Positions 1 to 64,000 of a stretch of DNA of 64,000 nucleotides are shown here, piece after piece. Source of the stretch: Marchantia polymorpha subsp. ruderalis (taxonomy: Eukaryota > Streptophyta > Marchantiopsida > Marchantiales > Marchantiaceae). The stretch lies in assembly GCA_037833965.1 (NCBI GenBank), contig AP031352.1:21184501-21248500 (forward strand). The letters are read 5' to 3'. A program made the position numbers and the translations under genes. The notes under the pieces are model-generated. The model had not been told where the DNA came from, did no database searches, and saw only the letters and a program-made list of their open reading frames with translations. How positions within the stretch are numbered: position 1 is the stretch's first letter; each line of letters opens with the position of its first letter.

Positions 1-33
1 CCGAGTGCGAATCGGATAGACCCGGCGACCATT

Positions 34-1242
34 GTGCAAGCGCCTTCGGCGGACACACCTCCGGCGAGGACACCTTCCGCGCAGATCGCGCCGGAGGAGC
101 AAGCAGTAGAAGTGGGCGGTGCAGAGGCGACAAGAGTGACTGCGGCGCAGACCCCTTCGAGAACAGGAGATCAAGCCGGAGCGGAGGCTCAGGCAGTGAA
201 ATCCCCCACTGCCTTGGATATCTTAGCAGGGAGTGGAGCGGCAGTCGCGGCGGAAGCTGCCACGCGCCACAGTTCCAAGGAGTCGCCAAGAGCTTCTGTG
301 GCGACTGAAATCCTCGAAACAGAGGATGAGACGAGTTCGGAAGAACAGGAAGCGGACTCTATGCGTGGGACGCCAACAGGGGTACTGTGCGAGCAGATAG
401 TGCTACTCTTGCGATATTTGGATCGCAAGGCAGCAAAGTACGCGAATCCTAGAAAACCGCAGTCTTATGTGGAGTTAGTCAAGAACAGGACGAGGAACAA
501 GGTGGCCATTTGGGCCACTAGGTGCCATTTGGAGATGAAGAATACTGCCCTCCAACAGCACCTGACGATCACGAAGAGGCTATAACAAACCCTGCAACAA
601 CAGCGTGAGGATGTGGCGATAAAAGCCCAGGAGGATGTCGAGCTGATGCGGGCAAGGATTGAGTTGGAATTGCAGGAAGAGCGGAGACAAAACCGCATTC
701 TGATAGAGGAGCTTGCGCGCCAGACGCGCGCATTAGAGCAAGGTCAAAGCACGCGCAAGGCGGATGAGGAGTTGTTGCGCAACTTGCAATCCGAGTGCGC
801 GGAATTGAGGGCGCAGCGCGCGGAGGCGGAGATGCAGCTGACAAAGGTAGAAGGCAGCAGCCGGCGCGATGCGGATCGTACGCGAGAGGAGTTGGTGGCG
901 CGGGTGACCCACTATCTCAGAGGTTATACCCACTGGGAAGTGGCGGCGCAGGAGAAGATCACACTCAGGGAGTTGGAGCTTCGGGCGGCGGCGTTGACGG
1001 AGGGTGACAGTCGGAGTCGGCGGCGAGTGGCGAAGAAATTAGAGACCTTCTTGTCGGGTGCGCGCGATACTATGGCGCACTTGGAGTCGGAAGTGACCGG
1101 GGTCCTTCGGCGGCTGGGGTTGCGTAGCCGAGCGGAAGACTGGCAGGGTAGGGAGATAGTGCGCGGCAGTCCGTCGCACAGAAGGCGCAATACCGGATCT
1201 GCAGAGTGCAGTAGTGTAGCTTGGTTCCGTGTTGGCGTTTAG
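34..1242 (+). pseudogene. U3 ORF protein, C-terminal part, interrupted by one stop
   Basis: This is the C-terminal part of the LTR-encoded protein. It reads through the end of the Pro/Ala-rich linker, the acidic patch, the conserved helical block (LLRYLDRK near 410-430), the coiled coil and the C-terminal block ending at 1242. An in-frame TAA at 583-585 splits the frame; both sides are in the same phase, so one nonsense change is enough to explain it. The protein is clearly homologous to the other copies (shared ELRAQRAEAE and RSRAEDWQGRE motifs) but is the most diverged, with a different stretch before the coiled coil. Probably dead. The function of the family is unknown. Confidence 0.8.
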
Positions 1243-1286
1243 AGTAGCAGGTAGTGCAGCGTAGTCTTAGTTAGGACCTTAGAGGG

Positions 1287-1295
1287 TATAAAGTA
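1287..1295 (+). promoter_or_regulatory. TATA box of LTR L1
   Basis: TATAAAGTA lies 45 bp after the U3 ORF stop, followed 8-10 bp later by the inverted repeat CAAGGC-GTTTT-GCCTTG. The same arrangement occurs in almost every LTR copy here and is taken as the core promoter that ends U3. Confidence 0.65.
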
Positions 1296-2084
1296 CTTCA
1301 AGGCGTTTTGCCTTGGGATTCTTCCAGTTTCAGAAGTACAGATCAGGAACTCACTTTCTCTATGTGTTTGTGTGTTTAGTTCTGGCACCACGCAGAGGAG
1401 CTACAGCTTGACGAAGGTACCGCATTTTGTAGCTGAAGGCCTTCGGCTGAATGTTCAGAGCTAGTATACCGGTTAGAGACTTGAGTAGTGCGGATCTACA
1501 CCTACGGGTGATTGCCGATACTTAAAGCCGGTTGCGAGTTAGATACTTGAGCAGTTCCCCCTTACACCTTCGAGTGATTTTTCCTGATTGTACTCCTACG
1601 GGACGTTTCCCGTGAATGCCAAAGTGAAGTTTTGTTACTTCGTGTAAACCTTGGTTATCAATTCAGGTTACGCTGCAGAAGGCACCCTAAGGGCACACCT
1701 CTGTAGTAATTCTGGGAATGACAAGTGCCTAAGAATTCAAACTCTTCAATAGACTATTATGGTGTGTGTGTGTTACTGGATTGTGTCTCAATTGAGTTTC
1801 TCAGTTGGGCCTGTATTCTCTGCGCTTGGTGTGAGTTGAGGGTGACGTCCACCGCGTATGAGTGACTTCGTTCCGAAGTGGGAAGTCCAATCCGGGTTCC
1901 CTACGCTAGCAGAAACTAGCGTAAGGGTTGTAAAAGCCGGAGTGGGAGTCACTACCTGCAGAGCCTCTGAATGTACTTTTGAGAGACTTTTCCCCCTGAA
2001 ATCCTAAGCGGAGGTCCTGACCGACCTCCGAGTTGTGCTTTTCCAGTTTCAGGTGTGTGTGTTGAGTGACTTACGCTGCATTGT

Positions 2085-2165
2085 GCATCCTCCGAGTGAC
2101 CTCCGAGTCGAGCATCCTCCAAGTGACCTCCGAGTTGAGCATCCTCTGAGCGGCCTCCGAGTTGA
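2085..2165 (+). repeat. 27-bp tandem repeat, 3 units, in R-U5 of L1
   Basis: Three consecutive 27-bp units start at 2085, 2112 and 2139, each beginning GCATCCTC and containing CCTCCGAGT, followed by a partial unit (GCAC). Other LTRs in the window have only a single short CCTCCGAGTGCGCTCCGAG segment here, so the array is an expansion private to L1. Confidence 0.85.
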
Positions 2166-2324
2166 GCACTTGCAGTATTTCTGGGAGTGACAGTCGCCTG
2201 AGAATTCAAACTCTCCAAAAGTCTGTTAAACGTGACACTTTGTACTCTGTGTGTTGCCTCTATCCCTGTGGATTCGACCTTTTTACCACCATACTGCAGT
2301 TTTAGCCTTTGGTGGGTTATTACA

Positions 2325-4006
2325 ACTGGCCACTTGGTACACCTGGGGGAGTTTGGCTGCACGCGGCTTCCGAGGACGGCGTAGCGATAGCATCAACATC
2401 TTCCGATACGTCTTGTTGTCCTCCAGGAGCTGGTTGAATGTGATGTTAACTCGCTGGTTCCCGATATCTTCTACTAGGTCGTAGTGGACGTGTCGGTTTG
2501 CAGCCGACGTCTTGCGTAGTACCAAAGTTGCTACCAGCCGAGCAGCAGAGGGCGTTGATAGGTTTCTCCCCTCTGTGTCCTTTTGGTTGCGGATCGTTTC
2601 TTTCAGCAAGTTCGCTACCTCATCTCTGATATCCGGGGCATACTCCCGCTTCAGCACGCGTACTGGCTCATCCTCGACCGGTGTATCGGTCCGCACTGCA
2701 GGTGCTTCGCGCATAGCCGAAGGCTTCCGTGCAGGCCGCAAGTCGGCCGTGCTGCTTGCCTTCTCTTCTCCCTTTCCTTTTCAGTCGTCGGCCTTTCGAC
2801 TGTGCTTACGATTATCTCGTTCCTCTTCCTTCGATCTCTTCGAACTGCAGGTTTCCACCCGTCCGCACATAACTTCTTCCGCCGGCCACTCTTCTTCCTT
2901 GTCGTTTCTATCCGAACTCACTTCGACCTGGTTGACTTGGACGTCCTCCTTGGCAGGAGTTGTCACAAATCGCACCGTGGGCGGGTGAACTGGTGGTTGA
3001 TCACACTCTGCTGAGGTATGTTCAGACTTCTTGCAGTTACTGCAGGTCGGAACATACCCGATTTGCCTTTTGGGATGGGGGCACTAAGGTGAGTAGTGTC
3101 CCACTTCCCCACAATTAAAACAAGCTCGCGGTGGCGGTGGGTCATATGTCCCTGGAGGTGCCATGCGCCTCACAGGCGCCGTAGTGGCCCTGTCTCTCGG
3201 ATGATACCGGGGGATATGCACTGGCGGGATTGGAGTAGTAGCGGGGACCGACTGGATGGCATAGGCTGCCTCTTCGCTCGCCTCGCCATAGTACTGGGGG
3301 TTTTCCCCATAATACGGTTGTGCCCACTCTACTGCGTTGACTGGATATGACGGACGGGTGGTAAGACACTCAGTATTTGCATGTCCCACCGCTCCGCACG
3401 TAGTACACCACAAGTTCGCTCGCACTCTCCCTGGAGACTTCCGTCGATCCTGGCCACCCACCACGTGGACTTTCAGGTCGGCGAAGTCCTTCACCAGGGT
3501 CTCCACCTTTGATGCAATGTCTCCCGGCGCTCTGTCCATAGTTGCTCGGCGAAGTCCTTCATCAGGGTCTCCACCTTCGATGCAATGTCTCCCGGCGCTC
3601 TGTCCATAGTTGCTTGTCGTGGGGCTTTCTTCTTTGCTGCCCCACGCTTCTTTCTCTTCTTCTCTTCCTCCGACAAGGAAGTTTCTTCTTCTTCGGATGA
3701 GGAACGGTCCCCGTCCGAGGACAACTCTTCCGATGACGGTGTAGCGCCCCTACGTCTTCTCTGCCCTCCTTTCGGTTTTCGCTCCTTTGAGTCCCGTCGC
3801 TCTCTCCCTCTTCGGTTGAGAGTGGAAGTCTCGAAGGCTTCCGCCGATGCAATCACGTCTTCGATAGTATCGCACTTATTGCGTCTGCAGAAAGTCTCCA
3901 TCTCCCTGGTTAAGCCGGTCACATACCAATCCACAGCTTGCTGAACCGAGAAGGGGGACCCTGGCCCCGTTTTCGGTATTCTGTCAAGGAGGTCTAGAAA
4001 CCTCTC
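2325..4006 (-). pseudogene. gag: gag of element A, 3' part
   Basis: On the minus strand this continues the gag begun at 9893, after the interruption by solo LTR L2. It carries the Ser/Glu/Lys-rich stretch, a first CCHC knuckle region near 3370-3400, a second CCHC (C-x2-C-x4-H-x4-C) near 3090-3140, and the conserved LLEDNKTYR segment upstream of the protease, up to the point (2324) where L1 was inserted. Compared with the intact copy at 44376-47207 it has several frameshifts, including one from a 68-bp tandem duplication at 3481-3616. The protease and pol of element A lie beyond L1, outside the window. A pseudogene of Gag, the particle-forming protein. Confidence 0.85.
3481..3616 (-). repeat. 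68-bp tandem duplication in gag of element A
   Basis: Units 3481-3548 and 3549-3616 differ at only a few bases; both encode the DRAPGDIASK segment. Because 68 is not a multiple of three, the duplication shifts the gag frame. The other gag copies (46105-46180 and 32952-33030) have a single unit. Confidence 0.9.
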
Positions 4007-4974
4007 TGTAATAACCCACTAAAGGCTAAAACTGCAATATAGTGGTAGAAAGGTCGAACCCACAGGGACAGAGGAACACACAGGGTACAAAGTGTCACGT
4101 TTAACAGACTATTGAGGAGTTTGAATTCTCAGGCGACTGTCACTCCCAGAAATACTGCAAGTGTCCACTCGGAGCGCACTCGGAGGTCGCACAGTGCAGC
4201 GTAACACACACACACACACACACACCTGAAACTACTGAAACACAACCCAGAGATCCGTCAGGACCTCTACTCAAGATTTCAGGGGGAAGGTCTCTCAAGA
4301 GTACACTCAGCGAAGCTGCGGGTAGTGACTCCCAACTCCGGCTTTTGCAACACTTCCACTAGCTTGCTGCTAGCGTAGGAAACCCGGTTTGGACTGCCTA
4401 CTTCAGATCAAAGTCACTCATACGCGGTGAACAACACTCTCAACTCACAAAACGCGCAGAGAACACAGGTCCGCACTGAAGGACTCACTGTGAAACATTC
4501 CAGTAACACACCATAACAGTCTATTGAAGAGTTTGAATTCTTAGGCACTTGTCATTCCCAGAAATACTACAGGGGTTACCCCAAAGGCACCTGCTGCAGC
4601 GTAACCTGAATTTACAACCAAGGCTTACACGAAGTAGCAAAACTTCACTTTGGCATTGAGGGGAAAAATCCCGAAGGAGTACAATCAGGAACAAACACTC
4701 GAAGGTGTAGGGGCAAAACTATTCAAGTATCTAACTAGTCACTGGCTCTGAGCATCGGCAATCACCCGCAGGTGTAGATCCGAACTACTCAAGTCTCTAA
4801 CCAATGTACTAGCTCTGAACATTCGGCCGGAGGCCTTCAGCTACAAAATGCGGAACGCCAAGTTGTAGCTCCTCTTGCGTGGTGACAGAACTAAGGACAC
4901 AAACACGCAAAGAAAATGAGTTCCTGATCTGCACTTCTGAAATTGGGAAAGAACCCAAGGCAAGACGCCTTGAA

Positions 4975-4984
4975 CTACTTTATA
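4975..4984 (-). promoter_or_regulatory. TATA box of solo LTR L2
   Basis: On the minus strand this reads TATAAAGTAG, about 35 bp after the U3 ORF stop, followed by the inverted repeat CAAGGC-GTCTT-GCCTTG. Confidence 0.65.
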
Positions 4985-5020
4985 CCTTCTAAGTCCTAAC
5001 TAGCACTACACTGCACTACG

Positions 5021-8000
5021 CTACACGCCTGCACGGAACCACGCTACACTACACTTCGCGGAACCTGTGCTACGTCTCCTGCGCAACGGACTGCCGCGCA
5101 CTAACTCCCTACCCTGCCAGTCTTCCGCTCGACTGCGCAGTCCTAAATGCTGCAACGCCGCGAACACCTCCACCTCGAGGGTGGACATGGTATCCCGCGC
5201 CTTCGACAGAAAAGAGTCTAACTTCTTCGCCACCTTCCGCCGACTCCTACTGTCACCTGCCAACAACCCGGCTGCGCGAAGCTCTAACTCACGCAGTGTG
5301 AGTTTCTCCTGCGCCGCCACTTCCCAGTGGGCGTAGCCCTTGAGACAGTGAGCGACACGCCTCGCCATCTCCTCCTTCGTGCGATCTGCCTCTCGCCTGC
5401 GATCATCTTCAATTACCACCAACTGCGATTCGGCCTCCGCACGCTGCGCTCTCAATTCCCCGCACTCCGACTGTAGCCTGTGGATTAAATCCTCATCCGC
5501 CTGTCGTGCGAGCTGACACTCCGCCAACAACCGCGTCTGTCGCACGAGCTCCTCTTACAGAATCTAATTCTGAGTTTTCTCAGAAATCAATTCTGTCGTG
5601 GTCTTCACCACATCCCTGGTGAGCTCCTCCAGTCTCTCCTTCTTCATCCTGTCGAGGGCGTGCGATTTCCTCACAAGGTTGTACTGACCCCTCAAACATG
5701 CATGCTTCTCCCTCAAGTCCTTCAACTCCTGGTCCGCCCTAGCTAGTAGCTTGCTGGTGTGGACTTTAGTGCGAGTCCGCCTGCGCACTAATTCGATGTA
5801 GGATCCCGGTTGGAGTGGATCGGCGTATTTATCAAATTTGCGATCCAAGTACTTCAGCAACGGTATCACCTGCTCAGAGAGCGCCGCCGCCGTCGCTCCA
5901 ACAATTTCCTCCTCCTCCTCTTCGGTATCTCTTGACCCCGACATTGCTTCTGTGGAGCCTCCGTCGTCATCATCCGAGTTAAGGATTTCAGTCGCCATTG
6001 ATTGCGTTGGCGACTGACCCGAGTGGGGATGCACGTCGTCTACGGGTGCTGCCCCCGAAGGCACACCTGCAGCTGTGCTGCTCCCCGCTTAAATGTCCAA
6101 GGCGGTGGGTGAATGTGGTTGTGCTACATCCCCATCCCCCGCCTGTTGATCGTCGACTGCGTCCCCTTCGCCGCCGACGTCCGCCGCCGAAGGCGATCGA
6201 GCAGAGGGTGTCTGCGCGGGGTGTAATTGCGCATCGCGCACCTGAATTTTGTCCCGCGGACAGACAGTCCGCTCCACCGTCAGGTCCTGCTCCCTCGATC
6301 GGTCCTGCGCGAAGGCTGTGTCTGGCCTGTGCGTAGGCGCAAATGCCGGCGCCTTGTCCGCCGTAGGCGCAGCGCCGAAGGCGACATAGCCGGAGGCCGC
6401 TCGCCCGATGTCCCTTGGCCCGAAGGCCCTACCGCCGAAGGCGCATCTACCGGCGGATTACCCGCCGAAGGAGCGGCCTCCACACGCTCCCTGCCCGCAT
6501 CTCGTTGACCCGAAGGTCCTGGCGCCGAAGGCGCAAATCGCGGCGCGTTGTACGCCGAAGGGTCTGGTCCCGAAGGCCCGTGACCCGTAGGCGGATCTTC
6601 CGCCGGCTCCTTCCCCTTCCTACGTTGGACCGGGGATGAATCCTGCCTATGCGCAGGCGGACTTTCTCTGCCTACCCGTAGGCGTAGGTCCACGTCCGCT
6701 TGGGGTCGCCTGTCCGTTGAAGCTCGCCTGTGCGCAGGCGGAACACCTGTCCGCATCGCACGTGGTAACTCCGGAGGCCCTTGGCCCGTAGGCTGCCTCT
6801 CGTCTGTCGAAGGTGCAGCGTGGTCCGTCGCTCCTGCAGACGTCCGCGCTCCCTCGTTCCTCTCCGGCGACGCACTTCCTTTCTCCGTGGCGATCGTCGC
6901 CGTGTCCGGCTGCTGGCTGGTAGCAGAAGCTTGCGCGCCTTCTGCTTCGGCCGGCTGCACACTTTGTGCAATGGCCGCTGTCGAATGGGAGCAGTGGGTT
7001 CTCGATGCTGCTCCTCTTCAGACTCCTCTCTCCATCGACGCTTCCGCGGCACTCTTGCTGCGGGAGTGTTTCTTCCCTCGTCCCTCCGCCTTGGTGGAGT
7101 AGACGCTGGTGACTCCTTTGCGTCGGTGTCGACCTCGTTATCCCGCACATACTTCCCGGGATGGTCGACGGACAATGGCGGAAAGCGAGCAAGCTCCGCC
7201 GCGGTCAAATAAAAGTTGATCAAGAAAGGGGAGAGGTGATTGAGAGTTCCCCCCTTCTCCTCAAACGCGTGCTGCCGCATCACTCTGTGCAGGATGCTCG
7301 CCCAGTGAATTGGAGCTCCCTCGATGATGCACTCCACAAAAGAAACCTGCCACAATGTGATGTAGCAGGCGCGGTGTGGCTGCAGTAATTGCAACAGCGC
7401 CGTAGCCACAGTTCGGCGGAAGCGATCCTTGTAATCGCGGGTCTTGTACCCATTCTTGGTAGACCCCTCCCGCTTGAACAACTCCACAAATTGCGCCTCG
7501 TCCTGCTTAGACACCTTGACGCTCTCACTATCAAAGAGGAGGTGCCCTAGGATGCCGGCACACCTTCCCAATGGCTGCGCCCAATCTTGGACGGTCCACC
7601 GATCAACATGCGGACGCAATCCGCGCGAAGGTGGTCCCTGTGGCTCCAGCCACTCGCGCACCATATCCACACAAATGTAGTTCCATCCCCATAGCAAGAA
7701 ATTGAGCTTTCTTGCAATCAGCCGTTCCTCGTAGGCGCGCAACCCGTTCTGTGGAAGCCGGAGCGGCAGCATCCACAATCGGTTCAGCCTCGACATTGCG
7801 TTCTTGGAATTCGCTTGCTCGCTAATTCTCTCTCTGCTCCGCTCGAGCTCCTTGCTTCCTCGGCAAACTCTAATCTCACTCAATTCTAAATCACGCGCAC
7901 TCAATTCTCTCTTAATCAACAAGTAATCCTCTGCGCGGCGATGTCTGGAATGCTTAGCAGCTAGCAGATGGACGCGCGCAGCTCGTACTAGAAAATGGAA

Positions 8001-8048
8001 TCGCGAATTCAAGAATGGGGCGCTCTCCGTCTCACGGTCGAAGCTCAT
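5021..8048 (-). pseudogene. U3 ORF of solo LTR L2, frameshifted
   Basis: The start codon is at 8048-8046, and the frame is open through the N-terminal globular domain (WGWNYIC near 7690, KGGTLNHLSPFLINFY near 7230). It shifts near 6910-6960 within the linker, shifts again near 6280, and is broken by stops near 6090-6065 and 5560; the last open piece (5545-5021) covers the end of the coiled coil and the C-terminal block. The RQRNC residues after INFY are missing. It belongs to the same subfamily as the copies in L3, A and D. The remaining sequence covers the whole length of the ~1040-residue protein, so this is decay by point mutation and small indels. Confidence 0.85.
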
Positions 8049-9255
8049 GGTCGGCTCTTGATCGTGAGGGTTAAATCAATTGATGGCCGCGCCGGCTCTA
8101 CGCTAAAACGGTCTCCGCTCTCACGCGCGGCTTCACGCTCCGCCGACGCTGATTTAACTCACACGCTCGAATTGGCGAATTTGAACTCCGCGAGCGTACA
8201 ACGCCGCGGACATGGGTGCGCAGCGCCGAAGGCGGCTTTTCCGCCTTGCGCGGTACACTCATTCGTACCGCTCCTCGGCCAATCCTCCTCCGCCTAAGGC
8301 GATCGTCCGCGCATCGGACGAAAGTTAAACTCCCGCCTGTGCGCAGGCGGAATCCCCGGCGGAATCTCCGCCGGCGCGGAACTTCACCCGCCTGTGCGCA
8401 GGCGCTCGCCTGCGCGTAGGCGAATTCCGTCCGCATCGCTGCGCTGGCGCGGAAGGCGTTGACCGCGGTCAACCGACTCCGTCTAGACTGTCCGTTCCTT
8501 GTCTCTCCGTCGGCGCTCTCGCCGCCGCAACTCCGTCCGACCAAGAGCGCATCCATCCGTCCAGTCCGTACGGTCCGTACGGATTTTACTACTCTGGCGG
8601 CTCCTTGCTCGTCCGCGCTGTTGCGCTGGCGCGGAAGGCGCCGTACAATTTCTACCTCCGAAGGCGCATTTCTAGGGCCGAAGGGGGATTTCCCGCCGAC
8701 GCCTTAGCGCCTGTGCACAGGCGAACACCTGTGCGTAGGCGAAGTCCGCGCCTACGTCAAAAAACCCTATTTCGCCTGTGCGCAGGCGAATTGCCTTCGT
8801 CCGCGCATAGGACAAAACTTTCTTCGCCTGTGCGCAGGCGGAAAGCTGAATATCTTACAACCTTCATAACTCCCGGAGTCCTCATCCGTTGTTGGCGTTC
8901 TTGGGCTCGTTGAAATCAGCGCATCGAGCTCTTTCCGACAAAACCCTAACCAAGTCGGGGCGTTTGGGGATTGACCCAATTCTGAAGGATTCCTCTAGCG
9001 CCGAAGGCGCAGCGCCTAAGGCGGATTTCGCGCCTTGCGCCGAAGGGATCATACCTTCAGAGCTCGCAGGGAGGGTGGTGCCCGTCCCGTACGTTGCACC
9101 CTACTCCTAGATCCTACGAGTTCTCGTGAGAATCTCTGCGATCTTCCGAATTCACTCTGTTTTGATGCACCGAAGGCTTTTTACACTGCTGCCGTGGTAC
9201 TGTTTTCCAAAAAATGTTTTAATTTACTCAAAAATACCAAAAGTGGGGTACCACA

Positions 9256-9893
9256 CTCTCGGTGTAGTCACGCCGACTCTCCTTTTTCTCCCGTTGCAGG
9301 TTACGCAACTTCGTCAACATCCGACTGTCGTAGCCAAGCTCACGGAAACGTGGAAGGAACTTCTCCCTCAGTTGAGCCCATGTTAGCAATCCATTTGGGT
9401 CGGTGCTCTCGTGGTTATACCAACTTCGTGCCTTCTTCCGCAGAAGACTTGGAAAAATCCGTAGTCGGTCGTCATCGGCGATCTCGCGGTTAGCGATAGA
9501 CACTGACTCGAATAGCTTGATGTAGAAATCTGCATCGTCGTCATCCCCACTCCCTTTATACTTCGGATATGAATGCTTGGTAATGGGCTGAGGTAACCGC
9601 GCATTGGCTTGTCCGTCCGCCATCGGTGTGTCTGTCGACGATTGTCGGGCGGTCTGTTCTAAATCACAAGGTGAATCCCCGCAAGGGATATCTAGTAGAA
9701 TTGTAAGCACAAAGTTTGGTTCCGAGTCACTTGGGGTAGTTTCCCTAGGGATGTTAGCCGGACTAGGCTTAGGTACTCTTTTTGGTGTTTTCTTATTTTA
9801 ACGCCGTGTCTCTTCCACGGCTTTCTCTGAATCTCGTCGGAACTTGAGGGCAGCTCTCGCACTTAGGTTGCTCCCACTTGCTCCCGTCGACAT
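9256..9893 (-). pseudogene. gag: gag of element A, 5' part
   Basis: The start codon is at 9893-9891. The N-terminus matches the intact Gag at 47207 (short basic Arg/Lys-rich start, then KYKGSGDDDDAD and the retrotransposon Gag core with SWYNHES). An in-frame TAA near 9800 replaces a Gln codon soon after the start. The frame then runs on to 9256, where solo LTR L2 interrupts it after RRDYTE. The remainder continues at 4006. Likely non-functional. Confidence 0.85.
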
Positions 9894-9937
9894 TCACCGA
9901 GCATTGCTGCTCGCACACCCCGGTGTTGACGCAACTG

Positions 9938-9955
9938 TCCCCGGCAGCGGCGCCA
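9938..9955 (-). other. Primer binding site of element A
   Basis: On the minus strand this is TGGCGCCGCTGCCGGGGA, 22 bp downstream of the LTR end (9978). From established knowledge, OTA-clade plant gypsy elements carry TGGCGCCGTTGCCGGGGA, complementary to the tRNA-Asp 3' end; this differs at one base. The same site occurs at 39500-39517 and 52628-52645. Confidence 0.8.
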
Positions 9956-9977
9956 AAAAGAAGTTGTCGGCTTCTTA

Positions 9978-10297
9978 TGTAATAACCCACTAAAGGCTAA
10001 AACTGTAGTATAGTGGTAGAAAGGTCGAACCCACAGGGACAGAGAAACACACAGGGTACAAAGTGTCACATTTAACAGACTATTGAGGAGTTTGAATTCT
10101 CAGGCGACTGTCACTCCCAGAAATACTGCAAGTGTCCACTCGGAGCGCACTCGGAGGTCGCACAGTGCAGCGTAACACACACACACACACACCTGAAACT
10201 ACAGAAACACAACCTAAAGATCCATTAGGACCTCTACTCAAGATTTCAAGGGGAAAGTCTCTCAAGAGTACACTCAGTGGAGCTGCGGGTAGTGACT
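9978..10297 (-). mobile_element. 5' LTR of element A, piece 1 (R-U5 end)
   Basis: Starts TGTAATAACCC right next to the PBS spacer, so in minus sense it is the 3' end of the 5' LTR. It is non-coding R-U5 with a CA microsatellite near 10175-10192. It is cut at 10297 by solo LTR L3, resumes at 15148, is cut again at 15359 by L4, and resumes at 20757. Confidence 0.9.
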
Positions 10298-11593
10298 TGT
10301 GGTACCCCACTTTTGGTATGTTTGAGGAAATTAAAACATTTTTGGAAAACTGTACCGCGGCAGCAGTGTAAATAGCCCTCGGTGCATCAAAATAGAGTGA
10401 AACTGGAAGATCGCAGAGAATCTCAAGAGAACTCGTAGAATCCAGGAGTTGGGTGCAACGTCGGGGACAGGCACCACCCTACATGCGGGCTCTGAAGGAA
10501 TAACCCCTTCGGCGCAAGGCACGAAATCCGCCCTCGGCGCTGCGACTTCGGCGCTAGAGGAATCCTTCAGAACCTGGTCAATTCCCCAACGCCTTGACTC
10601 CGTTAGGTTCTCGTTGGAAAGAGCTCGACGCGCTGATTCTAACGAGCCCAAGAACGCCACGGACGGAGGAGGATTCCGGGAGTTATGAAGGTCGCAAGAC
10701 ACTCAGCTTCTCGTCTATGAGTAGGCGAGGAAAGTTTGTCCTATGCGCGGACGAGGGAAGTCCGCCTACGCGTAGGCAAAATAGGGTTTGACGTCGGCGG
10801 GATGTCCGCCGCGACTGTCGCCTACTCGTTGGCGGGGAGGACAAACACCTCTACACAGGCGGACGCGGGAAGACCGCCTACGCACAGGCGCTTCGGCGTC
10901 GGCGGGAAATCCGCCTGCGGCCCTAGAAATGCGCCTTTGGAGTTGGAAATTGTACGGCGCCTTCGGCGCCAGCCCAGCAGCGCGGACGGGCGAGGACCCA
11001 ACGGAGTTGTAAAATCCGTACGGACCGTACGGACAGAACGGATGAGTGCGCCTTCGGCCGGTCGGGGTTACGGAGACAAGAGCGCCGACGGAGAGACGAG
11101 AGAAATGGACAGACTAGACGGAGTCTGTTGACCGCGGTCAACTCCTTCGGCACAGCCGCCTTTGGCGCTGCGCCTACGGCGAGGGACCGGCGCGGACGAA
11201 CGTTTGATACGTGGACGGAATTTGCCTACGCGTAGGCGAGCGCCTACGCACAGGCAGATGAAGTTCCGCGCCGGCGGAGATTCCGCTGGGGATTCCGCCT
11301 ACGCAAAAGGATGTTCGATTTTTGTCCGATGCGCGGACCATTGCCTTCGGCTGAGCGGGACTGGCCAAAGGTAAGTACAAACGAGTGTAGCGCGCAAGGC
11401 GAGAAATCCGCCTTCGGCGCTGCGCACCCATGTCTGCGGCGTAGTACGCTAGCGGAGTTCAAATTGCCAATTCGAGCGTGTGAGTTAAGTCAGCGTTGGC
11501 GGAGCGTGAAGCCGCGCGTGAGAGAGGAGGCCGTTATAGCGCGGAGCCGGCGCGGCCATCAAGTGATTTGACCTTCACGACCGAGAGCCGACC

Positions 11594-14379
11594 ATGACCT
11601 TCGACCAGGAGACGAAGGACGCCCCATTCTTGAATTCGCGATTCACTTTCTAGTGCGAGCTGCGCGCGTCCACCTGCTAGCTGTTAAACGTTCTAGACAT
11701 CGCCGCGCGGAGGATTACTTGGTGACTGAGAAAGAATTGAGTGCTCGCGATTTGGAATTGAGGGATATTAGAGTTTGTAGAGGAAGCAAGAAGCTCGAGC
11801 AGAGCAGAGAGAGAGTTGTTGCGCAAGCAAATTTCAAGAACGCAATGTCAAGAGTGAACAGGTTGTGGATGCTGCCGCTCCGGCTTCCACAGAACGGGTT
11901 GCGTGCTTTCGAGGAGCGGCTGATTGCAAGAAAACTTGATTTCTTGCTGTGGGGATGGAATTACATATGTGTAGACATGGTGCGCGAATGGCTGGACGCG
12001 GAGCGACAACCTACGCGCGGATTGCGTCCGCACGTAGATCGGTGGACCGTCCACGATTGGGCGCAGGCATTGGAGAGGTGTGCCGGCACCGACGGATACC
12101 TCCTATTTGATAGTGAGAGCGTCAAGGTGACGAAGCAGGACGAAGCGCAATTTGTGGAATTGTTCAAGCGGGAGAGGTCTACCCAGAATGGGTACAAGAC
12201 CCGCGACAACAAAGATCGCTTCTGTCGAACTGTAGCGGCGGCGCTACTGCAATTGCTGCAGCCACACCGCACCTCGTACATCACCTTGTGGCAGGTGTCT
12301 TTTGTGGAGCTCATCTTGGCCGGAGCTCCAGTTCACTAAGCGAGCATCCTACATAGGGTGATGCGACAGCACGCCTACGAGGAGAAGGGGGGAACTCTCA
12401 ATCACCTCTCCCCTTTCTTGATAAACTTCTATCGACAGAGGAACTGTTTGACCGCGGCGGAGCTCGCTCGCTTTCCGCCATTGTCCGTCGACCATCCCGG
12501 GAAGTATGTGCGGGATAACGAGGTCGACACCAATGCAGAGAATTCACCAGCTTCTACTCCGCCGACTCGGCGGGACGAGGGAAGAAGCACACCCGCAGCA
12601 AGAGTGCCGTGGAAGCGGAGATGGAGAGAGGAACCAGAGGAGGAGGAACATCGAGAACCCACTGCTCCCATACGACAGCGGCCACTGCACGAAGTGTGTA
12701 GCCGGCCGAAGCAGAAGGCGCGCAGGCTTGTGTTACCAGCCAGCAGTGCGGACACGGCGACGATCGCCACGGAGAAGGGAAGTGCGTCACCGGAGACGAT
12801 CGGGAGAGCGCGGACATCCGCAGGAGCGGTGGACCACGCTACACCTCCGGCGGACGAGAGGCGGCCTTCGGGCCAGGGGCCTGCGGGACAAGGTCCTCCG
12901 GAGTTACCACGTGCGATGCGGACGAGTGTTCCGCCTACCCACAGGCGACTCCCAACGGATAGGCGACCTCTTGCAGACGTGGACCTCTGCCTACGCGTAG
13001 GCAGAGAAAGTTCGCCTACGCACAGGCGGCCGCCTACGAGTAGGCAGGATTCACCCCCGGTACAACGTAGGAAGGGGAAGGAGCCCGCGGAAGATCCGCC
13101 TTCGGGTCAAGGGCCTTCGGGGCAAGGCCCTCCGACGTATAACGCGCCGCGATTTGCGCCTTCGGCGCCAGGGCCTTCGGGCCATCGAGTCATTAGCAGG
13201 GAGCTTGCGGAGACCGCACCTTCGGCGGGTAATCCGCCGGAAGATGCGCCTTCGGCGGTAGGGCCTTCCGGCCAAGGTATATCGGGCGAGCGGCTTTCGG
13301 CTCTGTCGCCTTTGGCGATAGACGCCTTCGGCGCTGCGCTTGCGGCGCACAAGGCGCCGGAAATTGCGCCTACGCGCAGGCCAGACGCAGCCCTCGAGCA
13401 AGACCTAACGGAGGAGCAGATTGTACGTCCGCGGAACGAAATTCGAGTGCGCGATGCGCAATTACACCCCGCGCTGACACATCCCGCTCGATCGCCTTCG
13501 TCGGCGGACGTCGGCGGCGAAGGAGCGACGATCGACGCTCGACAGGCGGATGATGGGGATGTAGCACGGCCACATTCATCCACCGCCTTGGACATTTTAG
13601 CGGGGAGCAGCAAAGCTGCAGGAGTGCCATCGGCGGCAGCACCCGCAGACCACTCGCAGCCCCACTCGGGCCAGTCGCCAACGCAATCAATGGCGACCGA
13701 AATCCTTCCTTCGGATGATGACGAAGGAGGATCCACGGAAGCAATGTCGGGATCGGGAGACACCGAGGAGGAGGAGGAAGAAATCGTTGGAGCGCCGACA
13801 GCGGTGCTCTGTGAGCAGGTTGTACCTCTGCTGAGGTACTTGGACCGCAAAATTGATAAATACGCGGATCCTCGCCAGCCTTGGTCCTACGTCGAGTTAG
13901 TGCGCAGGCAAACTCGCACTAAAGTCCACACCAGCAAGCTGCTAGCTCGGGTGGACCGGGAACTTAAGGAGTTGCGAGAGCAGTATGACTGCTTACGGGG
14001 ACAGTATAATCTCGTGCGGAAGTCGCACACCTACAAAGAGTTGAAGAAGGAGAGACTGGAGGAGCTCACCAAAGATGTGATGAGGACCACAGAAGAACTG
14101 ATTTCTGAGAAGACTCAGAATCAGGTTCTGTCAGAGGAGCTCGTGCGACAAACGCGGTTGTTGGCAGAGTGTCAGCTCGCACGACAGGCGGATGAGGATT
14201 TAATCCGCAGGCTGCAGTCGGAGTGCGAAGAATTAAGAGCTCAGCGTGCGGATGCCGAATCGCAGTTGGTAGTGATTGAAGACGCTCGCAGGCGAGAGGC
14301 AGATCGCACGAAGGAGAAGATGGCAAGGCGAGTCGCCCACTGTCTCAAGGGCTACGCCCACTGGAAAGTGGCAGCGTAG
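11594..14379 (+). pseudogene. U3 ORF of solo LTR L3, broken and 3'-truncated
   Basis: The ATG is at 11594. A one-base loss near 11640 brings an early TAG at 11651-11653. The conserved frame then runs 11653-12339, where a Trp codon (residue 249 of the intact protein) has become TAA at 12337-12339. It stays open from 12340 to a TAG at 14377-14379 replacing a conserved Gln (residue 951). The last ~95 residues are deleted. The 673-residue open piece from 12358 still contains the linker, the acidic patch and the coiled coil. Related to the copies in L2, A and D. Non-functional by these lesions. Confidence 0.85.
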
Positions 14380-14407
14380 GAGAAACTCACCCTGCGTGAG
14401 TTTCTCC
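14379..14407. repeat. Perfect 12-bp inverted repeat at a deletion edge
   Basis: GGAGAAACTCAC (14379-14390) and GTGAGTTTCTCC (14396-14407) form a perfect stem with a 5-bp loop. Intact LTRs have only an 8-bp stem here (AAACTCAC-ACTGC-GTGAGTTT). The longer arm in L3 sits exactly where the ORF end and the promoter were lost. Confidence 0.85.
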
Positions 14408-14928
14408 TAGTGAGTTTCTGCGTGAGTTGAATAGTTTAGCCCCTACACCTTCGAGTGACTGTTCCTGATTGTACTCCTTCGGGATTTTTCCCCTGAATGC
14501 CAAAATGAAGTTTTGCTACTTCGTGTAAGCCTTGGTTGTAAATTCAGGTTACGCTGCAGCACGTGCCTTTGGGGTGACCCCTGTAGTATTTCTGGGAATG
14601 ACAAGTGCCTAAGAATTCAAACTCTTCAATAGACTGTTATGGTGTGTTACTGGAATGTTTCTCAGTGAGTCCTTCTGTGCGGACCTGTGTTCTCTGCGCG
14701 TTTTGTGAGTTGAGAGTGTTGTTCACCGCGTATGAGTGACTTCGATCCAAAGTAGGCAGTCCAAACCGGGTTTCCTACGCTAGCAGCAAGCTAGTGGAAG
14801 TGTTGTAAAAGCCGGAGTTGGGAGTCACTACCCGCAGCTTCGCCGAGTGTACTCGCGAGAGGCTTTCCCCTTGAAATCTTGAAGTAGAGGTCCTAACGGA
14901 TCTCTTGGTTGTGTTTCTGTAGTTTCAG

Positions 14929-14950
14929 GTGTGTGTGTGTGTGTGTGTGT
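14929..14950 (+). repeat. GT microsatellite in R-U5
   Basis: Eleven GT units just before TTACGCTGCAC. Every LTR in the window has a GT (or CA on the other strand) run at this place, of different length: about 9 units at 39262-39279, and shorter in L1 near 2052-2062. It is a fast-changing marker inside the LTR. Confidence 0.9.
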
Positions 14951-15147
14951 TACGCTGCACTGTGCGACCTCCGAGTGCGCTCCGAGTGGACACTTGCAGT
15001 ATTTCTGGGAGTGACAATCGCCTGAGAATTTAAACTCCTCAATAGTCTGTTAAACGTGACACTTTGTACCCTGTGTGTTCCTCTGTCCCTGTGGGTTTGA
15101 CCTTTCTACCACTATATTGCAGTTTTAGCCTTAAGTGGGTTATTACA

Positions 15148-15359
15148 TGACTCCCAACTCCGGCTTTTACAACACTTCCACTAGCTTGCTGCTAGCGTAG
15201 GAAACCCGGTTTGGACTACCTACTTCGGATCGAAGTCACTCATACGTGGTGAACAACACTCTCAACTCACAAAACGCGCAGAGAACACAGGTCCGCACTG
15301 AAGGACTCACTGAGAAACATTCCAGTAACACCACAACAGTCTATTGAAGAGTTTGAATT
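15148..15359 (-). mobile_element. 5' LTR of element A, piece 2
   Basis: Non-coding R-U5 sequence of the minus-strand LTR between the two solo insertions. It begins with the second TGACT copy and ends with the first GAATT copy. It contains the GCTTGCTGCTAGC segment common to all copies. Confidence 0.9.
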
Positions 15360-16606
15360 TGTGGTACCCCACTTTCGGCAATTTTGAGGAAATTAAAACA
15401 TTTTTGGAAAACTGTACCCTGGCAGCATTGTAAATAGCCTTCGGTACATCAAAACGGGGTGAATCCGGATGATCGCGGGGATTCTCGAGGGATCTTGTAG
15501 AATCTGGGATTTGGGGTGCAGCAGTAAGGACAGGCACCACCCTCCCTGCGAGTTCTGCAGTTAGGACCCCTACGACGCAAGGCGCAAAACCCGCCTTTGG
15601 AGGTTGCGTCCGCGGCTGTAGGGAAACCCTCCATAATTAGGTCAACCCTCGGGCGCCTTGACCAAGTTAGGGTTTCGTTGGAAAGAGCTCGACGCACTGA
15701 TTCCAACGAGCCCAAGAACGCTTGGAACGGATGAGGACTTAGGGAGTTATCACTATTGGAAGAAACGGAGGCGGTCGCCTACGGCGGAAAGAGTTCGCCA
15801 CCGGCGCGAATTCCGCCTACGCGGAAGGGGGAATCAAGTTCTGTCCTATGCGCGGACGAAGGCGTTCGCCTGTGCACAGGCGAAGCAGGGTTAGGGAAGG
15901 CGCGAAGTCCGCCTACGCACAGGCGTTCGCCTGTGCACAGGCGCTTCGACGTCGGCGGAAAATCCGCCTTGGGCCCTAGAAATGCGCCTTGTGAGGTAGA
16001 AAGTGTACGGCGCCTTCCGCGCCAGCGCAGCGCCGCGTACGGCGGAAGAGCCGCCAGAGTAATGAAATCGTTACGGACTATGCGGACGGGAAGGGTGGAT
16101 GCGCTCTTGGACGGACGGAGTTGCGGCGGCGGAAGCGCCGACGGGGAGACAAGGAACGGACCGACTGGACGGAGACGGCTGACCACGGTCAACGCCTTCC
16201 GCGCCAGCGCAACGCCGGGCACGGAATTCGCCTACGCACAGGCGACCGCCTGTGCACAGGAGGATGTTCAAGTTCCGCGCCGGCGGAGCATCCGCCGAGG
16301 CTCCTGCCTGCGCACAGGCAGGAGTTGAACTTTTGTCCGACATGCGGACACACGCGTCAAGGCAGAGGGGGATTGGCCGAGGGGCGGTACGAACAAGTGT
16401 ACCGCGCAAGGCGGAAAACTCGCCTTCGGCGCTGCGCCCCCATGTCCGCGGGGTAATACGCTCGCGGAGTTCAAATCCGCCAATTCGAGCGTGAGAGTTT
16501 AATCGACGACGGCGGAGCGTGAAGCCGCGCGTGAGAGCGAAGACCGTTCCAGCGTACAGCCGGCGCGGCCATCAAGTGAGACGTTCTTCACGGGCAGGAG
16601 CCGACC

Positions 16607-19600
16607 ATGACCTTCGACCGGGCGGCGGAGAACGTCCCATTCTTGAATTCGCGATTCCAATCTCTTGTGCGCGCTGCGCGCATCCATCTGCTGGCTGCGG
16701 AACATTCTCGACGTCGTCGCACAGGAGATTTCTTGTTGATTGAGGGAGAAGTGAATGCGCGTGATTTGGAATTGAGGGCGATTAGAGTTTGCCGAGAGAG
16801 AAAGAAGCGCGGGCAGTGCGGAAGTAGAATGAGCGGGCGAGCGAACCCCAGGAACGCAATGACGAGACCGAGCAGATTGCGGATGGTGCCACTTCGCCTA
16901 CCACAGAACGGGCTACGCGCTTTCGAGGAGCGCTTAATAGCAAGAAAGCTCGATTTCTTGCTATGGGGATGGAACTACATCTGTGCGAATATGGTGCGCG
17001 AGTGGCTAGAGCCACAGGGACCACCCTCGCGCGGATTGCGTCCGCATGTTGATCGGTGGACAGTCCAAGATTGGGCGCAGGCGTTGGGAAGATGTGCTGG
17101 CATGCCAGGGCATCTCCTTTTCGACAGTGAGAGCATCAAGGTGACCAAGCAGGAAGAGGAGCAATTTGTGGAGCTGTTCAAGACCGGGAGGTCTACCAAG
17201 AATGGGTACAGGACCCGTGATTACAAGGATCGATTTCGCCGGACTTTGTCCGCGGCGCTGATGCAATTACTGCAGCCGCACCGCGCCTGCTACATCACAT
17301 TGTGGCAGGTCTCTTTTGTGGAGTGCGTCATCGAGGGAACTCCAATTCACTGGGCGAGCATCCTGCACAGGGTGATGCGACAGCACGCGTTTGAGGAGAA
17401 GGGGGGAACTCTAAACCATCTCTCTCCTTTCCTCATCAATTTTTATCGACAGCGGAATTGTTTGACAGCGGCGGAGCTTGAACATTTTCCGCCATTGTCC
17501 ATCGACCATCCCGGGAAGTATGTGCGGGAGAATGAGGTCGACACGGATGCGGAGGAGTCACCGACTTCTACCCCATCAAGGCGGAGGGACGAAGGGAGAC
17601 ACACTCCTGCAGCACGAGTGCCGCGGAAGCGGCGATGGAGGGAAGAGTCTGAAGAGGAGCAGCATCAAGAACCCTCTGCTCCCATTCGACCGCGGCCGCT
17701 GTGCGAGCCATACAGCCGGCCGAAGCAGAAGGCACGCAGACTGGTGTTACCAGCCGACAGTGCGGACACGGCGACGATTGCGACGGAGAAAGGAAGTGCG
17801 TCGCCAGAGAAGCATGAGGAAGCGCGGACGACCGCAGGAGCAACGGGCCCCGCTGCAACCTCGACGGGAGAGAGGCCGCCTACGGGCCAAGGGCCTCCGG
17901 AGTTACCACGTGCGATGCGGACAGATGTTCCGTTTGCGCACAGACGAGCCTCCGCGGACGGACGAGCCTCCGCGGACAGGCGTTCACAAGTGGACGTGGA
18001 TCTACGCTTACGCGTGGGAAGGAGCAGTCCGCCTGTGCACAGGCGCTCACCTGTGCACAGGTCGCCTGTGCACAGGACACCTCCACACGTGCCGCCTGTG
18101 CACAGGCAAGAATCACCCCCGTTCCAACGTAGGAAGGGGAAGGAGCCGGCGGAAGAACCGCCTACGAGACACCGGCCCTCGGGGCCAGACCCTCCGGCGC
18201 ACCACGCGCCGCAATTTGCGCCTTCGGCGCCAGGGCCTTCGAGCCGAGGAGATACGAGCAGGGAGCGTGCGGAGGCCGCACCATCGGCGGGAAGTCCGCC
18301 GATAGATGCGCCTTCGGCGGTAGGGCCTATAGGCCAAGGGACATCGGGCGAGCGGCCCCCGGCCATGTCGCCTTCGGCGATGGATGTCCGCGGCGCTACA
18401 CCTGCGGCGGACAAGGCGCCGGCAATCGCGCCTGCGCACGGGCCGGGCACAGCCCCCACGGACCGATCAAGGGAGCAGCAACAGACGGTGGAGCGGAGTG
18501 ACTGTCCGCGGGATGAAATTTCGATGCGCGATGCGCAATCAAACCCCGCGCAGCCACCCTCCGCTCGATCGCCTTCGGCGGCGGGCAACGGCGGCAGAGA
18601 GGACGCGGTAGACAACCAACAAGCGAGCGACGGGGATGCCGCACGGGTACATTCGCCTTCCGCCTTAGACATTTTGGCGACGAGCAGCGAGGCTGCAGCC
18701 GTGCCTTCGCAGGCAGCACACGTCGACAACGTGCAGCCCCACTCGGGGCAGTCGCCGACGCAATCAATGGCGACTGAAATTCTCCACTCGGATGATGACG
18801 ACGGGGGCTCCACGGAAGAAATGTCAGGAGCAGAAGACACCGAGGAAGAGGAGGAGGAAATTGTTGGAGCGCCGGCGGCGGCGCTCTCTTAGCAGGTGAT
18901 TCCGTTGCTGAGGTACTTGGATCGCAAGGTCGATAAATACGCCGACCCACTCCAGCCGGGATCTTACATCGAGTTAGTGCGCAGGCGGACTCGCACTAAA
19001 GTCCACACCAGCAAGCTGTTAGCTAGAGTGGACCAGGAGTTGAGGGAATTGAAGGAGAAGCATGCATGCTTGTGGGGTCAGTACAAACTTAATCAGAAAT
19101 TCTACAAGCACTCCGAGAAGATGAAGGATGAGAAACTGGACGAGCTCACCAAGGAGCAGGTGAAGGTCAAGGAAGCACTCATTTCTGAGCAGGCCCAGAA
19201 TCGGATTTTGTCAGAGGAGCTCGTACGACAGACGCGGTTGTTGGAACAATGTCAGCTCGCACGGCAGGCGGATGAAGAGTTAGTCCGCAGGTTACAGTCA
19301 GAGTGTGGCGAATTGAGAGCGCAACGTGCTGAAGCCGAATCGCAATTAGTGATAATTGAAGAGGATCGCAGGAAGGAGGCGGATCGCACGAAGGTGGAGA
19401 CGGCGAGGCGAGTCGCCCACTGTCTCAAGGGCTACGCCCACTGGGAAGTGAAGGCGCAGGAGAAACTCACACTGCGTGAGTTTGAATTGCGCGCAGCCGG
19501 GTTGTTGTCAGGCGACAGTAGGAGTCGGCGGAAGGTAGCAAAGAAGCTCGATGCCTTTCTGTCGAAGGCACAGGATACCATGTCCGCCCTCAAAGTGGAG

Positions 19601-19747
19601 GTGTCCGCGGCGTTGCAGCGTTTGGGACTGCGCAGTCGAGCGGAAGATTGGCAGGGTAGGGAGTTAGTGCGCGGCAGTCGGCCGCGCAGGAGACGTAGTA
19701 CAGGTTCCGCGGAGTGTAGTGTAGCGTGGTTCCGTGCAGGCGTGTAG
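16607..19747 (+). pseudogene. U3 ORF of solo LTR L4, one nonsense mutation
   Basis: The ATG at 16607 sits in a good context (ACC before it). The frame is open for 761 codons, then TAG at 18890-18892 replaces the GAG (Glu 762) found in the intact copies, and the same frame continues to 19747 for a total of 1047 codons. The single G-to-T change is the only lesion I see. The protein has the N-terminal globular part (residues ~100-305), the Pro/Ala/Ser linker (310-725), the acidic patch (727-752), the coiled coil (~800-945) and the RPRRRR basic tail. Read without the stop it would be a full-length member. Confidence 0.88.
18031..18107. repeat. Palindrome cluster inside the U3 ORF
   Basis: Four GCCTGTGCACAGGC-type palindromes (some one base off) lie within 77 bp. 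In the coding frame each gives PVHR, producing the repeated RSPVHR peptide of the linker. The same palindrome is frequent in the non-coding LTR leader. Equivalent clusters occur in the other copies, near 27585-27655, 36775-36845, 49910-49975 and 55315-55390. Confidence 0.85.
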
Positions 19748-19783
19748 CGTAGTGCAGTGTAGTGTTAGGTAGGACTTAGAAGG

Positions 19784-19793
19784 TATAAAATAG
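19784..19793 (+). promoter_or_regulatory. TATA box of solo LTR L4
   Basis: TATAAAATAG, 36 bp after the U3 ORF stop, followed by the inverted repeat CCAGGC-GTTTT-GCCTGG. Confidence 0.7.
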
Positions 19794-21196
19794 TTCCAGG
19801 CGTTTTGCCTGGGGTTCTTTCCCATCAGAAGTGCAGATCAGGAAAGCATTTCCTTTGCGTGTTTGTGTCCTTGAGTTCTGTCACCACGCACGAGGAGTTA
19901 CAACTTAGCGTTCCGCATTTTGTAGCTGAAGGCCTTCGGCCGAATGTTCAGAGCTAGTCCATTGGTTAGAGACTTGAGTAGTTCGGATCTGCACCTGCGG
20001 GTGACTGCCGATGCTCAGAGCCAGTGACTAGTTAGATACTTGAACAGTTTCGCCCCTACACCTTCGAGTGTTTCTTTCTGATTGTACTCCCTTGGGATTT
20101 TTCCCCTGAATGCCAAAGTGAAGTTTTGCTACTTCGTGTAAGCCTTGGTTGTAAATTCAGGTTACGCTGCAGCAGGTGCTTTGAGGGTAACCCCTGTAGT
20201 ATTTCTGGGAATGACAAGTGCCTGAGAATTCAAACTCTTCAATAGACTGTTGTTGTGTTACTGGAATGTTTCACAGTGAGTCCTTCAGTGCGGACCTGTG
20301 TTCTTTGCGCGTTTTGTGAGTTGAGAGTGTTGTTCACCGCGTAGGAGTGACTTCGATCCGAAGTAGGCAGTCCAAACCGGGTTTCCTACACTAGCAGCAA
20401 GCTAGTGGAAGTGTTGTAAAAGCCGGAGTTGGAAGTCACTGCCCGCAGCTTTGCCGAGTGTGCTCGCGAGAGACTTTCCCCCTGAAATCTTGAAGTAGAG
20501 GTCCTAACGGATCTCTGGGTTGTATTTCTGTAGTTTCAGGTGTGTGTGTGTGTGTGTGTTACGCTGCACTGTGCGACCTCCGAGTGCGCTCCGAGTGGAC
20601 ACTTGCAGTATTTCTGGGAGTGACAGTCGCCTGAGAATTCAAACTCATCAATAGTCTGTTAAACGTGACACTTTGTACCCTGTGTGTTCCTCTGTCCCTG
20701 TGGGTTCGACCTTTCTACCACTATATTGCAGTTTTAGCCTTTAGTGGGTTATTACAGAATTCTTAGGCACTTGTCATTCCCAGAAATACTACAGGGGTTA
20801 CCCCAAAGGCACCTGCTGCAGCGTAACCTGAATTTACAACCAAGGCTTACACGAAGTAGCAAAACTTCACTTTGGCATTCAGGGGAAAAATCCCGAAGGA
20901 GTACAATCAGGAACAGTCACTCGAAGGTGTAGGGGCTAAACTATTCAAGTATCTAACTCGTCACTGGCTCTAAGCATCGGCAATCACCCGCAGGTGTAGA
21001 TCCGAACTACTCAAGTCTCTACCCAAAGTACTAGCTCTGAACATTCGGCCGAAGGCCTTCAGCTACAAAATGCGGAACGCCAAGTTGTAGCTCCTCTTGC
21101 GTGGTGACAGAACTAAGGACACAAACACGCAGAGAAAATGAGTTCCTGATCTGCACTTCCGAAACTGGGAAAAATCCCAAGGCAAGACGCCTTGAA

Positions 21197-21206
21197 CTAC
21201 TTTATA
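21197..21206 (-). promoter_or_regulatory. TATA box of the 5' LTR of element A
   Basis: On the minus strand TATAAAGTAG, followed by CAAGGC-GTCTT-GCCTTG, the same layout as in the other LTRs. As the 5' LTR promoter it would have driven element A. Confidence 0.65.
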
Positions 21207-21489
21207 CCTTCTTAGTCCTAACTAGCACTACACTGCACTACGCTACACGCCGGCACGGAACCACGCTACACTACACTCCGCGGAACCTGTGCTTCGCCTC
21301 CTGCGCGACGGACTGCCGCGCACTAACTCCCTACCCTGCCAGTCTTCCGCTCGACTGCGCAGTCCCAATCGTTGCAACGCCGCGGACACCTCCGACTCAA
21401 GGGTGGACATGGTATCCCGCGCCTTCGACAGAAAAGAGTCTAGCTTCTTCGCTACCCGCCGCCGACTCCGAATGTCACCTGCCAACAAT

Positions 21490-21544
21490 CCGGCTGCGCG
21501 AAGCTCTAACTCACGCAGGGTGAGTTAAAGCTTCGCGCAGCCGG
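21490..21544. repeat. Snap-back inverted repeat in LTR of element A
   Basis: CCGGCTGCGCGAAGCT (21490-21505) and its exact reverse complement AGCTTCGCGCAGCCGG (21529-21544) flank an inner AACTCAC/GTGAGTT pair (21508-21514, 21520-21526). Normal copies have only the inner hairpin and the left arm once. The right arm looks like a copy made by the polymerase turning back on itself. It is followed by ~80 bp (21550-21630) with no match elsewhere in the window. Confidence 0.85.
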
Positions 21545-23020
21545 GTGAGTTTAAAGGTTTTTTGCCAAGGGTGGCAGAGACCTGTCAAAACCAATTAAGG
21601 CTAAGAAGGGCCGTAGGCCTTTGTTTCTCGTGCACTGCCACTTCCCTGTGGGCGTAGCCCTTGAGACAGTGGGCGACTCGCCTTGCCATCTCCTCCTTCG
21701 TGCGATCTGCCTCTCGCCTGCGATCGTCTTCTCCTACTACCAACTGCGATTCGGCCTCCGCACGCTGAGCTCTCAATTCTCCACACTCCGACTGCAGCCT
21801 GCGGATCAAATCCTCATCCGCCTGTCGCGCGAGCTGACACTCCGCCAACAACCTCGTCTGTCGCACGAGCTCCTCTGATTTCTAAGTCTTCTCAGAAATC
21901 AATTCTTCTTAGAAATCAGTTCTTCTATGGTCCTCACCACATCTCTGGTGAGCTCCTCTAGTCTCTCCTTCTTCAACTCGTTGTAGGCGTGCGACTTCCG
22001 CACGAGATTGTACTATCCCCACAAGCAGTCATACTGCTCTCGCAACTCCTTAAGTTCCCGGTCCACCCGAGCTAGCAGCTTGCTGGTGTGGACTTTAGTG
22101 CGGGTTCGCCTACGCACTAACTCGACGTAGGACCAAGGCTGGCGAGGATCCGCGTATTTATCAATTTTGCGGTCCAAGTACCTCAGCAGAGGTACTACCT
22201 GCTCACAGAGCGCCGCCGTCGGCGCTCCAACGATTTCTTCCTCCTCCTCCTCGGTGTCTCCCGATCCCGACATTGCTTCCGTGGATCCTCCTTCGTCATC
22301 ATCCGAAGGAAGGATTTTGGTCGCCATTGATTGCGTTGGCGACTAGCCCGAGTGAGGCTACGAGTGATCTTCGGGTGCTGCTGCCAATGGCACTCCTGCA
22401 GCTTCGCTGCTCTCCGCTAAAATGTCCAAGGCGGTGGGTGAATGTGGCCGTGCCACATCCCCATCACCCGCCTGCCTTGCGTCGATCGTCTCCCCTTTGC
22501 CGCCGACGTCCGCCGCCGAAGGCGATCGAGCGGAATGTGTCTGCGCGGGGTGTAATTGTGCATCGCGCACTCGAATTTCGTCCCACGGACGTACAATCTG
22601 CTCCTCCGTTAGGTCTTGCTCCCTCGATCGGTCCTGCGCAAGGGCTGCGTCTGGCTTGCGCGTAGGCGCAATTCCCGGCGCCTTGTCCGCCGCAGGCGCA
22701 GCGCCGAAGGCGTCTATAGCCGAAGGCGATAGAGCTGAAGGCCGCCCGCCCGATGTACCTTGGCCCGAAGGCCCTACCGCCGAAGGCGCATCTTCCGGCG
22801 GATTACCCGCCAAAGTTGCGGTCTCCGCACGCTCCCTGCTGATGACTCGATGGCCCAAAGGCCCTGGCGCCGAAGGCGTAAATTGCGGCGCGTTATACGC
22901 AGGAGGGTCTTGCCCAGAAGGCCCTTGAACCAAAGGCGGATCTTCCGCCGGCTCCTTCCCCTTCCTACGTTGTACCGGGGGTGAATCCTGCCTACTCGTA
23001 GGCGGCCGCCTGTGCGTAGG

Positions 23021-23263
23021 CGAACTTTCTTTGCCTACGCGTAGGCAGAGGTCCACGTCTGCAAGAGGTCGCCGATCCGCTGGGAGTCGCCTGTGCGTAG
23101 GCAAACTTTCTCTGCCTACGCGTAGGCAGAGGTCCACGTCTGCAAGAGGTCGCCTATCCGTTGGGAGTCGCCTGTGCGTAGGCGAACTTTCTCTGCCTAC
23201 GCGTAGGCAGAGGTGCACGTCTGCAAGAGGTCGCCTATCCACTGGGAGTCGCCTGTGCGTAGG
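23021..23263 (-). repeat. 81-bp tandem repeat, 3 units, in U3 ORF of A
   Basis: Units 23021-23101, 23102-23182 and 23183-23263 differ at a few bases. 81 bp is exactly 27 codons, so the expansion keeps the frame and repeats a DRRPLADVDLCLRVG-type peptide. Each unit contains the palindrome GCCTACGCGTAGGC. Solo LTR L3 has one unit at this place. Confidence 0.9.
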
Positions 23264-23585
23264 CGGAACACTCGTCCGCATCGCACGTGGTAACTCCGGA
23301 GGACCTTGTCCCGCAGTCCCCTGGCCAAAAGCCACCTCTCGTCCACCGGAGGTGTAGCGTGGTCCACCGCTCCTGCGGACGTCCGCGCTCTTCCGATCGT
23401 CTCCGGTGACGCACTTCCCTTCTCCGTGGCAATCGTCGCCGTGTCCGCGCTGCTGGCTGGTAACACAAGCCTGCGCGCCTTCTGCTTCGGCCGGCTGCAC
23501 ACTTCGTGCAGTGGCCGCTGTCGTATGGGAGCAGTGGGTTCTCGATGCTCCTCCTCCTTTGGTTCCTCTCTCCATCTCCATCTCT

Positions 23586-24930
23586 AAGATACGGGTGTGT
23601 CAGGATTTCAGAAAGTTGAATGCAGCAACACGTAAGGATCACCATACTCTGCCGTTCACGGATGCCATTTTAGACCATGTTGCGGGACATGAGTGCTATA
23701 GCTTCCTAGACGGGCTCTCAGGCTACAATCAGGTGTCTATCCGGGAACAGGACAAGGTTAAAACGACATTCACAACCGATTGGGGAACTTATGCGTATCA
23801 CAAGATGCCCTTCGGTCTGTGCAATGCACCTGCCACCTTTCAGCGGATGATGACCAATATTTTTCAGGAGCAGCTGAGGAAGTTCCTAGAAATATTTATA
23901 GACGACTTCTGTGTCTTTGGAAAGCGGTCAGAACACCTGAGTCACCTGAAGCAGACCTTTGATAAATGCAGGGAGAGCAGTTTATCGCTGCACCCCGAGA
24001 AGTGTTTTTTCTTTATGACTAGTGGAATCTTGTTGGGCCATCGTGTTTCGTCGGACGGCATTGCAGTGGACATTGAGAAGGTCAAGGTCATACTCGAGCT
24101 CGAGCCACCAACGAATCTGAGGGAGCTGCGAGCATTTCTGGGTCATGTGGGCTACTACCGAAGATTCATACACATGTATGCGATCTTGGCGGCTGACCTG
24201 ACCAGGTTGTTAAAGAAGGACGAGACTTATGACTGGGGTGCGAAGCAGCAGTCAGCATTCGAGGCTCTTAAAGCGAAACTCACGACCGCTCCAGTATTAA
24301 GGAGCCCAGACTGGGATCGACCCTTCCATGTCTACGTCGACACATCGGCATTCGCCATCGGCGTCGTCTTGAGCCAGAAGGATGACAACAAAAAGGACTA
24401 CCCGATTTATTTTGCGAGCCGTCAGCTGTCTCTAGCAGAAAGGAAGTACACCACGACAGAGAGAGAGGCGTTGGGGATGGTGTACTCCTGCAAAAAGTTT
24501 CGACACTACTTAATCTGCTACGAGTTTGTGTTCCATGTGGATCACTACGCCTTGCAACACCTAGTCAAGAAAGCAGATCTGTCCAGTCGGATAGCCAGAT
24601 GGGTGCTGTTGCTGCAGGAGTTCACCTACACGGTCCAGACCAGGAAGGGGGTGCATCACGAAAATGCAGATTACTTATCCAGATTATGAACCCAGCCTAC
24701 CGAGGAGGAACTGGTGGACAACTTTCCGGACGAACAGCTGTTTCAGTTGTCCGCGGGGCAGGAGTCCCGCTATGCAGAGCTGTACCGATACCTGCTCACA
24801 CTTCACTGTCCCGAGAGCATGGACTTAGAACAAAGGACTGTCTTTATACATAAGGCAGGCCCGTATCAACTCCAACAAGGAGTTTTGTTCAAGAAGATGG
24901 CAGACGAACGTTTGTGCAGATGCCTGGAGG
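23586..24930 (+). pseudogene. pol: pol of element D: RT and RNase H part
   Basis: Starts abruptly at KIRVCQDFRKLN inside the RT. RT motifs seen: FLDGLSGYNQ with the first catalytic Asp, MPFGLCNAPATF, and FIDDFCVFG with the Asp pair. The RNase H domain follows with the Asp of FHVYVDTSAFA, the Glu of TEREALGM and the Asp of FHVDHYAL. TGA at 24687-24689 replaces a Trp codon that is intact in element B (SRLWTQPT). The frame then continues to 24930, where element B is inserted in the codons for CLEE; the rest is at 58058. It would copy element RNA into DNA, but it is dead by truncation, stop and insertion. Confidence 0.92.
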
Positions 24931-25891
24931 TGTAATAACCCACTAAAGGCTAAAACTGCAATATAGTGGTAGAAAGGTCGAACCCACAGGGACAGAGGAA
25001 CACACAGGGTACAAAGTGTCACGTTTAACATACTATTGATGAGTTTGAATTCTCAGGCGACTGTCACTCCCAGAAATACTGCAAGTGTCCACTCGGAGCG
25101 CACTCGGAGGTCGCACAGTGCAGCGTACACACACACACACACACCTGAAACTACAGAGACACAACCTAGAGATCCGTTAGGACCTCTACTTCAAGATTTC
25201 AGGGGGAAAGTCTCTCAAGAGTACACTCGGCAAAGCTGCGGGCAGTGACTTCCAACTCCGGCTTTTACAACACTTCCACTAGCTTGCTGCTAGTGTAGGA
25301 AACCCGGTTTGGACTGCCTACTTCGGATCGAAGTCACTCCTACGCGGTGAACAACACTCTCAACTCACAAAACGCGCAGAGAACACAGGTCCGCACTGAA
25401 GGACTCACTGTGAAACATTCCAGGAACACAACAACAGTCTATTGAAGAGTTTGAATTCTCAGGCACTTGTCATTCCCAGAAATACTACAGGGGTTACCCT
25501 CAAGGCACCTGCTGCAGCGTAACCTGAATTTACAACCAAGGCTTACACGAAGTAGCAAAACTTCACTTTGGCATTCAGGGGAAAAATCCCAAAGGAGTAC
25601 AATCAGAAAGAAACACTCGAAGGTGTAGGGGCGAAACTGTTCAAGTATCTAACTAGTCACTGGCTCTGAGCATCGGCAGTCACCCGCAGGTGCAGATCCA
25701 AACTACTCAAGTCTCTAACCAATGTACTAGCTCTGAACATTCGGCCGAAGGCCTTCAGCTACAAAATGCGGAACGCTAAGTTGTAACTCCTCGTGCGTGG
25801 TGACAGAACTCAAGGACACAAACACGCAAAGGAAATGGGTTCCTGATCTGCACTTCTGATGGGAAAGAACCCCAGGCAAAACGCCTGGAAC

Positions 25892-25901
25892 TATTTTATA
25901 C
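25892..25901 (-). promoter_or_regulatory. TATA box of B 3' LTR
   Basis: On the minus strand TATAAAATAG, 35 bp after the U3 ORF stop, followed by CCAGGC-GTTTT-GCCTGG. Confidence 0.68.
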
Positions 25902-25936
25902 CTTCTAAGTCCTACCTAGCACTACACTGCACTACG

Positions 25937-28900
25937 CTACACGCCTGCACGGAACCACGCTACACTACACTCCGCGGAACCTGTACTACGTCTCCTGCGC
26001 GGCCGACTGCCGCGCACTAACTCCCTACCCTGCCAATCTTCCGCTCGACTGCGCAGTCCCAAACGCTGCAACGCCGCGGACACCTCCACTTCGAGGGCGG
26101 ACATGGTATCCTGTGCCTTCGACAGAAAGGCATCGAGCTTCTTTGCTACCTTCCGCCGACTCCTACTGTCGCCTGACAACAACCCGGCTGCGCGCAATTC
26201 AAACTCACGCAGTGTGAGTTTCTCCTGCGCCTTCACTTCCCAGTGGGCGTAGCCCTTGAGACAGTGGGCGACACGCCTCGCCGTCTCCACCTTCGTGCGA
26301 TCCGCCTCCTTCCTGCGATCCTCTTCAATTATCACTAATTGCGATTCGGCTTCAGCACGTTGCGCTCTCAATTCGCCACACTCTGACTGTAACCTGCGGA
26401 TTAACTCTTCATCCGCCTGCCGTGCGAGCTGACATTGTTCCAACAACCGCGTCTGTCGCACGAGCTCCTCTGACAAAATCCGATTCTGGGCCTGCTCAGA
26501 AATGAGTGCTTCCTTGACCTTCACCTGCTCCTTGGTGAGCTCGTCCAGTTTCTCCTCCTTCATCTTCTCGGAGTGCTTGTAGAATTTCTGATTAAGTTTG
26601 TACTGACCCCACAAGCATGCATGCTTCTCCTTCAATTCCCTCAACTCCTGGTCCACTCTAGCTAATAGCTTGCTGGTGTGGACTTTAGTGCGAGTCCGCC
26701 TGCGCACTAACTCGATATAAGATCCCGGCTGGAGTGGGTCGGCGTATTTATCGACCTTGCGATCCAAGTACCTCAGCAACGGAATCACCTGCTCAGAGAG
26801 CGCCGCCGCCGGCGCTCCAACAATTTCCTCCTCCTCCTCCTCGGTGTCTTCTGCTCCTGACATTTCTTCCGTGGAGCCTCCGTCGTCATCATCCGAGTGG
26901 AGAATTTCAGTCGCCATTGATTGCGTCGGCGACTGCCCCGAGTGGGGCTGCACGTCATCGACGTGTCCTGCCTGCGAAGGCACGGCTGCAGCCTCGCTGC
27001 TCGTCGCCAAAATGTCTAAGGCGGAAGGCGAATGTACCCGTGCGGCATCCCCGTCTCTCGCTTGTTGGTTGTCTACCGCGTCCTCTCTGCTGCCGTCGCC
27101 CGCCGCCGAAGGCGGTCGAGCGGAGGGTGGCTGCGCGGGGTTTGATTGCGCATCGCGCATCGAAATCTCATCCCGCGGACAGTCACTCCGCTCCTCCGTC
27201 TGTTGCTGCTCCCTTGATCGGTCCGTGGGGGCTGTGCCCGGCCCGTGCGCAGGCGCAATTGCCGGCGCCTTGTCCGCCGCAGGCGTAGCGCCGCGGACAT
27301 CCATCGCCGAAGGCGACATGGCCGGGGGCCGCTCGCCCGATGTCCCTTGGCCTATAGGCCCTACCGCCGAAGGCGCATCTATCGGCGGACTTCCCGCCGA
27401 TGGTGCGGCCTCCGCACGCTCCCTGCTCGTATCTCCTCGGCTCGAAGGCCCTGGCGCCGAAGGCGCAAATTGCGGCGCGTGGTGCGCCGGAGGGTCTGGC
27501 CCCGAGGGCCGGTGTCTCGTAGGCGGTTCTTCCGCCGGCTCCTTCCCCTTCCTACGTTGGAACGGGGGTGATTCTTGCCTGTGCACAGGCGGCACGTGTG
27601 GAGGTGTCCTGTGCACAGGCGACCTGTGCACAGGTGAGCGCCTGTGCACAGGCGGACTGCTCCTTCCCAGGCGTAAGCGTAGATCCACGTCCACTTGTGA
27701 TCGCCTGTCCGCGGAGGCTCGTCCGTCCGCGGAGGCTGGTCTGTGCGCAAACGGAACATCTGTCCGCATCGCACGTGGTAACTCCGGAGGCCCTTGGCCC
27801 GTAGGCGGCCTCTCTCCCGTCGAGGTTGCAGCGTGGCCCGTCGCTCCTGCGGTCGTCCGCGCTTCCTCATGCTCCTCTGGCGACGCACTTCCTTTCTCCG
27901 TCGCAATCGTCGCCGTGTCCGCACTGTCGGCTGGTAATACCAGTCTGCGTGCCTTCTGCTTCGGCCGGCTGTAGGACTCGCACAGCGGCCGCGGTCGAAT
28001 GGGAGCAGAGGGTTCTTGATGCTGCTCCTCTTCAGACTCTTCCCTCCATCGCCGCTTCCGCGGCACTCGTGCTGCAGGAGTGTGTCTCCCTTCGTCCCTC
28101 CGCCTTGATGGGGTAGAAGTCGGTGACTCCTCTGCATCAGTGTCGACCTCATTCTCCCGCACATACTTCCCGGGATGGTCGATGGACAATGGCGGAAAAT
28201 GTTCAAGCTCCGCCGCTGTCAAACAATTCCGCTGTCGATAAAAATTGATGAGGAAAGGAGAAAGATGGTTTAGAGTTCCCCCCTTCTCCTCAAACGCGTG
28301 CTGTCGCATCACCCTGTGCAGGATGCTCGCCCAGTGAATTGGAGTTCCCTCGATGACGCACTCCACAAAAGAGACCTGCCACAATGTGATGTAGCAGGCG
28401 CGGTGCGGCTGCAGTAGTTGCATCAGCGCCGCGGACAAAGTCCGGCGAAATCGATCCTTGTAATCACGGGTCCTGTACCCATTCTTGGTAGACCTCCCGG
28501 TCTTGAACAGCTCCACAAATTGCGCCTCTTCCTGCTTAGTCACCTTGATGCTCTCACTGTCGAAAAGGAGATGCCCTGGCATGCCAGCACATCTTCCCAA
28601 CGCCTGTGCCCAATCTTGGACTGTCCACCGATCAACATGCGGACGCAATCCGCGCGAGGGTGGTCCCTGTGGCTCTAGCCACTCGCGCACCATATTCGCA
28701 CAGATGTAGTTCCATCCCCATAGCAAGAAATCGAGCTTTCTTGCTATTAAGCGCTCCTCGAAAGCGCGCAGCCCGTTCTGTGGTAGGCGAAGTGGCACCA
28801 TCCGCAATCTGCTCGGTCTCGTCATTGCGTTCCTGGGGTTCGCTCGCCCGCTCATTTTACTTCCGCACCGCCCGAGCGCCTTTCTCTCTCGGCAAACTCT

Positions 28901-29077
28901 AATCGCCCTCAGTTCCAAATCACGCGCATTCACTTCTCCCTCAATCAACAAGAAATCTCCTGTGCGACGACGTCGAGAGTGTTCAGCAGCCAGCAGATGG
29001 ATGCGCGCAGCGCGCACAAGAGATTGGAATCGCGAATTCAAGAATTGGACGTTCTCCGCCGCCCGGTCGAAGGTCAT
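25937..29077 (-). CDS. LTR-encoded U3 ORF protein, intact, 1046 aa
   Basis: The longest intact copy of the gene carried inside the LTR. ATG at 29077 with A at -3 (GACCATGA). Layout: basic N-terminus; globular domain ~100-305 with WGWNYIC (120-126), LLFDSESIKV (170-179) and KGGTLNHLSPFLINFY (265-280); Arg-rich patch RKRRWRE (340-346); Pro/Ala/Ser linker ~310-725 with PVHR and PSA repeats; acidic patch 727-752; LLRYLDRKVDKY helix (767-778); long coiled coil ~800-945; helical C-terminal block with RSRRKVAKKLDAFL (971-984); basic tail RPRRRR (1025-1030). No signal peptide, membrane segment, zinc finger or catalytic motif is apparent. The order of short motifs in the globular part resembles the 'putative plant transposon protein' domain (PF20167) found with Athila-type elements; this is a by-eye judgement. 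The coiled coil suggests self-association. The function is unknown. Confidence 0.8.
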   Translation of the reverse strand: MTFDRAAENVQFLNSRFQSLVRAARIHLLAAEHSRRRRTGDFLLIEGEVNARDLELRAIRVCRERKALGRCGSKMSGRANPRNAMTRPSRLRMVPLRLPQNGLRAFEERLIARKLDFLLWGWNYICANMVREWLEPQGPPSRGLRPHVDRWTVQDWAQALGRCAGMPGHLLFDSESIKVTKQEEAQFVELFKTGRSTKNGYRTRDYKDRFRRTLSAALMQLLQPHRACYITLWQVSFVECVIEGTPIHWASILHRVMRQHAFEEKGGTLNHLSPFLINFYRQRNCLTAAELEHFPPLSIDHPGKYVRENEVDTDAEESPTSTPSRRRDEGRHTPAARVPRKRRWREESEEEQHQEPSAPIRPRPLCESYSRPKQKARRLVLPADSADTATIATEKGSASPEEHEEARTTAGATGHAATSTGERPPTGQGPPELPRAMRTDVPFAHRPASADGRASADRRSQVDVDLRLRLGRSSPPVHRRSPVHRSPVHRTPPHVPPVHRQESPPFQRRKGKEPAEEPPTRHRPSGPDPPAHHAPQFAPSAPGPSSRGDTSRERAEAAPSAGSPPIDAPSAVGPIGQGTSGERPPAMSPSAMDVRGATPAADKAPAIAPAHGPGTAPTDRSREQQQTEERSDCPRDEISMRDAQSNPAQPPSARPPSAAGDGSREDAVDNQQARDGDAARVHSPSALDILATSSEAAAVPSQAGHVDDVQPHSGQSPTQSMATEILHSDDDDGGSTEEMSGAEDTEEEEEEIVGAPAAALSEQVIPLLRYLDRKVDKYADPLQPGSYIELVRRRTRTKVHTSKLLARVDQELRELKEKHACLWGQYKLNQKFYKHSEKMKEEKLDELTKEQVKVKEALISEQAQNRILSEELVRQTRLLEQCQLARQADEELIRRLQSECGELRAQRAEAESQLVIIEEDRRKEADRTKVETARRVAHCLKGYAHWEVKAQEKLTLREFELRAAGLLSGDSRSRRKVAKKLDAFLSKAQDTMSALEVEVSAALQRLGLRSRAEDWQGRELVRGSRPRRRRSTGSAECSVAWFRAGV

Positions 29078-30323
29078 GGTCGGCTCTTGCTCGTGAAGAA
29101 CGTCTCACTTGATGGCCGCGCCGGCTGTACGCTGGAACGGTCTTCGCTCTCACGCGCGGCTTCACGCTCCGCCGTCGTCGATTAAACTCTCACGCTCGAA
29201 TTGGCGGATTTGAACTCCGCGAGCGTATTACCCCGCGGACATGGGGGCGTAGCGCCGAAGGCGAGTTTTCCGCCTTGCGCGGTACACTTGTTCGTACCGC
29301 CCCTCGGCCAATCCCCCTCTGCCTTGACGCGTGTGTCCGCATGTCGGACAAAAGTTCAACTCCTGCCTGTGCGCAGGCAGACTCCTCGGCGGATTCTCCG
29401 CCGGCGCGGAACTTGAACATCCTCCTGTGCACAGGCGTTCGCCTGTGCGCAGGCGAATTTCGTGCGCGGCGCTGCGCTGGCGCGGAAGGCGTTGACCGTG
29501 GTCAGCCGTCTCCGTCCAGTCTGTCCGTTCCTTGTCTCTTCGTCGGCGCTTCCGCCGCCGCAACTCCGTCCGTCAAGAGCGCATCCACCCGTCCCGTCCG
29601 CATGGTCCGTACCGATTTGATTACTCTGGCGGCTCTTCCGCCGTACGCGGCGCCGCGCTGGCGCGGAAGGCGCCGTACACTTTCTACCTCACAAGGCGCA
29701 TTTCTAGGGCCCAAGGCGGATTTTCCGCCGACGCCGAAGCGCCTGTGCACAGGCGAACGCCTGTGCGTAGGCGGGCTTCGCGCCTCCCCTAACCCTACTT
29801 CGCCTGTGCACAGGCGAACGCCTTCGTCCGCGCATAGGACAAAACTTGATTCCCCCTTCCGCGTAGGCGGAATTCGCGCCGGTGGCGAACTCTTTCCGCC
29901 GTAGGCGACCGCCTCCGTTTCTCCCAATAGTGATAACTCCCTAAGTCCTCATCCGTTCCAAGCGTTCTTGGACTCGTTGGAATCAGTGCGTCGAGCTCTT
30001 TCCAACGGGACCCTAACTTGGTCAAGGCGCCCGAGGGTTGACCTAATTAGGGAGGATTTCCCTACCGCCGCGGACGCAACCTCCGAAGGCGGGTTTTGCG
30101 CCTTGCGTCGTAGGGGTCCTAACTGCAGAGCTCGCAGGGAGGGTGGTGCCTGTCCTTACTGCTGCACCCCAAATCCCAGATTCTACAAGATCCCTCGAGA
30201 ATCCCCGCGATCTTCCGGATTCACTCTGTTTTGATGTACCGAAGGCTATTTACAATGCTGCCAGGGTACAGTTTTCCAAAAATGTTTTAATTTCCTCAAA
30301 ATTGCCAAAAGTGGGGTACCACA

Positions 30324-30336
30324 TGCTCCCCTCCTC
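30324..30336 (-). other. Polypurine tract of element B
   Basis: On the minus strand GAGGAGGGGAGCA lies directly before the LTR start TGTGG and ~25 bp after the pol stop. It is the expected primer site for plus-strand DNA synthesis and fixes the LTR boundary. No room remains for an env-like ORF between pol and the LTR. Confidence 0.88.
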
Positions 30337-30360
30337 AATTGTGAGCGCCCACGCGAACAC

Positions 30361-32704
30361 TCACATGTGGTATTTCTTCAACTGCCACCCGTTCACTCGG
30401 GTGCCTAACAAATCGCCGGCCAGGTCCGCAAGTTGGATGGATCCATTCGGGAAGACTTCGACAACCCTGTAAGGTCCCATCCATCTTAGGTGCAGTTTGC
30501 CTGGGAATCTGGCATGCCTGCTGTCGTAGAGCAATGCCAAATCACCCGCCTGCAGGAGTACCGGTTTGATCCTTTTATCGTATCTCTCCTTTCGGCGGAG
30601 CTGGATTTTCCTGGTGCGATCTTCAGCGTCTCGTCTCCTCTCATCCAGCAGCGTGACCTCCTGTAACCTGTAGAGCTGACTCTCCTCTGCGCCCATCCTC
30701 TGCAAATCCAACGTTCGTTGGGTGGGTACTTCAAATTCGATCGGGAGGATCGGGTGTTGCCCATACACCAGAAAGTATGGTGTCTGTTTGGTCGTGATCT
30801 TCTCAGCTGTCCGGTACGCCCATAGAGCGGCTGCTAGCTTCGTATCCCAGTCGTGAGCGTGATTCACCGTGACCTTGAGTAGTATTTTACACAGTAGACC
30901 ATTGGACTTCTCCGTCAGTCCATTTGCCTTGGGATTGTATGGAGTAGTCTTCCGGTGCTTGATGTGGAAATACCGTGTCAGATCTTCGATGATCTGATTC
31001 AGAAAATGCGTGCCCCGGTCGCTGACTAGCTCTAAGGGACATCCGTAGCGTGTGATGATCGACTCAAACAAGAAGGCTGCCACTGTGGCAGCATCATCCC
31101 TTCTGGTGGCCCTGGCCTCTACCATTTTGGTGGCGTAGTCCGTTGCTACCAGAATGTAGCGCCTTTGTGTACTTCTAGTCATTGGTTGTATCGGCCCTAC
31201 AAAGTCAATGCCCCACTTCTCGAAAGGTGCTAGAGGCATGATGGGAGTCAGGGGCCAGCGTGTTGTATGCGTCGGTCTCCCCGTCCTCTGGCAACTGTCG
31301 CACTTGCGGATGTAATCGAGAACATCCTTAAACATGGTCGGCCACCAATACCCCGCATTTAGAATCTTTGTGACCGTGTTCCTGGTGGCATAGTGTCCAC
31401 CCGCCTCCTCTGTATGCATCGCACTCACTATTCTTGGTACCTCTGATTCCTCCAGGCATCTGCATAAGCGCTCATCTGCCATCTTCTTGAACAAAACCCC
31501 CTGCTGGAGTTGGTACGTGCCTGCCTTATGAATAAAGACAGTTCGCTGTTCCAAATCCATGCCTACGGGACACTGGAGGGTTAGCAGATATCGATACAGG
31601 TCGGCATAGCGGGACTCATGTCCTGCAGACAACTGAAATAACTCTTCATCTGGAAAATCGTCCACCAATTCCTCCTCTGTCGGCTGGGTCCATAATCGGG
31701 ACAAGTAATCCGCATTTTCGTGGTGCACCCCTTTCCTGGTCTGGACTGTGTAGGTGAACTCTTGTAGTAACAACACCCACCTGGCGATCCGACCGGATAG
31801 GTCGGCTTTCTTGACTAGGTGTTGCAATGCGTAGTGGTCCACATGGAACACAAACTCGTAGCAGATTAGGTAGTGACGGAACTTTTTACAGGAGTACACC
31901 ATCCCCAACGCTTCTCTCTCCGTCGTGGTGTACTTCCGCTCTGCTAGAGACAGCTGTCGGCTCGCGAAGTAGATCGGGTAGTCCTTTTTGTTGTCATCCT
32001 TTTGACTCAGTACTACACCGATGGCGAATGCAGATGTGTCAACGTAAACATGGAATGGTCGATTCCAGTCTGGACTCCTTAGTACGGGAGCAGTCGTGAG
32101 TTTCGCTTTAAGGGCCTCAAATGCTGACTGCTGGTTCGCACCCCAAGCATAAGGCTCGTCCTTCTTCAACAACTTGGTCAGGTCCGCCGCCAGTATTGCA
32201 TACAGATGTATGAATCTTCGGTAGTAGCCCACATGACCCAGGAATGCTCGCAGCTCTCTTAGATTCGTGGGTGGCTCGAGCTCGAGTATAACCTTGACCT
32301 TCTCGATGTCCACCGCAATGCCGTCTGCCGAGACCCGATGACCCAACAAGATCCCACTAGTCATAAAGAAAAAGCACTTCTCGGGATGCAGCGATAAACT
32401 ACTATCTCTACATTTATCGAAGGTCTGCTTCAAGTGACTTAGGTGTTCAGACCGCTTCCCAAAGACACAGAAGTCATCTATGAATATTTCCAGGAACTTC
32501 CTCAGTTGTTCCTGGAAGATATTGGTCATCATCCGTTGAAAGGTGGCAGGCGCGTTGCACAGACCGAAGGGCATCTTGTGGTATGCGTAAGTTCCCCAGT
32601 CGGTGGTGAACGTAGTTTTATCCTTGTCCTGTTCCCGGATAGACACCTGATTGTAACCTGAGAACCCATCCAGGAAGCTATAACATTCATGTCCTGCGAC
32701 ATGG
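30361..32704 (-). pseudogene. pol: pol of element B: RT (partial), RNase H, integrase
   Basis: One open frame from 32704 (RT at HVAGHECYSFLDG) to a stop at 30361-30363. RT catalytic FIDDF, RNase H Asp/Glu/Asp (YVDTSAF, TEREALGM, HVDHYAL). Integrase with the zinc-binding H...H and CDSCQRTGRP, then GIDFVGP, SDRGTHF and GLTEKSNG, which gives Asp, Asp, 35 residues, Glu. C-terminal GPY module (RWMGPYRVVEVFPNGS) and the closing NGWQLKKYH; no chromodomain. The frame has no stop, but its N-terminal part lies 11 kb away at 44026-44375 and roughly 50 or more RT residues between the two pieces are missing from the window, so element B cannot make a complete Pol. Confidence 0.92.
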
Positions 32705-32877
32705 TGTGGTACCCCACTTTTGGCAATTTTGAGGAAATTAAAACATTTTTGGAAAACTGTACCCCGGCAGCATTGTAAATAGCCTTCGGTACATCAAAAC
32801 AGAGTGAATCCGGAAGATCGCGGGGATTCTCGAGGGATCTTGTAGAATCTGGGATTTGGGGTGCAGTAGTAAGGTCA
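32705..32877 (+). mobile_element. First 173 bp of a plus-strand LTR (fragment)
   Basis: Starts TGTGGTACCCCAC directly after the RT fragment of element B and is identical, by eye, to the first 173 bp of the LTRs at 34099 and 47252. It stops abruptly in GTAAGGTCAG and is joined to minus-strand gag. Its left neighbour is CATGG; no matching duplication is seen at the other edge of the block (GGGTA, 44026-44030). Confidence 0.85.
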
Positions 32878-34054
32878 GTCACGTAGTACACCATAAGTTC
32901 GCTCGCACTCTCCCGGGTGATTTTCGGCGGTCATGCCCGCCTACCACTTGAACCTTGAGATCGGCGAAGTCCTTCACAAGGGTCTCCATCTTCGAGGCTA
33001 TGTCTCCCGGCGCTCTGTCCGTAGTCACTCGTCGGGTGCCCTTTTTCTTCGCTGCCCCATGCTTCTTCCTCTTCTTCTCCTCCTCCGACGATGAGGTTTC
33101 CTCTTCTTCGGATGAGGAACGGTTCTCGTCCGAAGACGATTCCTCCGATGACGGAGTTGTACCTCTACGTCGTCTTCGCCCTCCCTTCGGTTTTCGCTCC
33201 TTCGACTCCCGTCTCTCTCTCCCTCTTCGGTTGAGAGTGGAAGTTTTGAAGGCTTCTGCCGATGCAATCACATCCTCAATAGTGTCGCACTTGCTGCGTC
33301 GGCAAAAAGTCTCCATCTCCCGAGTTAAACCGGTCACGTACCAATCCACAGCTTGTTGTACCGAGAAAGGGGACCCTGGTCCTGTTTTCGGTATTCTGTC
33401 AAGGAGGTCTAGAAATCTCTCAGTGTAGTCACGCAGACTCTCCTTCTTCTCTCGCTGCAAATTACGTAACTTTGTCAAAACCCGGCTGTCGTAGCCGAGC
33501 TCGCGGAAGCGGCGAAGGAACTTCTCCTTCAGCTGGGCCCATGTTGTCAACCCAGTCGGATTGATGCTCTCGTGATTGTACCAACTCCTCGCTTTCTTCC
33601 GCAGAAGGCTTGGAAAGATCCTTAGTCGGTCGTCGTCTGCGATCTCGCGATTGGCAATAGACACCGATTCGAACAACTTGATGTATGAATCTGCATCGTC
33701 GTCATCCCCACTCCCTTTATACTTTGGGTAGGAATGTTTAGTAATCGGCTGAGGTAGCCGCACATTGGCTTGTCCGTCCGCCATCGGTGTGTCTGTCGAC
33801 GGTTCTCGGGCGGTCGTTTCTAATTCACGAGGCGGGTCCGTGCAAGGAATATCTAGTAGAACTGTAAGCACCAAGTTTGGTTCCGAGTTGCCGGGGGTAG
33901 GTTCCCCAAGGATGTCGGCCGAACTAGGCTTAGGTACTCTTTTTGGTGTTTTCTTGTTTTGACGCCGTGTCTCTTCCACGGCCTTCTCTGAATCTCGTCG
34001 GAACCTGCGGACAGCTCTAGCACTTAGGTTGCTCCCGCTAGCCCCAGTCGACAT
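32878..34054 (-). pseudogene. gag: Second copy of B gag, 5' part only
   Basis: Codes for Gag residues 1 to ~391, from the ATG at 34054 to just inside the first CCHC knuckle, where the LTR fragment at 32877 cuts it. It is almost identical to 46036-47207; I noticed only single differences (for example Lys for Glu in AFETST). It also shares the same adjacent LTR insertion point (GCAAC before TGTGG). This makes it a duplicated segment, not an independent element. It contains the Gag core (~120-245) and the Ser/Glu/Lys-rich stretch. Confidence 0.88.
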
Positions 34055-34605
34055 TCACCGAGCATGGCTGCTCGTAAAAACCCCGGTGTTGACGCAACTG
34101 TGGTACCCCACTTTTGGCAATTTTGAGGAAATTAAAACATTTTTGGAAAACTGTACCCCGGCAGCATTGTAAATAGCCTTCGGTACATCAAAACAGAGTG
34201 AATCCGGAAGATCGCGGGGATTCTCGAGGGATCTTGTAGAATCTGGGATTTGGGGTGCAGTAGTAAGGTCAGGCACCACCCTCCCTGCGAGCTCCGCAGT
34301 TAGGATCTCTACGGCGCAAGGCGCAAAACCCGCCTTCGGAGGTTGCGTCCGCGGCTGTAGGGAAACCCCCGTAATTAGGTCAACCCTCGGGCGCCTTGAC
34401 CAAGTTAGGGTCCGGTTGGAAAGAGCTCGACGCGCTGATTCTAACGAGCCCAAGAGCGCTTAGAACGGACGAGGACTTAGGAAGTTATCGCTACTGGAAG
34501 AAACGGAGGCGGTCGCCTACGGCGGAAGGAGTTCGCCACCGGCGCGAATTCCGCCTACGCGGAAGGGGGATTCAAGTTTTGTCCTATGCGCGGACGAAGG
34601 CGTTC

Positions 34606-35062
34606 GCCTGTGCACAGGCGAAGTAGGGTTAGGGAAGGCGCGAAGTCCGCCTACGCACAGGCGAACGCCTGTGCACAGGCACTTCGGCGTCGGCGGAGAA
34701 TCCGCCTTGGGCCCTAGAAATGCGCCTTGTGAGGTAGAAAGTGTACGGCGCCTTCCGCGCCAGCGCAGCGCAGCGTACGTCGGAAGAGCCGCCAGAGTAA
34801 ACCAATAGGTACGGACCGTGCGGACGGCACGGGTGGATGCGCTCTTGGACGGACGGAGTTGCGGCGGCGGAAGCGCCGACGGAGAGACAAGGAACGGACA
34901 GACTGGACGGAGACGGCTGACCACGGTCAACGCCTTCCGCGCCAGCGCAGCGCCGCGGACGGAATTCGCCTGCGCACAGGCGAACGCCTGTGCACAGGAG
35001 AATGTTCAAGTTCCGCACCGGCGGAGAATCCGCCGAGGCCCCTGCCTGCGCACAGGCAGGAG
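34606..35062. repeat. Palindrome cluster in the LTR leader
   Basis: Exact GCCTGTGCACAGGC palindromes at 34606-34619 and 34667-34680, plus related GCCTACGCACAGGC and GCCTGCGCACAGGC units, many flanked by CG. Similar clusters lie in all leaders: 8330-8850, 10740-11300, 15860-16320, 29370-29830, 43080-43540, 47755-48210, 57095-57555, 59600-60120 and 63600-63990. The older subfamily uses more GCCTACGCGTAGGC. Confidence 0.85.
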
Positions 35063-35344
35063 TTGAATTTTTGTCCGACATGCGGACGCACGCGTCAAGG
35101 CAGAAGGAGATTGGCCGAAGGGCGGTACGAACAAGTGTACCGCGCAAGGCGGAAAACTCGCCTTCGGCGCTACGCCCCCATGTCTGCAGGGTGACACGCT
35201 CGCGGAGTTCAAATCCGCCAATTCGAGCGTGAGAGTTTAATCGACGACGGCGGAGCGTGAAGCCGCGCGTGAGAGCGAAGACCGTTCCAGCGTACAGCCG
35301 GCGCGGCCATCAAGTGAGACGTTCTTCACGACCAAGAGCCGACC

Positions 35345-38300
35345 ATGACCTTCGACCGGGCGGCGGAGAGCGTCCCATTCTTGAATTCGCGATTCCAATC
35401 TCTTGTGCGCGCCGCGCGCATCCATATGCTGGCTGCGGACCATTCTCGTCGTCGCCACACAGGAGATTTCTTGTTGATTGAGGGAGAAGTGAGTGCGCGT
35501 GATTTGGAATTGAGAGCGATTAGAGTTTGCCGAGAGAGAAAGAAACGCGGACAGTGTGGAAGTAGAATGAGCGGGCGAGCGAACCCCAGGAACGCAATGA
35601 CGAGACCGAGCAGATTGCGGATGGTGCCACTTCGCCTGCCGCAGAACGGGCTGCGCGCTTTCGAAGAGCGCTTAATAGCAAGAAAGCTCGATTTCTTGCT
35701 ATGGGGATGGAATTACATCTGCGCGAATATGGTGCGCGAGTGGCTAGAGCCACAGGGACCACCCTCGCGCGGATTGCGTCCGCATGTTGACCGGTGGACA
35801 GTCCAAGATTGGGCGCAGGCGTTGGGAAGATGTGCTGGCATGCCAGGGCATCTCCTTTTCGACAGCGAGAGCATCAAGGTGACCAAGCAAGAAGAGGCGC
35901 AATTTGTGGAGCTGTTCAAGACCGGGAGGTCTACCAAGAATGGGTACAGGACCCGTGATTACAAAGATCGATTTCGCCGGACTTTGTCCGCGGCGCTGAT
36001 GCAATTACTGCAGCCGCACCGCGCCTGCTACATCACATTGTGGCAGGTCTCTTTTGTGGAGTGCGTCATCGAGGGAACTCCCATTCACTGGGCGAGCATC
36101 TTGCACAGGGTGATGCGACAGCACGCGTTTGAGGAGAAGGGGGGAACTCTAAACCATCTTTCTCCTTTCCTCATCAATTTTTATCGACAGCGGAATTGTT
36201 TGACAGCGGCGGAGCTTCAACATTTTCCGCCATTGTTCATCGACCATCCCGGGAAGTATGTGCGGGAGAACGAGGTCGACACTGATGCGGAGGAGTCCCC
36301 GACTTCTACCCCATCGAGACGGAGAGACGAAGGGAGACACACCCCTGCAGCGCGAGTGCCGCGGAAGCGGCGATGGAGGGAAGAGTCCGAAGAGGAGCAG
36401 CATCAAGAACCCTCTGCTCCCATTCGACCGCGGCCGCTGTGCGAGCCATACAGCCGGCCGAAGCAGAAGGCACGCAGACTGGTGTTGCCAGCTGACAGTG
36501 CAGACACGGCGACGATTGCGACGGAGATAGGAAGTGCGTCGCCAGAGAGGCGAGAGGAAGCGCGGACGACCGCAGGAGCGACGGGCCACGCTGCAACCTC
36601 GTCGGGAGAGAGGCCGCCTACGGGCCAAGGGCCTCCGGAGTTACCACGTGCGATGCGGACAGATGTTCCGTTTGCGCACAGGCGAACCTCCGCGGACGGA
36701 CGAGCCTCCGCGGACCGGCGAACACAAGTGGACGTGGATCTACGCTTACGCGTGGGAAGGAGCAGTCCGCTTGTGCACAGGCGCTCGCCTGTGCACAGGC
36801 GACCTGTGCACAGGACACCTCCACACGTGCCGCCTGTGCACAGGCAAGAATCACCCCCGTTCCAACGTAGGAAGGGGAAGGAGCCGGCGGAAGAACCGCC
36901 TACGAGACATCGGCCCTCGGGGCCAGACCCTCCGGCGCACCACGCGCCGCAATTCGCGCCTTCGGCGCCAGGGCCTTCGAGCCGAGGGGATACGAGCAGA
37001 GAGCGTGCGGAGGCCGCACCGTCGGCGGAAAGTCCGCCGATAGATGCGCCTTCGGCGGTAGGGCCTATAGGCCAAGGAACATCGGGCGTGCGGCCCCCGG
37101 CCATGTCGCCTTCGGCGATAGATGTCCGCGGCGCTACGCCTGCGGCGGACAAGGCGCCGGCACATGCGCCTGCGCACGGGCCGGGCACAGCCCCCACGGA
37201 CCGATCAAGGGAGCAGCAGACGGAGGAGCGGAGTGACTGTCAGCGGGATGAAATCTCGATGCGCGATGCGCAATCCAACCCCGCGCAGCCACCCTCCGCT
37301 CAATCACCTCCGGCGACGGACGACAGAGGCAGAGAGGATGCGGTAGACCATCAACAAGCGAGAGACGGGGATGCCGCACGGATACATTCGCCTTCCGCCT
37401 TAGACATTTTGGCGACGAGCAGCGAGGCTGCAGCCGTGCCTTCGCAGGCAGCACACGTCGACGACGTGCAGCCCCACTCGGGGCAGTCGCCGACGCAATC
37501 AATGGCGACTGAAATTCTCCACTCGGATGATGACGACGGAGGCTCCACGGAAGAAATGTCAGGAGCAGAAGACACCGAGGAGGAGGAGGAGGAAATTGTT
37601 GGAGCACCGGCGGCGGCGCTCTCTGAGCAGGTGATTCCGTTGCTGCGGTACTTGGATCGCAAGGTCGATAAATACGCCGACCCACTCCAGCCGGGATCTT
37701 ACATCGAGTTAGTGCGCAGGAGGACTCGCACTAAAGTCCACACCAGCAAGCTATTAGCTAGAGTGGACCAGGAGTTGAGGGACTTGAAGGAGAAGCATGA
37801 GTGCTTGTGGGGACAGTACAAGCTTAATCAGAAATTCTACAAGCACTCCGAGAAGATGAAGGATGAGAAACTGGGCGAGCTCACCAAGGAGCAGGTGAAG
37901 GTCAAGGAAGCACTCAACTCTGAGCAGGCCCAGAATCGGATTTTGTCAGAGGAGCTCGTGCGACAGACGCGGTTGTTGGAACAATGTCAGGCGGATGAAG
38001 AATTAATCCGCAGGTTACAGTCAGAGTGTGGCGAATTGAGGGCGCAACGTGCTGAAGCCGAATCGCAATTAGTGACCATTGAAGAGGATCGCAGGAAGGA
38101 GGCGGATCGCACGAAGGTGGAGACGGCGAGGCGAGTCGCCCACTGTCTCAAGGGCTACGCCCACTGGGAAGTGAAGGCGCAGGAGAAACTCACACTGCGT
38201 GAGTTTGAATTGCGCGCAGCCGGGTTGTTGTCAGGCGACAGTAGGAGTCGGCGGAAGGTAGCGAAGAAGCTCGAGGCCTTTCTGTCGAAGGCACAGGATA

Positions 38301-38470
38301 CCATGTCCGCCCTCGAGGGGGAGGTGTCCGCGGCGTTGCAGCGGTTGGGACTGCGTAGTCGAGCGGAAGAGTGGCAGGGTAGGGAGTTAGTGCGCGGCAG
38401 TCGGCCGCGCAGGAGACGTAATACAGGTTCCGCGGAGTGTAGTGTAGCGGGGTTCCGTGCAGGCGTGTAG
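35345..38470 (+). CDS. LTR-encoded U3 ORF protein, intact, 1041 aa
   Basis: Intact copy in the LTR at 34099. Same order of parts as the 1046-residue copy at 25937-29077: globular N-terminal domain, Pro/Ala/Ser linker, acidic run TEEEEEEIVGAP, LLRYLDRKVDKY, coiled coil, basic tail. It lacks four residues (LARQ) in the coiled coil after EQCQ and has other differences in the linker, all in whole codons. The ATG context is GACCATGA. The stop (TAG, 38468-38470) is 36 bp before the TATA box, so an RNA started there would not contain this copy; it could be read from an upstream U3 start or from read-in. Function unknown. Confidence 0.8.
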   Translation: MTFDRAAESVPFLNSRFQSLVRAARIHMLAADHSRRRHTGDFLLIEGEVSARDLELRAIRVCRERKKRGQCGSRMSGRANPRNAMTRPSRLRMVPLRLPQNGLRAFEERLIARKLDFLLWGWNYICANMVREWLEPQGPPSRGLRPHVDRWTVQDWAQALGRCAGMPGHLLFDSESIKVTKQEEAQFVELFKTGRSTKNGYRTRDYKDRFRRTLSAALMQLLQPHRACYITLWQVSFVECVIEGTPIHWASILHRVMRQHAFEEKGGTLNHLSPFLINFYRQRNCLTAAELQHFPPLFIDHPGKYVRENEVDTDAEESPTSTPSRRRDEGRHTPAARVPRKRRWREESEEEQHQEPSAPIRPRPLCEPYSRPKQKARRLVLPADSADTATIATEIGSASPERREEARTTAGATGHAATSSGERPPTGQGPPELPRAMRTDVPFAHRRTSADGRASADRRTQVDVDLRLRVGRSSPLVHRRSPVHRRPVHRTPPHVPPVHRQESPPFQRRKGKEPAEEPPTRHRPSGPDPPAHHAPQFAPSAPGPSSRGDTSRERAEAAPSAESPPIDAPSAVGPIGQGTSGVRPPAMSPSAIDVRGATPAADKAPAHAPAHGPGTAPTDRSREQQTEERSDCQRDEISMRDAQSNPAQPPSAQSPPATDDRGREDAVDHQQARDGDAARIHSPSALDILATSSEAAAVPSQAAHVDDVQPHSGQSPTQSMATEILHSDDDDGGSTEEMSGAEDTEEEEEEIVGAPAAALSEQVIPLLRYLDRKVDKYADPLQPGSYIELVRRRTRTKVHTSKLLARVDQELRDLKEKHECLWGQYKLNQKFYKHSEKMKDEKLGELTKEQVKVKEALNSEQAQNRILSEELVRQTRLLEQCQADEELIRRLQSECGELRAQRAEAESQLVTIEEDRRKEADRTKVETARRVAHCLKGYAHWEVKAQEKLTLREFELRAAGLLSGDSRSRRKVAKKLEAFLSKAQDTMSALEGEVSAALQRLGLRSRAEEWQGRELVRGSRPRRRRNTGSAECSVAGFRAGV

Positions 38471-38506
38471 CGTAGTGCAGTGTAGTGCTAGGTAGGACTT
38501 AGAAGG

Positions 38507-38516
38507 TATAAAATAG
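38507..38516 (+). promoter_or_regulatory. TATA box of the LTR at 34099
   Basis: TATAAAATAG followed by CCAGGC-GTTTT-GCCTGG (38519-38535). With a usual TATA-to-start distance of ~30 bp, transcription would begin near 38537, leaving ~940 bp of R-U5. Confidence 0.7.
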
Positions 38517-38917
38517 TTCCAGGCGTTTTGCCTGGGGTTCTTTTCCATCAGAAGTGCAGATCAGGAACCCATTTCCTTTGCGTGTTTGTGTCCTTGAGTT
38601 CTGTCACCACGCACGAGGAGTTACAACTTAGCGTTCCGCATTTTGTAGCTGAAGGCCTGCGGCCGAATGTTCAGAGCTAGTACATTGGTTAGAGACTTGA
38701 GTAGTTTGGATCTGCACCTGCGGGTGACTGCCGATGCTCAGAGCCAGTGACTAGTTAGATACTTGAACAGTTTCGCCCCTACACCTTCGAGTGTTTCTTT
38801 CTGATTGTACTCCTTGGGATTTTTCCCCTGAATGCCAAAGTGAAGTTTTGCTACTTCGTGTAAGCCTTGGTTGTAAATTCAGGTTACGCTGCAGCAGGTG
38901 CCTTGAGGGTAACCCCT

Positions 38918-39380
38918 GTAGTATTTCTGGGAATGACAAGTGCCTGAGAATTCAAACTCTTCAATAGACTGTTGTTGTGTTACTGGAATGTTTCACAGTG
39001 AGTCCTTCAGTGCGGACCTGTGTTCTCTGCGCGTTTTGTGAGTTGAGAGTGTTGTTCACCGCGTAGGAGTGACTTCGATCCGAAGTAGGCAGTCCAAACC
39101 GGGTTTCCTACACTAGCAGCAAGCTAGTGGAAGCGTTGTAAAAGCCGGAGTTGGAAGTCACTGCCCGCAGCTTTGCCGAGTGTGCTCGTGAGAGACTTTC
39201 CCCCTGAAATCTTGAAGTAGAGGTCCTAACGGATCTCTGGGTTGTGTTTCTGTAGTTTCAGGTGTGTGTGTGTGTGTGTTACGCTGCACTGTGCGACCTC
39301 CGAGTGCGCTCCGAGTGGACACTTGCAGTATTTCTGGGAGTGACAGTCGCCTGAGAATTCAAACTCCTCAATAGTCTGTT
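38918..39380 (+). repeat. Duplicated ~56-bp motif inside R-U5
   Basis: 38918-38973 and 39325-39380 are imperfect direct copies, both with GTATTTCTGGGA, GCCTGAGAATTCAAACTC and TCAATAG. Each is preceded by TTACGCTGCA. The pair is present in every complete R-U5 in the window, including the diverged L1 (1711-1765 and 2171-2227), so the duplication is old and kept. Confidence 0.85.
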
Positions 39381-39499
39381 AAATCGTGACACTTTGTACC
39401 CTGTGTGTTCCTCTGTCCCTGTGGGTTCGACCTTTCTACCACTATATTGCAGTTTTAGCCTTTAGTGGGTTATTACATAAGAAGCCGACAACTTCTTTT

Positions 39500-39517
39500 T
39501 GGCGCCGCTGCCGGGGA
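39500..39517 (+). other. Primer binding site, plus-strand element
   Basis: TGGCGCCGCTGCCGGGGA, 22 bp after the LTR end. Matches the tRNA-Asp-type PBS of OTA elements except at one base. The spacer TAAGAAGCCGACAACTTCTT contains a short GAAG/CTTC inverted repeat. Confidence 0.82.
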
Positions 39518-39563
39518 CAGTTGCGTCAACACCGGGGTTTTTACGAGCAGCCATGCTCGGTGA

Positions 39564-39916
39564 ATGTCGACTGGGGCTGGCGGGAGCAATCTAAGTGCTA
39601 GGGCTGTCCGCAAGTTCCGACGAGATTCAGAGAAGGCCGTGGAAGAGACACGGCGTCAAAACAAGAAAACACCAAGAAGAGTACCTAAGCCTAGTTCGGC
39701 CGACATCCTTGGGGAACCTACCCCCGGCGACTCGGAACCAAACTTGGTGCTTACAGTTCTACTAGATATTCCTTGCACGGACCCGCCTAGTGAAGTAGAA
39801 CCGACCGCCCGAGGACCGTCGACAGACACACTGATGGCGGACGGACAAGCCAATGTGCGGCTACCTCAGCCGATTACTAAACATTCCTACCCGAAGTACA
39901 AAGGAAGTGGGGATGA
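39564..39916 (+). pseudogene. gag: gag start of the plus-strand element, truncated
   Basis: ATG at 39564 encodes the same N-terminus as the intact Gag (MSTGAGGSNLSARAV and onward) for ~118 residues up to KYKGSGDD. At 39916-39917 the sequence changes to minus-strand LTR (R-U5), so the rest of this element is missing. It is collinear with the LTR at 34099 and its PBS. Confidence 0.88.
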
Positions 39917-40403
39917 CTCACTGAGAAACATTCCAGTAACACAACAACAGTCTATTGAAGAGTTTGAATTCTCAGGCACTTGTCATTCCCAGAAATACTA
40001 CAGGGGTTACCCTCAAGGCACCTGCTGCAGCGTAACCTGAATTTACAACCAAGGCTTACACGAAGTAACAAAACTTCACTTTGGCATTCAGGGGAAAAAT
40101 CCCAAAGGAGTACAATCAGAAAGAAACACTCGAAGGTGTAGGGGCGAAACTGTTCAAGTATCTAACTAGTCACTGGCTCTGAGCATCGGCAGTCACCTGC
40201 AGGTGCAGATCCGAACTACTCAAGTCTCTAACCAATGTACTAGCTCTGAACATTCGGCCGAAGGCCTTCAGCTACAAAATGCGGAACGCTAAGTTGTAAC
40301 TCCTCGTGCGTGGTGACAGAACTCAAGGACACAAACACGCAAAGGAAATGGGTTCCTGATCTGCACTTCTGATGGGAAAGAACCCCAGGCAAAACGCCTG
40401 GAA

Positions 40404-40413
40404 CTATTTTATA
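40404..40413 (-). promoter_or_regulatory. TATA box of the LTR fragment 39917-44025
   Basis: On the minus strand TATAAAATAG followed by CCAGGC-GTTTT-GCCTGG, as in the other young copies. Confidence 0.65.
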
Positions 40414-40449
40414 CCTTCTAAGTCCTACCTAGCACTACACTGCACTACG

Positions 40450-42793
40450 CTACACGCCTGCACGGAACCACGCTACACTACACTCCGCGGAACCTGTACT
40501 ACGTCTCCTGCGCGGCCGACTGCCGCGCACTAACTCCCTACCCTGCCAATCTTCCGCTCGACTGCGCAGTCCCAACCTCTGCAACGCCGCGGACTCCTCC
40601 CCTTCGAGGGCGGACATGGTATCTTGTGCCTTCGACAGAAAGGCATCGAGCTTCTTTGCTACCTTCCGCCGACTCCTACTGTCGCCTGACAACAACCCGG
40701 CTGCGCGCAATTCAAACTCACGCAGTGTGAGTTTCTCCTGCGCCTTCACTTCCCAGTGGGCGTAGCCCTTGAGACAGTGGGCGACTCGCCTCGCCGTCTC
40801 CACCTTCGTGCGATCCGCCTCCTTCCTGCGATCCTCTTCAATTATCACTAATTGCGATTCGGCTTCAGCACGTTGCGCTCTCAATTCGCCACACTCTGAC
40901 TGTAACCTGCGGATTAACTCTTCATCCGCCTGCCGTGCGAGCTGACATTGTTCCAACAACCGCGTCTGTCGCACGAGCTCCTCTGACAAAATCCGATTCT
41001 GGGCCTGCTCAGCAATGAGTGCTTCCTTGACCTTCACCTGCTCCTTGGTGAGCTCGCCCAGTTTCTCATCCTTCATCTTCTCGGAGTGCTTGTAGAATTT
41101 CTAATTAAGCTTGTACTGTCCCCACAAGCACTCATGCTTCTCCTTCAAGTCCCTCAACTCCTGGTCCACTCTAGCTAATAGCTTGCTGGTGTGGACTTTA
41201 GTGCGAGTCCTCCTGCGCACTAACTCAATGTAAGATCCCGGCTGGAGTGGGTCGGCGTATTTATCGACCTTGCGATCCAAGTACCGCAGCAACGGAATCA
41301 CCTGCTCAGAGAGCGCCGCCGCCGGCGCTCCAACAATTTCCTCCTCCTCCTCCTCGGTGTCTTCTGCTCCTGACATTTCTTCCGTGGAGCCTCCGTCGTC
41401 ATCATCCGAGTGGAGAATTTCAGTCGCCATTGATTGCGTCGGCGACTGCCCCGAGTGGGGCTGCACGTCGTCGACGTGTGCTGCCTGCGAAGGCACGGCT
41501 GCAGCCTCGCTGCTCGTCGCCAAAATGTCTAAGGCGGAAGGCAAATGTACCCGTGCGGCATCCCCGTCTCTCGCTTGTTGATTGTCTACCGCATCCTCTC
41601 TGCCGCCGTCGTCCGCCGCCGAAGGCGATCGAGCGGAAGGTGGCTGCGCGGGGTTTGATTGCGCATCGCGCATCGAGATTTCATCCCGCGGACAGTCACT
41701 CCGCTCCTCCGTCTGCTGCTCCCTTGATCGGTCCGTGGGGGCTGTGCCCGGCCCGTGCGCAGGCGCATTTGCCGGCGCCTTGTCCGCCGCAGGCGTAGCG
41801 CCGCGGACATCTATCGCCGAAGGCGACATGGCCGGGGGCCGCACGCCCGATGTTCCTTGGCCTATAGGCCCTACCGCCGAAGGCGCATCTATCGGCGGAC
41901 TTCCCGCCGATGGTGCGGCCTCCGCACGCTCTCTGCTCGTATCTCCTCGGCTCGAAGGCCCTGGCGCCGAAGGCGCAAATTGCGGCGCGTGGTGCGCCGG
42001 AGGGTCTGGCCCCGAGGGCCGGTGTCTCGTAGGCGGTTCTTCCGCCGGCTCCTTCCCCTTCCTACGTTGGAACGGGGGTGATTCTTGCCTGTGCACAGGC
42101 GGCACGTGTGGAGGTGTCCTGTGCACAGGCGACCTGTGCACAGGCGGACTGCTCCTTCCCACGCGTAAGCGTAGATCCACGTCCACTTGTGTTCGCCGGT
42201 CCGCGGAGGCTCGTCCGTCCGCGGAGGCTCGTCTGTGCGCAAACGGAACATCTGTCCGCATCGCACGTGGTAACTCCGGAGGCTCTTGGCCCGTAGGCGG
42301 CCTTTCTACCGTCGAGGTTGCAGCGTGGCCCGTCGCTCCTGCGGTCGTCCGCGCTTCCTCATGCCTCTCTGGCGACGCACTTCCTATCTCTGTCGCAATT
42401 GTCGCCGTGTCCGCACTGCCAGCTGGTAACACCAGTCTGCGTGCCTTCTGCTTCGGCCGGCTGTATGGCTCGCACAGCGGCCGCGGTCGAATGGGAGCAG
42501 AGGGTTCTTGATGCTGCTCCTCTTCAGACTCTTCCCTCCATCGCCGCTTCCGCGGCACTCGTGCTGCAGGAGTGTGTCTCCCTTCGTCCCTCCGTCTTGA
42601 TGGGGTAGAAGTCGGTGACTCCTCTGCATCAGTGTCGACCTCGTTCTCCCGCACATACTTCCCGGGATGGTCGATGGACAATGGCGGAAAATGTTCAAGC
42701 TCCGCCGCTGTCAAACAATTCCGCTGTCGATAAAAATTGATGAGGAAAGGAGAAAGATGGTTTAGAGTTCCCCCCTTCGGTCAGAAAGGTCAT
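40450..42793 (-). pseudogene. U3 ORF with large N-terminal deletion
   Basis: The normal start codon remains at 42793-42791, but the deletion near 42780 joins it out of frame to the codons for GGTLNHL. The conserved frame is open from 42714 to a TAG at 41101-41103 that replaces a Gln codon (NQKF), then again 41076-40450 to the normal end. The linker, acidic patch, coiled coil and basic tail are kept; most of the globular domain is gone. Confidence 0.87.
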
Positions 42794-44025
42794 GGTCGGC
42801 TCTTGGTCGTGAAGAACGTCTCACTTGATGGCCGCGCCGGCTGTACGCTGGAACGGTCTTCGCTCTCACGCGCGGCTTCACGCTCCGCCGTCGTCGATTA
42901 AACTCTCACGCTCGAATTGGCGGATTTGAACTCCGCGAGCGTGTCACCCTGCGGACATGGGGGCGTAACGCCGAAGGCGAGTTTTCCGCCTTGCGCGGTA
43001 CACTTGTTTGTACCGCCCCTCGGCCAATCCCCCTCTGCCTTGACGCGTGTGTCCGCATGTCGGACAAAAGTTCAACTCCCGCCTGTGCGCAGGTAGGAGC
43101 CTCGGCGGATTCTCCGCCGGCACGGAACTTCATCCTCCTGTGCACAGGCGTTCTCCTGTGCGCAGGCGAATTCCGTGCGCTACGTCGCGCTGGCGCGGAA
43201 GGCGTGGACCGTGGTCAGCCGTCTCCGTCCAGTCTGTCCGTTCCTTGTCTCTTCGTCGGCGCTTCCGCCGCCGCAACTCCGTCCGTCCAAGAGCGCATCC
43301 ACCCTTCCCGTCCGCATGGTCCGTACCGATTTGATTACTCTGGCGGCTCTTCCGACGTACGCGGCGCCGCGCTGGCGCGGAAGGCGCCGTACACTTTCTA
43401 CCTCACAAGGCGCATTTCTAGGGCCCAAGGCGGATTTTCCGCCGACGCCGAAGCGCCTGTGCACAGGCGAGCGCCTGTGCGTAGGCGGACTTCGCGCCTC
43501 CCCTAACCCTACTTCGCCTGTGCACAGGCAAACGCCTTCGTCCGCGCATAGGACAAAACTTGATTCCCCCTTCCGCGTAGGCGGAATTCGCGCCGGTGGC
43601 GAACTCTTTCCGCCGTAGGCGACCGCCTCCGTTTCTTCCAATAGCGATAACTCCCTAAGTCCTCATCCGTTCCAAGCGTTCTTGGGCTCGTTGGAATCAG
43701 TGCGTCGAGCTCTTTCCAACGGGACCCTAACTTGGTCAAGGCGACCGAGGGTTGACCTAATTACGGGGGGTTTCCCTACAGCCGCGGACGCAACCTCCGA
43801 AGGCGGGTTCTGCGCCTTGCGCCGTAGAGATCCTAACTACAGAGCTCGCAGGGAGGGTGGTGCCTGCACCCCAAATCCCAGATTCTACAAGATCTCTCGA
43901 GAATCCCTGCGATCTTCCGGATTCACTCTGTTTTGATGTACCGAAGGCTATTTACAATGTTGCCAGGGTACAGTTTTCCAAAAATGTTTTAATTTCCTCA
44001 AAATTGCCAAAAGTGGGGTACCACA

Positions 44026-44375
44026 GGGTAAATAATACCAGCACTCAAGTACTTATCTATTTCCTCCTTAACTAGCAAGGAGTATTTTGGGTTGAGGCGA
44101 TACTGGCGCTGTCGTATGGGTACTGAGTCGTCCAGTAAATCGATACGGTGTTCCCCATACCGTGCAGGTATCCCCTTCATGTCTTTGATCTTCCAGGCGA
44201 AGACGTCGACATAATGGCTAAGGAATGCCTGTACTTTCCTTAGCTCGTCTCCTCTCACTGCGCTTGATACCTTCAAGCACTTGTCGGGACTGAGTTGTAC
44301 TTCGTGACAGTCACTAGGGTCGACAATGCCCTCGGTGTGACTCGTCTCACTCCTTCCCAGTCCCACAGTTAATTG
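44026..44375 (-). pseudogene. pol: pol of element B, N-terminal piece
   Basis: Continues the gag-protease frame after the UAG codon: CAA TTA ACT, then an open frame for about 117 codons through a linker and FAWKIKDMKGIPA to the start of RT (EEIDKYLSAGIIYPV). At 44025 it is cut by the LTR fragment. The rest of RT, RNase H and integrase is at 30361-32704. The AGII.P motif just upstream of RT is typical of gypsy elements. Confidence 0.85.
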
Positions 44376-44378
44376 CTA
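44370..44378 (-). promoter_or_regulatory. UAG CAA UUA stop-codon readthrough motif
   Basis: On the minus strand GAA TAG CAA TTA ACT. The gag-protease frame ends in TAG (44378-44376) and the same frame continues open into pol. CAA UUA directly after UAG is the tobamovirus readthrough context (UAG-CAR-YYA), which is known to promote partial suppression in plants. This is inferred to set the ratio of Gag-Pro to Gag-Pro-Pol. Only one copy of this junction is in the window, so a chance nonsense mutation is not excluded. Confidence 0.7.
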
Positions 44379-47207
44379 TTCGTCTTCCGGCTGAATAGCT
44401 TCCGGCTCTTCTTCTTCTCCCACCGAACAGCAGGCAACGAATCCCACGAAATAATCGGATTCGGTACCACTGGAATCCGATCGCGCGGTCGACTCACTGT
44501 CCCCGCCCGATGTGTAACCTGCACTCGTCGATGGGGTCTCTCCTTCGTGTCTGACCTTATTCCAGGGCACCGTAATGGTTTTGGTCGGTTCCAAAGGATG
44601 GGGAAACTTAAGGCGATGCCTTCGCCAATCACATCTGACTTGTGCGCCATATAGCCATGGTCGCCCGAGCAGAACGTCATAGCCCTGCTTCATCATCGGT
44701 TGAAGGATGATATACGTCAACCGAAAGTCCGCACCCCCGATGATTGTCTTGACATTGCGCAGCATACCTGCAGGCATTCTCCGCGTCTGATCCGCTAATC
44801 TCAACACACGCTTCGAGGGTTCGTATTGACTGAACCCCAAGGCCCTCGCGGTATCCTCCGTCATTATGTTGACTCCTGATCCAGAGTCGATTGGCACCCT
44901 GCGTACACAACACCCTGCTATTTCCACATCGATCTCTGGTGGCCCTTGGTCTTCGCTCTCCACTTGATATACTTGAGAGGATGTGGATGCGCGCGGCTTC
45001 CGCGGACGCCGTAGCGAAAGCATCAACATTCTCCGATACGTCTTATTGTCCTCCAAGAGCTGCTTGAACGTGATGTTCACTTTTCGACTCCCGAGATCTT
45101 CGACCAAGTCATAGTGGGCGCGTTGGGTCGCCGGGGTCGGCGACGCTCTGCGAGGTTCCACGGTGGCTGCCAACTTCGCCCCAAGGGAGGATGTCAAGTC
45201 TGGCCGCGGTGGGTCCTTTTGAGTGCGGATCGCTTCCTTCAACAGGTTGGTTACCTCGTTGCGGATATCCGGAGCATAGTCCCGTTTCAGCAAGCGTACT
45301 GGCTCGTCCTCGATTGCTGTCTGGGACCGCACTGCTGGTGCTTCTCGCGTAGCCGAAGACTTCCGTGCAGGTCGCAAGTCGGACTTGCTGGATGTCTTCT
45401 CCTTCCCTTTTCCCGTCCGGTCGTTGGTTCTCCGTTCGTGCTTGCGAGTGTCACGCTCTTGCTCCTTCGATTTCTTGGAACTACGAGTTTCGACCCGTGC
45501 GCACATAACCTCTTCCGCCGGCCATTCTTCGTCTTCGTCATCCCCGTCTGAACCTACTTCGACCTGGTTAACTTGGACGTCCTCCTTGGCAGGAGGGTTC
45601 ACAAATCGTACCGCTGGCCGAGGGACTGGTGGCTGATCACACTCTGGCGCAGTATGCCCGGTCTTCTTGCAATTACTGCATGTCGGAACATAATCGTTTC
45701 GCCTTTTTGGATGGGGACACTGCGGTGAGAAGTGTCCAACTTCCCCGCAATTATAACAAGCTCGCGGTGGCGGTGGGTCAAACGTCCCTGGAGGTGCTCT
45801 CCGCCTCACGGGTACTGTAGTGGCCCGATCCACCGGATGATATCGTGGGACTTGCATTGCTGAAACTGCAGTAGGGGTAGGAACCGACTGGACGGCGTAG
45901 GCTGTCTCTTCGCTAGCCTCTCCATAGTACTGGGGGTGCTCTCCATAGTATGGTTGTGCCCACTCTACTGCGTTGACTGGATATGACGGACGGGTGGTAA
46001 GGCACTCGGTGTTTGCATGTCCCACCGCCCCGCACGTAGTACACCATAAGTTCGCTCGCACTCTCCCGGGTGATTTTCGGCGGTCATGCCCGCCTACCAC
46101 TTGAACCTTGAGATCGGCGAAGTCCTTCACAAGGGTCTCCATCTTCGAGGCTATGTCTCCCGGCGCTCTGTCCGTAGTCACTCGTCGGGTGCCCTTTTTC
46201 TTCGCTGCCCCATGCTTCTTCCTCTTCTTCTCCTCCTCCGACGATGAGGTTTCCTCTTCTTCGGATGAGGAACGGTTCTCGTCCGAAGACGATTCCTCCG
46301 ATGACGGAGTTGTACCTCTACGTCGTCTTCGCCCTCCCTTCGGTTTTCGCTCCTTCGACTCCCGTCTCTCTCTCCCTCTTCGGTTGAGAGTGGAAGTTTC
46401 GAAGGCTTCTGCCGATGCAATCACATCCTCAATAGTGTCGCACTTGCTGCGTCGGCAAAAAGTCTCCATCTCCCGAGTTAAACCGGTCACGTACCAATCC
46501 ACAGCTTGTTGTACCGAGAAAGGGGACCCTGGTCCTGTTTTCGGTATTCTGTCAAGGAGGTCCAGAAATCTCTCAGTGTAGTCACGCAGACTCTCCTTCT
46601 TCTCTCGCTGCAAATTACGTAACTTTGTCAAAACCCGGCTGTCGTAGCCGAGCTCGCGGAAGCGGCGAAGGAACTTCTCCTTCAGCTGGGCCCATGTTGT
46701 CAACCCAGTCGGATTGATGCTCTCGTGATTGTACCAACTCCTCGCTTTCTTCCGCAGAAGGCTTGGAAAGATCCTTAGTCGGTCGTCGTCTGCGATCTCG
46801 CGATTGGCAATAGACACCGATTCGAACAACTTGATGTATGAATCTGCATCGTCGTCATCCCCACTCCCTTTATACTTTGGGTAGGAATGTTTAGTAATCG
46901 GCTGAGGTAGCCGCACATTGGCTTGTCCGTCCGCCATCGGTGTGTCTGTCGACGGTTCTCGGGCGGTCGTTTCTAATTCACGAGGCGGGTCCGTGCAAGG
47001 AATATCTAGTAGAACTGTAAGCACCAAGTTTGGTTCCGAGTTGCCGGGGGTAGGTTCCCCAAGGATGTCGGCCGAACTAGGCTTAGGTACTCTTTTTGGT
47101 GTTTTCTTGTTTTGACGCCGTGTCTCTTCCACGGCCTTCTCTGAATCTCGTCGGAACCTGCGGACAGCTCTAGCACTTAGGTTGCTCCCGCTAGCCCCAG
47201 TCGACAT
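44376..47207 (-). CDS. gag-pro: Gag-protease polyprotein, intact, 943 aa
   Basis: ATG at 47207. Basic N-terminus; retrotransposon Gag core ~120-245 (FPSLLRKKARSWYNHES); Ser/Glu/Lys-rich low-complexity stretch 277-345; three CCHC knuckles of the form C-x2-C-x4-H-x4-C at 389-402 (CTTCGAVGHANTEC), 484-497 (CYNCGEVGHFSPQC) and 510-523 (CSNCKKTGHTAPEC); an acidic and Lys-rich spacer; then an aspartic protease ~756-870 with the active site IDSGSGVN (Asp 774) and DVLLGRPWL (844-852). Gag packages the RNA in the cytoplasmic particle and the protease cuts the precursor. The product ends at UAG, after which the same frame enters pol. It is the only undamaged gag in the window. Confidence 0.93.
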   Translation of the reverse strand: MSTGASGSNLSARAVRRFRRDSEKAVEETRRQNKKTPKRVPKPSSADILGEPTPGNSEPNLVLTVLLDIPCTDPPRELETTAREPSTDTPMADGQANVRLPQPITKHSYPKYKGSGDDDDADSYIKLFESVSIANREIADDDRLRIFPSLLRKKARSWYNHESINPTGLTTWAQLKEKFLRRFRELGYDSRVLTKLRNLQREKKESLRDYTERFLDLLDRIPKTGPGSPFSVQQAVDWYVTGLTREMETFCRRSKCDTIEDVIASAEAFETSTLNRRGRERRESKERKPKGGRRRRRGTTPSSEESSSDENRSSSEEEETSSSEEEKKRKKHGAAKKKGTRRVTTDRAPGDIASKMETLVKDFADLKVQVVGGHDRRKSPGRVRANLWCTTCGAVGHANTECLTTRPSYPVNAVEWAQPYYGEHPQYYGEASEETAYAVQSVPTPTAVSAMQVPRYHPVDRATTVPVRRRAPPGTFDPPPPRACYNCGEVGHFSPQCPHPKRRNDYVPTCSNCKKTGHTAPECDQPPVPRPAVRFVNPPAKEDVQVNQVEVGSDGDDEDEEWPAEEVMCARVETRSSKKSKEQERDTRKHERRTNDRTGKGKEKTSSKSDLRPARKSSATREAPAVRSQTAIEDEPVRLLKRDYAPDIRNEVTNLLKEAIRTQKDPPRPDLTSSLGAKLAATVEPRRASPTPATQRAHYDLVEDLGSRKVNITFKQLLEDNKTYRRMLMLSLRRPRKPRASTSSQVYQVESEDQGPPEIDVEIAGCCVRRVPIDSGSGVNIMTEDTARALGFSQYEPSKRVLRLADQTRRMPAGMLRNVKTIIGGADFRLTYIILQPMMKQGYDVLLGRPWLYGAQVRCDWRRHRLKFPHPLEPTKTITVPWNKVRHEGETPSTSAGYTSGGDSESTARSDSSGTESDYFVGFVACCSVGEEEEPEAIQPEDE

Positions 47208-48495
47208 TCACCGAGCATGGCTGCTCGTAAAAACCCCGGTGTTGACGCAACTGTGGTACCCCACTTTTGGCAATTTTGAGGAAATTAAAACATTTTTGGA
47301 AAACTGTACCCCGGCAGCATTGTAAATAGCCTTCGGTACATCAAAACAGAGTGAATCCGGAAGATCGCGGGGATTCTCGAGGGATCTTGTAGAATCTGGG
47401 ATTTGGGGTGCAGTAGTAAGGTCAGGCACCACCCTCCCTGCGAGCTCCGCAGTTAGGATCTCTACGGCGCAAGGCGCAAAACCCGCCTTCGGAGGTTGCG
47501 TCCGCGGCTGTAGGGAAACCCTCGTAATTAGGTAACCCTCGGGCGCCTTGACCAAGTTAGGATCCCGTTGGAAAGAGCTCAACGCGCTGATTCCAACGAG
47601 CCCAAGAACGCTTGGAACGGACGAGGACTTAGGGAGTTATCGCTACTGGAAGAAACGGAGGCGGTCGCCTGCGGCGGAAGGAGTTCGCCACCGGCGCGAA
47701 TTCCGCCTGCGCGGAAGGGGGATTCAAGTTTTGTCCTATGCGCGGACGAAGGCGTTCGCCTGTGCACAGGCGAAGTAGGGTTAGGGAAGGCGCGAAGTCC
47801 GCCTACGCACAGGCGTTCGCCTGTGCACAGGCACTTCGGCGTCGGCGGGAGATCCGCCTTGGGCCCTAGAAATGCGCCTTGTGAGGTAGAAAGTGTACGG
47901 CGCCTTCCGCGCCAGCGCAGCGCAGCGTACGTCGGAAGACCGCCAGAGTAATCCAATCGGTACGGACCGTGCGGACGGCACGGGTGGATGCGCTCTTGGA
48001 CGGACGGAGTTGCGGCGGCGGAAGCGCCGACGGAGAGACAAGGAACGGACAGACTGGACGGAGACGGCTGACCACGGTCAACGCCTTCCGCGCCAGCGCA
48101 GCGCCGCGGACGGAATTCGCCTGCGCACAGGAGAACGCCTGTGCACAGGAGAATGTTCAAGTTCCGCGCCGGCGGAGAATCCGCCGAGGCCCCTGCCTGC
48201 GCACAGGCAGGAGTTGAATTTTTGTCCGACATGCGGACGCACGCGTCAAGGCAGAAGGAGATTGGCCGAGGGGCGGTACGAACAAGTGTACCGCGCAAGG
48301 CGGAAAACTCGCCTTCGGCGCTACGCCCCCATGTCCGGAGGGTGACACGCTCGCGGAGTTCAAATCCGCCAATTCGAGCGTGAGAGTTTAATCGACGACG
48401 GCGGAGCGTGAAGCCGCGCGTGAGAGCGAAGACCGTTCCAGCGTACCGCCGGCGCGGCCATCAAGTGAGACGTTCTTCACGACCAAGAGACGACC

Positions 48496-51400
48496 ATGAC
48501 CTTCGACCGGGCGGCGGAGAGCGTCCCATTCTTGAATTCGCGATTCCAATCTCTTGTGCGCGCTGCGCGCATCCATCTGCTGGCTGCGGACCATTCTCGT
48601 CGTCGTCGCACAGGAGATTTCTTGTTGATTGAGGGAGAAGTGAGTGCGCGTGATTTGGAATTGAGAGCGATTAGAGTTTGCCGAGAGAGAAGGAAACGCG
48701 GACAGTGCGGAAGTAGAATGAGCGGGCGAGCGAACCCCAGGAACGCAATGACGAGACCGAGCAGATTGCGGATGGTGCCACTTCGCCTGCCGCAGAACGG
48801 GCTGCGCGCTTTCGAAGAGCGCTTAATAGCAAGAAAGCTCGATTTCTTGCTATGGGGATGGAATTACATCTGCGCGAATATGGTGCGCGAGTGGCTAGAG
48901 CCACAGGGACCACCCTCGCGCGGATTGCGTCCGCATGTTGACCGGTGGACAGTCCAAGATTGGGCGCAGGCGTTGGGAAGATGTGCTGGCATGCCAGGGC
49001 ATCTCCTTTTCGACAGCGAGAGCATCAAGGTGACCAAGCAAGAAGAAGCGCAATTTGTGGAGCTGTTCAAGACCGGGAGGTCTACCAAGAATGGGTACAG
49101 GACCCGTGATTACAAAGATCGATTTCGCCGGACTTTGTCCGCGGCGCTGATGCAATTACTGCAGCCGCACCGCGCCTGCTACATCACATTGTGGCAGGTC
49201 TCTTTTGTGGAGTGCGTCATCGAGGGAACTCCAATTCACTGGGCGAGCATCCTGCACAGAGTGATGCGACAGCACGCGTTTGAGGAGAAGGGGGGAACGC
49301 TAAACCATCTTTCTCCTTTCCTCATCAATTTTTATCGACAGCGGAATTGTTTGACAGCGGCGGAGCTTGAACATTTTCCGCCATTGTCCATCGACCATCC
49401 CGGGAAGTATGTGCGGGAGAACGAGGTCGACACTGATGCGGAGGAGTCACCGACTTCTACCCCATCAAGACGGAGGGATGAAGGGAGACACACCCCTGCG
49501 GCGCGAGTGCCGCGGAAGCGGCGATGGAGGGAAGAGGCCGAAGAGGAGCAGCATCAAGAACTCTCTGTTCCCATTCGACCGCGGCCGCTGTGCGAGCCAT
49601 ACAGCCGGCCGAAGCAGAAGGCACGCAGACTGGTGTTGCCAGCTGACAGTGCAGACACGGCGACGATTGCGACGGAGATAGGAAGTGCGTCGCCAGAGAG
49701 ACGAGAGGAAGCGCGGACGACCGCAGGAGCGACGGGCCACGCTGCAACCTCGTCGGGAGAGAGGCCGCCTACGGGCCAAGGGCCTCCGGAGTTACCACGT
49801 GCGATGCGGACAGATGTTCCGTTTGCGCACAGGCGAACCTCCGCGGATCGGCGAACACAAGTGGACGTGGATCTACGCTTACGCGTGGGAAGGAGCAGTC
49901 CGCCTGTGCACAGGTCGCCTGTGCACAGGTCACCTGTGCACAGAACACCTCCACACGTGCCGCCTGTGCACAGGCAAGAATCACCCCCGTTCCAACGTAG
50001 GAAGGGGAAGGAGCCGGCGGAAGAACCGCCTACGAGACACCGGCCCTCGGGGCCAGACCCTCCGGCGCACCACGCGCCGCAATTCGCGCTTTCGGCGCCA
50101 GGGCCTTCGAGCCGAGGGGATACGAGCAGAGAGCGTGCGGAGGCCGCACCATCGGCGGGAAGTACGCCGATAGATGCGCCTTCGGCGGTAGGGCCTATAG
50201 GCCAAGGAGCATCGGGCGTGCGGCCCCCGGCCATGTCGCCTTCGGCGATAGATGTCCGCGGCGCTACGCCTGCGGCGGACAAGGCGCCGGCACATGCGCC
50301 TGCGCACGGGCCGGGCACAGCCCCCACGGACCGATCAAGGGAGCAGCAGACGGAGGAGCGGAGTGACTGTCCGCGGGACAACATCTCGATGCGCGATGCG
50401 CAATCCAACCCCGCGCAGCCACCCTCCGCTCGATCGCCTTCGGCGACGGACGACGGCGACAGAGAGGATGCGGTGGGCAATCAACCAGCGAGCGACGGGG
50501 ATGCCGCTCGGATACATTCGCCTTCCGCCTTAGACATTTTGGCGACGAGCAGCGAGGCTGCAGCCGTGCCTTCGCAGGCAGCACACGTCGAGGACGTGCA
50601 GCCCCACTCGGGGCAGTCGCCGACGCAATCAATGGCGACTGAAATTCTCCACTCGGATGATGACGACGGAGGCTCCACGGAAGAAATGTCAGGAGCAGAA
50701 GACACCGAGGAGGAGGAGGAGGAAATTGTTGGAGCGCCGGCGGCGGCGCTCTCTGAGCAGGTGATTCCGTTGCTGCGGTACTTGGATCGCAAGGTCGATA
50801 AATACGCCGACCCACTCCAGCCGGGATCTTACATCGAGTTAGTGCGCAGGCGGACTCGCACTAAAGTCCACACCAGCAAGCTATTAGCTAGAGTGGACCA
50901 GGAGTTGAGGGACTTGAAGGAGAAGCATGAGTGCTTGTGGGGACAGTACAAGCTTAATCAGAAATTCTACAAGCACTCCGAGAAGATGAAGGATGAGAAA
51001 CTGGGCGAGCTCACCAAGGAGCAGGTGAAGGTCAAGGAAGCACTCAACTCTGAGCACGCCGAGAATCGGATTTTGTCAGAGGAGCTCGTGCGACAGACGC
51101 GGTTGTTGGAACAATGTCAGCTCGCACGGCAGGCGGATGAAGAATTAACCCGCAGTTTACAGTCAGAGTGTGGCGAATTGAGGGCGCAACGTGCTGAAGT
51201 CGAATCGCAATTAGTGACCATTGAAGAGGATCGCAGGAAGGAGGCGGATCGCACGAAGGTGGAGACGGCGAGGCGAGTCGCCCACTGTCTCAAGGGCTAC
51301 GCCCACTGGGAAGTGAAGGCGCAGGAGAAACTCACACTGCGGGAGTTTGAATTGCGCGCAGCCGGGTTGTTGTCAGGCGACAGTAGGAGTCGGCGGAAGG

Positions 51401-51612
51401 TAGCGAAGAAGCTCGAGGCCTTTCTGTCGAAGGCACAGGATACCATGTCCGCCCTCGAGGGGGAGGTGTCTGCGGCGTTGCAGCGGTTGGGACTGCGTAG
51501 TCGAGCGGAAGAGTGGCAGGGTAGGGAGCTAGTGCGCGGCAGTCGGCCGCGCAGGAGACGTAGTACAGGTTCCGCGGAGTGTAGTGTAGCGTGGTTCCGT
51601 GCAGGCGTGTAG
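48496..51612 (+). CDS. LTR-encoded U3 ORF protein, intact, 1038 aa
   Basis: Third uninterrupted copy, in solo LTR L5. Same architecture as 25937-29077. Compared with the copy at 35345-38470 it keeps LARQ in the coiled coil but lacks six residues in the linker (between RRTSAD and RRTQVD); both differences are whole codons. The coiled coil carries ELRAQRAEVE. Solo LTRs have no internal genes, so if it is expressed it must use a promoter in the LTR leader or nearby. Function unknown. Confidence 0.8.
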   Translation: MTFDRAAESVPFLNSRFQSLVRAARIHLLAADHSRRRRTGDFLLIEGEVSARDLELRAIRVCRERRKRGQCGSRMSGRANPRNAMTRPSRLRMVPLRLPQNGLRAFEERLIARKLDFLLWGWNYICANMVREWLEPQGPPSRGLRPHVDRWTVQDWAQALGRCAGMPGHLLFDSESIKVTKQEEAQFVELFKTGRSTKNGYRTRDYKDRFRRTLSAALMQLLQPHRACYITLWQVSFVECVIEGTPIHWASILHRVMRQHAFEEKGGTLNHLSPFLINFYRQRNCLTAAELEHFPPLSIDHPGKYVRENEVDTDAEESPTSTPSRRRDEGRHTPAARVPRKRRWREEAEEEQHQELSVPIRPRPLCEPYSRPKQKARRLVLPADSADTATIATEIGSASPERREEARTTAGATGHAATSSGERPPTGQGPPELPRAMRTDVPFAHRRTSADRRTQVDVDLRLRVGRSSPPVHRSPVHRSPVHRTPPHVPPVHRQESPPFQRRKGKEPAEEPPTRHRPSGPDPPAHHAPQFALSAPGPSSRGDTSRERAEAAPSAGSTPIDAPSAVGPIGQGASGVRPPAMSPSAIDVRGATPAADKAPAHAPAHGPGTAPTDRSREQQTEERSDCPRDNISMRDAQSNPAQPPSARSPSATDDGDREDAVGNQPASDGDAARIHSPSALDILATSSEAAAVPSQAAHVEDVQPHSGQSPTQSMATEILHSDDDDGGSTEEMSGAEDTEEEEEEIVGAPAAALSEQVIPLLRYLDRKVDKYADPLQPGSYIELVRRRTRTKVHTSKLLARVDQELRDLKEKHECLWGQYKLNQKFYKHSEKMKDEKLGELTKEQVKVKEALNSEHAENRILSEELVRQTRLLEQCQLARQADEELTRSLQSECGELRAQRAEVESQLVTIEEDRRKEADRTKVETARRVAHCLKGYAHWEVKAQEKLTLREFELRAAGLLSGDSRSRRKVAKKLEAFLSKAQDTMSALEGEVSAALQRLGLRSRAEEWQGRELVRGSRPRRRRSTGSAECSVAWFRAGV

Positions 51613-51648
51613 CGTAGTGCAGCGTAGTGTTAGGTAGGACTTAGAAGG

Positions 51649-51658
51649 TATAAAATAG
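51649..51658 (+). promoter_or_regulatory. TATA box of solo LTR L5
   Basis: TATAAAATAG, 37 bp after the U3 ORF stop. The following inverted repeat has one mismatch here (CCAGGC-GTTTT-GCCTCG). Confidence 0.68.
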
Positions 51659-52627
51659 TTCCAGGCGTTTTGCCTCGGGTTCTTTCCCAAACTCAGAAGT
51701 ATAGTTCAGGAACCCATTTCCTTTGCGTGTTTGTGTCCTTGAGTTCTGTCACCACGCACGAGGAGTTACAACTTAGCGTTCCGCATTTTGTAGCTGAAGG
51801 CCTTCGGCCGAATGTTCAGAGCTAGTCCATTGGTTAGAGACTTGAGTAGTTCGGATCTGCACCTGCGGGTGACTGCCGATGCTCAGAGCCAGTGACTAGT
51901 TAGATACTTGAACAGTTTCGCCCCTACACCTTCGAGTGTTCCTTTCTGATTGTACTCCTTGGGATTTTTCCCCTGAATGCCAAAGTGAAGTTTTGCTACT
52001 TCGTGTAAGCCTTGGTTGTAAATTCAGGTTACGCTGCAGCAGGTGCCTTGAGGGTAACCCCTGTAGTATTTCTGGGAATGACAAGTGCCTGAGAATTCAA
52101 ACTCTTCAATAGACTGTTGTTGTGTTACTGGAACGTTTCACAGTGAGTCCTTCAGTGCGAACCTGTGTTCTCTGCGCGTTTTGTGAGTTGAGAGTGTTGT
52201 TCACCGCGTAGGAGTGACTTCGATCCGAAGTAGGCAGTCCAAACCGGGTTTCCTACACTAGCAGCAAGCTAGTGGAAGCGTTGTAAAAGCCGGAGTTGGA
52301 AGTCACTGCCCGCAGCTTTGCCGAGTGTACTCTTGAGAGACTTTCCCCCTGAAATCTTGAAGTAGAGGTCCTAACGGATCTCTGGGTTGTGTTTCTGTAG
52401 TTTCAGGTGTGTGTGTGTGTGTTACGCTGCACTGTGCGACCTCCGAGTGCGCTCCGAGTGGACACTTGCAGTATTTCTGGGAGTGACAGTTGCCTGAGAA
52501 TTCAAACTCCTCAATAGTCTGTTAAAACGTGACACTTTGTACCCTGTGTGTTCCTCTGTCCCTGTGGGTTCGACCTTTCTACCACTATATTGCAGTTTTA
52601 GCCTTTAGTGGGTTATTACAGCAATTG

Positions 52628-52645
52628 TCCCCGGCAGCGGCGCCA
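52628..52645 (-). other. Primer binding site of element B
   Basis: On the minus strand TGGCGCCGCTGCCGGGGA, 22 bp from the LTR end at 52668. Identical to the other two PBS copies. Separated from gag by solo LTR L5. Confidence 0.82.
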
Positions 52646-53625
52646 AAAAGAAGTTGTCGGCTTCTTATGTAATAACCCACTAAAGGCTAAAACTGCAATA
52701 TAGTGGTAGAAAGGTCGAACCCACAGGGACAGAGGAACACACAGGGTACAAAGTGTCACGTTTAACAGACTATTGATGAGTTTGAATTCTCAGGCGACTG
52801 TCACTCCCAGAAATACTGCAAGTGTCCACTCAGAGCGCACTCGGAGGTCGCACAGTGCAGCGTACACACACACACACACCTGAAACTACAGAGACACAAC
52901 CTAGAGATCCGTTAGGACCTCTACTTCAAGATTTCAGGGGGAAAGTCTCTCAAGAGTACACTCGGCAAAGCTGCGGGCAGTGACTTCCAACTCCGGCTTT
53001 TACAACACTTCCACTAGCTTGCTGCTAGTGTAGGAAACCCGGTTTGGACTGCCTACTTCGGATCGAAGTCACTCCTACGCGGTGAACAACACTCTCAACT
53101 CACAAAACGCGCAGAGAACACAGGTCCGCACTGAAGGACTCACTGTGAAACATTCCAGGAACACAACAACAGTCTATTGAAGAGTTTGAATTCTCAGGCA
53201 CTTGTCATTCCCAGAAATACTACAGGGGTTACCCTCAAGGCACCTGCTGCAGCGTAACCTGAATTTACAACCAAGGCTTACACGAAGTAGCAAAACTTCA
53301 CTTTGGCATTGAGGGGAAAAATCCCAAAGGAGTACAATCAGAAAGAAACACTCGAAGGTGTAGGGGCGAAACTGTTCAAGTATCTAACTAGTCACTGGCT
53401 CTGAGCATCGGCAGTCACCCGCAGGTACAGATCCGAACTACTCAAGTCTCTAACCAATGTACTAGCTCTGAACATTCGGCCGAAGGCCTTCAGCTACAAA
53501 ATGCGGAACGCTAAGTTGTAACTCCTCGTGCGTGGTGACAGAACTCAAGGACACAAACACGCAAAGGAAATGGGTTCCTGATCTGCACTTCTGATGGGAA
53601 AGAACCCCAGGCAAAACGCCTGGAA

Positions 53626-53635
53626 CTATTTTATA
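53626..53635 (-). promoter_or_regulatory. TATA box of B 5' LTR
   Basis: On the minus strand TATAAAATAG with CCAGGC-GTTTT-GCCTGG after it. As the 5' LTR copy this would start the genomic RNA of element B. Confidence 0.7.
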
Positions 53636-53689
53636 CCTTCTAAGTCCTACCTAGCACTACACTGCACTACGCTACACGCCTGCACGGAA

Positions 53690-56600
53690 TCACGCTACAC
53701 TACACTCCGCGGAACCTGTACTACGTCTCTTGCGCGGCCGACTGCCGCGCACTAACTCCCTACCCTGCCAATCTTCCGCTCGACTGCGCAGTCCCAAACG
53801 CTGCAACGCCGCGGACACCTCCACTTCGAGGGCGGACATGGTATCCTGTGCCTTCGACAGAAAGGCATCGAGCTTCTTTGCTACCTTCCGCCGACTCCTA
53901 CTGTCGCCTGACAACAACCCGGCTGCGCGCAATTCAAACTCACGCAGTGTGAGTTTCTCCTGCGCCTTCACTTCCCAGTGGGCGTAGCCCTTGAGACAGT
54001 GGGCGACACGCCTCGCCGTCTCCACCTTCGTGCGATCCGCCTCCTTCCTGCGATCCTCTTCAATTATCACTAATTGCGATTCGGCTTCAGCACGTTGCGC
54101 TCTCAATTCGCCACACTCTGACTGTAACCTGCGGATTAACTCTTCATCCGCCTGCCGTGCGAGCTGACATTGTTCCAACAACCGCGTCTGTCGCACGAGC
54201 TCCTCTGACAAAATCCGATTCTGGGCCTGCTAAGAAATGAGTGCTTCCTTGACCTTCACCTCCTCCTTGGTGAGCTCGTCCAGTTTCTCCTCCTTCATCT
54301 TCTCGGAGTGCTTGTAGAATTTCTGATTAAGTTTGTACTGACCCCACAAGCATGCATGCTTCTCCTTCAATTCCCTCAACTCCTGGTCCACTCTAGCTAA
54401 TAGCTTGCTGGTGTGGACTTTAGTGCGAGTCCGCCTGCGCACTAACTCGATATAAGATCCCGGCTGGAGTGGGTCGGCGTATTTATCGACCTTGCGATCC
54501 AAGTACCTCAGCAACGGAATCACCTGCTCAGAGAGCGCCGCCGCCGGCGCTCCAACAATTTCCTCCTCCTCCTCCTCGGTGTCTTCTGCTCCTAACATTT
54601 CTTCCGTGGAGCCTCCGTCGTCATCATCCGAGTGGAGAATTTCAGTCGCCATTGATTGCGTCGGCGACTGCCCCGAGTGGGGCTGCACGTCATTGACGTG
54701 TCCTGCCTGCGAAGGCACGGCTGCAGCCTCGCTGCTCGTCGCCAAAATGTCTAAGGCGGAAGGAGAATGTACCCGTGCGGCATCCCCGTCTCTCGCTTGT
54801 TGGTTGTCTACCGCGTCCTCTCTGCCGCCGTCGCCCGCCGCCGAAGGCGGTCGAGCGGAGGGTGGCTGCGCGGGGTTTGATTGCGCATCGCGCATCGAAA
54901 TCTCATCCCGCGGACAGTCACTCCGCTCCTCCGTCTGTTGCTGCTCCCTTGATCGGTCCGTGGGGGCTGTGCCCGGCCCGTGCGCAGGCGCAATTGCCGG
55001 CGCCTTGTCCGCCGCAGGCGTAGCGCCGCGGACATCCATCGCCGAAGGCGACATGGCCGGGGGCCGCTCGCCCGATGTCCCTTGGCCTATAGGCCCTACC
55101 GCCGAAGGCGCATCTATCGGCGGACTTCCCGCCGATGGTGCGGCCTCCGCACGCTCCCTGCTCGTATCTCCTCGGCTCGAAGGCCCTGGCGCCGAAGGCG
55201 CAAATTGCGGCGCGTGGTGCGCCGGAGGGTCTGGCCCCGAGGGCCGGTGTCTCGTAGGCGGTTCTTCCGCCGGCTCCTTCCCCTTCCTACGTTGGAACGG
55301 GGGTGATTCTTGCCTGTGCACAGGCGGCACGTGTGGAGGTGTCCTGTGCACAGGCGACCTGTGCACAGGTGAGCGCCTGTGCACAGGCGGACTGCTCCTT
55401 CCCAGGCGTAAGCGTAGATCCACGTCCACTTGTGATCGCCTGTCCGCGGAGGCTCGTCCGTCCGCGGAGGCTGGTCTGTGCGCAAACGGAACATCTGTCC
55501 GCATCGCACGTGGTAACTCCGGAGGCCCTTGGCCCGTAGGCGGCCTCTCTCCCGTCGAGGTTGCAGCGTGGCCCGTCGCTCCTGCGGTCGTCCGCGCTTC
55601 CTCATGCTCCTCTGGCGACGCACTTCCTTTCTCCGTCGCAATCGTCGCCGTGTCCGCACTGTCGGCTGGTAATACCAGTCTGCGTGCCTTCTGCTTCGGC
55701 CGGCTGTAGGACTCGCACAGCGGCCGCGGTCGAATGGGAGCAGAGGGTTCTTGATGCTGCTCCTCTTCAGACTCTTCCCTCCATCGCCGCTTCCGCGGCA
55801 CTCGTGCTGCAGGAGTGTGTCTCCCTTCGTCCCTCCGCCTTGATGGGGTAGAAGTCGGTGACTCCTCTGCATCAGTGTCGACCTCATTCTCCCGCACATA
55901 CTTCCCGGGATGGTCGATGGACAATGGCGGAAAATGTTCAAGCTCCGCCGCTGTCAAACAATTCCGCTGTCGATAAAAATTGATGAGGAAAGGAGAAAGA
56001 TGGTTTAGCGTTCCCCCCTTCTCCTCAAACGCGTGCTGTCGCATCACTCTGTGCAGGATGCTCGCCCAGTGAATTGGAGTTCCCTCGATGACGCACTCCA
56101 CAAAAGAGACCTGCCACAATGTGATGTAGCAGGCGCGGTGCGGCTGCAGTAATTGCATCAGCGCCGCGGACAAAGTCCGGCGAAATCGATCCTTGTAATC
56201 ACGGGTCCTGTACCCATTCTTGGTAGACCTCCCGGTCTTGAACAGCTCCACAAATTGCGCCTCTTCCTGCTTGGTCACCTTGATGCTCTCACTGTCGAAA
56301 AGGAGATGCCCTGGCATGCCAGCACATCTTCCCAACGCCTGTGCCCAATCTTGGACTGTCCACCGATCAACATGCGGACGCAATCCGCGCGAGGGTGGTC
56401 CCTGTGGCTCTAGCCACTCGCGCACCATATTCGCACAGATGTAGTTCCATCCCCATAGCAAGAAATCGAGCTTTCTTGCTATTAAGCGCTCCTCGAAAGC
56501 GCGCAGCCCGTTCTGTGGTAGGCGAAGTGGCACCATCCGCAATCTGCTCGGTCTCGTCATTGCGTTCCTGGGGTTCGCTCGCCCGCTCATTTTACTTCCG

Positions 56601-56811
56601 CACCGCCCGAGCGCCTTTCTCTCTCAAAAACTCTAATCGCCCTCAATTCCAAATCACGCGCATTCACTTCTCCCTCAATCAACAAGAAATCTCCTGTGCG
56701 ACGACGTCGAGAGTGTTCAGCAGCCAGCAGATGGATGCGCGCAGCGCGCACAAGAGATTGGAATCGCGAATTCAAGAATGGGACGTTCTCCGCCGCCCGG
56801 TCGAAGGTCAT
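53690..56811 (-). pseudogene. U3 ORF of B 5' LTR, three small lesions
   Basis: Start codon 56811-56809. A small deletion near 56627 shifts the frame after AIRV. The conserved frame is open from 56590 to a TAG at 54232-54230 (replacing a Glu in ISEQAQN), then from 54211 to a TGA at 53690-53692 that replaces Trp six residues before the normal end. The 3' LTR partner of the same element is intact, so all three changes arose after insertion. Confidence 0.88.
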
Positions 56812-58057
56812 GGTCGGCTCTTGCTCGTGAAGAACGTCTCACTTGATGGCCGCGCCGGCTGTACGCTGGAACGGTCTTCGCTCTCACGCGCGGCTTCACG
56901 CTCCGCCGTCGTCGATTAAACTCTCACGCTCGAATTGGCGGATTTGAACTCCGCGAGCGTATTACCCCGCGGACATGGGGGCGTAGCGCCGAAGGCGAGT
57001 TTTCCGCCTTGCGCGGTACACTTGTTCGTACCGCCCCTCGGCCAATCCCCCTCTGCCTTGACGCGTGTGTCCGCATGTCGGACAAAAGTTCAACTCCTGC
57101 CTGTGCGCAGGCAGACTCCTCGGCGGATTCTCCGCCGGCGCGGAACTTGAACATCCTCCTGTGCACAGGCGTTCGCCTGTGCGCAAGCGAATTTCGTGCG
57201 CGGCGCTGCGCTGGCGCGGAAGGCGTTGACCGTGGTCAGCCGTCTCCGTCCAGTCTGTCCGTTCCTTGTCTCTTCGTCGGCGCTTCCGCCGCCGCAACTC
57301 CGTCCGTCAAGAGCGCATCCACCCGTCCCGTCCGCATGGTCCGTACCGATTTGATTACTCTGGCGGCTCTTCCGCCGTACGCGGCGCCGCGCTGGCGCGG
57401 AAGGCGCCGTACACTTTCTACCTCACAAGGCGCATTTCTAGGGCCCAAGGCGGATTTTCCGCCGACGCCGAAGCGCCTGTGCACAGGCGAACGCCTGTGC
57501 GTAGGCGGGCTTCGCGCCTCCCCTAACCCTACTTCGCCTGTGCACAGGCGAACGCCTTCGTCCGCGCATAGGACAAAACTTGATTCCCCCTTCCGCGCAG
57601 GCGGAATTCGCGCCGGTGGCGAACTCTTTCCGCCGTAGGCTACCGCCTCCGTTTCTCCCAATAGTGATAACTCCCTAAGTCCTCATCCGTTCCAAGCGTT
57701 CTTGGACTCGTTGGAATCAGTGCGTCGAGCTCTTTCCAACGGGACCCTAACTTGGTCAAGGCGCCCGAGGGTTGACCTAATTAGGGAGGATTTCCCTACC
57801 GCCGCGGACGCAACCTCCGAAGGCGGGTTTTGCGCCTTGCGTCGTAGGGGTCCTAACTGCAGAGCTCGCAGGGAGGGTGGTGCCTGTCCTTACTGCTGCA
57901 CCCTAAATCCCAGATTCTACAAGATCCCTCGAGAATCCCCGCGATCTTCCGGATTCACTCTGTTTTGATGTACCGAAGGCTATTTACAATGCTGCCAGGG
58001 TACAGTTTTCCAAAAATGTTTTAATTTCCTCAAAATTGCCAAAAGTGGGGTACCACA

Positions 58058-59150
58058 GGAGGAATCAGAGGTCCCAAGGGTAGTAAGCGCGATGCACACC
58101 GAAGATGCGGGTGGTCACTATGCCACCCGGAATACAGTCACGAAGATTGTAAATGCAGGGTATTGGTGGCCGACCATGTTTAAGGATGTTCTCGATTACA
58201 TTCGAAAATGCGATAGCTGCCAGAGGACAGGGAGACCAACGCCTACAACACGGTGGCCCCTGACTCCCATCATGCCTCTAGCACCTTTCGAGAAGTGGGG
58301 CATCGACTTCGTAGGGCCAATACAACCAGTGACTAGGAACACACGAAGGCGCTACATCCTGGTAGCTACGGACTACGCCACCAAAATGGTGGAGGCCAAG
58401 GCCACGCGAAGAGATGATGCAGCCACAGTAGCAGCCTTCTTGTTCGAATCGATCATCACGTGCTACGGATGCCCTTTAGAGCTAGTCAGCGACCGAGGCA
58501 CACACTTTTTGAACCAGATAATCGAAGACCTGACACGGCATTTTCACATCAAGCACCGGAAGACTACCCCATACAATCCCAAGGCGAATGGATTGACGGA
58601 GAAGTCCAATGGTCTGTTGTGTAAAATATTGCTCAAGGTCACGGTAAACCACGCTGACGACTGGGATACGAAGTTAGCGGCCGCTCTGTGGGCGTACCGG
58701 ATAGCTGAGAAGATTACGACGAAACAGACACCATACTTTCTGGTGTATGGTCAACATCCGATCCTTCCGATCGAATTCGAAGTACCCACTCAACGAACGT
58801 TGGACCTACAGAGGGTGAGTGCGGAGGAGAGTCAACTCTACAAATTGCAGGAAGTCATGGTACTGGAGGAAAGGAGACGCGAAGCCGAGGAACGCACCAG
58901 GAGAATTCAGCTCCGTAGAAAGGAGAGATACGATAAGAAGATCAAACCTGTACTCCTTCAGAAGGACAATTTGGCGCTGCTCTACGACAGTAGGCATGCC
59001 AGATTCCCAGGCAAACTGCACCTAAGATGGATGGGACCATACAAGGTCGTCGAAGTCTTCCCGAATGGATCCATCCAACTTGCGGACTTAACCGGAGAAT
59101 TATTATGCACCCGAGTGAACGGGTGGCGGTTGAAGAAATATCACGTATGA
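58058..59150 (+). pseudogene. pol: pol of element D: integrase part
   Basis: Continues the frame broken at 24930 after the second GGAGG copy. Zinc-binding region with AGGH and CDSCQRTGRP; catalytic core with GIDFVGP, SDRGTHF and GLTEKSNG (35 residues between the second Asp and the Glu); GPY module (RWMGPYKVVEVFPNGS) and end NGWRLKKYHV. Intact by itself from the first Met at 58092 to the stop at 59148-59150. Integrase inserts the DNA copy into the chromosome. It closely matches the integrase of element B. Confidence 0.92.
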
Positions 59151-59174
59151 GTGTTCGCGTGGGCGCTCACAATT

Positions 59175-59187
59175 GAGGGGGGAAGCA
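59175..59187 (+). other. Polypurine tract of element D
   Basis: GAGGGGGGAAGCA directly before the 3' LTR start TGTGG and ~25 bp after the pol stop. Together with 30324-30336 it fixes the 5' border of the LTR in two independent elements. Confidence 0.9.
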
Positions 59188-60458
59188 TGTGGTACCCCAC
59201 TTTTGGTATTTTTGAGGAAATTAAAACATTTTTGGAAAACTGTACCGCGGCAACTGTGTAAATAGCCCTCGGTGCATCAAAATAGAGTGAAACTGGAAGA
59301 TCGTGGAGAATCTCAAAAGAACTCGTAGAATCCAGGAGTTGGATGCAACGTCGGAGACAGACACCACCCTACATGCGAGCTCTGAAGGAATAACCCCTTC
59401 GGCGCAAGGCGCGAAATCCGCCTTCGGCGCTTCGCATTCGGCGCTAGAGGAATCCTTCAGAACCTGGTCAATTCCAAAACGCCTCGACTTGGTTAGGGTC
59501 TCATTGGAAAGAGCTCAACGCGCTGATTCTATCGAGCCCAAGAACGCCACGAACGGAGGAGGATTCCGGGAGTTATGAAGGTCGCAAGACACTCAGCTTC
59601 TCGCCTACGAGTAGGCGAGGAAAGTTTGTCCTATGCGCGGACGGGAGAAAGTCCGCCTACGCGTAGGCGAAATAGGGTTTGACGTCGGCGGGATGTCCGC
59701 CGCGAATGTCGCCTACTCGTAGGCGGGGAGGATTAACACCTCTGCGCAGGCGGACGAGCGAAGCTCGCCTACGCACAGGCGCTTCGGCTTCGGCGGGAAA
59801 TCCGTCTTCGGCCTTAGAAATGCGCCTTCGGGGTTGGAAATTGTACGGCGCCTTCGGCGCAAGCGCAGTAGCGCGGACGGGCGAGGACCCAATGGAGTAG
59901 TAAAATCCGTACGGACTGTACAGACGGAACGGATGAGTGCGCCTTCGGCCGGACGGGGTTACGGCGACAAGAGCGCCGACGGAGAGGCGAGAGAAATGGA
60001 CAGACTGGACAGAGTCTGTTCACCGCGGTCAACGCCTTCGGCGCCAGCGCAGCAGCGCGGACGAACGTTTGATACGCGGACGGAATTTGCCTACGCGTAG
60101 GCGAGCGCCTACGCACAGGCAGATGAAGTTCCGCACCGGCAGAGATTCTGCCGGGGATTCCGCCTACGCAGAAGGGAGTTCGATTTTTGTCCGATGCGCG
60201 GACGATCGCCTTCGGCGGAGCGGGATTGGCCAAAGATTAGTACGAACGAGTGTAGCGCGCAAGGCGAGAAATCCGCCTTCGGCGCTGCGCACCCATGTCC
60301 GCGGCGTAGTACGCTAGCGGAGTTCAAATTGCCAATTCGAGCGTGGGAGTCAAGTCGGCGTCGGCGGGGCGTGAAGCCGCGCGTGAGAGAGGAGGCCGTT
60401 ATAGCGCGGAGCCGGCGCGGCCATCAAGTGATTCAACCTTCACGACCGAGAGCCGACC

Positions 60459-62170
60459 ATGACCTTCGACGGACGAGCCGACCACGACCTCTGCCTACGC
60501 GTAGGCAGAGAAAGTTCGCCTACACACAGGCGGCCACCTACGAGTAGGCAGGATTCACCCCCGGTACAACGTAGGAAGGGGAAGGAGCCAGCGGAAGATC
60601 CGCCTTCGGGTCAAGGGCCTTCGGGGCCAGACCCTCCGGCATATAACGCGCCGCGATTTGCGCCTTCGGCGCCAGGCCTTCGGGCCATCGAGTCTTTAGC
60701 AGGGAGCGTGCGGAGACCGCACCTTCGGCGGGTAATCCGCCGGCAGATGCGCCTTCGGCGGTAGGGCCTTCGGGCCCAGGTACATCGGGCGAGCGGCTTT
60801 CGGCTGTGTCGCCTTCGGCGATAGACGCCTTCGGCGCTGCGCCTACGGCGGACCAGGCGCCGGAAATTGCGCCTACGCGCAGTCCAGGCGCAGCCCTCGC
60901 GCAGGACCTAACAGAGGAGAAGGTTGTATGTCCGCGGGACGAAATTCGAGTGCGCGATGCGCAATTACACCCCGCGCAGACACATCCCGCTCAATCGCCT
61001 TCGGCGGCGGACGTCGGTGGCGAAGGAGCGACAATCGACGCTCGACAGGCGGATGATGGGGATGTAGCACGGCCACATTCACCCACCGCCTTGAATATTT
61101 CAGCGGGGAGCAGCGAAGCTGTAAGAGTGCCATCGGCGGCAGCACCCGCAAACCACTCGCAGCCCCACTCGGGCCAGTCGCCAACGCAATCAATGGCGAC
61201 CGAAATCCTTCCCTCGGATGATGACGAAGGAGGATCCAGGGAAGCAATGTCGGGATTGGGAGACACCGAGGAGGAGGAGGAAATCGTTGGTGCGCCGGAG
61301 GCGGCGCTCTATGAGCAGGTAGTACCTCTGCTGAGGTACTTGGATCGCAAATTTGATAAATACGCGGATCCTCGCCAACCTGGGTCCTACGTCGAGTTAG
61401 TGCGCAGGCGGACTCGCACTAAAGTCCACACCAGCAAGCTACTAGCTCGGGTGGACAGGGAACTTAAGGAGCTGCGGGAGAAGCATGAATGCTTGTGGGG
61501 ACAATATAATCTCATGCGGAAGTCGCACACCCACTACGACACATTGAAGAAGGAGAGACTGGAAGAGCTCACCAGGGATGTGGTGAAGACCACAGAAGAA
61601 CTGATTTCTAAGAAGACTCAAAATCAGGTTCTGTCAAAGGAGCTCGTGAGACAGACGCGGTTGTTGGCGGAGTGTCAGCTCGCACGACAGGCGGATGAGG
61701 ATTTAATCCGCAAGCTGCAGTCGGAGTGCGGGGAATTGAGAGCTCAGCGTGCGGAGGCCGAATCGCAGTTGGTAGTAATTGAAGATGATCGCAGGCGAGA
61801 GGCAAATCGCACGAAGGAGGAGATGGCGAGGCGAGTCGGCCACTGTCTCAAGGGCTACGCCCACAGGGAAGTGGCGGCGCAGGAGAAACTCACACTGCGT
61901 GAGTTGGAGCTTCGTGCAGCCGGGTTGTTGATAGTTGACAGTAGGAGTCGGCGGCGGGTAGCGAAGAAGTTAGATTCCTTTCTGTCGAAGGCGTGTGATA
62001 CCATGTCCACCCTCGAGGCGGAGGTGTCCGCGGCGTTGCAGCGTTTGGGACTACGCAGTCAAGCGGAAGACTGGCAGGGTAGGGAGTTAGTGCGCGGCAG
62101 TCCGTCGCGCAAGAGGCGAAGCACAGGTTCCGCGGAGTGTAGTGTAGCGTGGTTCCATGTAGGCGCATAG
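60459..62170 (+). pseudogene. U3 ORF of D 3' LTR, N-terminal deletion
   Basis: ATG at 60459. After MTFD the frame jumps, still in phase, to the linker (DLCLRVGRESS), so the whole globular domain is gone. A one-base loss near 60678 shifts the frame, and the conserved frame is open again 60806-62170, covering the end of the linker, the acidic patch, the coiled coil and the C-terminal block (454 residues). Likely non-functional. Confidence 0.85.
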
Positions 62171-62206
62171 CATAGTGCAGTGTAGTGCTAGTTAGGATTT
62201 AGAAGG

Positions 62207-62216
62207 TATAAAGTAG
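62207..62216 (+). promoter_or_regulatory. TATA box of D 3' LTR
   Basis: TATAAAGTAG, 37 bp after the U3 ORF stop, followed by CAAGGC-GTCTT-GCCTTG. Confidence 0.65.
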
Positions 62217-63183
62217 ATCAAGGCGTCTTGCCTTGGGATCTTTCCCAACATCAGAAGTGCAGATCAGGAACTCATTTTCTCTGCGTGTTTGTGTCCTTAG
62301 TTCTGTCACCACGCACGAGGAGCTACACCTTAGCGATCCGCATTGTGTAGTTGAGGGCCTTCGGCCGAATGTTCAGAGCTAGTACATTGGTTAGAGACTT
62401 GAGTAGTTCGGATCTACACCCGCGGGTGATTGCCGATGCTCAGAGCCAGTGACTAGTTAGATACTTGAATAGTTTCGCCCCTACACCTTCGAGTGTTTGT
62501 TCCTGATTGTACTCCTTCAGGATTTTTCCCCTGAATGCCAAAGTGAAGTTTTGCTACTTCGTGTAAACCTTGGTTGTAAATTCAGGTTACGCTGGAGCAG
62601 GTGCCTTTGGGGTAACCCCTGTAGTAGTTCTGGGAATGACAAGTGCCTAAGAATTCAAACTTTTCAATAGACTGTTATGGTGTGTTACTGGCATGTTTCT
62701 CAGTAAGTCCTTCAGTGCGGACCTGTGTTCTCTGCGCGTTTTGTGAGTTGAGAGTGTTGTTCACTGCGTATCAGTGACTTCGATCCGAAGTAGGCAGTCC
62801 AAACCGGGTTTCCTACGCTAGCAGCAAGCTAGTGGAAGTGTTGTAAAGCCGGAGTTGGGAGTCACTACCCGCAGCTTCGCTGAGTGTACTCTTGAGAGAC
62901 CTTCCCTCTGAAATCTTGAGTAGAGGTCCTAACGGATCTCTGGGTTGTGTTTCTATAGTTTCAGGTGTGTGTGTGTGTGTGTGTGTTACGCTGCACTGTG
63001 CGACCTCCGAGGGCGCTCCGAGTGGACACTTGCAGTATTTCTGGGAGTGATAGTCGCCTGAGAATTCAAACTCCTCAATAGTCTGTTAAACGTGACACTT
63101 TGTACCCTGTGTGTTCCTCTGTCCTTGTGGGTTCGACCTTTCTACCACTATATTGCAGTTTTAGCCTTTAGTGGGTTATTATA

Positions 63184-64000
63184 GGTGGACGCGCGCAGCT
63201 CGCACTAGAAAGTGAAATCGCGAATTCAAGAATGGGGCGTCCTCTGTCTCTTGGTCGAAGGTCATGGTCGGCTCTCGGTCGTGAGGGTCGAATCACTTGA
63301 TCGCCGCGCCGGCTCCGCGCTATAACGGCCTCCTCTCTCACGCGCGGCTTTACGCTCCGTCGACGCTGACTTAACTCACACGCTCGAATTGGCAATTTGA
63401 ACTCCGCTAGCGTACTACGCCGCAGACATGGGTGCGCAGCGCCGAAGGCGGATTTCTCGCCTTGCGCGCTACACTCGTTCGTACTTACCTTTGGCCAGTC
63501 CCGCTCAGCCGAAGGCGATCGTCGGCGCATCGGACAAAAATTGAACACCCATCTGCGTAGGCGGAATCCCCGGCAGAATCTCCACCGATGCGGAACTTCA
63601 TCTTCATGTGCGTAGGCGCTCGCCTACGAATTCCGTCCGCGTATCAAACGTTCATCCGCGCCGGTCCCTCGCCGTAGGTGCAGCGCCAAAGGCGGCTGTG
63701 CCGAAGGCGTTGACCGCGGTCAACGGACTTTGTCCAGTCTGTCCACTTCTCTCGCCTCTCCGTCGGCGCTCTTGTCTCCGTAACCCCGACCGGCCGAAGG
63801 CGCACTCGTCCGTTCCGTCCGTACAGTCCGTACGGTCAGTACGGATTTTACTACTCCGTTGGGTCCTCGTCCGTCCGCGTTGCTGCCCTGGCGCCGAAGG
63901 CGCCGTACAATTTCCAACCCCGAAGGCGCATTTCTAGGGCCGAAGACGGATTTCGCGCCGACGCCGAAGCGCCTGTGCGTAGGCGAACTTCGCGCGTCCG
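63184..64000 (-). mobile_element. Minus-strand LTR fragment, probably rest of A 5' LTR
   Basis: Starts abruptly after the end of element D with codons ~28 to 1 of a U3 ORF (start codon 63265-63263), then non-coding leader with palindromes to the window end. The N-terminal codons match the older subfamily (as in L3, 11594-11680). Together with 20757-23579 it is best read as the two sides of the element A 5' LTR into which D was inserted, with codons ~29 to ~345 lost. No other gene is seen. Confidence 0.75.

What the first reader, a model, noticed from the sequence alone, without database searches (positions are those of the whole stretch)
34099..39477. A 5.4-kb LTR that carries its own ~1040-codon gene
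In this family the LTR is not a short regulatory repeat. Its borders are set by polypurine tracts (30324-30336, 59175-59187) on one side and PBS sites (9938, 39500, 52628) on the other, and a 1038-1047-codon sense ORF lies entirely inside U3 in every complete copy. Protein-coding LTRs are rare; MMTV sag is the textbook case. I know of no described plant gypsy family with an intact >1000-codon gene wholly in U3, though I cannot search.
Basis: partly seen in the sequence, partly recalled or inferred. Interest (0 to 1): 0.93.

Follow-up and report, generated by a model that had tools for sequence, protein, structure and literature searches.

The report
Giant LTR carrying its own gene
A family of jumping elements in a liverwort (Marchantia) has unusually long end repeats, and each repeat contains a large gene of unknown function that natural selection appears to have kept working, so the element carries that gene twice.

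Summary
Window 34099-39477 is a 5,379-bp LTR (TG...CA). A 1,041-codon ORF (35345-38470) lies inside it in the gag-pol sense; a conserved TATA box follows its stop by 36 bp. A PBS matching tRNA-Asp follows the LTR, and the PPT lies directly behind integrase. The window holds one inserted element with two such LTRs (99.54% identical, 5-bp TSD) and two TSD-flanked solo LTRs. Genome-wide, 36-mers for LTR start, ORF and TATA occur 3,043, 2,577 and 3,540 times. Between element lineages dN/dS is 0.22-0.27; a substitution shuffle gave P<1/5000 in 4 of 6 pairs tested. No informative Pfam match; the C-terminus is a long coiled coil. Best reading: a Ty3/gypsy family whose PPT precedes a third gene, which therefore lies in U3. 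My paper searches turned up no such plant case. RNA start and protein function are inferred, not shown.

The parts
34099..39477 (+). LTR of the finding, 5,379 bp, TG...CA, followed by a PBS in its own orientation
35345..38470 (+). ORF inside the LTR, 1,041 codons, intact; no Pfam match at E<=1, C-terminal coiled coil predicted
38507..38516 (+). conserved TATA box (TATAAAATAG), 36 bp after the ORF stop; inferred genomic-RNA promoter, so U3 would end about 38537
39500..39517 (+). primer binding site matching tRNA-Asp
24931..30323 (-). 3' LTR of the element inserted at 24931-58057, with intact 1,046-codon ORF
25937..29077 (-). U3 ORF of that 3' LTR, 1,046 codons
30324..30336 (-). polypurine tract between integrase and the 3' LTR
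30361..32646 (-). pol part: RT (C-terminal part), RNase H, integrase
44376..47207 (-). gag with zinc knuckles and a weakly matched aspartic protease, 943 codons
52628..52645 (-). primer binding site of the inserted element
52668..58057 (-). 5' LTR of the same element, 99.54% identical to 24931-30323; its ORF is broken (786-aa piece 54230-56590)
24926..24930 (.). target site duplication GGAGG, left
58058..58062 (.). target site duplication GGAGG, right
47252..52620 (+). solo LTR with intact 1,038-codon ORF, inserted between PBS and gag of the minus-strand element; TSD GCAAC/GCAAT, one mismatch (47247-47251, 52621-52625)
48496..51612 (+). U3 ORF of that solo LTR
15360..20756 (+). solo LTR, TSD GAATT both sides, ORF broken (761-aa piece)
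59188..63181 (+). LTR of a related subfamily, ORF remnant and TATA box in the same order; PPT 59175-59187 before it
4007..9255 (-). LTR of a further related subfamily with ORF remnant and TATA box

Best explanation
A Ty3/gypsy LTR-retrotransposon family of Marchantia (M. polymorpha or a very close relative) in which the polypurine tract lies directly behind integrase and a third gene lies downstream of it. Because plus-strand DNA synthesis starts at the PPT, everything between PPT and the RNA start becomes U3. The roughly 1,040-codon gene is therefore copied into both LTRs and survives in solo LTRs. Shown from sequence: LTR, PBS, PPT, TSD, open frame in 7 of 12 full-length LTRs, purifying selection, conserved TATA behind the ORF, same order in more distant relatives. 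Inferred: RNA starts just behind the TATA, so genomic RNA reads R-U5-gag-pol-U3(ORF)-R. Also inferred: the protein is made from its own promoter in the first 1.25 kb of the LTR or by splicing, and works in trans as a self-associating accessory factor (coiled coil, proline-rich middle), perhaps regulating expression or handling nucleic acid.
For: Borders, PBS, PPT and TSDs. Two LTRs of one element 99.54% identical. Nine PBS-PPT pairs read by eye from the listed hits lie 5,775-5,789 bp apart (the lists are capped at 100 places each, so this is no full count). Genome counts 3,043, 2,577 and 3,540 with control 0. dN/dS 0.22-0.27 in the 10 pairs with dS above 0.10; synonymous excess P<1/5000 in 4 of 6 pairs tested, P=0.0026 in a fifth, and P=0.067 between the two LTRs of one element, as expected after insertion. 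TATA exactly 36 bp behind the stop in all 7 intact LTRs, present in all 12 full-length LTRs and in subfamilies B and D, and behind the ORF in 6 of 6 fetched loci of more distant relatives. 38 of the 44 best-scoring protein matches in the genome have no stop (a top-ranked sample). Coiled coil with pLDDT of 90 or more over 107 residues.
Against: No RNA or protein evidence. The LTR at 10298-15147 gave no match to the TATA block. One young element (C4:3.5 Mb, LTRs 99.88% identical, TSD GTAGC) lacks most of the ORF and the TATA in both LTRs, so the gene was not needed in cis for that insertion to be completed, or the loss arose in that very cycle. 5 of 12 full-length LTRs have a broken frame. The N-terminal model is unusable (pLDDT 38.8). 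The element at C3:8.3 Mb, the only fetched one with full-length LTRs at both ends, has no matching TSD. The permutation test does not reject neutrality for its two LTRs (P=0.067).
Confidence: 0.78

Rival explanations
1. The main RNA starts near the LTR's first 100 bp, so the ORF lies in R or the 5' leader and is the first gene of the genomic RNA, not a U3 gene.
For: The first 110 bp of the LTR are similar across subfamilies and hold a weak TATA-like TTGTAAATAG or GTGTAAATAG. The C4:3.5 Mb element lacks the downstream TATA as well as most of the ORF.
Against: A far better TATA box follows the ORF in all 12 full-length LTRs, in subfamilies B and D and in 6 of 6 fetched distant loci. The C4 junction was found only in that element's two LTRs, so it need not have its own promoter.
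Confidence: 0.12
2. The long frame is a by-product (GC-rich sequence or constraint on the DNA or RNA) and no protein is made.
For: No informative Pfam match, no PDB match and no homologue named outside Marchantia. Some 36-mers within the ORF's N-terminal part are invariant in all 12 full-length LTRs.
Against: dN/dS 0.22-0.27 between lineages and excess of synonymous changes against a base- and CpG-matched shuffle. In alignment codons 101-250 of the seven intact ORFs 20 codons vary synonymously and none changes the amino acid.
Confidence: 0.06
3. The 5.4-kb unit is a separate mobile element that happens to sit next to gag-pol.
For: Solo copies with their own TSD exist.
Against: PBS and PPT abut its ends 1,253 and 820 times. 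Two copies in the same orientation bound one element with a shared TSD. Solo LTRs are the usual product of LTR recombination (established knowledge).
Confidence: 0.02

Closest known systems
MMTV (betaretrovirus) sag
   Same: A sense gene within the LTR's U3, downstream of the PPT, hence present in both LTRs (MMTV layout recalled, not looked up).
   Different: No sequence comparison was made. Here the gene is about 1,040 codons in a plant Ty3/gypsy element; superantigen function has no meaning here.
Plant Ty3/gypsy elements with extra ORFs (Ogre with PMD, Retand with Transposase_28/TRP28, Athila ORF1; Neumann 2019 PMC6317226, Vicient 2020 PMC7264820, Vicient 2025 PMC11963269)
   Same: Large elements with long LTRs and an additional gene beside gag-pol. 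tRNA-Asp is among the primers of non-chromoviruses (PMC6317226, section 13 read).
   Different: [quoted passage not shown] Here the ORF is sense and lies behind the PPT, inside the LTR. None of those domains matched.
Retrosat2 of rice (PMC3485330, passages read)
   Same: Unusually long LTR (more than 3.2 kb) and an extra ORF (ORF0).
   Different: ORF0 lies upstream of gag-pol; no ORF in the LTR is reported in the passages seen.

Membership tests
LTR retrotransposon | two direct LTRs TG...CA, PBS, PPT, 5-bp TSD | tested here: met
Ty3/gypsy superfamily | RT-RNase H before integrase; Ty3-type gag | tested here: met
   RVT_1, RT_RNaseH, Integrase_H2C2, rve in this order; Retrotrans_gag and Ty3_capsid
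chromoviruses | chromodomain behind integrase | tested here: not met
   no chromodomain among Pfam matches of the window pol ORF (E<=1) or of L043 (E<=0.1)
Tat lineage (Ogre, Retand) | additional RNase H domain (aRH) | tested here: not met
   none among Pfam matches between RH and INT, behind INT, or in the two frame pieces before RT; a diverged aRH could be missed
Athila | RT phylogeny with Athila; Athila ORF1 domain | tested here: inconclusive
   no PF03078 in 30 members of A2; RT tree not made
plant extra-ORF proteins (PMD, Transposase_28) | Pfam domain match | tested here: not met
   0 of 30 members at E<=5 (the first member is the N-terminal 330 residues only)
LTR-encoded gene of MMTV sag type (layout only) | sense ORF wholly between PPT and RNA start | tested here: inconclusive
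   PPT side shown; RNA start inferred from TATA
LTR-encoded gene of MMTV sag type (layout only) | protein made from the LTR | not testable with these tools
   no RNA or protein data

The most novel reading that the evidence does not exclude
A whole group of liverwort gypsy elements has a needed trans-acting accessory gene behind the PPT. Each insertion then carries two copies, and each solo LTR stays a complete stand-alone gene unit. Thousands of LTRs would then form a reservoir of helper genes feeding the family in trans, under selection that acts on the population of copies.
Probability: 0.3. Interest if true: 0.82.

Novelty: new variant of a known kind. Interest (0 to 1): 0.62.

Why it matters
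LTRs are usually treated as short regulatory repeats. Here the LTR is a gene-bearing unit over 5 kb that outlives the element as a solo LTR. In a widely used model plant, pieces of related copies are annotated as hypothetical proteins (33 of the 39 homologues found), and at least one of these gene models is such a copy. It gives a testable case for how selection can maintain a gene outside the internal region, and for what an accessory protein does in a plant retrotransposon.

Tried and rejected
The structural model of the N-terminal 330 residues was unusable (pLDDT 38.8), and the C-terminal model is essentially one long coiled coil, so no fold search was run. Pfam over the 30 members of A2 gave 14 families, each in 1-3 members, the best Extensin_1 (1.9e-4, 3 members) and CENP-K (0.0018, 2 members), which I read as low-complexity and coiled-coil matches; PDB profile search 0. 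I suspected an amplified short-LTR variant lacking the ORF at C4:3.5 Mb and rejected it: its junction was found only twice in the genome at up to 3 mismatches, in its own two LTRs. A 5-bp CCGAG match at the junction fits a premature strand transfer in one reverse-transcription cycle; that is an inference. Of three elements fetched with a guessed 5' LTR position, one guess was right (C4) and two were wrong (C5:2.65 Mb, C6:3.6 Mb). Of ten elements fetched, only C3:8.3 Mb showed a full-length LTR at both ends and C4:3.5 Mb a complete short pair; in the other eight the LTR was diverged, truncated, rearranged, interrupted or not in the fetched stretch on at least one side. An earlier count gave 34 named and 5 unnamed homologues; a recount gives 33 and 6.

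Not done: RT phylogeny, counts of open frames over all copies, any RNA evidence.
Full report
What is there. The window lies at C3:21184501-21248500 of a 241-Mb, 9-contig genome. Self-comparison shows five full-length copies of one 5.37-5.40-kb unit: 15360-20756(+), 24931-30323(-), 34099-39477(+), 47252-52620(+), 52668-58057(-), plus diverged relatives. Each of the five begins TGTGGTACCCCA and ends TGGGTTATTACA. Where a PBS follows, it comes after a short spacer and reads TGGCGCCGCTGCCGGGGA, the complement of tRNA-Asp: 33 pattern hits in the genome, 29 exact, and the two loci tested are tRNA-Asp(GTC). In front of the start of the 3' LTR at 30323 comes the PPT GAGGAGGGGAGCA, directly behind integrase.

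One element in the window. The minus-strand LTRs 52668-58057 and 24931-30323 are 99.54% identical over 5,390 aligned positions and share the 5-bp duplication GGAGG on the + strand. They are the 5' and 3' LTR of one element inserted into the pol gene of a related element (23674-24930 and 58058-59187). The copies 15360-20756 (GAATT/GAATT) and 47252-52620 (GCAAC/GCAAT, one mismatch) are solo LTRs. The second of these sits between PBS and gag of the minus-strand element. The copy named in the finding, 34099-39477, has its own PBS behind it, but on its left the same gag flank as 47252 (32880-39477 matches 46033-52620 at 97.8%); a local duplication or rearrangement is likely and was not resolved.

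Genome-wide. Patterns with up to 3 mismatches and 0 control hits: LTR end plus PBS 1,253; integrase end plus PPT plus LTR start 820; LTR start 36-mer 3,043; ORF 36-mer 2,577; TATA 36-mer 3,540. Among the listed exact hits on contigs C1 and C2, 53 of 70 LTR starts have the exact ORF 36-mer at 1.4-1.8 kb, 35 of 70 the exact TATA 36-mer at 4.2-4.6 kb, 8 neither; partners with mismatches are not in these lists, so these are lower bounds. The counts suggest that most LTR copies carry ORF sequence. Whether they are open is another matter: 7 of 12 full-length LTRs examined are (3 of 5 in the window, 4 of 7 fetched), and the fetched ones were chosen through exact PBS or PPT matches, which favours young copies. 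Of the 44 best-scoring protein matches in the genome, 38 have no stop inside; that sample is top-ranked, hence biased too.

The gene. The ORF has 1,036-1,046 codons in the seven intact copies. The ten pairs with dS 0.10-0.17 give dN/dS 0.22-0.27; the eleven nearer pairs 0.30-0.48. Differences fall on codon positions as, for example, 25/28/74. Re-placing the observed substitutions at random on sites of the same base and CpG state gave fewer synonymous changes than observed in all 5,000 trials for 4 of the 6 pairs tested; for W34099-W47252 P=0.0026, and for the two LTRs of one element P=0.067. The last is what neutral decay after insertion predicts. Alignment codons 101-250 show 20 synonymously variable codons and none that changes the amino acid. 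The protein has no Pfam match at E<=1; among 30 relatives only scattered low-complexity or coiled-coil families appear; PDB gives nothing. One of them, P0001, is found in this genome at 98% and 94% identity in two pieces separated by 270 bp: the host is M. polymorpha or very close, and that gene model is a copy of an ORF of this group with a probably false intron. The C-terminal 306 residues are predicted as mostly one long coiled coil (mean pLDDT 77.6); the N-terminal model failed.

U3 or R? A TATA box (TATAAAATAG) stands 36 bp behind the ORF stop at 38507. The distance is 36 bp in all seven intact copies, and the block is present in all 12 full-length LTRs and in related LTRs 59188 and 4007, not found in 10298. 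In the six best loci fetched for the more distant relative P0001, a 22-base version with at most 2 mismatches follows the ORF match in 6 of 6, with an LTR-end motif about 1 kb further in 3 of 6 and no PBS found in the 1.5-kb flanks of any. This places the RNA start behind the ORF, makes R plus U5 about 0.94 kb, and puts the ORF wholly in U3. It is an inference from sequence.

An informative mutant. The element at C4:3.5 Mb has two 1,664-bp LTRs, 99.88% identical, TSD GTAGC, both missing about LTR positions 1512-5202, most of the ORF included. The junction lies in CCGAG, shared by both sides, and was found nowhere else in the genome. The simplest account is one reverse-transcription cycle in which the first strand transfer came too early, from U5 to U3. 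Either way that insertion was completed with an LTR lacking the gene, so the protein can act in trans or is not needed for that step.

How it probably works. In described plant elements accessory genes lie in the internal region (papers below). Here the PPT lies between pol and the gene, so reverse transcription copies the gene into both LTRs. Selection between element lineages keeps it; single copies then decay. What the protein does is open; a self-associating accessory or regulatory factor is my guess from the coiled coil.

Place among known things. gag, RT, RNase H and integrase order make it Ty3/gypsy. No chromodomain and no second RNase H were found. Neumann 2019 (PMC6317226; abstract, section 13 and passages; [quoted passage not shown] Vicient and Casacuberta 2020 (PMC7264820, passages), Vicient 2025 (PMC11963269, abstract and passages), PMC3485330 (passages), PMC9289625 (passages) and PMC9985172 (passages) report no ORF inside an LTR in what I saw. 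Nine paper searches listed no plant case; several returned far more papers than the 10-25 rows I saw, and most subscription papers are not held, so this is weak evidence of absence.

Noticed in passing
G000 C2:31345281-31390052, C3:20847415-20880732, C5:11013987-11050731: Evenly spaced pattern and protein hits with a period of about 11.1-11.2 kb, as if internal regions alternate with single shared LTRs in tandem arrays.
   Followed up: no
window 38519-38535: A short inverted repeat CCAGGC...GCCTGG just behind the TATA; in related LTRs 59188 and 4007 it reads CAAGGC...GCCTTG, so one pair changed on both sides.
   Followed up: no
window 39915-44025: A truncated minus-strand LTR lies between the plus-strand gag fragment behind 39477 and the gag of the minus element; the nest around 32880-44100 looks rearranged or duplicated.
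   Followed up: partly
G000 C1:2.18-3.26 Mb: Groups of PBS junctions recur in similar order and spacing three times, suggesting a segmental triplication on this 5.6-Mb contig (contig length).
   Followed up: no
G000 C2:26894882-26897311 (L045): The copy matching annotated protein AXG93_1200s1210 is an ORF of this group with the TATA block behind it, so that gene model is probably a retrotransposon fragment.
   Followed up: partly
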